Assembly (NCBI GenBank): GCA_951213105.1
Contig: OX578149.1
Span: forward strand, 186,001 to 250,000
Reading direction: 5' to 3'
Length of the DNA stretch: 64,000 bases
Origin: Amaurobius ferox
Lineage: Eukaryota; Arthropoda; Arachnida; Araneae; Amaurobiidae
In this document: positions 1 to 64,000 of the stretch, piece after piece
Layout of the letters: every line of letters begins with the position of its first letter
Numbering within the stretch: position 1 is the stretch's first letter
The notes under the pieces: model-generated
Seen by the model: only the letters and a program-made list of their open reading frames with translations
The model's database searches: none
What the model was told of the DNA's origin: nothing
Translations under genes and position numbers: made by a program

Positions 1-32
1 GCTTCAATGATTATTTCTTTTATTTATGTTCC

Positions 33-800
33 ATGATTAGTTCTTGTCTTGCTATAAAAATTGAATGTTTTGTATGCAAGAAAATCAATGTGTCATTAAG
101 CCTTCCTGTTTATTCCTGTACTTGTGTTCTGAGTGGTAGTATATACAAGGTTCACAAGGATGAATATCTGAAATGGTTCAGTTTGAGACAGAAAACTTGT
201 GATCAATTTAATAAACCACCAAAATCAGAGCTAAGTCCCTAAAACCAATTTCTCTCAGACTGTCAATGATAAATCAAGAATTACTCATTCCAGGAGGAAA
301 AAAACTCTGCATGTCTTGTTATTCTTCCTCGCATTCATCAATTAGTGAGTCACAGGTTTCTACTGCTGACATGCAAATGACCAACGATGCAGATTATAGT
401 GAAGTCACAATAGTAATGGAACAATTGAATAAAAGCTGTGAACTTTTGGATTTATCCCTAATAAAGATCAATAGATTTAGCTCTTAGAGAAAACATAGTT
501 ATATGCAAGTTAAAAAAATTAAGTAGCCATGTTGCTACTAAAACTGCTACAGTATTAGGTGTTGAAAGTATAAGCCACAAAATTCAAGACTTTATTTACC
601 AAAATTGCACGTTTATGATGGAAAATTATTGAATAAGTTTTCTTTAGATGCATCATTTAAAGAAAACGTGCAGATTTTAAAATTAGTCCAAGATTCATGG
701 ATAGTCCAACAAACAAAGACATGTTATATTACTACAGAGAATTTAGTAAAAAAAACAAGAAAAATTAAAAGAAACAGAAAGGATGTTATCAATGCCTAGT
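33..800 (+). pseudogene. Decayed fragment of a transposon-like, uncharacterised arthropod protein
   Basis: Three short open stretches (33-242, 266-487, 605-799) lie head to tail in the same direction, separated by stops and frame changes. The last contains ENVQILKLVQDSW followed by LVKKTRKIKRN. This resembles the 'KVQILT...SWSI...YMVRKARKLKKEKGIL' block that I recall from a widespread family of uncharacterised transposon-associated proteins in arthropods and cnidarians. The middle piece has a CxxC pair (LCMSC), possibly part of a zinc-binding site. No start, splice sites or complete domain can be assigned, so it is called a relic. The family match is from memory of pattern and is only moderately safe. 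Function is unknown. Confidence 0.45.
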
Positions 801-839
801 GTGTGTGTTTAAGAGGAATCCTCAGTGTTTTAAGCTTTG

Positions 840-1300
840 ATTCGCTGTCACTAGATGGCGCAGCGTATTTGGACATGAATCCGTTCAAAATTACAGAAGA
901 GCGATAATTCGTCAATTCTATCTACCTCTGCCTCTTGGCGACATTCAAAGCGTGCCAAAAGATTAGTCCCATTTCTTCTATTGAGGAGGTGCGTCATCTC
1001 ATCACCTCGGAAAGCAGGGTGGTGATCTTCTATGGGAGGTGACGTATTTTCTGGGAATTCTCAGAAACAAGTTTACCAACCCCACTACCGTGCCTGGGGA
1101 GTCAAGGAAGGTCCCTTTGTGAATAAATAATTTTGGGATCATGAGTGGGGAAGGCTTTGGGATTCAGTTCGGATGCTTATTGTACGGACTCGTTATTTCG
1201 AGCTATGTTGCTTACTAAAGAATATAGTAATGTGTGTATATTAAAATAATAAAAACGTGAAATATGCAATACATATACATACTTTTAACCGCAAATGAAT
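840..1300. other. Gene-free spacer with a CTCF-like motif
   Basis: No convincing reading frame. The only recognisable site is CACTAGATGGCGC at 849-861, which fits the core of the CTCF insulator motif (CCASYAGRKGGCRS). A single motif match is weak evidence of binding. Confidence 0.3.
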
Positions 1301-1429
1301 GGACACAATTATTTAGAAATTATCAAAAGCCGTCCTAGAGATATCGGATTTTTTTTCTGCATTTAGTGCTATACTAGCCGAATGCCCGTTGAAAATCAAC
1401 AGTCTTAATTGAGGATGAAGCACGATTTT

Positions 1430-2246
1430 TGAACTCCTGAACCCATTTGTACAGTACGAACTTCTTGCAATTGTTTGAGCAACCAGAGTAATCAGATAGG
1501 GGTGGCAGCTAATGAGACCGTACCATCCTTCCCCTAACCTCTTGGATTGAGGGCCAGGAAAATTGAACATTTCAGCCATAACCAGCTTGATGTTTTTGAA
1601 ATTTTTATTCACATACCATATTCACATACTGCAGATACACTTTGGGCCATATATATACATAAATGTGACCCTTCCCCCTCTCTTTAAATCAAATGTTATT
1701 CCGTCACTCTACCCTCTCCCTCTTCTGAAAAATTATGTAAAACAGTCTTCTCCTCCAAACATCGGAAAAAATTAAAATAATCCATCCTCGGAAAAAATAA
1801 ATTTATTATTGTGCCCCCTCCCCCTCCCTTTAAATCGAATATTAAATCTAATGTAAGAATGTTCTTCTATAGTGGTCAGATGTCCTTTTATAACGTTTCT
1901 TTACATTAATTTTTTGAATACAAAAATTATTGGATAAATACTTTATACCTTTATAAAGGCTTTAACGAATAAGCACGTTTTCTGTTCAATTTATAATGCT
2001 ACAAACTTCTTTTATTCATACCCAAACCATCCGATCTACCAGAAAGTATAAGGTAAAATTGTTTGGGCAATCAGAACAGTGTCACACAGTTTAGACCGAA
2101 ATCAAATGGAGATGGCAACTAAAGACCGTACACTCCTTCCTCTAACCATTTAGAATAAAGCCCCGCAAAATTGAACATTTTAGCTGTAGCTAGTTTACTA
2201 TTCACTAAATTGTGACGCATGATACAGCTACATTCTGGGCCATATA

Positions 2247-2278
<32 letters not shown>

Positions 2279-2620
2279 ATTCACTTTGTTTTTATTATTT
2301 GTCCTTCCACTAACCAGTAGACAGTTCCAATGGTGTCCATAGCTAAATACTATTGCCATTGTCAGAAACTGGCTATTCTATGGGTTTTAATTCGAATTGT
2401 ATGGCTGTCTTGACGAAATATTTTTGCATAGCTGAAAATAAAATCTATCGACAAATTCCGCTGATCAGCAACTTCAAATATGACTGAACTATTTTTCCTC
2501 TAACTAATCTTTTGGATGGAGGGCCACAAAAACATAACTTTTCAATCCTGGCCAGTTAGATTTTTTTTTTAATTTTCACTAATCAGACATACACATGACG
2601 GAGGCACACTTTAAAACAGA
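1430..2620. repeat. Three diverged direct copies of a ~200-bp repeat
   Basis: The blocks at about 1440-1670, 2050-2270 and 2460-2620 share an ordered set of phrases: 'gagcaa/gggcaatcaga', 'accgtac..tccttcc..taacc', 'gagggccaggaaaattgaacattt..agcc', then 'tacac/attctgggccatatatata'. The copies are strongly diverged and lack a reading frame. The second ends in a (TA)n tract. Old local duplication or relics of one repeat family; no family name can be given. Confidence 0.5.
2248..2279. repeat. (TA)n microsatellite
   Basis: Uninterrupted or nearly uninterrupted TA dinucleotides, at the end of the second repeat copy. Confidence 0.85.
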
Positions 2621-2754
2621 TGTCTATTTATCTACAAACAATGGTGTCTTACGAGGAGAAACAAACAGGACAGACGAGAAGAGGCTGAAGTCCGGTCTGA
2701 TTAGGGAGAGGAGCTATAGCCTTAGGGCCCGCAATCACTTTTCATAAGACTGCA

Positions 2755-2985
2755 GCTGAAATGTGTTCAGGAGTTCGTATAACGTATTTTTTTTAATAAT
2801 ATCTCAAATACGAAATATTTCGAAACTATATCTTAAATCTTGACAGACTGATACGTATATTTCTATAACTCCTGAACACATTTCGAAGACATTTAGAGCC
2901 AGCCCATCTGTGTTGTATGTTCAAGAGTTGTTATAATGTGTTTTATTATCAAAATTTCGAATACGAAATTTCTATGAAAAACCAT
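2755..2985. repeat. Short inverted repeat around 'tgttcaggagtt' plus a third direct copy
   Basis: 'gaaatgtgttcaggagtt' near 2759 is repeated in inverted orientation as 'aactcctgaacacatttc' near 2869. A diverged direct copy ('gtatgttcaagagttgttataa') follows at about 2916, again followed by a 'tcgaatacgaaat' phrase. No coding potential. Confidence 0.5.
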
Positions 2986-3419
2986 ACCTTATACCCAAAT
3001 TTTGATTGACGAATAAGTAACAGTGTACAAAAAGCTGTGTACACGATGTGTAGCATAGCAAACTATTGACCATGTTGAGTGTAACAATTGTTCAGTAGCG
3101 TAGACAGGAAAAAAATTGGGGGGAGGGGGAGTAGGCGTTTGCCAAATCTTATGTATTATTTTTTCAAACGTCTTTTTTAACTTCTTAAAATTTTTTATAA
3201 AAGTAATTTGCATAAAAATTTGAAAACGAACTATTAGGGATGAAGGGGAGGGGATCTATTTAACCGGGGTCAGAAACTTAATCTTGATACTTCCACAGTA
3301 AATTCACCACTGAGTAAAACGTTTAGGTGATATAGTAATGACGTCAAATTGATGACTTGATCAATCTGAAAATAAAAAAGCCTCTGATGACTTTCAGTGG
3401 AAATAACCATATCAAGTTT

Positions 3420-3660
3420 CTTTCAATTTGTTCGAGAGATATCGTGTCTACAGACGGATGTACAGACAATATACACGGACATCATTGAAAAAGTGGTTGA
3501 TTTCTGGATGCACAAAATGCACAGATCCATCAATATTGAATGGGTTTTTTTTTTTTTTTTATTCCCTTTACATATATCATGTGTTGTATGGAAAATATAT
3601 GAAAGGAATATCTATTTTTATATAATATGTTATTCAAAATAGAATGATTCTACTTATATG
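3420..3660 (+). repeat. Dispersed 'agatatcgtgt..acagac' repeat tail, partial copy
   Basis: Contains 'gagagatatcgtgtctacagacggatgtacagac', which recurs in diverged form near 4950, 38120, 39190, 40095 and 45470. The open frames over this stretch are by-products of the repeat and have no domain. Phrases of this type are, from memory, abundant in spider genomes; a repeat-library search would settle it. Confidence 0.5.
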
Positions 3661-3936
3661 TTGCCAGCTAGGAATGGTAATCCTTGAATCAGAGTCAAAA
3701 TGTTTATCCCACAATCTAGAGTATAATTTATGAAATGATTTTTTCTTAGTTCTGAAATTATATCAAAAGCGCTGTAGTGAGCGATGTCATCAATGTAATA
3801 AATCCACCAAAAAAGCAGTAGATAATTTTTGAAAAATTGCCGATATCATATAGTATACAATTAAAATTAGTTTTAATTTAAATCATATATCCTCGTGCAA
3901 AATTAAAGTAAAAAAATCTGATGTGAGCAGTGCATG

Positions 3937-5120
3937 ACTTTCCTTATACAATGCAATGAATTTACTCTTTTCACAGTAAAAAAACAATAAGTTCCACGGT
4001 ACTGTGCTTTAAACTTTGAATTGTACATTTGGCGATTTTACGAAAGGACAACATGCAAGACTATTTCAAAGTACCCAATAAACTTATATTTCACGCAACT
4101 CTATATAAACAATTATCAATATTGATAGCATCCTCCATAAGCGATAGAGTCCATATATTAAAATATTTTATTAATTAATACATCAATTAGAAGTCATTTT
4201 CATTAATTTAGCGTCATTTTTGTAATTTTGACGATATTTTCGTCAATTTGGCAACATTTAAAAAGTCAGCAAGTTGGAGATATTCGACAAATACTTCACC
4301 AAAATTTTGCCAAATGCTACGGACGGAAAAATAGGTTTTCTCTTATAGTAGATTCTTATATTCTTTTCAAGATATTGAATTTTAGTCAATAAGTCGTCCT
4401 TTTCATTGATTAAGTGTCATTTTAATCAATTTGGCGACATTTTCGTTAACTTGTTAATATATAGAAAAGTCGTCAAGTTGGCGATATTCCGCTACCTTCG
4501 TTGCCCAAATCTCGCTAAGCATTACGGATGAAAAAATAAGTTATTCTTATAGCCAATAAATGACTATTGGTTTTCAAATAAAAAGTATTACCCAAAGTAT
4601 CTTTTCTCATGAATGGAACGAGCTAGATCCACGGGAATGATGTCACCCAATTTATCACATGATATTATATATGAAAAGTGAACATATTTTACAATATTTA
4701 ATAATTTTTTGATAAATTTATTTGAAAAATAAGCGTTCTAAAGTTTGTGTCAATTGTTTTCTAATAAAAACTACATGAGAAATAACTATTTGCATAACAC
4801 TTTATTAAAGGTTTTGATTTTTTCAAAATTTCCCTTGAAAATTTAGGGGAGTTCTGAACATTAGACTGTGTTTAAAAGCAATAGGCTTCCAGGATTCACG
4901 GATTGAAAGTTTTGTACTAAATTTCATTCGAATCGCTCTATTCGTTCGTGAGATATCGTCTCCACAGACTCATTAACACACACACACAGACATCACCTCA
5001 AAAATGTTTGATTCGTGTTCAGGGATGCTTGAAACGTGCTCCCATCGAAAACTCGAAGTCAAATTTTCGACCCCGTCACAATACTTTTAATATACATTAT
5101 ACTATGTATATAAGGAAAGT
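3937..5120 (+). repeat. Dispersed repeat family copy A (~1.2 kb, ends 'actttccttatac...gtatataaggaaagt')
   Basis: This copy matches, in order and over more than a kilobase, the split copy at 40159-45652 and an opposite-strand copy at 38240-38880. Diagnostic internal phrases are 'aattatcaatattgatagcatcc', 'cgtcatttt..aattttgacgatattttcgtcaatttggc', 'ttttctcatgaatgg..gagctagatcc' and the 3' block 'gttcagggatgcttgaaac'. The ends form an imperfect inverted repeat, as in a non-autonomous DNA transposon. Similarity to copy C extends about 30 bp left of that point, so the true boundary is uncertain. The 74-codon frame at 4948-5172 is not regarded as a gene. Confidence 0.6.
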
Positions 5121-5324
5121 AATATATTTTAAAATTTTATTTAATATTTCACTTACTAACTGTTTAGTTTGACTTATTAAATGATCAAAAGAAATTTAAT
5201 GCTGAATATTATTTTATTTGATACTGTTGAAATTTAGAGATTGACTGCTAACAGTGATGAAATAGCACTGTATAGCAACATAAAGTATATTCACTAAACC
5301 TGCTGTCTTAAATAATCTGAAATT

Positions 5325-5515
5325 AAAAATATTTCGTTATTAGTTACAGCATAAACATTTGATTGAATATATCAATCAGTTTCTGAGCAACCACACCAGC
5401 AAAGAACTTCTTGCCTGAAGAAGAGGGGTATTTTTTATTTCTGAAACGATTGATATATTTAATCAACTATTTATGCTGTAATTAACGAATTAATTTTAAT
5501 TTCAGGCTACAGAAA
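5325..5515. repeat. Inverted repeat with ~60-75 bp arms
   Basis: The left arm (~5325-5385, 'cgttattagttacagcataaaca..tgattgaatatatcaatcag') is the reverse complement, with few changes, of the right arm (~5440-5510, 'gattgatatatttaatcaac..tttatgctgtaattaacg'). The ~55-bp loop carries 'cttcttgcctgaagaag'. The transcript could fold into a long hairpin. Confidence 0.6.
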
Positions 5516-5873
5516 CATTTTTTTTAATCGGTAAAGATATGTTCTTTTATGTATAGAAAGTTCGTTATGGAAAGAAATCTATTATGTTATTATCGTTAAA
5601 AATATACCAAAGGAATATATTGATCCAATTCCCAGTACCGTAGGCTAGCGTAAGAATATATAGAATATATTTAATCAACTATTTATGCTGTAACTAATGA
5701 ATTAATTTTAATTTCAGACTACAGAAACATTTTTTTAGTCGGTAAAAGTATGTTCTTTTATGTATAGAAAGTTTGCTATGGGAAGAAATCTATTATGTTA
5801 TTATCGTTAAAAATATACCAATGGAATATGTTGATCCAATTCCCAGTACCGTAGGCTAGCGTAAGAATATAGC
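5450..5873 (+). repeat. Tandem duplication, two ~212-bp units
   Basis: Units at about 5450-5661 and 5662-5873 are nearly identical from 'atatatttaatcaactatttatgctgtaa' to 'cccagtaccgtaggctagcgtaagaatat'. They differ at a small number of positions, so the duplication is recent compared with surrounding repeats. The first unit overlaps the right arm of the adjacent inverted repeat. Confidence 0.85.
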
Positions 5874-5874
5874 C

Positions 5875-7340
5875 CCCCCCCCCTTCCCAGGTACAGCAGA
5901 AAGCAGAAAGACATGTTCTCTGAAGCTGAAGAACTCCGTTTTACGGGAGGAATGGAACAAAGCGAACAAATGGAACGAATTGACTCTTCCTAGGACAAAC
6001 TTCCACCTCTGTGCTTCCTACCATACCCATTACCTTCGGATGGAATGAACTCGTTGGTGTATTACTGCTTTGGCGGTCTAGTGGGTTGCTATACCTTAGT
6101 TATACAATTGGCGATTTATAAAACATAGTTATTCATTTTATATCTAGATGGCGCCACCACACAATAAGCCAAAATTAGGAAAGATTCCTTTTTTGAAAAT
6201 TAATTTGATATATTTACCAACTATAAAGAGTGTTCTAATTGTATTAGAAGATTCAGAAAAGCGTATTTTACAAGCTGATTAAAGCATTGCATGTCAAATG
6301 TTAACTAAATGTATATATGCTTTATAGCTATTTTTCTCTGTAATAAGAAATATTACCTTTCTAATTTTTTTTGTACTTAAAGCGCACATATTAGTTAATA
6401 TTTGTACCAAGTTTCAGAAAAAAATATTAGGGGCCATTTTTTTATTAGCCCATATAAAGTTACCTATCCATATGAAGGTGATTTTTGCAATTTTCATGTA
6501 ATAACGATATAGAATTATTTAATTTGAACCATTAGTTCTCAAGCTATTACATTTTTAAACATTGGTGCAAAATCCAAGATGGCTGCCATTCCGCAAAAAT
6601 GACCATTTTTCAAATGCCTGTATCTTGGCAATTATTGTGATATATACATTACAAATTCAGATTTGGGAGTTTTATTACCATGTGTAACCATGGTAAAAAT
6701 TTAAAAAAAATCCGTGACTATGGAGCAACAAGCTTTTCTTAATGGGTGTTTTCACGTGGAATGAACCTTTTGTAAGATGACACAACTTCAAATTACACAA
6801 GAAGTTGAGGATATAGGTATACTTTAGCAATTTAAAATACTTATTCTGAATAAGTAAAATTTACTGATTCCCAAATTTACTGATCAACTTACCTTACCAA
6901 TCTTTACACTTTTTCCCACTTCTGAAAACAATGAAATAAAATAAAAGTAAAAACTATTTATTTAAAAGCATGCTTGCTCATTTTTAGTAGAATTGCAATC
7001 GGATAAGCAGGATCTTTTGAGACATAACATATCTGAATATATCCATATAAAACATCAACTTCATTGCCTTCTTAACCCTGCAGCATTGAAAATCTTGTAT
7101 AGTTTCTCCTCATTCTCTCTAAGGAACCGGCATATTCTTTCGACTGCAAAATACATCGAATTTCATCTCGTCTTATTTGGTATTATGAGACAGGCACTTA
7201 GTTCGGAAGATATCTTGTCAGCTAAAACAACCAATGTTTTTGATTTGTTCCAAAGCACTTGGCACTTTGCAAATTATATATCGTTGTGCAGAACATCAAA
7301 TTTCATACAAAGGAAGAAAGGTTGATCACATGATATGTAG
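5875..7340. other. Gene-free stretch
   Basis: AT-rich sequence with a C run at 5872-5883 and a 'tctagatggcgcc' motif near 6145. A 110-codon frame at 6993-7325 shows no motif, no domain and no clear exon context, so I do not call it a gene. Confidence 0.4.
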
Positions 7341-7516
7341 AATTGCACCTTGTTTATTTACTGAAGTAACGTTAAAAGTAGTGTCAAAACTCAATACAAA
7401 CTACTGATTTGTTGTATCGCGCTACTCACTACACTACTTATTTTGTAGTTAAAAAGTAGAAAAAGTAGTGACTACTGTAGTTTCGCTACTTGTAGCACGT
7501 TACTTCCAACCACTGA
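7340..7516 (-). mobile_element. Terminal segment of a hAT-like non-autonomous element
   Basis: Read on the - strand it starts CAGTGGTTGGAAGTAACG and continues with many overlapping 'gtagtg/actac' words. This resembles ends of hAT-type miniature elements. No partner end with a matching 8-bp duplication was found nearby, so it is a solo or truncated end. Confidence 0.4.
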
Positions 7517-7959
7517 TACATTCCACAAGGCAAGATTACCGGAATAAAACAGAACCGAACATCAGAAACCATCGGAATGAAAATACGAATTAACTGCTTT
7601 AAGATGAGCCCAGTATATATACCCTAAGATGGGACCATTCCTGTACGTAATCGTAACTGAAAATGCCTCCGGATATGCAAATGACATGCAAATTACTTAC
7701 ATGAATCGCTTGCCAAAATAACTCGGTGATTCACTCCCGAGAATGAAATGAGTCGTTCAAAAGAAATTTATTAGTTGAACAACATCCACTGCATTTTAGG
7801 TGTGATGGAAAGCGCTTTTTTTCGATTTGCCGCAGATAGAACCGACGAAAGTCACATTTCGCTTTGCACTGGGGTCGATGCTAGGCGCTCACATTCTGTG
7901 ATTTTTAAAGCTGTGAAGTAACTTGTAGTGTGTTGCACACTTTGTGGATTTTGTCTAGT

Positions 7960-8475
7960 TGAAAAATGACTACATTTAAAAGTGGAAAGACTTTTCATTC
8001 GCAAGCATGCGCAATAGTCCACAATGTTACAGCATTTTTTGAAGAAGAAAAATCGCAAATTCTCTAAAAATACCAATTTCAAATGCAATGAAGAGAATTG
8101 CGGAAGTGACAGAGGTTTCAGCGTCATTAGTTAAAAAGATAAAACGTGAGGGGAAATCGCTTAATGACACTGAGATAAGTATTTTATCTATTTGAACAAT
8201 TTACAATTATTGCTTGAAGAAGCTATTTTAAAAGTAACACAAAATGAATGGAAAAAACACTGTGAACACATTGGAAAATAGAGAATATTTATTGGAAGAA
8301 AGATGGACTGATAGAAGATATTGTGAAGAAATTAGCGGATAGCTGTCGGATAGCGATCAGAAAAATCGGCTATCGGAAAAATCTGTCGGATAGCGATTCA
8401 GACTCTTCTTCAAGTAAAAACATTTCAAGTGATTCGGACATAGTAGATAATAGATATTCCAATGAATGTGAATGA
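7960..8475 (+). pseudogene. Relic of a DDE-type transposase gene, N-terminal helix-turn-helix joined to C-terminal tail
   Basis: Reading across frame breaks, 7990-8170 gives a stretch with IPISNAMKRIAEVTEVSASL then VKKIKREGKS. That is the shape of a transposase helix-turn-helix (RTAEATGVSESTVxRIKKE). From about 8205 a second block (AILKVTQNEWKKHCEHI) is followed by a serine/aspartate-rich end, DSDSDSSSSKNISSDSD, and a stop at 8473-8475. Such acidic tails end some mariner-related arthropod transposases. The central DDE region is absent, so this looks like an internally deleted copy. There are stops and frameshifts throughout. Family assignment is from remembered pattern only. Confidence 0.45.
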
Positions 8476-8479
8476 ATAT

Positions 8480-9700
8480 TTTATAATTGATTGAAAAATA
8501 TGAAAAGAATAAATATATTGAATGAATAATATAATGAATAAGTCACAATTTTGCTTATTTGTCATTTATTTTTTCCTTTTTGCTGCTTAATAAATGTGTA
8601 ACTTGCTGATTGAAAACTGTAATAATTTTCGTTTAATTCGAAATTTAGTTTTAAACAAAATGATATAAATTCTAGTTTTAAATTGTAAGCTTTTCTCTCC
8701 CAAAATCGCCCGAACCTAAAAGAAAATATCTAAAACTACTTTGTTCTAATAGATTGACGGCTTCCTGTAGCCGCTGTCGCCTATAATAACAAATTATTTT
8801 CTGAGTTTAGATGACGAGAAATTTTTAAGTTAATTTATAATTTAATATCATTTATTACGAAAATTTTGTTTAACTGTCGGATAAAAAACTTCTACTATTT
8901 TCTTTTAGTACATCATGATAAACGAAACGGATTCTTGGTTTAACGAAGTGTGCTTCATTTGCCAAATGTTGCAGTCGATTTTAAACCTTTCTCCCTCCTT
9001 TCTTCGACTCGTCTACTTGCGGCAACCATGTTCAGAGACTTTCTCGTGGTGGTAGGACAGTACTTGGCATGTTTTCAAAAATGAAAAAGAGACACTTAAA
9101 ATTTACCTAATAATTTGTATGTTTCTCACATTTTGTAATTTTTTTATGAGAATATATTTATTATCCATTAATAATTTTTTACTTGTTATTGCTAGTGTAA
9201 TTATTATTATCAAACTTATTAAACATAAATGATTAAAATAATAGTTTAGCAAACTCATACTGTCTCATAAAATTTAGTGAAAGCATTTAAAGTTATGTTG
9301 TCAAGCGATGATAATGAATGCCTAAGATAGTTTAAAGTTCTGGTTGGCACCGTTTTTGCCGATTATACCTTCTGACAGAATTTCCTGACTACGCCACTGC
9401 TGTAAGTGATTGTCATATACAAGCTTCACAGTAGTTTCATTTGTGTTTTTCGAGATTAAAAATTTTCAAAACTTATCTTAAAAAATTGAGGAATTTTTGT
9501 TTCATGGTTGGAGTAGCAATCTTAGGGGACCAGTACTATTTGATGCAGACCACTGAATTGATCTGTAACTTTTCTCTAAATTCTGCCGCTGGTTTTACTG
9601 AAATTGTGATTTGGAAGAAAAGGAATTGTGACTCGTGAAATCAAGATGCACCTCTTTGACAAACATTAAAATGCTGATAGCATTTGGGATACAATTAAAA
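8480..9700. other. Gene-free stretch with one transposon-like end
   Basis: AT-rich, no supportable gene. At 9380-9402, reading leftwards on the - strand, CAGTGGCGTAGTCAGGAAAT is typical of hAT-like terminal sequence. No matching partner was found. The 65-codon frame at 9441-9638 has no recognisable feature. Confidence 0.35.
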
Positions 9701-9703
9701 GTA

Positions 9704-11973
9704 CAGTGAAACCTCAGTAACTCAACACCACAAGGGGAACAGAAAACATGTCAACTTAAGCGGATGTCATTTTACCAAGGTTTCACATTATTTATGACAA
9801 TTAAAATGCATCACAGGTATCCCACAAATTGTATCATTGAAAGATTGTTTACTATACAATTATAATATACTGGTTAAATAATTTCCTTTTATTTTTAAGT
9901 TAAGCATGTTAGATGTTACATATTAAAAATTTAAATTACCCCTTGAAAAATAATCCTAAATTTTTTATTATTTTTCCTTTTGAAGCGAGAACAAAAATTC
10001 TTCAACACTCCTTAATTTATTTATCAAGTGTTCGGCTTTTTCTTGTGTGCATAAGAAGTGGCATGTAACGCCAACAGCTTTCAGTGCATCGTAGCGAGAG
10101 GATGCAGGCACTTCATTTTCACCTTTTTCTGAACTTTCATGTTCTTTTTCCATAAAAGATGAAGCACTTACACTTTTATTAACTTATTTCAAAATGTCGA
10201 TATCTTGTAAGTGTCCTGAAGTAGCGAGATCAGAGTCGATAATAAAGTAATCGTCCAAAATAGGATCGTTTGTAGCATTTTCGATGGACTAATACTGGGG
10301 AAGAATCTTCATTAGATGAGTTAAAACAAAAACCAGCATGACAGAAGCAGTTCTGAATTGTGGCATCTGTGATTGATTTCCATGCATAATCCACCATTTC
10401 AACAGCATCTAAAACAGAGATTGTCATGCCCGTTTCATCATCTATACATTCAATAAATTTTTGGATTAACAATTTTCTGTAAAAAATTTCATATTGAAAA
10501 TGATCGCCTGATCTAGTGGTTGTGAAATTGATGTTGAATTAGGTGGTAAAAAGCACATCGAAAGATCTGTTATTTGAGGATGAATACTACAGTTATCCAA
10601 AATCAATAAAATTTTTCTTTTCTTGCTTGAAAACTTTTGATCTGGCTTTCTTAACTACTGCTCAAAAATATCTGCCATCATCTATGCCTTTTTGTTGTTT
10701 TCATAGTCTGCAGGTAAGGTCTTTTTTATCTTAAGATCTGTGCTTTTTTTCCCCTCTATCACAATTTTCTCTTTTAAAGGCAAGAGTTTTGCTAGGTAAA
10801 ATATGAAAAAATAACCCAGTCTCATCACATTTAAAAACATCTGTATCTTTATATTCTTCCATTAATGGTTTGAGAACATCCTCTTTCCATTTATCAACAG
10901 TTTCTTCAGAAGCAGATGCACTTTCTCCACATACAGGTCTAAAGACAATGTCATGACGTTGTTTGAATCGTGCCAACCATCCATTGCTTGCGGTAACATC
11001 GGCTTGACCAAGACTTTTTGAAAAACCCTTTGCTCTCTCTTGGATTATTGGTCCCGATAATGGGATTGAGCGAGCTCGAGCTGATTTGAACCACAGCAAA
11101 GTTGCTTCTTCTATTTCAGGTAAATCTGATTTTCTTATTCGCTTTCTGTTTGGTTCATAGAAGGATTCAGATGTCAAAATGTCAAGATGTCTTTTCCTTC
11201 TTTTTGATTAATGTTGAAATAGTGTTCCGCGCAATTCCATATTCCTTGGCAAGATCAGTTTGCATTTTACCCGCTTCAAGTTTATTTTTAAATCTGAAGT
11301 TTTGATTTTAAACCTAAAGTATGGAACTTGCGTGGAAACACTGCATTCATGACAGTCGATAATCATGAAGCAAAACAGGTGACTTAATCAGTTGTATTTA
11401 CTCCACTGACTTCCTTTTTGCCCGCTGTTTCCAAAAAATCGAAAAATGGAGCACTAACCAGAGACTCTCCACACATATCAGACAATACAGCAACAGCCAA
11501 AGTCCACCCGATCATTGTCAAAGCATTGACCAAAGTCTGGTCTTTCCGAATTCCAGGCGGCTGAAATAAGATAAATCAAGGTGACCTCCCCCCCCCCCAC
11601 ACACACACACACACACTCACACTGCGAGTTCCCGGGAGATGTTTGCTGGTGACATTGCTTCAGCAGACACAGTAAACTATAAAGGAGGAGGAGGAATCTT
11701 GGAACAAACACCATAGAGAACAATAAAACAAAAATTTGTGAAATACTTGAGAATAACGACATCAAATTCTTAGAACTGGCATACTCTTGGACAAATTCTA
11801 AAGATTACTTATGACAGAATGTAGCCGACTTAAGTGGGCTTCTGTTAATATGTGTCGAGTTACCAGAGTTTTTCATCTATTGGAATTAGCATTACTCTAA
11901 CCGTGAGAAAAATATATGTCGAGTTACCGGGGTAGTCGAGTTATTCAAGTGTCAAGTTACCAAGGTTTCACTG
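9704..11973 (-). mobile_element. pogo/Tigger-type DNA transposon (Tc1/mariner superfamily), ~2.27 kb
   Basis: Terminal inverted repeats CAGTGAAACCTcaGTAACTC (left) and CAGTGAAACCTtgGTAACTt (right, reverse complement) are flanked by TA at 9702-9703 and 11974-11975, the expected target duplication. 'Ggtaactcgac'-like words recur near the right end (about 11860-11950) as subterminal repeats. Inside lies a disrupted CENP-B-like transposase on the - strand. A C run with (CA)n sits at 11588-11616. The element is 5' of the visible coronin exon and antisense to it. Confidence 0.85.
9968..11177 (-). pseudogene. Tigger/pogo (CENP-B-like) transposase, broken
   Basis: The first piece (11177-10731) carries a CENP-B-type DNA-binding region: LPEIEEATLLWFKSARA, then a helix block ending NGWLARFKQRH. 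It is followed by the start of the DDE catalytic domain, with the first acidic residue in DVFKCDETGLFF. Later pieces supply the C-terminal part: ISVLDAVEMVDYAWKSI..TIQNCFCHAGF (10472-10230) and an acidic end at 10153-9968. The middle of the DDE domain is only weakly recognisable, and frames change between pieces. The transposase would have cut and pasted the element at TA sites; this copy cannot encode it. Similar host-domesticated proteins (TIGD family) exist, but the terminal repeats and breaks favour a dead transposon. Confidence 0.8.
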
Positions 11974-12133
11974 TATAATGCCTATTGTATTTGACTGTTC
12001 ATTTTATAGTAAGAAGTGTAGATTAAAAGAAAGTTCATAGAGTATTTTAAAATGTTTATTTTATTGCACTGATTAAATTGAATTAAATTATTTTAAGAGT
12101 TGCTTATTTAAAGATGTGTGTTTTATATTTTAG

Positions 12134-14770
<2,637 letters not shown>

Positions 14771-14774
14771 TTCT

Positions 14775-15411
14775 TGCAGTAACTGTCGATCGCACACCTA
14801 CGTTACATGCGCAAGTCACGGCTAGATGTGCAGTTTATGAAGTGTCGATCTTGTACCTCAGCTACGCGCGCAAGTTACGGCTAACGATGTAGTTGATGAA
14901 GTAGCTGTCGATCGCACATCTCCGTTACGTGCTCAAGTCATGACTAATGGTTCAGTTCATGAAGTAGCTGTCTATCGCACACTTCAGCTACATGCATAAA
15001 TCGTGGCTAGCGGTGCATTTCATGGAATAGATGTCGATCGCACGCCTTCCTTACTCGCGGAAGTCATGTCTAACGGTGCAGTTGATGAAGTAGCTGTCAT
15101 TTGCACACCTCAGCTACGCGGGCAAGTCACGGCTAACGGTACATTTAATGAAGTAGCTGTCTATCTCAGCTACGCGCGCAAATTACGGCTAACGATGTAA
15201 TTCATGAAGTAGCTGTCGATCGCACGTCTCCGTTATGCGCTCAAGTCATAACTAATGGTTCAGTTCATTAAGTAGCTGTCTATCGCATACCTCAGCTACA
15301 TGCATAAATAGTGGTTACCGGTGCAGTTCATGGAGTAGATATCAATCGCACGCCTTCGTTACGCGCGCAAGTCATGGCTAACGGTGCTGTTGATATAGCA
15401 GTTGTCAATTG
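14775..15411 (+). repeat. 63-bp minisatellite with a five-monomer higher-order unit
   Basis: Successive 'gtcgatc/gtctatc' anchors fall at 14785, 14844, 14907, 14970, 15033, 15096, 15159, 15215, 15278, 15341 and 15404, mostly 63 bp apart. One monomer has 56 bp and one 59. Monomers five apart resemble each other more than neighbours do: the one with 'acgatgt', the one with 'actaatggttcagtt', and the one with 'catgcataaat..gtgg' each occur twice in the same order. This gives a higher-order repeat of about 308-315 bp. The array is GC-richer than its surroundings. Sixty-three is 21 codons, and a partial open frame (15003-15200) runs through it, but in-frame stops such as 'gcataaa' argue against coding. 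Confidence 0.9.
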
Positions 15412-16375
15412 TGCTGGGGGTGTACACACGTCATAACCTGTTGGTTATTAAATTGATGAGGTACGAAATTGAAAAATCTTCGCTGGAATTTAAGGAGAGA
15501 TAGTAGTGATAACAACGTCAAAATGAAACTTGTAAAAATACAACTAACTGTAGAGGTGTTGAAAATAACAGTTCCAATTTGGTTCAAATCACTTTTATTT
15601 AAGAAACGAATCCATTGCATTTGCTTACAATATAAATATGGCAATGTAAGACAAATCAAAGCATACTATATACAAAACATGAGCTCTCAAGCTCATTCGT
15701 AAGGTTTCAGAAAAAAGTTCCACACTTAGAGACATTCTTGGTTTAAGCAATCTTTACACGAGTAAGTAGAATAAAACTTTTCAAACTTACGTATCAACGT
15801 GCATTTCCCGATGCCACCTATAGCTGGTCACACGCTATGGCAAAAACTTTAAACATCATGGATTAACACTGCTATAAAGTCCACAACACGGAACAACATG
15901 GTCTCCTTAACTGAGAACCTTTAAAGATTCACTAAAACATCCGCGTCAACCGATAAACATTATCATGACATTCGACTACATCGAATAAGACTATGTAGCT
16001 CCGTCAGCGATCTCTCTAAGACGATCTATGCATCGTAGTACTGCATCATCTACAGCATCACATCAAAGTACTGCAGCGTCGTACTATCTGTAGACCATCA
16101 CGTCTTATCAGTATATTATCAGTATACTCTTAAACCAAAAATGTGTCCAGCTTTTATATCCGACGATGGGTGCGTTCCGGAACATAACCGTTGCCGGCAA
16201 CGCCCTCTGGATATGCAAAACAGGATGCGTGAGCGGCGAGAAGGTGATTTGCATTATAAGCCCAGTTTTGTCCACATCGCGATTCGTTCACGAGAACGGA
16301 AAAATCATTTAGAATAATGACGTCACACTCCCGCGAAACGAAAATCGCGACGTAAACAAGACCAAGTTTCCAACA
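15412..16375 (-). repeat. 3' LTR of copia element 1 (964 bp)
   Basis: Starts on the - strand with TGTTGGAAAC at 16375 and ends CCCCCAGCA at 15412, so the LTR has short inverted ends (TGYTGG...CCAGCA). It is nearly identical, apart from scattered substitutions and indels, to the LTRs at 20263-21230 and 26526-27484. Short open frames inside are shared by all three LTRs and are not genes. Confidence 0.9.
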
Positions 16376-16390
16376 ATCGGCCCCCTCATG
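16376..16390 (-). other. Polypurine tract of copia element 1
   Basis: On the - strand ATGAGGGGGCCGAT directly precedes the LTR start TGTTGGAAAC. This is the expected primer site for plus-strand DNA synthesis in LTR elements. Confidence 0.8.
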
Positions 16391-17590
16391 CAAAAACACC
16401 AACTCTCGGCGCCCATCCACAAAAGGTTACTCTAAAGATCAAGACTAAACAATGTCAAGGTCCTTAGTATCCTAAAAACATAATGTATGTATACAAAAAA
16501 TTTAATACATTAAAGAAATTTATAATACTTATAACTTTTTAGAAAGTGAACAGCCTTTTTCTATATCTCAAAATGGCAACAATCAAATAAGTACACTTCT
16601 CTATTATGCAGATCATAAACATTCTTTAAATTACATGTTTAAGGATAACATAGTAAAAGAAACTGAGTATAACCATACTATTGCCCTTCTTAAGTACTAG
16701 CTCATACTAAAGAAAACTATTTCTTTACTATTTTGAAAATTTATAGAAACATTAAATTTAAAAATCTAAAGATATCAAAAATTTTTGCTCTAGAAAATTT
16801 AGGTGTAATTATTAAATTTAATATTTGAGATTAGAAAATTAATTACACATATCACAATTCAAGTTGTAGAAAATTTAGTGTATAATTATTAAATTTAACA
16901 TTTAAGATTAAAAATTTAAGTCCAAACATCAAATTCAAGTTGTAGAAAATTTAGTGTATAACTATTAAATTTAACATTTAAGATTAAAAATTTAAGTCCA
17001 AACATCAAATTCAAGTTGTAGAATATTTAGTGTATAACTATTAAATTTAACATTTAAGATTAAAAAATTTATTATACACATCACAATTCAAGTTGTAGAA
17101 AATTTAGTGTATAAGTATTAAATTTAAGATTATTAAATTTAACATTTAAGATTTAAAAAAATTTTATTATCTTAGCCCATGACTAGTATACACTATAAAT
17201 ACCAAATACAATGGCAATGATAATAAAAGAAGACACAGAAGGTAAACATACATATGAGATAAGCACAGATTAAAAATTTTATGATTCTTGTGAATTATAT
17301 CAATGATGTACATTCTTGAGATCAGAGACACATTTTATTAACATAAGCAAAAATGCATTATGCATGTAGTAAAAAATGGATATATATTTTTCAAGTGTAA
17401 TGTGAGAAAAGTAACAGTTCACTGTCACATAACAATATATACTCAAGATACATTTCATTTGTATCAATGAGAGAGGAGTAAATCATAAGATGCCCTAACC
17501 ATTTATACTTTGGAAAATGTGTAAAAATTTTCAAGAAAAATTTCTATTTAAACAGTTAAATTTACATTTTAAAGATATCACTACTAAATT
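16391..17590 (-). repeat. AT-rich 3' region of copia element 1 with 76-bp tandem repeats
   Basis: About 1.2 kb lies between the pol end and the polypurine tract, far longer than usual for copia elements. From roughly 16790 to 17165 a unit containing 'caagttgtagaaaatttagtgtataa' and 'taaatttaacatttaagatt' repeats; anchors at 16861, 16937 and 17013 give a 76-bp period. No reading frame. The same arrangement occurs in element 2 with a different copy number. Confidence 0.8.
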
Positions 17591-20150
17591 TTAAAACCCT
17601 ATCCCTTTAAATTCCACACCCAAAAGTCTTTTGACTTTTCCTAATTCTTTGATATCAAATTCTTTACTCAAAAGTGAAACAGTATGGCCTTGTGGCTGTT
17701 TCATAAAAATTTTATCATTAAGTTTTGCATAAAGATATGCGGACTTAATGTCCAGTTGAAAATGTTTCCATTTAAGCATGCAAACGAATATGGAGAAGAA
17801 GGCTCTTATCAAACTAAAATTAATCACAGGGCTAAACACTTCATCATATGAATCCCCTTTTATCTGGGTATATCCTTGAGCTACTAGGCGAGCTTTGAAT
17901 CTTTTGATATTTCCCCTTTCATCCTTTTTAATGGTATAAACCCATCTACTACCGATTATTTTTTGTTGTGAGATGGGTGCAGGCACTAAGTCCCAGACAC
18001 CCCTCTTCTGCATTGTAGCTATTTCATCATTCATGGCCTCTTGCCATTTATCGGACTGGGGAGATTCAATTGCCGATCTATAGCTTTTGGGTATCAAGAT
18101 CTCAACATTGCTTGCTTCCGGTTTTCTTTTGATATCACTTACCCCTTTTTTCTGTCTAAAATTAAACATATGCTGATCATAATGAATATATTGGATTTCG
18201 CACAAAATTTTCTGATATCATTATGAGATCTCAGCCTTTTGTTGTCACCTTTTACTAAGTAGTAAATGTCCGTCCTACTCCCATCAGGCCTAGGTACTGC
18301 TTTCCGTACCCAGCTAATATCTGAGCAGGGTGTCAGATCAGAATCAGCAGGAGAGTCCTCATCCCCACTAGACTTGCTAGTGTCATGGCTCTTACCTGCT
18401 TCTTCCTCTGACACTCCTCCCAAGCATTCTGATTCCGAGTCAATCGACTGAGTAACTTTCGATTTCCTGAAGGTGATCACTTTAGGGTAATTAGGGCCCA
18501 GGACGCCTTCCGCTGCACTTTCTTCCTCAAATCTTACATTACTAGTTTCTTCAACTTTCTTTTTGTTTGCTATATATATCCTATAGCCTTTGGTGCTCTC
18601 GGCATAACCGACCATGATTCCTACTTGGGCTCTCATGTCCAACTTGTTCCTAAGTTGTTTGGCTGTGCCAACATAGGCTTTGCACCCAAAAACTTTGAGG
18701 TGAGCAACGGCTGCCTTCCTACCATAATATAACTCGTGTGGAGTTTTGGTTTTAAACTTGTGACATTTCCTGTTTTTTGTATGTGCAAAACATAAGATCG
18801 CCTCTGCCCAAATCCTGTCACCAACCTGACTTTGATCAAGCATAGCTTTTACACAATCTAGTGCTGTTAGATTAAATCTCTCAGAAACCCCGTTCTGTTC
18901 GGGTGTATATACATTTGACCTTTCTGATTTAATCCCCAATTTATTTAAGTATGCCTTGAATTGGTTGTGACAGAACTCCATACCATTGTCCGTACGGATA
19001 CACAAAATCTTTTTGTCTAGCTGCCTTTCTTCCTTAACTTGGAATTCCTTAAAGATCTTAAACACCTCTGACTTTTGTTTCATGATATACACCTTCCGGC
19101 TGAAGTCGTCAGTTATTGTCAAAAAGTATCTGTTTCCTCCCATTGAAGCTGTAGGTAAGGGACCACACACATCCATATGGAGTAATTGTAAAGGTTTAGT
19201 GGACCTTATCCTACCAATTGGTTTAAAAGAAATCCTCTTAGACTTTGCTAATTTACAATGTAAACAATTAATTTTTGCATATTTTAGTCTAGGGAGTCCA
19301 TTAGCCGCGGAAACTTTACTTGTCTGATATAAATAATCAGTGTTAATGTGGCAATATCTCCAATGCCAGAGTTCAGTTTTATTTAAAACTTCTGAAACCG
19401 AACAACTTGGTTTCCCATTAACTTTTCTCTTTGACTTTGACTTCACCTCAGAGTTATCTTTACTTTTATTTACACTAGGCAAAATTTTCATTTTGTTAAT
19501 ACTGTTCCTATTTAGGGTTTTTTTATCTTTCTTAGAATCTTTATCCCTATTCTGATCCTTTCCATTAGTTTTACGGTCTTCGATATTGCTATTTACTGTC
19601 TGAGTTTCATATTGAGGTTTTAAAAAATACAAGCCTTCTTTTCTTTTAGCATAGAAGTATTTTTCTCCCTTTGGAGTGTTAAACCACAATACCCCATTAG
19701 CCCCTTTAAATGTGTACCCCTGTTCCTCAAGAACAGATGCAGCTAATAAGTTTCGCCTTAACTTAGGTGAAAACATAAAATCAGAAAGAACAATATCACT
19801 TCTTACGTTCTTAAACTGAACAAACATTTTGACCGTACCGATAGCCTCAACTGGACTCCCAATATCTCCCACTGCTAGCGACATAGATGCACCTTTGCTT
19901 TCTTTAAATTTTGAGAACAGATTAATGTCATTGCAAAAGTGCCGCGTAGCAGCGGTGTCAATTACCCAGCTGAGTCTATCACTAGGATCCTGCACAGTAT
20001 TTGCTTCAATTCTAGCAGAAGAATATAATTCTATTATATTAGAGCTAGACTTAAGAGTAGGGCAATTTCTTTTTACATGACCAGCCTTTTTACAAAAATA
20101 ACATGGTCCTTTTTAACCTTTTTAACCTTTTTAACTGGTTTTCCAGTTTT
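17591..20150 (-). pseudogene. Copia element 1 gag-pol, deleted within reverse transcriptase and RNase H
   Basis: In order on the - strand: a CCHC zinc knuckle (CYFCKKAGHVKRNC, ~20070-20110); an aspartic protease active site in WVIDTAATRHFC; a GAG-pre-integrase HHCC region (HWRYCH...CLHCKLAKS); an integrase core with LLHMDVCGP, LCIRTDNGMEF and the glutamate of TPEQNGVSERF; and the start of reverse transcriptase (RWVYTIKKDERGN..RLVAQGYTQ). Reverse transcriptase then jumps from KQPQG to HTVSLLSKEFD, which removes the YVDD catalytic segment present in element 2. Most of RNase H is also missing. A frame change at about 18140-18205 separates integrase from reverse transcriptase and also occurs in element 2. 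The copy cannot move on its own. Confidence 0.92.
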
Positions 20151-20262
20151 AAATATACTGTTATTTTTACTTTTTACATTTATATTACATTGAGACAAAA
20201 ATACAGATGAATTCTGACTTACATGATTTCTGTCACTACGGAGTTGCCGGATACGTCCTTCT

Positions 20263-21230
20263 TTCTGGGGGTGTACACATCATAACCTGTTGGTTATTAA
20301 ATTGTTGAGGTACGAAATTGAAAAATCTTAGCTGGAATTTAAGCAGAGATAGTAGTGATAACAACGTCAAAATGGAAGTTGTAATAAATACAACTAACTG
20401 TAGAGGTGTTGAAAATAACAGTTCCAATTTGGTTCAAATCACTTTTATTTAAGAAGCTAATCCATTGCATTTGCTTACAATATAAATATGGCAATGTAAG
20501 ACAAATCAAAGATACTATATACAAAACATGAGCTGTCAAGCTCATTCATAAGGTTTCAGAAAAAAGAAGTTCCACACTTAGACACATTCTTGGTTTAAGC
20601 AATCTTTACATGAGTAAGTAAAATAAAACTTTTCAAACTTACGTATCAACGTGCATTTCCCGATGCCACCTATAGCTGGTCACACGCTATGGCAAAAACT
20701 TTAAGCATCATGGATTAACACTGCATAAAGTCCACAACACGGAACAACATGGTCTCCTTAACTGAGAACCATTAAATCTTTAAGATTCACTAAAACATCC
20801 GTGTCACCCGATAAACATTATCATGACATTCGACTTCATCGAATAAGACTTTATGTAGCTCCGTCAGCGATCTCTCTAAGACGATCTATGCATCGTAATA
20901 CTGCATCATCTACAGCATCACATCAAAGTACTGCAACGTCGTACTATCTGTACACCATCACGTCTTATCAGTATATGTACACTCTTAAACCAAAAATGTG
21001 TCCAGCTTTTATATCCGACGATGGGTGCGTTCCGGAACATAAACGTTGCCGGCAACGCCCTCTGGATATGCAAAACAGGATGCATGAGCGGCGAGAAGGT
21101 GATTTGCATGATAAGCCCAGTTTTGTCCACATCGCGATTCGTTCACGAGAACGGAAAAATCATTTAGAATAATGACGTCACGCTCCCACGAAACGAAAAT
21201 CGCGATGTAAACAAAACCAAGTTTCCAACA
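20263..21230 (-). repeat. 3' LTR of copia element 2 (968 bp)
   Basis: Begins on the - strand at 21230 with TGTTGGAAAC and ends CCCCCAGAA. One base differs from the CAGCA end of the other LTRs. It is followed directly by the target duplication. Confidence 0.9.
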
Positions 21231-21245
21231 ATCGGCCCCCTCATG
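21231..21245 (-). other. Polypurine tract of copia element 2
   Basis: On the - strand GCATGAGGGGGCCGAT sits directly upstream of the 3' LTR, as in element 1. Confidence 0.8.
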
Positions 21246-22500
21246 CAAAAACACCAACTCTCGGCGCCCATGCTCTCATCCACAAAAGGTTACTCTAAAG
21301 ATCAAGACCAAAAAATGTCAAGGTCCTTAGTATCCTAAAACATAATGTATGCATACATAAATTTTAATACATTAAAGAAATTTATAATACTTATAACATT
21401 TTAGAAAGTGAACAGCCTTTTTCTATATCTTAAAATGGCAACAATCAAATAAGTACACTTCTCTATAATGTAGATCATAAGCATTCTTTAAATTACATGT
21501 TTAAAGATAACATAGTAAAAGAAACTGAGTATAACCATACTATTGCCCTTCTTAAAAACTAGCTCATACTAAAGAAAACTATTTCTTTACTACTTTGAAA
21601 ATTTATAGAAACATTAAATTTAAAAATCTAAAGATATCAAAAAAATTTTAGCTCTAGAAAATTTAGGTATAATTATTAAATTTAATATTTAAGATTAAAA
21701 AAATTTTAATTATACATATCACATTTCAAGTTGTAGAAAATTTAGTGTATAATTATTAAATTTAACATTTAAGATTAAAAATTTAAGTCCAAACATCAAA
21801 TTCAAGTTGTAGAAAATTTAATGTATATATAACTATTAAATTTAACATTTAAGATTAAAAATTTAAGTCCAAACATCAAATTCAAGTTGTAGAAAATTTA
21901 GTGTATATAACTATTAAATTGAACATTTAAGATTCAAAATTTAAGTCCAAACATCAAATTCAAGTTGTAGAAAATTTAGTGTATAACTATTAAATTTAAG
22001 ATTAAAAAAATTTGTTATACACATCACAATTCAAGTTGTCGAAAATTTAGTGTATAATTATTAAATTTAACATTAAAAAAAAATTTAGGTTTTATTATCT
22101 TAGCCCATGACAAGTATACACTATAAATACCAAATACAGTGGCAAAGATAATAAAAGATACAGAAGGTAAACATACATATGAGATAAGCACAGATTAAAA
22201 ATTTTATGATTCTTGTGAATTATATCAATGATGTACATTCTTGAGATCAGACACACATTTTATTCACATAAGCAAAAATGCATTATGCGTGTAGTAAAAA
22301 ATGGATATATATTTTCAAGTGTAATGTGAGAAATGTAACAGTTCATTGTCACATAACAATATATACTCAAGATACATTTCATTTGTATCAATGAGAGGAA
22401 TAAATCATAAGATACCCTAACCATTTATACTTTGGAAAATGTGTAAAAATTTTAAAGAAAAATTTCTATTTAAGCAGTTAAATTTACATTTTAAAGATAT
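21246..22500 (-). repeat. AT-rich 3' region of copia element 2 with 76-bp tandem repeats
   Basis: Co-linear with 16391-17590. The 'caagttgtagaaaatttagtgtata' unit recurs from about 21727 to 22090, with one more unit than element 1 and small 'atat' insertions. There is no coding capacity. Confidence 0.8.
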
Positions 22501-25500
22501 CACTACTAAATTTTAAAACCCTATCTTTAGTCATTGGTTTTGTGAAATAATCTGCTACGTTATCTTTAGTATTGACAAAGTTAATTTTAAAAGACTCATT
22601 TACAACTAAGTTCCTTAAAAGTGATACTTTATATCTATGTGCTTAGTTCTACTATTCTAATTGGGGAATTTGAAAAATTTATTGCTGCCTGGTTGTCACA
22701 AAATATTATACAATTATTTTTGTTAAATTTTAAACCTAGCTTTTTACATTCCTCCATAACGTTTTGCATCCATATCATTTCTTTAGCGGCCTCTGCCATC
22801 GAAACATATTCAGCTTCCATCGTTGACAGACTAACACACTTGTGCTTAAATGTTCGCTAAGAAATTGGTACTTTGTCAATCAAGAATAACATACCACCAA
22901 GTGACACTCTGTCATCTCTATTGGCTGCAAAATCTGAGTCTGAGTAGCAGTTTAGCCTTAAATCACAAATATTTGACAAATTTAACATATACTCTCTGGT
23001 TTTTTCAACATATCCCAACAATTTTAATAATGCATCCCAATGCTTCATCCCTGGATTCTCTTGAAACTGAGACAGAATATTAACTGCATAGCATATGTCT
23101 GGTCTAGTTCTACTGGACAGATAGGCTAGACATCCAATCAAGCTTCTGTATGGGAAACCCTGCATTTGTGTTAATTCACTATCATTCATTGGGCAATCAA
23201 TCTTGCTTAAGATGCTGCCCTTTGCAATAGGTAGTGAGGAAACTGGATATTTGAATCTTTTAAACATCTGACAAACTTTGTCAATGTAATCACCTTGATG
23301 TATATGAAATTTGTTTTCTATCTCCTTAAATTCCACACCCAAAAGTCTTTTGACTTTTCCTAATTCTTTGATATCAAATTCTTTACTCAAAAGTGAAACA
23401 GTATGGTCTATATCCTTTTGTTGTTTAGCAAACAGAATTATGTCGTCTACGTAAACCAGCATTAATACTTTATTCTGGTATATATAAGCACAGTTGCACC
23501 ATTTAAATTTAAAAAAGTTTAATTTTTTCAAAGTGGTGTCAAGCTCTGTATACCACTCCCTTCCGCTTTGATGAAGGCCATATATTGCTTTCTTAAGCAA
23601 ACATACATATTGAGGCTGGTTAGGATCGACATATCCTTGTGGTTGTTTCATAAAAATTTTATCATTAAGTTTTGCATAAAGATATGCGGACTTAATGTCC
23701 AGTTGAAAATGTTTCCATTTAAGCATGCAAACGAATATGGAGAAGAAGGCTCTGATCAAACTAAAATTAATCACAGGGCTAAACACTTCATCATATGAGT
23801 CCCCTTTTATCTGGGTATATCCTTGAGCTACCAGGCGAGCTTTGAATCTTTTGATATTTCCCCTTTCATCCTTTTTAATGGTATAAACCCATCTACTACC
23901 GATTATTTTTAGTTATGAGATGGGTGCAGGCACTAAGTCCCAGACACCCCTCTTCTGCATTGTAGCTATTTCATCATTCATGGCCTCTTGCCATTTATCG
24001 GACTGGGGAGATTCAATTGCCGATCTATAGCTTTTGTGTATCAAGATCTCAACATTGCTTGCTTCCGGTTTTCTTTTGATATCACTTACCCCTTTTTTCT
24101 CTCTAAAATTAAACATTTGCTGATCATAATGAATATATTGGATTTCGCACAAAATTTTCTGATATCATTATGAGATCTCAGCCTTTTGTTGTCACCTTTT
24201 ACTGAGTAGTAAATGTCCGTCCTACTCCCATCAGGCCTAGGTACTGCTTTCCATACCCAGCTAATATCTGAGCAGGGTGTCAGATCAGAATCAGCAGGAG
24301 AGTCCTCATCCCCACTAGACTTGCTAGTGTCATGGCTCTCACCTGCTTCTTCCTCTGACACTCCTCCCAAGCATTCTGATTCCGAGTCAATCGACTGAGT
24401 AACTTTCGATTTCCTCAAGGTGATCACTTTAGGGTAATTAGGGCCCAGGACGCCTTCCGCTGCACTTTCTTCCTCAAATCTTACATTACTAGTTTCTTCA
24501 ACTTTCTTTTTGTTTGCTATATATATCCTATAGCCTTTGGTCCTCTCGGCATAACCGACCATGATTCCTACTTGGGCTCTCATGTCCAACTTGTTCCTAA
24601 GTTGTTTGGCTGTGCCAACATAGGCTTTGCACCCAAAAACTTTGAGGTGAGCAACGGCTGGCTTCCTACCATAATATAACTCGTGTGGAGTTTTGGTTTT
24701 AAACTTGTGACATATCCTGTTTTTTGTATGTGCAAAACATAAGATCGCCTCTGCCCACATCCTGTCACCAACCTGACTTTGATCAAGCATAGCTTTTACA
24801 CAATCTAGTGCTGTTAGATTAAATCTCTCAGAAACCCCGTTCTGTTCGGGTGTATATACATTTGACCTTTCTGATTTAATCCCCAATTTATTTAAGTATG
24901 CCTTGAATTGGTTGTGACAGAACTCCATACCATTGTCCGTACGGATACACAAAATCTTTTTGCCTAGCTGCCTTTCTTCCTTAACTTGGAATTCCTTAAA
25001 GATTTTAAACACCTCTGACTTTCATGATATACACGAACACCTTCCGGCTGAAGTCGTCAGTTATTGTCAAAAAGTATCTGTTTCCTCCCATTGAAGCTGT
25101 AGGTAAGGGACCACACACATCCATATGGAGTAATTGTAAAGGTTTAGTGGACCTTATCCTACCAATTGGCTTAAAAGAAATCCTCTTAGACTTTGCTAAT
25201 TTACAATGTAAACAATTAATTTTTGCATATTTTAGTCTAGGGAGTCCATTAGCCGCGGAAACTTTACTTGTCTGATATAAATAATCAGTGTTAATGTGGC
25301 AATATCTCCAATGCCAGAGTTCAGTTTTATTTAAAACTCCTAAAACCGAACAACTTGGTTTCCCATTAACTTTTCCCTTTAACTTTGACTTCACCTCAGA
25401 GTTATCTTTACTTTTATTTACACTAGGCAAAATTTTCATTTTGTTAATACTGTTCCTATTTAGGGTTTTTTTATCTTTCTTAGAATCTTTATCCCTATTC

Positions 25501-26542
25501 TGATCCTTTCCATTAGTTTTACGGTCTTCGATATTGCAATTTACTGTCTGAGTTTCATATTAAGGTTTTAAAAAATACAAGCCTTCTTTTATTTTAGCAT
25601 AGAAGTATTTTTCTCCCTTTGGAGTGTTAAACCACAATACCCCATTAGCCTCTTTAAATGTATACCCCTGTTCCTCAAGAACAAATGCAGCTAATAAGTT
25701 TCGCCTTAACTCAGGTGAAAACATAACATCAGAAAGAACAATATCACTTCTTACGTTCTTAAACTGAACAAACATTTTGACCATACCGATAGCCTCAACT
25801 GGGCTCTCAATATCACCCACTGCTAGCGACATAGATGCACCTTTGCTTTCTTTAAATTTTGAGAAAAGATTAATGTCATTGCAAAAGTGCCGCGTAGCAG
25901 CAGTGTCAATTACCCAGCTGTGTCTATCGCTAGGATCCTGCACAGTATTTGCTTCAATTCTAGCAGAAGAATATAATTCTATTATATTAGAGCTAGACTT
26001 AAGAGTTGGGCAATTTCTTTTTACATGACCAGCCTTTTTACAAAAATAACATGGTCCTATGACCTTTTTAACTGGTTTTCCAGTTTTAAATATACTGTTA
26101 TTTTTACTTTTTACATTTACATTACATTGAGACAAAAATACAGATGAATTCTGACATGATTTCTGTCACTACGGAGTTGCCGGATACATCCTTGTTCCTC
26201 GGATAACTCGCGCTGGATTTTTTCTAATGTAAAATCCTTATCTTGCCAACGATATATCTGCTGGGCCATCCCTTGAAAGTCGTCCGAGAGGTATCTTATG
26301 GCTTTGAATGCCACATAGACGCTTTCCACCGGGTGCTTAACGTCCTTCAGTTTGGCGACCGCTTTCATTAAACGCGTGCAGAAGATATCCACAGGTTCAT
26401 CTGACTCCGGACGCAGGCTAAAGAACTCATCCAATAAGCGCACTAAATTAGCACGAGTCGGCGCTTCGAAATGTGTCTTTAACTTGTCCCACGCATCTGC
26501 CGGATCGTCGTTAATGTCTATTAACTGCTGGGGTGTACACAC
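22500..26542 (-). pseudogene. Copia element 2 gag-pol, nearly full length but broken
   Basis: The frame opens inside the 5' LTR and enters gag at IDINDDPADAWDKLKTHFEA (26542-26117). Then come a CCHC knuckle (CYFCKKAGHVKRNC), a protease (WVIDTAATRHFC, 26135-25560), the pre-integrase and integrase start (25439-25005), and the integrase core (25012-24086) with its DDE residues. Reverse transcriptase follows (24152-22857) with LVYVDDIILFAK as the catalytic motif, then RNase H with CYSDSDFA, MEAEYVSMAEA and CDNQAAINFSNSP. Breaks include a frameshift in integrase near 25010, a frame change at 24086-24152 shared with element 1, a stop at about 23910, a stop before the last RNase H block near 22857, and a frameshift near 22610. 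The gag N-terminus is missing. Confidence 0.93.
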
Positions 26543-27484
26543 GTCATAACCTGTTGGTTATTTAATTGATGAGGTACGAAATTGAAAAATCTTCGCTGGA
26601 ATTTAAGCAGAGATAGTAGTGATAACAACGTCAAAATGAACGTTGTAAAAATACAACTAACTGTAGAGGTGTTGAAAATAACAGTTCCAATTTGGTTCAA
26701 ATCAATTTTATTTAAGAAGCAAATCCATTGCATTTTCTTACAATATAAATATGGCAATGTAAGACAAATCAAAGCATACTATATACAAAACATGAGCTCT
26801 CAAGCTCATTCGTAAGGTTTCAGAAAAAAGTTCCACACTTAGACACATTCTTGGTTTAAGCAATCTTTACACGAGTAAGTAGAATAAAACTTTTCAAACT
26901 TATGTATCAACGTGCATTTCCCGATGCCACCTATAGCTGGTCACACGCTATGGCAAAAACTTTGAACATCACGGATGAACACTGCATAAAGCCCACAACA
27001 CGGAACAATATGGTCTCCTTAACTGAGAACCATTAAATCTTCACTAAAACATCCGCGTCAACCGATAAACATTATCATGACATTCGACTACATCAAATAA
27101 GACTTTATGTAGCTCCATCAGCGATCTCTCTACGATGATCTATGCATCGTAGTCCTGCATCATCTACAGCATCACATCAAAGTACTGCAACGTCGTACTA
27201 TCTGTAGACCATCACGTCTTATCAGTATATGTACACTCTTAAACCAAAAATGTGTCCAACTTTTATATCCGACGATGGGGGCGTTCCGGAACATAACCGT
27301 TGCCGGCAACGCCCTCTGGATATGCAAAACAGGATGCGTGAGCGGTGAGAAGGTGATTTGCATGATAAGCCCAGTTTTGTCCACATCGCGATTCGTTCAC
27401 GAGAACGGAAAAATCATTTAGAATAATGACGTCACGCTCCCGCGAAACGAAAATCTCGATGTAAACAAAACCAAGTTTCCAGCA
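26526..27484 (-). repeat. 5' LTR of copia element 2 (959 bp)
   Basis: Begins on the - strand at 27484 with TGCTGGAAAC and ends CCCCAGCA at 26526. The sequence immediately inside is mid-gag coding sequence. The primer-binding site, leader and gag start that should follow a 5' LTR are absent. Confidence 0.9.
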
Positions 27485-27489
27485 CTTCT

Positions 27490-27602
27490 TCCTCGGATAG
27501 TTTGCGCTGGATTTTTTCTAAGGTAAAATCCTTATCTTGCCAACGATATATTTGCTGGACCATCCCTTGAAAGTCGTCCGAGAGGTATCTTATGGCCACC
27601 GT
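27490..27602 (-). pseudogene. Displaced gag fragment of copia element 1
   Basis: This is the continuation of element 1 gag beyond the element 2 insertion. 'cctcggatag..cgctggattttttctaa' to 'gaggtatcttatgg' matches the gag of element 2 at 26195-26300 with a few substitutions. Similarity ends sharply at about 27602, marking the deletion of the rest of element 1. Confidence 0.88.
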
Positions 27603-28130
27603 AAATGTTCCACCGAACTAAGCTGTGTACCAAATGTCAGATCCTTAAAAGATAGGGAAGTATGTTAAAAATGCCGTCAGAGAAATTGAAACAGATATCA
27701 AGACAGATAACCATCAGTTCCATAAAAGATTTTAAAAAGTTTTGATTAGATGTCTGATGAAAAATTGATTACAAAATCGCAAAAGACTAAAAGGTATAAA
27801 ATAAAATATGATAAAAACTTTTTTAGCTCTACACGTTTTAGTAAAATGCACTAAAAAGTAAAAATTAATTTTTAGCTGCCGCAGCAAACTTGGTTATATG
27901 TGACTAAAAATAAAATTATGGGGTGTCCTGGAAATAATTGTATTTGGATTATTTTACTAAAATCATGTAAATTAAAAAGTTTTTTATTCTATTTTATATA
28001 AATAGAGTTAGTATTATCTAGGGATGTTATGAAACCAAAAATGAGCCGATACTGAAAAACCGATATGATCTTATGCCGAATAAATCGCTATTGTAACATT
28101 TAATTTGTATTATTTTTATTGTAAATTTAT
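27603..28130. other. Gene-free intron sequence
   Basis: AT-rich. Nothing recognisable between the copia fragment and the LINE relic. Confidence 0.5.
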
Positions 28131-28132
28131 AA

Positions 28133-28760
28133 GCTGGTATCAAGTGGGGATGTACCCAAACAACTTTAAATAAGATATACAACATGTATGTGAAGCCAGT
28201 CATCAAATACGGAGGTGATTATGGAAACACATGGAAAGCTAAAAAGAGCTGAAAATGAGGCTGAATAAATCAAAAGCACTCCTATTGTTGCAATGCAACT
28301 CTATACAGTGAACCCTCCTATCCTCACAGAGATAGAGAAACAGGCCGTAGGTGCATACATTAAACTAAAGACCTCACAGCGAACTGGTTGGATTCGAGAC
28401 TGTCAATCAAGTTCATTTCTTCTGTTGACTAAATGACCTAGATGCAAACATACCCATCGACAGTACCAAAAGATGGGCCAATCCCCATAAGTATATAGAT
28501 GTAATAAGCCAGTTGACGGTTAACAATGCTGGGAAAAGAGAATCCCATATATGATCTTGAGAGCAACTGTGCTGTGCTTGATTAACAAAAAGTACCCAGA
28601 ACCCAAGTGGACTAGAATATACAGACGAGTCGCAGATCAATAATGCTGCTGGGGCTTGAGTGTACTGCATGCAGAAATCTATGCCATCTTTTTGTCAGTT
28701 AGTAACCATAACACTTTAGAAAATAAAGACAACCCAAAATTGGCTATTATTAAAGTCTTT
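28133..28760 (+). pseudogene. Decayed LINE ORF2: end of reverse transcriptase and start of RNase H
   Basis: Reading across frame breaks gives AGIKWGCTQTTLNKIYNMYV then KPVIKYGG, and KSTPIVAMQLYT..PPILTEIEKQAVGAYIKL..TGWIRD. These are the hallmarks of the C-terminal reverse-transcriptase ('thumb') region of jockey/R1-type LINEs. Further on, EYTDESQINNAAGA matches the first RNase H motif (YTDGSK) and HAEIYAIFLSV the second (AExxAI). There are multiple stops and shifts. It is in the same orientation as coronin, unlike most elements here. Confidence 0.75.
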
Positions 28761-29629
28761 AATTAAAATCTCCATCTATGATGTACAAAAATTAACAGCC
28801 GTAGCACTTTCAGGCATTATTATGCCCTCCATCAGTGGCAAAGGGAAGATAACATGAGCTTAAATACACAGTCCACAACCGCTAGACAAAATTGGCATAT
28901 TAATAATTTTACATTTTTAATACGATACATTTAAAAAACATAATTTAATTATAAAATACAAAAAAGAAAATAATGTCATAAATTACTGGGTAACCGACAG
29001 ATATGTCGTCAAAAGCAAAAGAGAGCAGCTACTAAATATTCTGAAAATCATACGATGGTTTAACACTTATTGAGTCAAGAACGAGACACCAAGCATAACT
29101 GAGGGTTCTGTATTTGATCAAAATTGCAAATAGAATCACGGTAAAGATAGATGAAAAGGGATTCATAAAGTAAAATATTACGGGGTTATTGCAACTAATT
29201 AAAAGAAAAGTCTTATTGAACATAGGAGGAAAATTATCATTAATAATAAACTGGGCAAGAGCCGTGGACAGTTTTCTATTTTTAACATCACAAGCTTGCT
29301 CAGCTAAACGAATGCCGACAGTAGTTTTGTACTGCCAGTGTGGAAGTTGTTATTATTTGAGATTTTTTGAAAAATTATTTGAGAGATAAAAGGAGGACAA
29401 CGTTCACCCCGACCTGACACATGAAGTTATTTTTATCCTGAAATTTATCAGAACAATTATGATTAAACAACATCGTAATGGTAGAATGTGTGTGCTTAAA
29501 CTTAAATTCATGGCAAAAATGAATCCGAGGATGAAAAATCGCCGGGTGAAAAGGAAGACTAGATTTATAAGACAAAAGGTCAGAAAAAGTGTTTGCAATA
29601 CAATTTTATTAATAACCTTTAGTTTAGAA
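28761..29629. other. Spacer separating two halves of the LINE RNase H
   Basis: No gene recognised. In an intact LINE the flanking RNase H motifs would lie about 100-150 bp apart, so this stretch of nearly 0.9 kb is probably an inserted element. No clear terminal repeats were found. Confidence 0.4.
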
Positions 29630-29860
29630 TTGACTTTTTCAAAAGTTGTCATACTGATAGATTCCAGAGCAGCCATTCAAGATGTCTCAATGAATGCTAT
29701 TGAGATATCGACCATAACTAAAATAAAGCATATTACTGCATATAGCGAATTAGTGACTTTATCAATCTGTTTCAGATCCAAGAAACAGCCACTTCCATCA
29801 AGAAAAAGGAACAGCAATCAGCAAGCAAATATGTGTCTGTCCTACTGAATTTATTTAATT
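29630..29860 (+). pseudogene. RNase H remnant of the same LINE
   Basis: The frame contains FSKVVILIDSRAAIQDVSMN, matching the RNase H motif 'xxxFSDSRAAIQ(A)xS' of LINE ORF2 proteins, and follows the first two RNase H motifs at 28620-28730 in the same direction. The downstream 'PSHxGI' histidine motif is not clear. It is part of a longer open frame (29459-29848) whose start is unrelated. Confidence 0.5.
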
Positions 29861-30394
29861 TTCTTTAAGGTTTTTGTCACAGAATAAAATAAGAATGCCA
29901 AATTCCATGGATATTAATTGAATGACACACTCCGGGGAAAAGGCATATCACATTTAAAATTTCTGATATCTCGAAAACGAATAGGATAGAAACCGATACA
30001 ATGGAATCTTTCTGGTTAAAAATAATGGCAAAGCTTTCATGCGTTTAAAAATAATGAACATATTTTTTTATTATTTTTCCAATTTTAGATACAAAAAAGT
30101 TTATTATTTTATGTGCAATATTTCATTAGCTACTTATTTCTTGTAAATATATTTTTATGGGAGTCATTTTCTGAAAAGTTACTTTTTATCTGTGCTATGC
30201 TCAAAATTGAACGAACAATTTAATCTGCTGCTAATTCGTATAGCATACAGTAGAAATCTCAAAATTGTCTCAAAATAATTCAGCATGAAGGAAATGGAGA
30301 TAATTTTACTAAAGAAAAGTTCAAAAGGAAAGGCTGAATTTTATTTTATATCAATATTTTGTCTTTTTATCTATATATAGTCTATCCTCTGGAA
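29861..30394. other. Gene-free intron sequence
   Basis: AT-rich. No gene, RNA or clear repeat seen. Confidence 0.5.
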
Positions 30395-31070
30395 TTACAT
30401 GCTGAATACATATCAGCCATTATTTAAGCTGTGTTGAATATTGAGATATTGATGCTTCAAGAAATGTTTTGAACCGGAAGTGAGGGGGCGGGGGATGAAA
30501 GAGAAAATCTGTTGGAAAACCATCCTACTCCTTTCGAAGTTCGATGCTAAATCCATATCAATCATCATTTCAGCTATATCTGTAGCTGATGCTATTAAAT
30601 ATAGATATTGCAAGGAAAATGGAAATTTTTTAATTGAAAGTTACCTCTTCCGAACTGGAAGTGAAAATCCGTAGGGAACCTCCAACTCCTTAGGGATTTT
30701 GATGTTGAATCCATATCAGTCATTGCCTAGCAGATCCTGAGAAAGATGTTTCAAAGCAAATTTTTGAATTGGAAGTGGAAAAGAAACCAAAAGAGGAAAT
30801 CATTAGTGAACCACCGTACCTCTTCCAAAATTTGATGCTGAATCTATATCACTTATTATCTGACCTTCATCTATAGTCAATCTGGAGAAATGAATATTTC
30901 AAGGAAAATAAAACTTTTAAAACTGGAAATGGAAAACCAACCGGAAAGGACTTTTTTAGTACCCCTTCCCCCTACCTCTTTTAGAATGTGATGCTAAATT
31001 TATAATGGTCATAATCACCTGTTTCTCAAGTTCTATCAGATCTTGAGAAACAGATGTTTAAAAAAGTAAA
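30395..31070. repeat. Degenerate tandem array, ~135-156 bp units, about 4.5 copies
   Basis: 'gatgctgaatccatatcag/cact' and variants recur near 30404, 30544, 30700, 30834 and 30990. Between them come 'tttcaagg.aaattttt', 'aactggaagtgg', 'ggaa.cc..ctacctctt' and 'aaatt/aagttcgatgct' in constant order. The units are well diverged, so the array is old. Frames at 30413-30674 are repeat by-products. Confidence 0.7.
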
Positions 31071-32412
31071 ACAAAACAATAGTATGACAAACATTTTTCC
31101 ACTTGATCTTCACTTTTTGTCATGTTGTTTAAAAACATGCGCATATAACCATAGTGGAACAAAGAGGTACCTGGTAAGCACGTGCTTAGAGCATCATATA
31201 AGCAGGGACACAAAGTGTAAAATCAACAGTACAAAATATTAAATTTTTAAATACATTTTGAAATATTAATTTTTAAAAATATTTAGATTAATAGTTTTTT
31301 AATCATTTAAATATTACATTTTATAAAATCTAAAATTATTGTACTTATTAATTTTTTTGTATAATTGTTTGCAGTATGCCTCTCTTTTAGTCCTGCTGAG
31401 ATACCATATTCCGGATTTCATAGGAGCCCTCTTTCATTTCATTATCGTAATAAGAAATCTAGATACTTCAGATGAAACAGACACTTCACTTCTTTCACAG
31501 CGAAATAATGATGTACAAGATATACAGCACAATATTTTTAGCCTTGAATTGTACATTAACTGAATACTTTGAAGTATGGACTGTATATTAAACTTTGAAC
31601 TTTGGATTGTACATTAACATTTGTGTCATAAAAAAGAAAAATCCTCCCTTCGGTCGAAACCCTCCTTTCCGAAATCCTTTATTTACGGACATCACAACAT
31701 CCATGCAAACAGGTGGGATTCGAAACTATATCCTCAGTAGTCAAGAGGGCATGAGAAAATCCTGGTCTTAGACAGTATCTGTCCAAGCAAGGTTTTTTTA
31801 TGTATATATCAATAGCAAAGAACAAAAATGTGTAATTAGAAATCTAATTTCTATATCTATAATTTGTATTTAAAAAGCTCTTATAATTTTTGACTCTTAT
31901 AGTCTCGTCAAGTTGAAGAAAATTGAAAATTTTCCTTTTTGCAAGTTTGAAATGCTTATATCTCTAAAATTGTTATTTACAATAACCAAGAATTTGTATC
32001 TCTTTAAAAGCCCTACAAGTGTGTATAATTAGATTCCTATTCAGGGATGCTCTATATGTCTGTAGAGGTTCAAAAGTGAAAGAGTGTAATGGGTTTGCAT
32101 TGATATCAATTGTTCTGTAATAATTCTGCCTGGGTTGTAATTTACATGATTTTTGTTGATTGGGATTTCTTGGAGTATATCATATTTACTTCATTTCATA
32201 AGAAACTGCTCACTTATATCAATATGTTATTATGTGAATAATTTTGTAAAAAGTTAATTGTCCTCTGCTGCATGCTGAAAAAGCAATTTAGTTTTGTACT
32301 TTTGATGCATAAACTTCTCCCTTTGTCCATAGCTTACACATGCTTCAAATTTGTGTATTTCAATCTCTTGTTTTGCATTTAAATTTTTATGAAAAAATAT
32401 AATTCATTTGTA
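31071..32412. other. Gene-free intron sequence
   Basis: AT-rich. Short frames (31054-31242, 31339-31563) show no domain. 'cctccctt/cctccttt' words near 31645-31670 are the only local feature. Confidence 0.4.
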
Positions 32413-32420
32413 GTTTAAAT

Positions 32421-34690
32421 TAGGGATGTATAACTTCTATAGCAGAAGGGCCATTCACGTGAAATGATATGGCTGCCGAGGGCCAACATACCAAATACAG
32501 TTTGAAAGTAAATATCAACAGTTTATGGTTGTATATATAGTAATAGTACATTACAATATAAAAGTCTTTTTAAAAAATGTGTAAAGATTGGCCACAGTTA
32601 CGCACATTAGTGTGATGGTTGAGACTGAATTTTACCAATAATTTTTGGTATATTGTGTTCAAAGCTAGTTGTTGATATTCTCAAGACAGATTGCAAGTGT
32701 TGATCTGTCAATTTATTTCTTAATTTTGACTTATTTATATTAATAAGGTAAAATGTTTGTTCGCATATATAGGTACTATAGAACATGGTAGCACATATAC
32801 TTGCATTATCTTTTAAGTGCAAAAATTCATCAGGTAGAGTTTTATAAAAGTGAAGAATGTCTAAATCACGGAATCTAGACTTGCATAAGTCAGAAGTTTG
32901 TAAGACAATGAGTTCCATTTGAATATTTTCGGGAGCTTACTGAACTGGAACAGAAAGTAGATCACCAAACAATTTTATTTTAACCTTATGTGACTTAAAA
33001 TCTGTGAATCGCTTTTCAAATGAGCTAAGCAGCTTGTTTATTTGTTCCGAATAATCCAGTGGTTTATCAGGAAATTTTTCCTTGAGTTTCATCAGGTAAG
33101 GAAGTTGATGAAATTTTGACAACTTAGCTGCTTTGAGAACAGCTGGAGTTTTCGTTTGAAAGCAGATACTGCATTAGCTATTTGGTTAACAAATTGGTTT
33201 TCTCATCAATTTTTTGCTTAGGTCATTCAGATGGGCCGTCACATCAACCAAAAATGCTAAGTCACACTTGAAAGATAGTTCTTTTACATCCTAGTTTGCT
33301 TCCCTTTTTCTTCAAGGAATGGTATTATTTTATCAATCAAGTCCACAAACCTTTTCAATGCCTCTCCACAGCTCAACTACCGTACCTCACAGTAGTATAT
33401 CAGATCACTATGTGATGCATCTGTATGTTCTAACATCTCCTTAAATTGTCTGTGATTCAAACCATGTGAGTGAATAAAATTAATAGCATCACTCATTGCG
33501 TTCATTAAGAGGTCAAATCCCCATTCTTTTGCGCACAGCTGTTCCTGGTGAATAATGCAATGATACCCAAGCAAATCTTTGTCTCGATCACCCAAATGGT
33601 ATCTCAGCAAACTCACCATACCATTCTGAACTCCAATCATAGCTGGAGCACCATCAGTGGTGATACTAACTAGTTTGTTATTATCGAAATTATGTGCGGA
33701 ACACAAATTCAAGATGGAGGGTAAAATATCGGCTCCACAGTTGTTCTCCCCTTCATTGAACTCATTCCAACCAGTTCTTCAGTTACCTCAAAATTTTTAG
33801 ATATCCCTCTAATAAACAAAAGCAGCTGAGCTGTTGAAGTGTTGTCTGTTGACTCATCAGCTGCTAGAGAAAAGTACTTAAATTTGGTGGCAGCAATCTG
33901 TAGTTGGTCATTAATATCATCAGACAAATTTTCAATTCTTCTTTAAATTGCTGAGACTCACATTTTTAAATTGACTTTTCTGCTGAGACTCACATTTTTA
34001 AATTTGTTGGTGGCTTCAGGGCACAATTTCTCGACAGCCAACAAAATGCACTACTTGGCAAAATCGTCATCAGTAAATGGGTGGCCACTTTTAGCGATTA
34101 TGGCTGCGATATCCAAAGACACTTCAACACAGTTATCCAATTGTGCAGATGCTTTTGTAAACACATTTCTTTGTGCAATGAAAGAACAATGAAGAAATTC
34201 GATTCAGCAATTTCGGTCTTCTCCCTCAAGCGGTGAAACTGCCGAGTGTTTCATCAAGTACTGCTGCTTAATGTTATACTCCTTGGAAACACTAATTGTA
34301 AAATTACATATCAAGCATGTCATTCGACCAACTTGCTCTACAAAAGAATACTTTGAAGTCCAGGCTTCTGAAAACTTTCTATTATCGTTCGCTACCTTTC
34401 TTTTCATTTTCGATCTTTCCGTCATGACAAATAAGTATTATACGAGAGACGTAACAACGTGCACTTGCGAAGTCAAAATTACACCAGCGCAAATTATCCA
34501 AGCTGCACTTCGGAAGCGATTTTTTTCTCCCCTCTCCTAGTGTATGCGTTCAAGCATACTCGCGCCTGCACTATACAGGCTAGAAATGTTCTTTCCCACT
34601 CAGGCGGTGAAACTCGTGAAACTAGCTTCGGTGAACTCTGGGCTTTACTCTTGGCTGATTCGTCGGCGGGCCACAGGTTGTGCACCCCTA
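32421..34690 (-). mobile_element. hAT transposon, GTF2IRD2/ZBED-like, ~2.27 kb
   Basis: Imperfect terminal inverted repeats (left TAGGGATGTATAAC, right TAGGGGTGCACAAC read as reverse complement) are bordered by an exact 8-bp duplication GTTTAAAT at 32413-32420 and 34691-34698. An 8-bp duplication is the hAT signature. A broken transposase fills most of the interior on the - strand. Confidence 0.92.
32607..34425 (-). pseudogene. hAT transposase of the GTF2IRD2-like group, broken
   Basis: Pieces appear in the right order. An N-terminal zinc finger has CLICNFTISVSKEYNIKQQY and a terminal histidine (34425-34204). Next is the start of the RNase H-like core, KFKYFSLAADESTDNTSTAQ (33927-33709). Then SITTDGAPAMIGVQNGMVSL and the GYHCIIHQEQLC histidine region (33712-33377). 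Last come a late helical part (33122-32937) and the C-terminal dimerisation region (32918-32607). Stops and frame changes separate all of them. Related genes in animals (GTF2IRD2, ZBED, FAM200, SCAND3) derive from such transposases. The terminal repeats and breaks here show an ordinary dead transposon. Confidence 0.88.
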
Positions 34691-34983
34691 GTTTAAATGA
34701 ACTATTTTGTTTTGCTTATGATTCTTTGTAAATTTTCTTTTATTTTGTAGGAATCATTTTTTAAAAGTCATTTTCTGTCCGTTGTATGCTCATATATGAA
34801 AACTAATAATAATCTGTACTGATGTCATCTTTTTTGTAATAATTCCACCCATATCTTAAAAGAAATTGGCAAAAATGCAAAACATTTCACAAAATAAAGA
34901 GTTAAAATCTATGTCTAAACAAACTTATCTTCCCCTCTTTATTTGCATTAAAAAAAAAAGTAACGAATATGTTAAATGGGAGT

Positions 34984-35112
34984 ATATTAATTACTTTCCC
35001 TATATACATAGTACAATTGTATAGGAAAAATATTGTGACAGAGTCGAAAATTTAAATTCGACTTTTTGACCTAAGACCACATTTCAAGCATCCCTGAACT
35101 CAAATTTATTGT
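34984..35112 (-). repeat. Dispersed repeat family copy D (3' end, opposite strand)
   Basis: The reverse complement matches the last ~130 bp of copy A: 'ttcagggatgcttgaaat', 'gtcgaaaatt/cgaccctgtcacaatattttt' and '..gtatatagggaaagtaat'. Together with copy B (38240-38880) it may be one minus-strand element later opened by the P element and other insertions. Confidence 0.6.
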
Positions 35113-35884
35113 TTTCTCGGAAGACCCCCACATTTTCAAATGAAATTTTGGAGAATTCATCAAGAAATCAGAATCCTCAATTAAATTAACTAAGCAAATT
35201 AACTGGAGTGTAGCTCATGCCAGGATTCATTTTGCTTTGCTTTTCACATTTTACAAGAAAATGCTTCTGTATTGTGGGTCCTACCACAGCCGGTCTACTC
35301 TTAGGCCGTGGCGCCAGAATCATGAGGTGACGCTAGAAGGGGAACTCTTGCATTCAGAGTTAAAAAATATTTCAAAATAATTACACTTTTACTCATTTCT
35401 ATGCCTAAATTTTAGCACAGTTAATTTCATAAAGATTATCTAAACTTAGATGGGGAGGGGGGTATATTTTTTTACTAGAGTTCCCACAAAGCAAGAACTA
35501 CTCTGTCTAAACGATTACAAAATTATATATAATCTAGATCCTTTTACAGTTACAAACCCAGTGTTAATGAATATTAAGTAGCTTTCATTTTTTTTTCTAC
35601 TACTGTAAACAATGCAATTAATATAACATCAAAATTTCTACAACCATATGTATAATAGCAAAAAAATATTGTGTGACAATTCTATTTTTACATATAATTT
35701 GAAATATTTTCACATTGCTGATGAGAAAAATCATTTCAATTGATTTCTAATAAATATTAGAATTTTGAATATTGAATACTTTTAATGTAAGGGATACTTT
35801 TTGCCTCTCAATGTTAGATGGATATAATGATTTTAATGTTAACACATGAGAAAATTATTTGAAAATCAGGGTACTGCAATTTAG

Positions 35885-36086
35885 TGTCTTTTACATTTAA
35901 CTAATCTCGACCACTGCGTTATGGGTTCGAGTCCCACGTAAGGCATAGATGTTTGTGTTGTGGGCGTAGTGTGTTCTGTTCCCCTCTGGTGCGCCTGGGG
36001 CAACGTCTTACGACGGCTAAATGGTTCACGTTTTGGCCACTGGCGAATGACGAAAGTCAAGTGCCTGGCCATTAGAAAAAAAAAAC
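35885..36086 (+). mobile_element. tRNA-derived SINE (truncated 5' end)
   Basis: A perfect RNA polymerase III B box GGTTCGAGTCC lies at 35924-35934. It is followed by an unrelated ~130-bp body and a terminal A run at 36077-36086. A convincing A box is not seen, so the 5' end is probably truncated or decayed. The SINE sits inside the P element and its antisense supplies the false C-terminus of the transposase frame. No clear target duplication was found. Confidence 0.6.
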
Positions 36087-37560
36087 CAATTATTTCTTAT
36101 AGATTTTAATAAATGAACAGGATCATACATCAAATACAGAGGTATATCAGGATTACTTGGATTATATACAGCATCATTAAATTTATCATGTTTCTTAAAA
36201 AAAGCAAACATGCTTCTATTAATATTGTTGTTATCAGTAATAACAAACAATACATTAAGATCAAGTTCTTTTAACTTGCAAATTAACATAGATGCCAAAT
36301 TATAGAGCTTTTGTCCCGTAAATGTTGAAACTGGGGCAATTGCTATTACGTCTTTATAATTTGAAAACATAGATGTAATCAAAAGCACTTGGGCAGTTTT
36401 TGCTTTTTCATTACTATCAAAACAATCACCGGTAACTTTACCACATTTAAATGTATATCTAGGATCAACATAAATCTCATCAATTAAGAGAGAGACAAAT
36501 TTTTGGTCTTCGTTTAAACATTGTACCCTATGTTTTAAATAACTATTACACAGATTAAAAAAATCTGAATCCACATTTAACTTTTTTGAAATTCTACTTA
36601 ATGTTCTCACATGAGGCAATGTCAACACCTTTGAATTTCTAAATGCCTTATAGCACGAAGAACTAGATAAGTATATTTTAAAGCATAGAATAAACAGTTC
36701 TTTTGAAAATCGAAGCTGATTTTTTGGTTTTTCTAGCAATTTTACTTGTTCAATTAAAAAGTCTAATTTGGCGGTGCAAATTTCTAAACATACCTGCTTC
36801 TGTTTCTCCAACAGCTGCACTGCGACTTCGATATAATTAAGTTGTGATGGAGTAGAATGCAGTTTCACATGCACTTATTAATAAATCCAGATCACATTTA
36901 TTTGTAATTAGGCTAAATTGTATTCCACATTTTTGTAGCTGCTTCTCACTGCACTGGAGATTTTCCAAAAACACATCGAACGTTTTTTCTTGGCATATGC
37001 TGATACTCGCAATAACACATGGCACAGATGATGCATTAATGCAAACTTTAAAAAGATACAGCTTGTCATCGATTGAAAGGTGGGTCCAATTTTCTCCTTG
37101 AATAGTACAAAAATAAACCTTGATATCTTCTAAAGTTGGCAGGCTGTTGTTTTGCTGCTCTTGTTGAAAAGTCATTATACTTTTAGAAATTGCCGCATCT
37201 AATTGCTCATTTTCACGATTTTCCATAGTCCTCCTTTTCTTTGGAATGGGTTCTGTAAGATGCTTGGCAATATTTCCGACAATTGTGGGATAGGCATCCG
37301 TTTTTAATTTTAACCTGTCTCTTTTAATTATTATTATCTTCCCAGATTTATCTGTAAAAGTGTCTTCACGAATGATGAATGATTCGTCAAAGTGATGAAT
37401 ACACACTCCGGAATTTTTCCCAGCTTTGAAGTCCACATGATGAATTTTTATCTCCCAAGTTTTTCTCAACGCAGAATCTTCAGGAAACTTAAAGATTGGA
37501 ACGTAAGAAGTCTTTGACGTATAGTTCGACCGGCAACCGGGAACACGTACGAGGCATTGA
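36077..37560 (-). pseudogene. P-element/THAP9-like transposase, broken
   Basis: The N-terminus is a THAP C2CH zinc finger. The second cysteine region (VPGCRSNY) is around 37520, the C-x2-H pair is in GVCIHHF, and the closing AxPTIV box is at the usual place. The first cysteine and likely ATG (near 37555) are out of frame with the rest by a small indel. After a coiled segment, a frameshift near 36850 leads to the catalytic region: SLLIDEIYVDPRYTFKCGKV, VITDNNNINRSMF and YDPVHLLKSIRNNW, all typical of P transposases. The product is cut off at about 36077 by a SINE, so the C-terminal part is lost or lies in the degraded 35317-35880 stretch. Some animals have domesticated THAP9; this copy is clearly dead. 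Confidence 0.9.
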
Positions 37561-38099
37561 TAATTACGCAGATATAAACTATTTAAAAAATGGCTCTAAA
37601 GCACCCATGAACGTTAGTTAAATGATAATAAAGCATAAGAACAACTCATTACGCACGAAACACGATGCTATAAAACTAATAGAACATTCCGAAAACCTCA
37701 AAAACGTTTTGCAATCATGAGCCACTCCACGAGGGACGCTGACCGCGCTTGGATTTTTGTTCTCTTCTTTCTGAATGCTCCCCTTTTACCGTGACATCAC
37801 GACAATTTATCCTCAGTGGCGCCACGGCCTGTGTGTAGACCGGCTGTGGTCCTACCTTTCACTTGGCGTGAAAAAAATCTTTGGATTGATACCATACTTG
37901 ACAATGGGAGGCTAATAACGCCAGGAACAAAAAAAAAATTGTATCGCTGCTATTTTTCACAGCAATGATTGAAACTATAAAGTCTTGTGATCATCGAGCG
38001 CTTTTGTGCATGATGCAGCCATGTTAAAAAATATAAAATTTGAATTAAAAACAAAGTTCTATTCTAGTTCTACATTTTTTATTGTTAACAACAAAGCTG

Positions 38100-38280
38100 G
38101 ATATAAAGTATTATTTGTGGCTGCTACCACAGACAGACAGATGGACATCCTTTCAAAAATAGTCAAAACGTGTTCAGGAGGTTTTAAAACATTAAATGGC
38201 ATCTAAATCTTGAAATCGAAAATTTTTCTAAAAACAATACTTTCTCTATGCTATAATTATTTCTTATGTAATTTTTCATT
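38100..38280 (+). repeat. Dispersed '(ca)gacagacagatggacatc' repeat tail
   Basis: 'ccacagacagacagatggacatcc..' followed by 'cgtgttcaggaggttttaaa..ggcatc' and 'aatactttctctatgctata'. The same ordered phrases occur at 45655-45750. No coding capacity. Confidence 0.5.
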
Positions 38281-38880
38281 AGAAAACAATTGACACAAAT
38301 TTTAGAATGCTAGTATGAACCATTATCAAGATATTGCACTTGGTAAAATAAATTTATCAAAAAATCATATAATTAAAAAAGTAGCAACTATTGTGAAATA
38401 TGCTTGTTTTTCATATGTAATATTGTGATAAATTTGTTAATACCATTCTCGTGGATCTAGTTTTTCATTCATGAGAGAAGATACTTTGTATAATGGTTTT
38501 GTATTTTGACGCCCAACAATTTGTTAATAGTTAAGAAATGCCTGTCTGTAACACTTAGCAATAAATTTGGCGAAGTTGTCAACTTATTTAGTGAATCTTG
38601 GCGATATTTCATCCCAGATTAACAAACATATCGTTAAAATTACCAAAATAACACCTAAGTTAACAAAAATGACGCCAAATTAAAATATTTTAATATATGG
38701 ACTTTATTGCTTATTGTGGATGCTATCCTTATTGATAATTATTAGTTTAGAGTTGCGCAAAATATAAGTTAATTGGGTTTTACATGCTGTCATTCGAAAA
38801 GTATTAATATTGTGCTTTAATAACATTGTGCATTTTATCACCGTGAAATAAGGAGATTCTTTGCATTATGTAGAGAAATT
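38240..38880 (-). repeat. Dispersed repeat family copy B (opposite strand)
   Basis: The reverse complement matches copy A from about 4740 back to 3960. It includes 'ctagatccacgagaatgg', 'cgtcatttttgttaa', 'aataattatcaataaggatagcatcc' and 'aaactctaa..cttatatttt'. At the point where copy C is split, this copy is continuous. Confidence 0.65.
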
Positions 38881-38999
38881 TTTATATTCTATATTTTTCT
38901 AATCACAATGAGTGTTAAATGGAAAAAATGAATCTTTTTGTGGGATTCATTAGAAAGTTGTTCTTTTAAAAAATTTTAATGTCTTGAATTTCTTTATTT

Positions 39000-40158
39000 T
39001 TAAGCATGTTAGCGTCAATAATTAAATAATATTTCTTAACATATATGCATTTCTAGATTATTTTTTAAATTTTCATATGCATAAGTTAAAAAAAATTGGC
39101 TCTTCCACTCGACCCAAAAGTGAATAGGCCTCTGACGTTCTTCGACATTGAAAATCATACTAAATTTTATTTGATTTTTTTTTATATCCTCAAGAGATAT
39201 TGTAGTCATAGACTATGACAGACAGACACACAAGAGTTAATCAGAAATAGTTGATACATTTTGAGAGATGCTCAAAATGTATAAATCAACCAAACCCTCG
39301 AAGCTGAATTATTGAAATCACATAATAATTTCTAAGAATGTAAAAGAAAATATTTTACATATATGAAAATAGAAATCCCAGAAATAACTCTTCTCCCTGA
39401 GATCAGTGTCAAACATATCCCAAATGGGAGGGTAATCAAACCAGTCTCGGATGCGGAAACCAGTTTTAAGCTCCTGGAAAAAAGCACAGCTGTCAATCAG
39501 AAAAGAAGCAGACTTTGTAACCACCCGCTACTTTAAAAAGTCCAAAAATAGCAGTGACACCTGTATTTGAAAAATTGGAATGACACCCCCCCCCCCAAAA
39601 AAAAAAATATGAAAATTTTGAATTATATTGAAAAATTTGCTTTAAAAATAGAAGAAAACAATTTTACTTCTAATTCATTTTTAACCAAGCACCAAATCGT
39701 CTTCAATGGGGTATAAGCCAATAGTGATAATACTGGATAGTTGTTTTTTTATTTGAACATTTATGCAGAATTCAATTTTGTTGCAAAATCAATATTTCAA
39801 GACTTCTGACAATTTTTTGCAAATTCCTTCACACATATAATTTATCATTCTTTTATGTACACTATAAATGAATTTTGAAAATTTAGCTGTATTTTAAATA
39901 CTTGAAAACCAAATTTTCGTAAAATACCATTGCGGCAATCCTTTAAAAGTATATTCTTAAAAATTATAAAATTTCGAATGCATTTTGAAGTTTTCTCTCG
40001 AATTTCAAAAAATTCTGTCCAGTTCTAGATTTTTCATTACAAAGCCGAATATAAAGTTTCAGGAAAATCCATTAATATTGTGACAACTAATGTGTACACT
40101 AGAAGTAGACAGATAGACACACATCATATTAGTGAAAATCTGATGTGGACAGCACATA
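39000..40158. other. Gene-free intron sequence
   Basis: Contains diverged 'gacagacacacaag' repeat tails near 39215 and 40110, and a C run followed by an A run at 39590-39610. No gene seen. Confidence 0.4.
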
Positions 40159-40354
40159 ACTTTCCTTATTTATATAATGCAATGAATTTACTTTTACAAT
40201 AAAAAAAATAATGTATAAGATCCACAGTACTGTGTTTTTATCGTTAAATGGTACATTTGGCTATTTTCTGAATGACAACGTGTAAAACTATTTCAAAGTA
40301 CCCAATTAACTTATATTTTGTGTAACTCTAAATAAACAATGGACAATTCCGGCC

Positions 40355-40359
<5 letters not shown>

Positions 40360-40383
<24 letters not shown>
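40360..40383. repeat. Poly-T tract
   Basis: More than 20 consecutive T next to the left end of the 3.7-kb insertion. Confidence 0.85.
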
Positions 40384-40385
<2 letters not shown>

Positions 40386-41769
40386 TTCAATTCGAAATGT
40401 TGAAAAATGGAAAAAGTATAAAAATTTTTATTCTCCAAGCTCTATTTCATGTTTTATTAGCAGTCAAAGTTCACCTTTCTGACTGTGGTGGGAAAACGAT
40501 CCATTTTGGAGTGCACGGAATATGACGTCACAAGGTTCGTCCACAGCTCGCATCTTGGAGAATTGGTGCATAAGTTTGGTTACATTCGGAAAGTTCCGAT
40601 AATTATAATTGTTTTTTCTGTCCCAAACTGCCAAATAGTTATAAGTATTGTATAGCTTCAATGTGCGCGACTACTAGTTTTACATCATCAGATAAAATAT
40701 TTATGTCTGTGCGAAAAATGATGTTTTTCATAAAAAACAGTGTGAAGCGCAGGAAACCAGATTATAAACAAAATTCACTACTGTCATTAAAAAGGATTCA
40801 TTACTTATGTTATAATAATAAATCAGTGACTGTATAATCCAATTTTCAAAACCTTTTTATGAGAAGTTATTTCTTTATGATTTAATAAACTTTGAAAATC
40901 CTTATGGGTATTCACTACTGGTTCGGCATTCTATTTTCAGTTTTGCTATTACGGATGAATTTAAAGCCAGATTCAAAGTGGAGTATTGACTTTGTACCCA
41001 GTTTAGTGTGTGCTGTTTGCAGTTAATTTAAAGAATATAAAAAATTCAGTGCATAAAATTTTTTCATACCAGTATACTGCAGTAAGCTGTTGCAATTTAG
41101 TATTTTCATTAAGTACATGTGCTTTTGAAAAGTTATAAAATATATTTTATCTAAAGAAATAAATCACAAATTTGAAACATATTGCTTCATCTATTCAGAA
41201 TCATAAATGATTTACTGTTTATCATAGGCTTTAAAATATAATATTATAAGAAACAATTTAAAACGGCTTTTAATTTAAAAATATATTATTAGATATTATA
41301 TATAGAATCCTCACAAATCGTATAAATATAATAAAAAATATATGTATAAAAATATATATACATATAAACATAAATATTATTTTTAATTCCCAGAAAAAAT
41401 ACACCGCTCAATCTAAACTTCAGTTTAAATTTACTATATGACAAACTTAACTTAAAAGCTATTTGCACTCAAAAAATTACGGAGCACATTACAAAAACAA
41501 ATCAGAGGTGGGTCATTCAATTCGATGGAGACGAAATGGTTTTGCGTAAATAATATTTTGTAAAATAAAACTTCAGTAAGATTCAATTTGTTCAATTTTT
41601 TTTTCAGACTCATTTGTTTCATTTACAGGCTTTCAAAGTGCTACAAATTACTTGCTAACTGTTTATAGCTCACTTTTACTTTTTGTCCTGATTTCAACTG
41701 GATACTCCACTCTAGATATGCAATTTTCTCAAAATATAAAATTTTTTTATTAACTTGCTTTGCGGTATA

Positions 41770-42726
41770 TACCGGGTGGTCAGAATTAAAACACCCTTAC
41801 TCTGAGTTCTCTATAGATCGAACTACCCAGTGTAAAGGCTCCAAAATTGTTGAACATACTATTCAAGACATGGGGAAAGGGATTACGTGAAAAGAAAATT
41901 AGTTCCAGAAACACCGATAGGTGGCGCTGTACAACAGAAAATATGCTGAAAAGACATAAAATACACATTTGTAACACATTTTATTCGAACGTACCAAACA
42001 TTCATATCACCAGGACCTTATCGATGCAGGGAATGCTGCGTATAACGTTATCCATTGATTGTTCAACAATAGTGGTGACAACATCGTCAACGACATCTGA
42101 ACGAGTTGATTTGCGTCCTCGACCCGGCTGAACTACAAGATGTCCAGTTTTCTCGAATCGAGCGATCATTTTTCTGAGAGCTTGCGGAAGTAATGGTCCT
42201 TTGTGCAAATTCTTAAGTCGATGAAACTCTCGAAGTGCAGCTGCAGCATGTCCTTTGTTTTCATAAAACAGCTTCACAAGCAAAGCGCATTCTGGCAGTG
42301 TGACAGTCATCTCTGCTAAGAATGAAAATTTCCCAGTTTTATCCCCTTTTATGCTCAGAACATAGTAGCTGCAAACCAAGGGTTTATGCACATTTTTGTG
42401 CTTACAGTGCAAAATTGCAGTTACAATGACAGTTTAAGTTTCTTCATTTTTTTTGTCTTTTTTTTTTCATATCAGCAAAAGAAATTAAAAAGGAAAAATT
42501 CCATATCGCATGTGTTTATTTTTTAGTGATTATTTTATGTCTTTTCAGCATATTTTCTGTTGTACAGTGCCACCTATCGGTGTTTCTGGAACTAATTTTT
42601 TATTTTTGCGTAATCCCTTTCCCCATGTCTTGAATAGCAGGTTCAACAATTTTGGAGCCTTTACACTGAGTAGTTCGATGTATAGAGAGCTCAGAGTAGG
42701 GGTGTTTTAATTCTGACCACCCGGTA
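41770..42726 (-). mobile_element. Tc1/mariner-like element with ~200-bp terminal inverted repeats
   Basis: The left end TACCGGGTGGTCAGAATTAA at 41770 is repeated inverted at the right end (42707-42726), each flanked by TA. The inverted similarity continues inward to about 41975 and 42515, through 'gtaatccctttccccatgtc', 'gttccagaaacaccgatagg' and 'aaaatatgctgaaaagacat'. Only ~540 bp is unique, with one short transposase-like frame. The mirror frames at 41786-41977 and 42510-42710 are the two repeat arms, not genes. Confidence 0.9.
42002..42412 (-). pseudogene. N-terminal helix-turn-helix piece of a mariner-related transposase
   Basis: 136 codons on the - strand contain TVTLPECALLVKLFYENKGH, AAAALREFHRLKNLHKGPL and MIARFEKTGHLVVQPGRGRK. 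This is the DUF4817-like first DNA-binding helix-turn-helix common to arthropod mariner relatives ('E...LV.lyy.n.gn...a.r.fr...', then '...kFe.tGsv.d...GR.r'). The catalytic DDE/D domain is missing, so the element is non-autonomous. The remaining domain could still bind the long terminal repeats, but this is speculation. Confidence 0.75.
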
Positions 42727-43249
42727 TATTAAACTTAACAATATATCTGATGAAATTTTACATTAAAATTAATTTATAAACTTGTCTGGCGGCACATAAT
42801 TACGTACTTGATTATGTATATTTCCATGTATTATGTTCAAACCTCACCAATAATTAAACATCTTTAGAATCCCCAAGTTTATTTAACCCTCTAATTTCTT
42901 TAAACAAAATAAAAACATGTTCTTGTGCACCCATATTTCACCAAGGAGTATTTCACCAAAGACACTGAGCTACAACAATCGTGATATTTTAAATATTGCA
43001 GCTTTCCCAGCTATTGGGAAATCCAAGTTAAAAACTAAGCTATCGAAATTATAACCACTCAATCCGAAACCCAATTATATACACTTGCAAGACTTTAAAA
43101 GAGCTACAAATTATTGCTTATTGTTCATAACTAGCACTTTTAGTTTTTATAAGCATTACAAATTTGTAAAACGAAAAATTTTTAATCCTCTTCAACTTGA
43201 CAAGACGATTACTTGAAAACTAAGTCAGTAAGGTTCAATAAATTAGCTT

Positions 43250-43288
43250 TTTTTTTTTTTTTTCCCCCCCCCCCCCCCCCCAAAAAAA
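43250..43288. repeat. T run followed by C run and A run
   Basis: A homopolymer block T(n)C(n)A(n). Lengths may be affected by sequencing error. Confidence 0.8.
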
Positions 43289-43601
43289 TTAGATTCAGTA
43301 ACTAAATTTATTAATACATATTTTTGCCGCTTACTATTTATATCTATCTTTTAAAGTTTCAGTGAAAGTAAGAAAAATTAAAAAGGCACTCACTCAGATA
43401 GATGCTTTAAGTGTTTTCTGAAAAAGTTCCAAAGTATTAAAATTATTTTATATATTCATAATCTGGACCAACAGAACAAGAAAAAAATATGTACATTTTT
43501 ATCTATCAGGTTCAGCGATATTGGCATCCAAAGTATTTGCATTTTTCGTAATGCTCCGATTTCCACCACAGATACCCTAAACATAGATGTAATTCACATA
43601 A

Positions 43602-43630
43602 TAATAATAATAATAATGGTAATAATAAAC
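43602..43630. repeat. (AAT)n microsatellite
   Basis: 'ataataataataataataatggtaataataa'. Confidence 0.8.
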
Positions 43631-44227
43631 TTTCAAGAAAAGGCTATCAAGTTTACACTTCGAATTTCAGATGTCACAAAATATTTATTGTTTCTGAAAT
43701 AGAGCGCCATCACAGTAAAATCGATCTTAGGTAAATTGTCTGACTCCCCTTCAAAAACTAGGATCAAAACCAGGATCCATGTCCAATAAAATAAAATAAT
43801 CAGCAAACGATCTATATTTAAACAGACCAGGCACACAAGTAAAATTACAATTGTACACAAAATTAAAGCCCTACTACCCTGCAAATATGTCAAGGCAAAA
43901 CGTGATGGTATGTTGCATCACAGTTCGAACAGGCCATGTGACGTTTTAAGAGATTTTCGCTTGGATATTTGAAATCAGAAAAAAATTCTCTATACATATC
44001 AATTGGTTTTAAGAGCTTTTAAAAGAAATCGGAATTGTCCATTATCAATATTGATAGCATCCTCAATAAGCGATATAGTCCATGTATTAAAATATTTTAA
44101 TAATACATTAATTAGGCATAATTTTCATTAATTTAGTGTCATTTTTGCAATTTTGATGATATTTTTGTCAATATGGGGCGAAATATCGCCAAGTTGGCAA
44201 TACTTTGCTAAATTATTCATTATTAAC

Positions 44228-44228
<1 letters not shown>

Positions 44229-44263
<35 letters not shown>

Positions 44264-44641
44264 TATATATAAATATTTAATTGTGATTTTTGAACCCTAA
44301 TATTCTTCTCATCCCCCTTTCCATTGTAGTGATATGTTACCTTCTCTCTTTATCCTTAGTCTTGGCCTATAGTTACTCATTTGTAACAAGATATGCTAGA
44401 GATGGGTTTTTTTGTACATACAGTAGTTTATGCATTATTTTCGATTATAATCCTTTAATTTTTATTTATAAATATATATATATATATATATTTATATATA
44501 AGTTATATTATATTTATACTATATATATTATATTTATACTATATATATATATTATATTTATACTATATATATATATTTATACTATATATATATGTTATAT
44601 TATATTTATATATATATTTATACAAAGTTCGCCAAATGCAT
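44229..44641. repeat. TA-rich microsatellite blocks
   Basis: (TA)n at 44229-44275, then a block at 44465-44625 built from 'tatatttatactatata' units. The 125-codon frame across it (44290-44667) is a tyrosine/isoleucine low-complexity artefact. Confidence 0.8.
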
Positions 44642-45654
44642 CACCAAGTGTTACAGGCAAACTGTGAGAAGAGCATTTCTCATATTCTATAAGGTATGCC
44701 CGTCATATGATGGATATCAGTATTTGCAAAACATTACTTTCCATATGGTATTATTTTTATCAATTTGGCGACATTTTTGTCACTTTGGCAACATTTAAAA
44801 TAGTCTCCAAGTTGGCTATGTCCCGCTAAATTTCTCGCCAAGCATTACGGATGTACAGAGAAATAGGTTATTCTTATAGTCCACTCTTATGTTCTTTCTA
44901 AGATATTGAACTTGCATCAATTATTCATCATTTCATTGATTTAGTGTTATCTATCAATTGGGCAACATTTAAGAAATTCGCCAACTTGGTGAGATTTCGT
45001 CATATTCGTCGCCAAAATCTCACACAAGCTTTATGGACGGAGAAATAAGTTAACCTTATAGCAGATAAATGACTATTGTGTGTGGTGTCCAAATACAAAA
45101 GTATTACACAAAGTATCTTTTCTCATGAATAGAATGAGCTAGATCCATGAGAATGATGTCACCAAATTCATTGCCTGATATTACCTATGAAAAGTGAATA
45201 TACTTCAAAATAGTTAATTTTTTTATTTTGTGATTTTTTTTATATTTATTTGAAAAATGTGCAATATCTTGAGAAAAGTTCATGCTAGCATTCTAAAGTT
45301 TATGTCAATCATTTTCTAATGAAAAATTACATAAGAAATGACTATTTATGTAGTAACTTTATTAAAGGTTTTGAGTTTTTAGATGATTTTTTCAAAATTT
45401 CACTCAAAAATTTAGGGTGGTTCTAAACATTCGATTGATTTAAAAACAATAGGTTTCCAAATTGCTTTATTTGTTTGTGAGATATTGTGTCCACAGACTC
45501 ACTGATACATACATACAGACATCATCTCAAAAACGTTTGATTCTTGTTCAAGGATGCTTGAAACATGCTCTCCCATCAAAAACTCGAATTCAAATTTTCG
45601 ACCCTGTCACAATACTTTCCTTATACATTATACTATGTATATAAGGAAAGTAAT

Positions 45655-48130
45655 AATAGAAACACGTTCAGGAGGTCTTAAATCATATATTGGCATCAAA
45701 ATCCAAAACTTTTGTTAAAGTAATACTTTCTCTGTATTATATTCTTTTGTATAAGAAAGTAAACAAAAAATGTGAAATAAGTTTTATTTGAAGTAAACAA
45801 ATATAGTAATTAATACCAGCATTACCACAAACACAAAATGAAGTCGCTAACCATAGCCATCATAATCACCAAGTCTCGCTCTGTTTTAACTTGATTCACC
45901 ATAAACATTTTGTGGAAACAGTGAATGAGGAATGCAAAAGAATCCCAGTTTGGATAATTATATTTGGACATGTCGATTTTAGAGCAAATTTTCTACAACT
46001 TTTTTGTCTAAATTAAAAACAGAATAATTGAGTAAACTTTTTGTGAATAAGAAGAAACTTAGAATGTATAAGTTAGATAGGGAATTGCACCATTCATAAT
46101 CTTTCTATCTCTCTTTCCACTTTATTTATTTCGTTTTTCAAGAGAGGTTTTAGGAAATGTTTTACTTTTTTATCCATTTCTACTTTTGATTTGGCTAATG
46201 CAAAGCTTATTCCATGGGAAAAGATGCAATTAAATAAGTAAAGAGAATAGTAGAATAACGAGACTGAATATTGAACTATTTTAAGTTACATACAACAATG
46301 GTTATTCATATCCTATGTGATAGCAAGATTTAATCCAATATAGAGACTCCACCTCCCAACCGTCCTGTGGATTAATTTCAGATTTTTGGAATTTTCTTGC
46401 CAGTTACGCAACTTGAGCAATCCGTATATCAATTGAAAGTTTCTGCCCCTTTTGGAAGTAGGTGAATGTCTCCATACATGAAAAATGGCCCTTGGCCCTT
46501 GTATATATTTTACAAGCCGCCTTCTGGTCATTGTCAAATCAACACATTTACAACCTGACCCCTCCCAATTATTTTTAAACTTTGGCTATTGTATTGTCCA
46601 CTCGTATATACTCGATACTGTGCAAGTCTTAGCCTTCAATTTGTATTCAGAGTTTTTTTTTTAATAAAAGTTTGAGGTTTGAAATTTAGGTACATTTTTC
46701 ACAATTCTACACATGTTTAATAGCTTGTATCTGCTGACATAAAATATCGATTGTGTTGAAATAAGGCCTATTTTGTTGTTTAATGTATGACCTTTTTGAT
46801 GATATTATATGACCTTGTCGATGTTTTTTATTTCAAGGTCAACCAATTTGACCTTTAAAAACTGCATTACTTTGTTAGAAAAAATACTATTTGCATCTGT
46901 TTATTATGAGAATAGTTGGGACTGAGAAAATGAAACAAAAGCGATACTGTCATTTGACACACTGAGCATCTAATTTGCAACATAGGGTATGGATCACCAG
47001 TATGAGACAGGAAGGTTTTGTTGTCATGAAAGCAGATACACCTTGATCCTATATCATCTAGACATCCCACGGCTGCGTAAGGAGGAACAAAACATACTCC
47101 TAGTTTCTGTGTAAACAGCAAATGCCTGTGATAAAATCACCTACTCCTATTGCCTATTGCACTAGAACCTGATATCTCCAAGCAATATCAAACGAGCTGT
47201 ATTCAGCAATCAGAACCAAATGATGGTACTACCACGGAGGACAACAATGCAAACAAGTGGATGAAACAGCTGCAGTTCCAGAACATCTGATAGAAAACCT
47301 GGACTTTCTAAAGAGGTTCAACTTACTATCATGCTTGGTTTAATAAGTCTAAACGATTGTATCACTATATTTAATCTGACTTCCTGTTACTAAAAGGAGA
47401 AGATTAGAATTTTACCCATAATGGTAACCATCACTGTGGTTGGAATGTTAACTATACCCGTCACTGTAGGTGAAATATTTACTTCTATGAAAGTATGCTT
47501 ATGAGTTGATGCAATGTTCTATATTTGTAAAATGTTATGTTGTGATTTTGTTTAATAAATGTTGTTATATGTTCAATACGTAGCTTTATTTTCTCACAGT
47601 AATACCAAATGTCACAAAAGTGGCCTAAATAGTTTGATGGATCTGAGAGATGCTTCAAGTCTAGCTAAAGTCAAGTAGCATAGAAACTCAAGTAAATAAA
47701 ATGAGAAGTGAATTTGAGTTGTTCTGTACTACTCAGAAATGAAAACGCCATTGCTATCACTTGAACAGTATTGACTTTGTTTTAAAAGTGGAAAACTGTA
47801 ATATAGTTTCGCTGATGAGTGTATAAAATTTAATGTTGTAAATAAAGTGATCTGAATTTTCTATCAAGGGGATTTTTCATTATAAGTGATTTCCCTACCA
47901 TTACTTACTTTTTCGAAGTATGTTCTCACAAAAGTCACCATTTACCAGCTACGAATCATCACCCAATTCTTGATCTGTCTTCAAAGTAATTATGATAATA
48001 ATGTCTTGTAGGAATCTAAATATTTTAGAACATTTTTCATAGAATTGAAAATATGCATCTAGCAGATCTGGCTTCCATTTCTGAATTGCTTTTTAGGGTC
48101 ACTCGTATGCTATTAGAATATTTAGTCTTA
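45655..48130. other. Gene-free intron sequence before the second coronin exon
   Basis: AT-rich. Small frames at 46313-46537 and 46867-47121 have no domain. A few GC-richer 100-bp patches (47160-47300) could be old exonised or retroelement debris but give no recognisable protein. Confidence 0.4.
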
Positions 48131-48208
48131 TATATGATATATGATCTTACTTTGAATATATGATATATGATCTTACTTTGAATATATTATGTATGATCTT
48201 ACTTTGAA
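48131..48208 (+). repeat. 26-bp tandem repeat, three units
   Basis: 'tatgatcttactttgaatata' occurs three times with a 26-bp period, about 50 bp upstream of the coronin exon acceptor. Confidence 0.85.
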
Positions 48209-48260
48209 TGTGAGAACTTTTCTGATAAATCTAAATATTTTCCATCCCTTTTTTCTATAG

Positions 48261-48321
48261 GTTTTTTAAACTGCATTCTCGTGGCCTTTGTGAAGTGTTG
48301 ACGTTTACTGTGCCGAGAAAA
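48261..48321 (+). CDS. coro: Coronin, next internal exon
   Basis: A pyrimidine tract and TTTCTATAG acceptor precede 61 bases that complete a split arginine codon and encode FFKLHSRGLCEVLTFTVPRK. This is the conserved coronin segment just after the propeller ('RFFKLHxRxxxEVxxFTVPRKSDLFQ'). The donor AAA|GTAAGT is a canonical GT site in phase 0. Together with 12134-12279 it gives about 69 contiguous coronin residues. The expected following segment (SDLFQxDLYPDT...) was not found in the remaining 15.7 kb on the + strand, so the next intron is also very long. Confidence 0.93.
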
Positions 48322-49230
48322 GTAAGTATATATGTATTTTTAAAATTGTGTTGTAATATGTATTGAATTAATTTATTGCATTTTATAAGAAATTTTGCTA
48401 AATATTTAGTATATTCTGTAGGGTTTCCACAATAAAAATTTCTTTAATTTTAGAAATTCTATTTAGGTTCTAGCTACTTAATTTTCAGAATTTAAAAACT
48501 CTGAAAATAAAGTGCTTAAGAACTTTAATTTTAGCTGAGCAGTATTTTTTTTAGAAAATGGATAAGATAATAAAATGTAATCTACATCTGTATAAATAGA
48601 GGTATATGAGCAGAAATTTTTTTTTTGAACTTTTATACTGTGACTGTTATAGACAATTGAGATCCTTCAATTAACATCATTTGTACATATTCTGCCAATG
48701 ATTTTGAGGTGTTGCTTCAGAGGTGTACATAGTATGCAGGTGCACAAAGTATTCGGAGGTGTACAAAGTACAATACAATTTAAGTCTTTAGCATTTTATA
48801 GTAGGAAGCAAGGGTGGAAGTTATTCTATATTTCCTGTATATTTTTTAATTGGGAAAGCATCGTATGTTTTATATTTGTCCTACACTTATTTTTCTGTGT
48901 AGACTTTACCAATATTTTTTTTTCATATTCAATATTTCTGCATGTTTGCATTTTTTTCCATTTTGAACTTTTTGCCATCATGTTCAAAATTAGCTCATCA
49001 GAGTCACATGAGAGGGACTCCTGCGATTGCAAAGCTGTAAAATACCATAATACTTTGAGAATTATATTTAGGTGTTGCCAGTTAGAAGTGTGTGCAGGCC
49101 TAATTTAAAAGTCTTTACTCGGACCTTTCTGAACTTGAGAAAGCCCACAAACACTCAAAGCCCAGCCTAGACTGTAGCATAACCAACTGTACTGTAGTAT
49201 ATACTGTAACTGTGAGTTGACTGGACTTGA
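48322..49230. other. Coronin intron sequence
   Basis: No gene. A 136-codon frame at 48698-49108 is T-rich, hydrophobic and without a recognisable domain. 'aggtgtacatagtatgcaggtgcacaaagtattcggaggtgtacaaagta' near 48720 holds three short 'gaggtgtaca' repeats. Confidence 0.4.
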
Positions 49231-49233
49231 AGG

Positions 49234-49363
49234 TACTGTAGTGAATGCTCATGAAGCAGTATTAATTGCCTTGAGCTGAAGACGTCTTTAGCTCAATGCT
49301 ATGATACTGGCCTGCCATGCTTTGTCCCCGGGTTCAAACCCTAGCACTGCTAAGTTGGTGATT
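49234..49363 (+). repeat. tRNA-like direct repeat, copy 1
   Basis: The ~130-bp sequence runs from 'tactgtagtgaatgctc' through 'ttagctcaatgct' (A-box-like, ~49288) and 'ggttcaaaccc' (B box, 49331) to 'aagttggtgattt'. The A and B boxes are in the order and spacing of a tRNA, but a cloverleaf anticodon stem cannot be drawn, so it is a tRNA-derived repeat and not a tRNA gene. A second copy lies 441 bp downstream. Confidence 0.65.
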
Positions 49364-49674
49364 TCGCTATCTCTCTACATTGGTGACCTTGGACACTAGC
49401 ACAAAGCATCCTTCACTTAGTTATTTTTTTTCAGTTATTTAGCTGAGTACTATATATGTATTGCATAAATGTACTTTCAGTACTTCCCATGTGATGGTGC
49501 CATTTCCGATCTTCTGAGATTCTTTGACATTGACTTACCGTATGTCATTGGTCCTTCTGACTCAATATAAGACCGATTGTAACAGCTCCTTCACTTCAAC
49601 CTGGAGCTTGCCACCTCATCTGCAGCCTCAGAAACAACTTCATTCATGTCAATGAAACTCATTGGAAGGGGGAG

Positions 49675-49803
49675 TACTGTAGCAAACACTCAAAGCAGTA
49701 TTAATTGCCTTGAGCTGGAGGCGTCTTTAGCTCAATGCTATGATACTGGCCTGCCACGCTTTAGCCTGGGTTCAAACCCTGGCATTGCCAAATTGGTGAT
49801 TTT
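49675..49803 (+). repeat. tRNA-like direct repeat, copy 2
   Basis: Same sequence as copy 1 with a modest number of changes ('tactgtagcaaacactc', 'ttagctcaatgct', 'gggttcaaaccctggc'). It is preceded at 49664-49673 by the purine tract GGAAGGGGGA. Two such repeats with a purine tract before the second are also what a terminal-repeat retrotransposon in miniature would look like. Confidence 0.6.
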
Positions 49804-49804
49804 G

Positions 49805-50294
49805 GATTCTCGCTTCAAAACCACGTAGCAAGCATGTTGTACAGAAAAGATCTATGCAACTTATGTAACCTAATTTACTTAATTAAAATATGTTGCAAAT
49901 TTAATTATTTAGAAATAATGTCATTTACATCTAATTCAGCACAGCATCATTTTCAATCACTAGTCAGAGATTGCTCTTAATTTTTGATTACTAATCTCCA
50001 TTTACCTCTAATGAAATTTTCTTTTGCCAAATGGAAGTTTTTATTTGCCTTTGATTTTCCATTTGAAAAATTTGATTTGATTTATAAATTCCCAAATTCC
50101 AAAGATCATTATTTTGGACAAGACCCACAGTAGTATGCTTTACGATTAATATATCCCAATTTTTGATTTCGACATCACCAAAATTTTTGCCAAATCTATT
50201 TTTCAATTGCCAAATTTGATTTTCTTTCACAAAATGCAACTATGGCAATTGTCAGTGCAACCATTGCTATTAATGTAAGGTAATGTCAGTCTCT
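49805..50294. other. Gene-free sequence
   Basis: Contains several 'tttgccaaat/tttgatttg' words (50020-50240). No supportable gene. Confidence 0.4.
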
Positions 50295-50822
50295 CATAGA
50301 ATCAGGGTGGATAAAAATCATGATTTTTTTAAAAAAATCAAAAAAATCGGATTTTTTCGATTTAAATCGGATTTTTTTGATTTAAATCGGATTTTTTTGA
50401 TTTATATTAGCTATTTTCAAAATCAATTTTTTATATTTTTCAGATCAGAAGGTAGGTTAGACCATATTAATGTACTGTATAATTTAAAAAATAATAATTG
50501 AATATATATTAAAAAATATATGAAGGGGTTAAAAAAACCCAAAGACTTTTTAAATAAATAGGGTTTTTTTAATTGGGTTATTTTATTGGAGAAGAAAAGC
50601 CATATACTATCTTTTTCCTCCCTGCCATTTTAGTAAATGAATCTACTAATTTGCTTTCTATATCTATTATACAACACAAGTTTAGCTATCCTCTAGAGTC
50701 AAGTTTGCAACAGAATCTGAAGTGTCCTGCGTACTCCTTCCAAATAGTTGAAAAACAGGTTTATTGGGCTACAGGTGGATTAGTGTCCAGAGAGAAATAT
50801 TTCTTTGTCAGTTGCAGGGATG

Positions 50823-53800
50823 CAGTGGCGCACCCAGAATATTCCTAAGGGGGGGGCCATTGGTGTACAAAATTTTTATGAAGGAGGATGACTCCTCGAT
50901 AAATTTTCCGAGAAAAAATGATCAGAGGCCATATCAATTAACAAGGCGGTTGTCTTTTTTTGTACATTTATTTTTATCAAATTACTAACAATTCTTTAGT
51001 GCAGTGCAAGAGAATTGAATGATTAGAAGAAGTAGTAGTAGATATTTATACAAAACAACACAAATTAAGAAATAGATGAAGATAAAATTATTTGTTCTGG
51101 TCTGCTTATACTGTATACTTGTTTTCAACCACTCTCTCATGATTACATATTGTTATATTATTCAATTATGATCTATACATATTCATAAAACGAAGTCCAG
51201 CCTCCTGTTTTTCTTTGTAGCCAGAGCATTAATTATCTGGTCTGGATCAATTTCCACTTCACGGTGAATGTTCATTGACGCCAGTCCATTCAGTCTGGTT
51301 TCACTCATACTGTTTCTCAAGTAAGTTTTCAACCTCTTCATTGTGGAGAATGACCTCTCAGCACTGCTTGTTGATACTGGGAGGGTGGCATACACTTTTA
51401 AAAGTTCAAACACAGTTGGAAAAGTCCTTTGGTCTCAAAAGTTAAGCAGTTCGATTGGGCTTTTAGTTTTCTTGTTCAATGCAGAGACCTTCATGTACCA
51501 CAGATGTAGTTCAGCTTTTAGAGTATTATCTGATCTGGGTCCTAAATCATCTGCAAATTTCCTTGATAAGGCAACAAATCTCTCGTTTTCTTCCAATGTC
51601 GGCTGCCTTCCATTCGGAATGACAGATGCAAAACTTTGTAGAAATTCCTTATGTTTGAGAAATTTTTCATGGAGGTGAGTGATGAAATTATCAATCCATG
51701 GAATGAAAATAGAAAGTCTGTAATATTCTTCAGGAGTCTGTACGTTGAAATTTGATCTATAAATTTGTCTGGTGGCACGGCGTGGTAGAGTAATGTTTTC
51801 TCCATGCTGTTCCAGCTTCTTAACAGCTTGTTCAAACAGATGGTGAAACTCGTTCTCTGCGTTCTCTCGAATTATAGATATAGCTTTCAAAACGTCTTCT
51901 ACGTCACTCACAGCAGTTGCCAGATCAAGGTTAACTTCCTGCAGCTTTTCACTCAGACGAACACTGTAGCTGAGTAATCTGTCAACTGAAACAAGTGCTA
52001 TGACAAACTGTGATGTTAACATTGAACATAACAAGGTATGAGCCTCTGTTGATGTCTCCTTGTCATTCCAGGTAGTAATCTCCTCCAGAGCCTCGATTAC
52101 TTGATCAAACAATGAAACCATAACTGTGACGGCATCATGTCTCTCCACCCAACGAGTAGGGCATAATTTCTTCAGTTTTTTGGCACTGATTTCTGTCTCT
52201 CCCTGATTAGCTGCATTAATTTTGCTGGTGAGAACAAGGTTTCGTTTTGGTGTGTTGAAAAAACTAGAGATTTTCCCTATTATTCCAAAGCTGTTTCGGA
52301 TATCCGGAACTCTAGATGAATAAGTTATGGCTAAGTTCAAACAGTGTGATGCACAATGAACGTAGGGGGCTTTGGGGTGTTGCTTATATATAATTGCTTG
52401 GGCGCCATTGTACTCTCCACTCATTGCAGAAGCTCCATCGAACCCTTGTCCACGGAGGAAAGACGTATCAATGTTGCAGTCTGCAAGGCCTTTAAGAATA
52501 GCATCTGCAATTGCTCGACCTGTAGTTTCAGTCAGGGGCACAAACTTAAGGAAGTTCTCCACTATCTTAAATTCAATTTTATACTTATCATTTGTTTCAA
52601 ACCGTTTCAAATAACGAACGCAAAGTGTCATTTGCTCTACCGTTGCAATATCTGTGGTTTCGTCACATAAAACCGCAAAACATTTGGCCTCATTCACCTC
52701 AGTTGCTATGTGCTTCACAATGGAATCATTGCATGCTGAAATAATCTCATTTTGTATATTCCAACTTATGTAAGTTGCATTTTTTGCACAACCTTGTAGA
52801 TGAGTTTTCAGTATTTCTTCTCCTGCATCAACTCGGAGTCGCAAAAGGGCTCTAAAATTTCCTTCGCCTTGGCATGGTTCTGACAATACGTCCAAATCCC
52901 CACAGTCTCTATGCCCTCTCATGGCCAGCCCTTGCCTTCCACAAAAAATCACCGTTTTGATAATAGGTTTAAGAATAGCCCTATTCTGCAAAACTTGTTT
53001 TTGCTTTCCTCTGTCCATTACTTGATCCACAGGAACCGTTTTTCCTTCCGTGACCCTTAAGAACTCATCGGCTTTGAGAACTGAATCCTTATGATAGAAA
53101 AAATTTTCATGTTGACTGAATTTCTCCAAGGCCTTCTTCCAATTATTAAATCCTTTTGAAACAAGTTGACCTGTAGCTTGTGTGGATCTTAAACCGACTT
53201 CATGGGGTGCAAAGAGAACACAAAATTTGCAATAGGCACTGTCCTCTGCCTTTGAGTAAGCTAGCCAGTTATGCTTACTCAGCCAAGATGAGCAGAACTT
53301 CCGAGTGTGGTGAGGTTTTCCTTGACTTGATACAGCACTAGTGACAGTAGCAGGAAAACTGTAATTTGCATATGGTTCCCAAAGATTTTTTAGCGCTGTT
53401 ATCCTATCTTCATCTGTGAGGTTAGATTTCTTGACATAATTAGAAATATCTGCAGCCAGAATTTCTATTTCAACTGTGTTTGGTATTGTGTTTTGTCCTA
53501 CCTTTACCTCCTCACAAGCGTTTGAAGACAGCCCGGGGTCACGGCTGTTGCTTGCTTCGACTGCAGCCTCATCAATGTAACAAGAGCTCAGGGAAACGTC
53601 GTTGGGAACGTCACTATTTTCAATCTTACTTTTTTTTAAAAAATAATTTCCCAGTGTCTGTTGGCCTAGCCCTTTTCGTTTTTCACTCATTGTCTTTTTT
53701 TTTTACCTTGCTCCTCAGTTATTCAAGAACAAAATTTGCTATATAGCCGAAATACGCACATAAACACACACACTGATCGTTAAAGATGCATTTCACTGTA

Positions 53801-54483
53801 AGATCAGTTGAAAGTTCAGGACCATTATTAAATTCAGCTATTCACCACGCAGGCCCTCGTTCCGAAACTACCAATTCACTGTTATCACCTTGTGTCGTAA
53901 CGTCGCACTTTATTTCAACTCACAGCAACACTTAATTCGCGAAGCGTTGGCACGATCTATTTATTCACTTCCACAATTTTCTCACTGGGTAAACGAAATC
54001 CTCGAGTTTTCGAGCGAACAGCCGCTTCCCCGCCGTTCACTCTTTATATAGGGCCACGGAGGCGCCTGTGACGTCACTCTACACAGCACTGGTATAGTAC
54101 GACTCCAGCGAGAAGGCATTTGGGTCACGTGATTTTGGACGAGTCCATTAGTTAAATTCAATCACAGGTTGAAACGTCTTAAGAAGAACGGGTTTCCAGA
54201 ATTGGCGCCTTTAGTGCGAATTAATTTATAATTTGTACAGTACGATAAAGAGCTTTATATGTATAATTACATTCAGTGTAAGTGTTGGGATATGCTGGAA
54301 TTGTTTTCTTCACAATGATTAAAATTATTTATTACAATAATGGCTGTAAATGTTTTTTTTTTATACTTTCTCGAAGGCAGACCTAGTTCTCCCTTGTGCT
54401 GACAGCGCCCTTCGCGTTTTGCTTTGTCAGCCCAAGGGGGGGGGCAGGGCCCCCTCGGCCCCCCCCCCGTGGGTGCGCCACTG
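50823..54483 (-). mobile_element. Inner hAT transposon with ZMYM1-like transposase (3,661 bp)
   Basis: Terminal inverted repeats CAGTGGCGCACCCA on the left and the same on the right (reverse complement, 54470-54483), with an exact 8-bp duplication CAGGGATG at 50815-50822 and 54484-54491. Both ends then enter G/C homopolymer runs. The transposase occupies most of the interior on the - strand. About 0.8 kb of untranslated, moderately GC-rich sequence lies upstream of it (53691-54483). Confidence 0.95.
51183..53690 (-). CDS. hAT transposase, ZMYM1-like (TTF-type zinc finger), one in-frame stop
   Basis: The ATG at 53690 opens 751 codons. A basic start (MSEKRKGLGQQTLGNYF) is followed by a TTF-type zinc finger at residues ~130-200 (RKFCSSWL...YCKFC). 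The RNase H-like catalytic core has aspartates in LCDETTD (~343) and GQGFDGASAMSG (~418), and the HCASHCLNLA motif is at ~445-455. A helical insertion region completes it. The frame meets a single TGA at 51435-51437 and then continues in the same frame to 51183 with LPVSTSSAERSFSTMKRLK, the hAT C-terminal dimerisation region. So one nonsense change is the only visible defect. The protein would excise and insert the element, creating 8-bp duplications. Animal genes of this type are often annotated as zinc finger MYM-type protein 1-like; the exact terminal repeats show that this one is a transposon. Confidence 0.93.
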
Positions 54484-54855
54484 CAGGGATGCCAATCTAG
54501 ATAATTTTTAGCTAGATATCCACATAATTTTGACTTCATCTAGCTAATGAAAATGGGCATCTACATCATGACTACAAATCTAGATAATTTTGACGTCATC
54601 TATCTAACGAAAATGGGCATCTAGATAATTCCTAAAAATCTAGATAATTTTATGAAATTTCACCAAAATCAAATAATTTTTTTGTGTAAAATTGAGATGG
54701 TGTTGGTAATTATCTCAAAAGGAGCATCACAGTTTTTTACTAGCATGAGTTATGTAAAAACAAAGCTCCGGTATAGAATGAAAATAAAGCTACTGAATGC
54801 CATTTTAACAGTTAAATTAGGACACACGCATATGAGAAATGTTATCATTATAACC

Positions 54856-54870
54856 CCCCCCCCCCCCCCC
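54856..54870. repeat. Poly-C tract
   Basis: A run of C within the middle hAT element, generating proline codons in a meaningless frame. Confidence 0.8.
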
Positions 54871-56069
54871 AATTTCGAAGGACATAGAAGCTATGGTTAC
54901 ATATCGAAAATGTACAACAAATGAAGTTTTATAGTTTCTCAGTCAGGCACTTCAAATTTTACAGATGAGGATTATGATTCGTTAATGTGGAAATAAAGTG
55001 TTTTATATTCTTATCAGAGGTGGAGCTACAATTTTTCTCAAAGTTTTTTTTTCTACTGTGATCAAGAGCAAAAAGTACCAAAAAGCCTTAGTTTTTGTAC
55101 TGTATAGGTTGGGGACTATGGAATTGAAGAGAGGGAGGGACAAAGAGGATAATGCCCAGGGGCCCTATGATCCTAAGAGACCTCAGAGTGATTTTTTTAA
55201 GTCCTTAAAAAATAGGTAAGGGTAGGGATTGGTGGGGGAGCCCAATCTGCAAAACTGCTTAAGGGCCTGTCAATCCTATTCCCACAACATTGTTTGCTAT
55301 ATTGGTATGCGCCAGCAAAAATTACAAAAAAAGGAAGGAACCAAATTTTCTTATTTCTATGGTAAAAATTATTATAGCACATATAAATAACATTTTAAAA
55401 GGTATTTTAAATTTTTGTAGCTTGAAATATGCATGTAAAAACTGTATCGCAACCACTGATCCCAATAAATCATCACAAGAACAATTAAAATGTTCAATAT
55501 TGTCTAGCTATGTTTTTAGATAACTGACAGAAAATCTAGATAATTCTAGATATATTTTGAGTGATTTTTAGCTATAAAATTAGAAAATAGGTTGGCAACA
55601 CTGGTCAGTTGTCATTGTTACTTGATTTTATACTCCAATGAATAGTGTTATCTCCATTGACCGAGAGTTAAGGAAAGGATTTCAGTTTTTTTTTTATATA
55701 CTCTAAAGATGTCTTGATGTGGAATTTTATTATTTTAAACATTTATTCTGTTCCAGGTTATTTTAGCACAAAAATACAAAAAAAAATTTCAAAAAATGAC
55801 AAAATTAAAAAATGATTTTAATCAGTGAATTTTTTAAAAAATCGAGTGATTTAAATCGTGATTTAAATCATGATTTAAATCAAGCTGATTTAAATCAAAC
55901 AACCCTGCATAGAATACTCATTCATAAATGTTTTAAATTTAATTTACTAATTGAATATTCACTTCTTCCTACACCAGGATCGCCCATACAAATTGTAGCC
56001 CCTCTACAAACATTTACCATTTACCCTTCCACATTCATTTCCCCCTCTTTATAGACTTTTCATATTTTC

Positions 56070-56235
56070 TCCAGGCTAAAAAAATATATCTTGGGTCGGG
56101 CACCCTTCTAGAGCTAGGAAGCCCCTGATTAGGTCAAAAAAATATATATATTAGGGGCCGGGCACCCGAGCCAGGAAGCCCCTGATTAGGTTAAATATAT
56201 ATATATATTAGGAGCCGGACACCCTCTAGAGCTAA
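56070..56235 (-). repeat. ~60-bp tandem repeats in the LINE 3' end
   Basis: 'gggcaccc..agagctaggaagcccctgattagg' followed by an A/TA tract repeats about three times (anchors 56098, 56160, 56218). Tandem repeats in or at the end of the 3' untranslated region are known from several LINE groups and may be part of template recognition. Confidence 0.75.
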
Positions 56236-56399
56236 GACACTCTTGAATGAATGAATGAAATGAAGGAGGGTGGCTCAGAAAGAGCCCAGCACATCGACCA
56301 GAGGTCTATTGTACTACCCCAAAGAAAAGGTCCCTAAGAAAAGAGACCAGTAGCCGATGCAAAAATAAGTAGGCACTTGACAGGAATGTCGTTCAGCTC

Positions 56400-59300
56400 C
56401 TAGGGTTCAATCACATGACGACCAATGTGTTCAAATCTGTGAGCAGAGTAGGCCTCACATTCACATAGAATGTGAGCTGCAGTTTCTTCGCCGTAATTGC
56501 AGCCTCTGCAAAGCGAATTCTTGGAGACACTCATAATATTAAGATGTCTCTTGAGGGTGCAGTGCCCAGTAAGGAGCCCAACAGCTCTCCTGATGCCAGT
56601 TCTATTGAGCCTGAAAAGTTCCTTTTGACGTGTACTAGGGCAATGGCAGTTGAGAATTTTCGCTTGCCTTTGTCCCTTAGTGTCACGCCAGTTCTTACAT
56701 TGAAGCTTCCTGAAAATGTCATAGACAATTCTTCTAACAAGGTCATTGGGAATACCCAAGGCCGGCTCAGGGCCCACAAAAGGAGTACTTGAGCCTTTCC
56801 TAGCAAGTTCGTCTGCCAATTCATTGCCAGGAATGCCCGAATGACCAGGCACCCAGTACAGAATGACATTATTATTGCTAGCGATTTTACAGAGTGCATT
56901 ATAACATTCCCATACTAGGGAAGACGTCACTGTGAACTTCCCCAGAGCCATAAGAGCAGCCTGACTGTCAGAACAAATGAAAATCTGGCTATTCTTATAC
57001 TTCCTGTCATAGCAAATTCTACAACACATAAGGATGGCAAATACTTCAGCCTGAAAGACAGTAGTAAAATTGCCAAGCGGATAAGACAGCTCAGTGCCAT
57101 CATCAGGGCAACAAACACCAGCACCAGTACTTGTGCCAATCTTCGAGCCATCTGTGTACCATACAAAACAGTTTCGTTTATTGTAGGTGGGAGTCCTCTT
57201 CCAATCATCCCGCGAGGGGACATGAATTTCATAAGGCTTGTCAAACATAAATTTGACATGAATGCCATCAGGTGGCATACAGAAATAAGGATGACTAGCA
57301 ACATTACTGTTAAGTTCACCCCAAGATAAATACCTTGAGTAATCTTTCCAGTATTTCAGATATTTGAGTCTGTTCATGCAGATAAGTGCCTCTGCTTCAA
57401 TACGCATGTAGAGCAGATGCAAACCAAGTAAAAGTTCAAGAGTTGCAGTAGGAGTGGTTTTCATGCATCCGGAGATTGCAATGCACACCACCCTTTGAAG
57501 CTTAACTAAATCAAGTTTAGCAGTTTCACATCTAATTCTGGACCACCAAACAATGGATCCATAGGAAATGATAGGACAGACTACCATCGAGTAAATCCAA
57601 TGGATAGCTCTGGGATTTAAGCCCCAGGTTTTCTCAATAGCATTCCTACAAGACCAGAAGATTCTTCTGGCTTTAGTCGTGCAATAGTCCAAGTGTCTCT
57701 TCCAATTGAGTCCCTTGTCAAAGTAAATTCCCAAGAATTTAGCCTCCTTGGAGCAAATAAGCTTCTGCCCAAAGAAGCGAATATTCCCAAGATTAAGTAT
57801 ACGTTTCCTTGTAAACGCAACCAAAGCAGTCTTCTGTGGATTAACCGTAAGACCTGCATTTTTGCACCATGTCTCAACCCTCCTGAGAGCAGTAGACATT
57901 ATGTCAGAGACAGTGTTGCCAAATTTGCCCCTAGCAATGATGACAACATCGTCTGCATATCCAACGCAAGAGACGCCAGAAATATTGATGCTTTCCAAAA
58001 GAGAGTCCACAACTAAACACCAAAGAATTGGTGAAAGCACACCTCCTTGTGGACAGCCCGAAAGTGCATGCACAGTCATACTATCACCAAGTAAAGATGC
58101 ACAGATATACCTGTTAGATAACAGGTTCTTGATCCAATAAGAGATTGTGGTATCAACAGTTTTTCTGTCAAGAGCAACAAGGATGGTGTCGATGGGTACC
58201 TTATCAAAGGCACCTTCAATGTCGAGAAAGGTAGCAAGAGCAATTTCCTTGGCATTGAAATTTCTCTCCAAAATAAAGGAGAGACTGTAAAGAGCAGTGT
58301 CCGTAGATTTGCCTGGTTGATAGGCATGTTGAGAATTAGACAAGGGCTTAGAGGCCAGAATCACTTCCCTTAAGTACCTATCAATAAGCTTTTCAATAGT
58401 CTTTAAAAGAAAAGACGTAAGGCTAATAGGCCTAAAAGATTTGGCCTCATAGTAATTGTCCTTTCCAATTTTCGGAATGAAGATTACCTTAGTATGCCTC
58501 CACGCATTTAGTATGTGACCTAAGGCAATACAGGCTCTGTAGATACTTCAGAGAATGGGAGCTAGCACCTCAATTCCCTCCTGGAGAAGAATTGGAATGA
58601 TGCCATCAGTTCCCAGAGTTTTATAGGATTTATGGGAATTAATTGCCCATTTAACCTTATCAAGAGTAACCACACTCCTGGCAATGCTCCAACTTTTATC
58701 ATCAGAAGACGTGGAGCAGGCATTAACATTGTCACAATGATCATAAAGATAAGAAACCGGAAAGTGAACCCTGAATAGCTCAGTCAGGGTCTCTTCACCA
58801 GTAACAGTAAAGTCACCATAAGACATCTTGACAGAGTTCAGATTACAATTTCTATCTCTTGCCATCAACTTAACAAGTTTTGCTACGGCAGGGGCATCAT
58901 TAATACCTTCGCAGTGCATTCTCCAAGAATTCCTCTTGGAGTCCCTGACTGCTTTATTATAAGAGGTGAGGGCAGATTTATAAACCTGCCATTCACCATT
59001 TTTCTTAGCTCTATTAAAGAGCTTCCTGCATTTCCCATGCAACCGGCTGAGCTCATTAGACCACCAAGGAACAATCCTTGGGAAGTCAGCATTTGTGGTT
59101 CTGCAGTTACTATGGAAAGATTGGATAATGGCCTGTTGCACAAAGTCAACAGCCAAATCCAGGTTTTCAATAGAGAAATACTCACCATTGTGACTAGCCA
59201 ACTTGGCCCTGAGATCGTCTTTGTAGGAACCCCACTTAGTGTTCCTAGGGTTCCTACCTTTATCAGCTATAGGCTTTACAGAACCTTTAACAGAAAAAGA

Positions 59301-59929
59301 AATTAATTGATGGTCAGACAAAGATATATCATCTGAAACCTTCCAATTAACAACGTTATCATAAGCAGAACTATTGCTTAAGCTGATAGATGCTTTACAG
59401 TCACGAAGGTAGGAGAATTACCCTTATTGAGTACATAGAGCTTATTAAGAAGAATCTGTTCTAAGAGATCATCACCTCTACGGTTACAATTACTACTGCC
59501 CCAAACAGTGTTATGGGCATTCGCATCGCGACCAATGATCATTTTTTTGTCATTACAATACTCAGTAAGATTGATAATGACATTAGAAAGAGTTTCCTTA
59601 TCTTCATAAGGAAGATAGGCAGAAGCAAAGATGTATTCCATCATATGTTCATCAGTTTTAAGTTTCACACTGATGGCAACATTGTCACCATCGAGGAATT
59701 TAACCAGATGAACAGCATTGAGCTTGTTGCTAACAGCAATACAGGCTCTAGGTCTGGTACAGGATGTGTCATAAAAGACATTGAATCCTTTGATCCCTAG
59801 ACCCAAAATCTTTCCATTACAGGTCCAGGGTTCCTGGATGAGAGCAATATCAGCTCTACCATTGAACAGCCTTTTGCTAAGAATGGCAGAGGCAGAACGA
59901 CTGTGGTGCAGATCAATTTGCACAACAGT
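56400..59929 (-). pseudogene. LINE ORF2: endonuclease, reverse transcriptase, RNase H; two breaks
   Basis: Apurinic-type endonuclease at 59929-59378 (ADIALIQEPW, GRDANAHNTVWGSS). A frameshift follows near 59380-59330, where SLSDHQLISF closes the domain in a new frame. The linker and start of reverse transcriptase are at 59321-58548, ending at an in-frame stop near 58548. The same frame reopens through 58364-56400. Catalytic motifs are TFLDIEGAFDKVP, GCPQGGVLSPILW and VGYADDVVI. RNase H follows (VWYTDGSKIG, QAEVFAILMC, FICSDSQAAL, YWVPGHSGIPGNELAD), and then a cysteine-rich CRGCNYGEETAAHILCEC end. The ATG at 59950 lies inside the inserted hAT terminal repeat and is not the natural start. With two breaks the copy is inactive but young. 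Confidence 0.92.
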
Positions 59930-60087
59930 CGTTCTGTCAGTGGCGGCCATTCAGAGGGGCCGCGCGGACCCCCTTGATCAAGCACTTCAAATTATTTTAG
60001 TTATATAGGTTAATTACAATTTTTAAGGAAATTATCTGAATTTTATGTCAACTAAAATTCGAATTATTGAAAATAAGTGATGAAATT

Positions 60088-60102
60088 GTCACTAGATGGC
60101 AG
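60088..60102 (+). promoter_or_regulatory. CTCF-like motif (weak)
   Basis: 'gtcactagatggcagc' fits the CTCF core consensus. It resembles the motif at 849-861, but here it lies inside the hAT element. Sequence match only. Confidence 0.25.
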
Positions 60103-61189
60103 CACTAACACTTTGAAAGAGCTCTTTTATGATGCTCTTTTCATACTATATTAAGTCTATAGGGGAAAATACTGCATTACAGGGAAAGACGAGGGATTTT
60201 TAATGAGGCCGCGTCCCTGTATTGCCTCTGGGCAGATAGAATGAACGGTATTTTAATATAACGGCAATAGAAATTAAGAGTTAAAAAAACAGACATTGTA
60301 ATATTTCAATCCGATGAGAGCCGCGGCAGCACCCGCGGCTCGTCGTCAAAAAGAAACGAATGCTGTGAACGACTAACTCGAATTGGCAAAGTTTCGCTAA
60401 TTTGGCCTCGAATTTTTCTTGATAAATGTGTGTTTTCTCTGTCACTTCTTTTTAAAATAATAAATTTGGATGTTTAAATAAATATTTGAAAATAAATTTC
60501 TGTATTTATGTAATTCTGATTTATTTTATTGATTCTATTGACCTAGTTCTTTCAGTTTTGGTTAATGGCGAAATAGTTTAGTATTAGATACAGAAAATAG
60601 AAATCCAAAAAAGTTTCGATACATATTTTGTGCTTTTTACTTAATAAGTGGTGGTTATTTGTGGTATTTTGGGGGTTTCTGTTCTTCGCCTTCGGTAGAA
60701 AAATGCATTGTTTGAGGCACTCAGTTTAGTTTTGACCCACCCATCCGTATTACTGAAACTGTTTCACTCCGTAAGCGTCCGGTGGGAAGGGGGGGGGGGT
60801 CATTTCTGATGTATGGTGGTTCTGTCCTTCGGAAAGGGGATCATTTCTGATTTAGTGTAGTTCTATGCTTTGTTTGTGACGAATTTCAATGCGTTTGACC
60901 TCTTAATTGTTTAAAAGCCACGAGAATTGTATTTGTGGCATACCCGTGGATATTTTTAGTGAACACTTTCAGAAATGTGTTGTCTGAGGGGGTGGGTCTC
61001 TTGACTTACTCAGCTGTCTTACTTTTTCAGCTATTTAACATTAAAGATTGAAAAAATTATAAATATTTGTTAAAGAATGTTAAAAAACAATTTCAACCAG
61101 ATACTTGATTCTTTGATCTGACGCTGTTTTCCTTAAAATCTCCCCCCCCCCCCCCTCCCTTCACCGGAAACTACTCAATCTACCTGATT

Positions 61190-61830
61190 TTGCTTCTAAT
61201 TTCATTGAAGATCAATACTGCTCCGATACTCCCTAGGCGTAAATTTTACTTGAGGTAGTCCTAAAATGTCTCATCTAGCTTCCTAATTAAGCAATTTTAA
61301 ATCTACTGGTGTCTATAGTCTCTGCACTATCTATACGTGTATCGCCTGGACATGCATATTTTTTTATTCAACCCCCCCTGAGCGTAACTTTTAGTTTAAC
61401 TAGCCCGCACGGTTTTACATCTTGGTTCCTAAATTGAGCGATTTTGAATCTTCTGGTAACTACAGTCTTTATACCATTTGAATATAAATCTCTTTCATAT
61501 CAATCCACTGGGCGCAACATTTACTTTAAATAGTCCCCCTCTAATTTCACATCTCGGTTCCTAATTGAGCCATTTTGATTCCGCTGGTGGCTATAGTCCC
61601 GGCACCATTTGTATATGTGAACTGGATATACATATTTATTGTGTCATCTCCCTGGGCGTAACTTTCTGTTCGGTTAGCCCCCCAACCCTCCCAAATTTCT
61701 TATTTCTCATTCTAATTGAGCGATTTAGATTTTGCTGGTGGCAATCACTTAGATATACAACCTTATTATGCCAACCCCCTGGGCGTAACTTTTACTTTAA
61801 GTAGCCTCAATATCATATTTCGGTTTTACA
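61190..61830 (+). repeat. Degenerate ~130-148-bp tandem array inside the hAT element
   Basis: 'attgagcgattt.gat.ttgctggtggc/taac' recurs near 61286, 61433, 61567 and 61713. Each is followed by 'tagtc..cac.atttg/tata', then 'ccccctgggcgtaacttt.acttta..tagcc'. Four diverged units; short frames through them are repeat by-products. Confidence 0.75.
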
Positions 61831-62835
61831 AAAAATGCATCGCCTTGGTTCCTGAAATATCAGTGTACGATATTTCAAGGCCGTACGATGTTTACATTTT
61901 CCGCTACAGACCTTACACACACATCGACACACAAATATCGTCTGTTGTTATGTAATATGAAACAACCGTGGTGAAAGAGGGGAGACCCTCCTCTTTTCCA
62001 TATTTGCATTTTTATCTATCTTAGTGACTTTTGCTCCGATTTTGATGCAATTTTCACACTGCATTTTCTACTCTACAATGGACCCACTCGATATGCTCAC
62101 TCTAAACTTTGATCCACTTTTGTTGCACCCGCGCAACGAGCTAACCACTTATTGTTATAAAAACCGATTGCTATATATAGTGACTGCTAGCAGGCAAAAC
62201 TCGCTAGTATCATTTTAAAGACGAATAGAGATAAGCATAAAGCATAAGAATTTTCTGTAAATTCCAAATTAATTATTGTATTAAAAATAGTTCCTTTGTT
62301 TCTGCATATAAACGGCCGTAGATTTAGTTGGTTTTCGCTCTCCAATTATGTTACTGTTTGAGTTACAAGGACGATCAGGTATATAACTATTAGCCATAGA
62401 GTGTATATGAGAAAAATTGTGTGCATTTTGGGTGTAAAAACATTTGCGCTCATCATAAAAAATACTGGACATGTATACGACTGAAAGTATTTAATTTTTA
62501 CAAATTTGATACAAATTTATTTAGAAACGTATTCAAATAATTTCCATGGTTGCAATAGGCTCTTATTCATTTCAAGGAAGCTTGCACAACGTATATCAGC
62601 GCAAGTAAAATAATAATTTGGCATACGGCTGTTTCGAGGTAATGCGGGAACCAATTTATCAGTGCCGGACAAACGACGAACTCGAAGTCTAAACGACGTA
62701 GTTGGCACAAACTGAGGGATATATATACATAAATACATAGATGAGCGCCTTCCTCAACATATCGCTCACGAGCCGCCACTGCGTTCTGTTCAGAAGACAG
62801 CCCATAAACAAAAACAAAAAGAGGGCAGAGAAAAC

Positions 62836-64000
62836 CTAGAAGAGAGAGGCCCTCCTAGTAACATGACAATGATCAGCAACAAACATAATATCATTGTCAA
62901 AATCCTTCATGCGTTTTTCCAACTCATCATCCGAAATCAGAGGGTTAGCATGAAGTGTAATGTCAGAACCAGAAGCAATTTCTAGATCATTAAATTTAGG
63001 TATCATAGTCTCAAGACTACCAATACTTACCTGAGAGGAGGTCGCCCGGTCTACTGGCTGTTCCTCCATCTCCATCTTCCCTTTGGGCTTCTCGTTTGGA
63101 TCTCGAAGAATCTTAAAGACTCCACGGTCCAAACCGGTGAAGGCACCAGGGTCAGCTTTGCGAATCGCTTCCGCAGCCTCCGAATCCACCTCGAAGATCC
63201 ATCTTACAGAGTGGGGTTCCACAAAATTTTGCAGAACACGCCACTCCTCAGACTTCAGCTCCGGATTGAAACGGTTCAGCCATTTCAGCAAAACACTCAG
63301 CTCCTTGGTGTACACATCTCTGGTCTTGAAGGCAACCTTGACAGGTTTGGGAAGGTCATTGGCACTCAAGGCTATAAGTGCCTCTCCCAAAACCTGACTG
63401 TCATTATGGAAGGTTCTCTTGACCCATTCCACAGTATTTGCATCATTGCAATGAAGAACCAAAGCTCCAGCGTTTGAGCTGAAGCTATGAATCTTCGGAA
63501 GTTGCTCACCAGTGGGGATCTCATCTATCTTATCGAGAGTCACCATCTGGATGATATCAACCTCTTCCTTGCTCAGCTTACTAGAAGGGAAGGAATTCTT
63601 GACGATTGCCATCTTAATAGCCTGAACTGCCTGAGCATAAGTTCCAGGTTGGATTTCCGTCCTTGATCTTTTCTTGACGACTAGATCTCTTGGAGAGGGT
63701 GTGGCTCCTACCGACCTAAGTCGTTTGGTGCCTCGGACCTTCTCTGTGACAGTGCCAGCTTTTGCAAGCCTCTGGTCCAGCTGCCTAGGCGTGCGCCTCC
63801 TCCTGCGCCTCTGTGCTTTGGTGAGTATACCCTGCGTCACAGCCATGGTTTCAGTGTGTCGGTCACCGAGGCTCACGACTCCACTTCCTTCCACAGCCGG
63901 ACTGCAGGCTTCCTCCTTTTTGCCAAGATCCAACCCCAGAGGGGTTGTTTCAATGGCTGATTGGGAAACACCCGAAGATGAACCCAATCCTTTCAACAAA
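62836..64000 (-). CDS. LINE ORF1 (gag-like, DUF4780-like), 5' part outside the window
   Basis: At least 387 codons are open to the right edge, so the start is not seen. An arginine-rich stretch (KAQRRRRRRTPRQLDQRL) and a second basic patch (VVKKRSRTE) could bind RNA or act as nuclear signals. The C-terminal half contains VKVAFKTRDVYTKELSVLLK, LNRFNPELKSEEWRVLQNF and VRWIFEVDSEAAEAIRKADP. This fits the DUF4780 pattern found in ORF1 proteins of arthropod LINEs and related retrotransposon-derived proteins. ORF1 products of this kind coat the element RNA. No break is visible in the part present. It stops 30 bases before ORF2 begins. Confidence 0.85.
   Translation of the reverse strand, partial: LLKGLGSSSGVSQSAIETTPLGLDLGKKEEACSPAVEGSGVVSLGDRHTETMAVTQGILTKAQRRRRRRTPRQLDQRLAKAGTVTEKVRGTKRLRSVGATPSPRDLVVKKRSRTEIQPGTYAQAVQAIKMAIVKNSFPSSKLSKEEVDIIQMVTLDKIDEIPTGEQLPKIHSFSSNAGALVLHCNDANTVEWVKRTFHNDSQVLGEALIALSANDLPKPVKVAFKTRDVYTKELSVLLKWLNRFNPELKSEEWRVLQNFVEPHSVRWIFEVDSEAAEAIRKADPGAFTGLDRGVFKILRDPNEKPKGKMEMEEQPVDRATSSQVSIGSLETMIPKFNDLEIASGSDITLHANPLISDDELEKRMKDFDNDIMFVADHCHVTRRASLF

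Follow-up and report, generated by a model that had tools for sequence, protein, structure and literature searches.

Three nested hAT-type elements in the spider Amaurobius ferox, the innermost inserted at the terminal octet of the middle one

The Tip group of hAT transposons was defined in the paper on BuT2, an element described there as carrying DUF4371 and making 8-bp target duplications, and its target preference is stated in the same account not to have been investigated (PMC3942097). For the Buster group, the paper on Mar gives a target consensus of nnnTAnnn (PMC3517528). Nesting has been reported in maize, where Ds-l4 lies within Ds-l3, and nesting is there described as rarer for the Ds types, probably since nested Ds elements gain chromosome-breaking properties (PMC3260210). 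Here we describe a locus at which three hAT-type elements lie one inside another, found in a 64-kb window of the A. ferox genome, the window being the whole stretch of DNA that was analysed (contig OX578149.1, positions 186,001 to 250,000).

A sequence-only reading of the window had placed the three structures at 50303-55907 (outer), 50815-55603 (middle) and 50823-54483 (inner), and these coordinates proved right to the base. When both copies were compared at each element, all three 8-bp target duplications were found to be exact, as first read, and the ends and duplications together support both the hAT type and the nesting. The target duplication of the inner element is indeed the terminal octet of the middle one, CAGGGATG. 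A strict scan of the window for CAGNG...CNCTG ends spaced 150-8000 bp apart with an exact flanking octet returned 4 structures, against a mean of 0.04 and a maximum of 1 in 100 dinucleotide shuffles, and this comparison rules out chance repeats as the source of the nest. A looser end pattern gave 5 structures (shuffle mean 0.58, maximum 3), the fifth of which, 19256-25195, lies inside a Copia-type array and looks like a chance match. With strict ends and one mismatch tolerated in the duplication, 0 further structures were found in the 64-kb window in a scan run without shuffles.

The fourth strict structure, at 59938-62781, lies apart from the nest. This hAT-type structure of 2,844 bp has the ends CAGTGGCGGC/GCCGCCACTG (10 bp, perfect) and an exact duplication, CGTTCTGT, and it adjoins the 5' side of a minus-strand LINE-type retrotransposon whose ORFs occupy 56400-59950. 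The LINE-side frame 59378-59950 extends into the hAT-type structure, and its first codon, ATG, lies in the hAT end. A 715-aa part of the LINE has reverse transcriptase and RNase H relatives, the best three of which are 62-65% identical to it (among the best 120 of 1,338 relatives); the best-named relative among the matches listed is from the spider Parasteatoda, with 58% identity over 78% of the query. The Copia-type array spans 15412-27481 and has LTR-like copies at 15412-16372, 20268-21227 and 26530-27481 that are 94-96% identical, with internal parts at 17688-20260 and 23635-26193 that are 97.4% identical, as if two elements shared a middle LTR. Two minus-strand ORFs at 36026-37595 resemble, by eye, a broken P-element or THAP-type transposase.

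The outer element is flanked by exact copies of CATAGAAT at 50295-50302 and 55908-55915. Its left part, 50303-50814, is 512 bp long, one copy of the middle duplication included, and its right part, 55612-55907, is 296 bp long, giving an uninterrupted length of 808 bp, as in the sequence-only reading. The ends, CAGGGTGG... and ...CAACCCTG, form an inverted repeat of 6 identical bases (7/8 of the first 8) before becoming AT-rich, and are the weakest of the three pairs. The ORF list holds no ATG-initiated ORF of at least 80 aa wholly within either part. We found no second copy of the outer element in the 64-kb window, where only short matches of 36-43 bases occur. With its 8-bp duplication and matching, if weak, ends, the outer element appears to be non-autonomous and to belong to a family other than that of the inner element.

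The middle element lies between exact copies of GTCAGTTG at 50807-50814 and 55604-55611. Its ends are CAGGGATGCCAATCT... and ...AGGTTGGCAACACTG, and CAGGGATGCCAATCT agrees with the reverse complement of the other end, CAGTGTTGCCAACCT, at 13 of the first 16 bases. The motif TCTAGATAAT occurs in four places near the left end and in one near the right end. The longest listed ATG ORF wholly inside the element encodes 90 aa, the 64-kb window holds no second copy, and the pattern of the left end had 0 matches in viral contigs. Having an 8-bp duplication and matching ends, the middle element likewise appears to be non-autonomous and of a different family from the inner element. A run of 17 C lies within it at 54854-54870.

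The inner element is 3,661 bp long and has 14-bp perfect terminal inverted repeats (CAGTGGCGCACCCA / TGGGTGCGCCACTG). Runs of G or C lie near both of its ends and, like the C run of the middle element, may be mis-sequenced. It combines an 8-bp duplication, short terminal inverted repeats of the CAGNG type, a dimerisation domain and a hAT-type RNase H fold, the features of the hAT superfamily. On the minus strand, the first part of the transposase ORF, 51435-53690, encodes 751 aa with a DUF4371 match (PF14291, E 2.1e-20, Pfam) and ends in a TGA at 51435-51437. The same frame continues beyond this stop through 51183-51434, with the next stop at 51183-51185, and within this continuation 51188-51434 matches the hAT C-terminal dimerisation region (PF05699, E 1.7e-11, Pfam). 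The inner frame thus holds one premature stop and no frameshift in 835 codons. The conserved Glu of the motif AERSFS, at 51357-51359, lies downstream of the premature TGA, so that this copy lacks the uninterrupted transposase with all catalytic acids that defines an autonomous element. Because the stop precedes the conserved C-terminal Glu, the inner copy, with its broken transposase, should depend on a transposase from another source.

We take the AERSFS Glu to be a catalytic residue by analogy with Hermes. The stretch that bears it (P0002, 770-779) has a pLDDT below 50 in the structural model, and in a search of solved structures no single stretch passed E 0.01 alone, the best being about 0.023; the catalytic assignment therefore rests on the conserved motif together with that analogy. 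The 751-aa protein alone had no match at E 0.001 among PDB chains. Named relatives of the transposase among the 120 listed come from hemipterans, beetles, a spider, a bee, a cockroach and others, and also from a prawn and a rotifer. As a long shot, we also searched contig collections that are viral or prokaryotic. In viral contigs, 4 stretches fitted the pattern for the 751-aa protein and 35 matched that of a 55-sequence alignment, while genome contigs gave 36 pattern matches; 0 were confirmed in each case.

Since the three end sequences differ, we read the nested elements as three hAT families, one per element. Three successive hAT insertions of the ordinary cut-and-paste kind very probably explain the nest. 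An 808-bp non-autonomous element would first have entered at CATAGAAT. A second non-autonomous element, 1,120 bp long and from a different family, would then have entered the outer element at GTCAGTTG. Last, an element from a third family, of the DUF4371 type, 3,661 bp long and carrying a transposase, would have entered the 1,120-bp element at its outermost 8 bp. By likeness to Hermes and other hATs, staggered 8-bp cuts followed by gap repair would have copied the terminal octet, and the middle element would thereby have kept a complete left end, at 54484, along with its complete right end. The order of outer, middle and inner is secure, as it is fixed by the nesting itself. Insertion of the middle element after the inner one should have left equal octets at 54484 and 55603, and this order fails, as the 8 bp to the left of 54484 (CGCCACTG) and those to the right of 55603 (GTCAGTTG) differ.

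The claim that the last insertion should disable the middle element is not supported, as 54484-55603 is a complete unit of 1,120 bp, the length first read, with both ends present. It is complete because the inner element struck precisely the leading 8 bp of the middle one, and their duplication restored the left end. One CAGGGATG octet, with which the middle element originally began and which is now the left duplication of the inner one, is stranded at 50815-50822, and the other, at 54484-54491, serves both as the right duplication of the inner element and as the rebuilt left end of the middle element, to the rest of which it is joined. The present left neighbour of the middle element is thus the end of the inner element, not its own duplication. 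hAT elements are excised by their ends, and we know of no requirement for a matching duplication; the middle unit would, judging from its structure, still be mobilisable in trans. The terminal octet, at either end, is the sole site inside an element at which insertion leaves the host element complete. Insertion there, with its duplication, regenerates the struck end and need not inactivate the element, which corrects an easy mistake. The nest shows tidily how one element can enter another without structural harm, and it places the insertions of three hAT families of a single genome in a clear relative order. The event itself is of an ordinary kind, nested transposons being commonplace, and its terminal placement is a neat curiosity.

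The placement could also reflect non-random insertion, if inner-family transposases or the target complex favoured the ends of other hATs, which would be compatible with three successive insertions. The terminal octets are just 2 of the 1,113 octets in the 1,120-bp element, a probability of 0.0018 under uniform insertion within the element, and the target CAGGGATG agrees with the first octet of the inner element itself, CAGTGGCG, at 5 of 8 positions by hand count. However, this is one case only, spotted after the fact; the other CAGTGGCG-ended element of the window has the target CGTTCTGT, which is unlike a hAT end; and survivor bias may favour harmless positions. We therefore regard such a preference as improbable, and a single case noticed post hoc cannot show one. 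CAGGGATG falls outside nnnTAnnn, the Buster group consensus, and one insertion cannot define a preference. Slightly less probable again is an attraction of transposases of this DUF4371-type family to the terminal octets of other hATs, by which nests could build up into harmless, mutually mobile stacks. Should genome-wide surveys show more such placements than expected, the ends of transposons would appear to be chosen as targets. Among the literature matches listed, we recognised no description of one hAT element entering another at its terminal octet, and we do not claim that such a case is absent from print.

It is also conceivable, but more doubtful still, that the inner element had entered the middle one elsewhere and that the composite, 50815-55603, then moved into the outer element as one unit. 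The composite is bounded by GTCAGTTG on both sides, as expected in either scenario. However, at its left end foreign sequence follows after just 8 bp of the middle element, and hAT transposases generally need more than 8 bp at an end for subterminal binding; further, the complete unit that starts at 54484 would offer a better substrate. An assembly or sequence artefact is very improbable even in so repeat-rich a window, as a misjoin is not expected to yield three independent exact octet pairs at hAT-type ends.

Beyond the order of events, the sequence-only reading had taken the exact duplications as a sign of recent activity. At a pairwise divergence of 10%, a single octet pair would still be identical with a probability of 0.43, and the three pairs together with one of 0.08. 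Exact duplications thus say little about age and only weakly support a recent date for the middle and outer elements. The reading frame is the better guide to age and lends the claim modest support for the inner element, its one premature stop in 835 codons suggesting a divergence of about 1.1% (95% range about 0.03-6.4%) under a rough neutral model in which 3.5% of random substitutions create stops, although the premature stop could be older than the insertion. "Recent" is therefore a fair description of the inner element only.

Among known systems, the inner element shares with the Tip group (BuT2, Tip100) the DUF4371 domain, a C-terminal hAT dimerisation domain, short inverted repeats and 8-bp duplications (PMC3942097). 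BuT2 is described as having a five-exon gene, whereas the inner transposase is one frame with one stop (PMC3942097). The structural model of a relative resembles the Hermes transposase (solved structures 4d1q, 6dww and 2bw3), with about 15% identity over the structural alignment and TM-scores of just 0.38 by query and 0.61 by target, and, unlike Hermes, the inner copy in the window is truncated by its stop. The nested Ds elements reported from maize are likewise one hAT element within another (PMC3260210). Unlike those, the three elements here differ in their end sequences, so that a transposase shared by all three is unlikely. Drosophila P elements, which belong to a superfamily other than hAT, also make 8-bp duplications and insert into the ends of other P copies.
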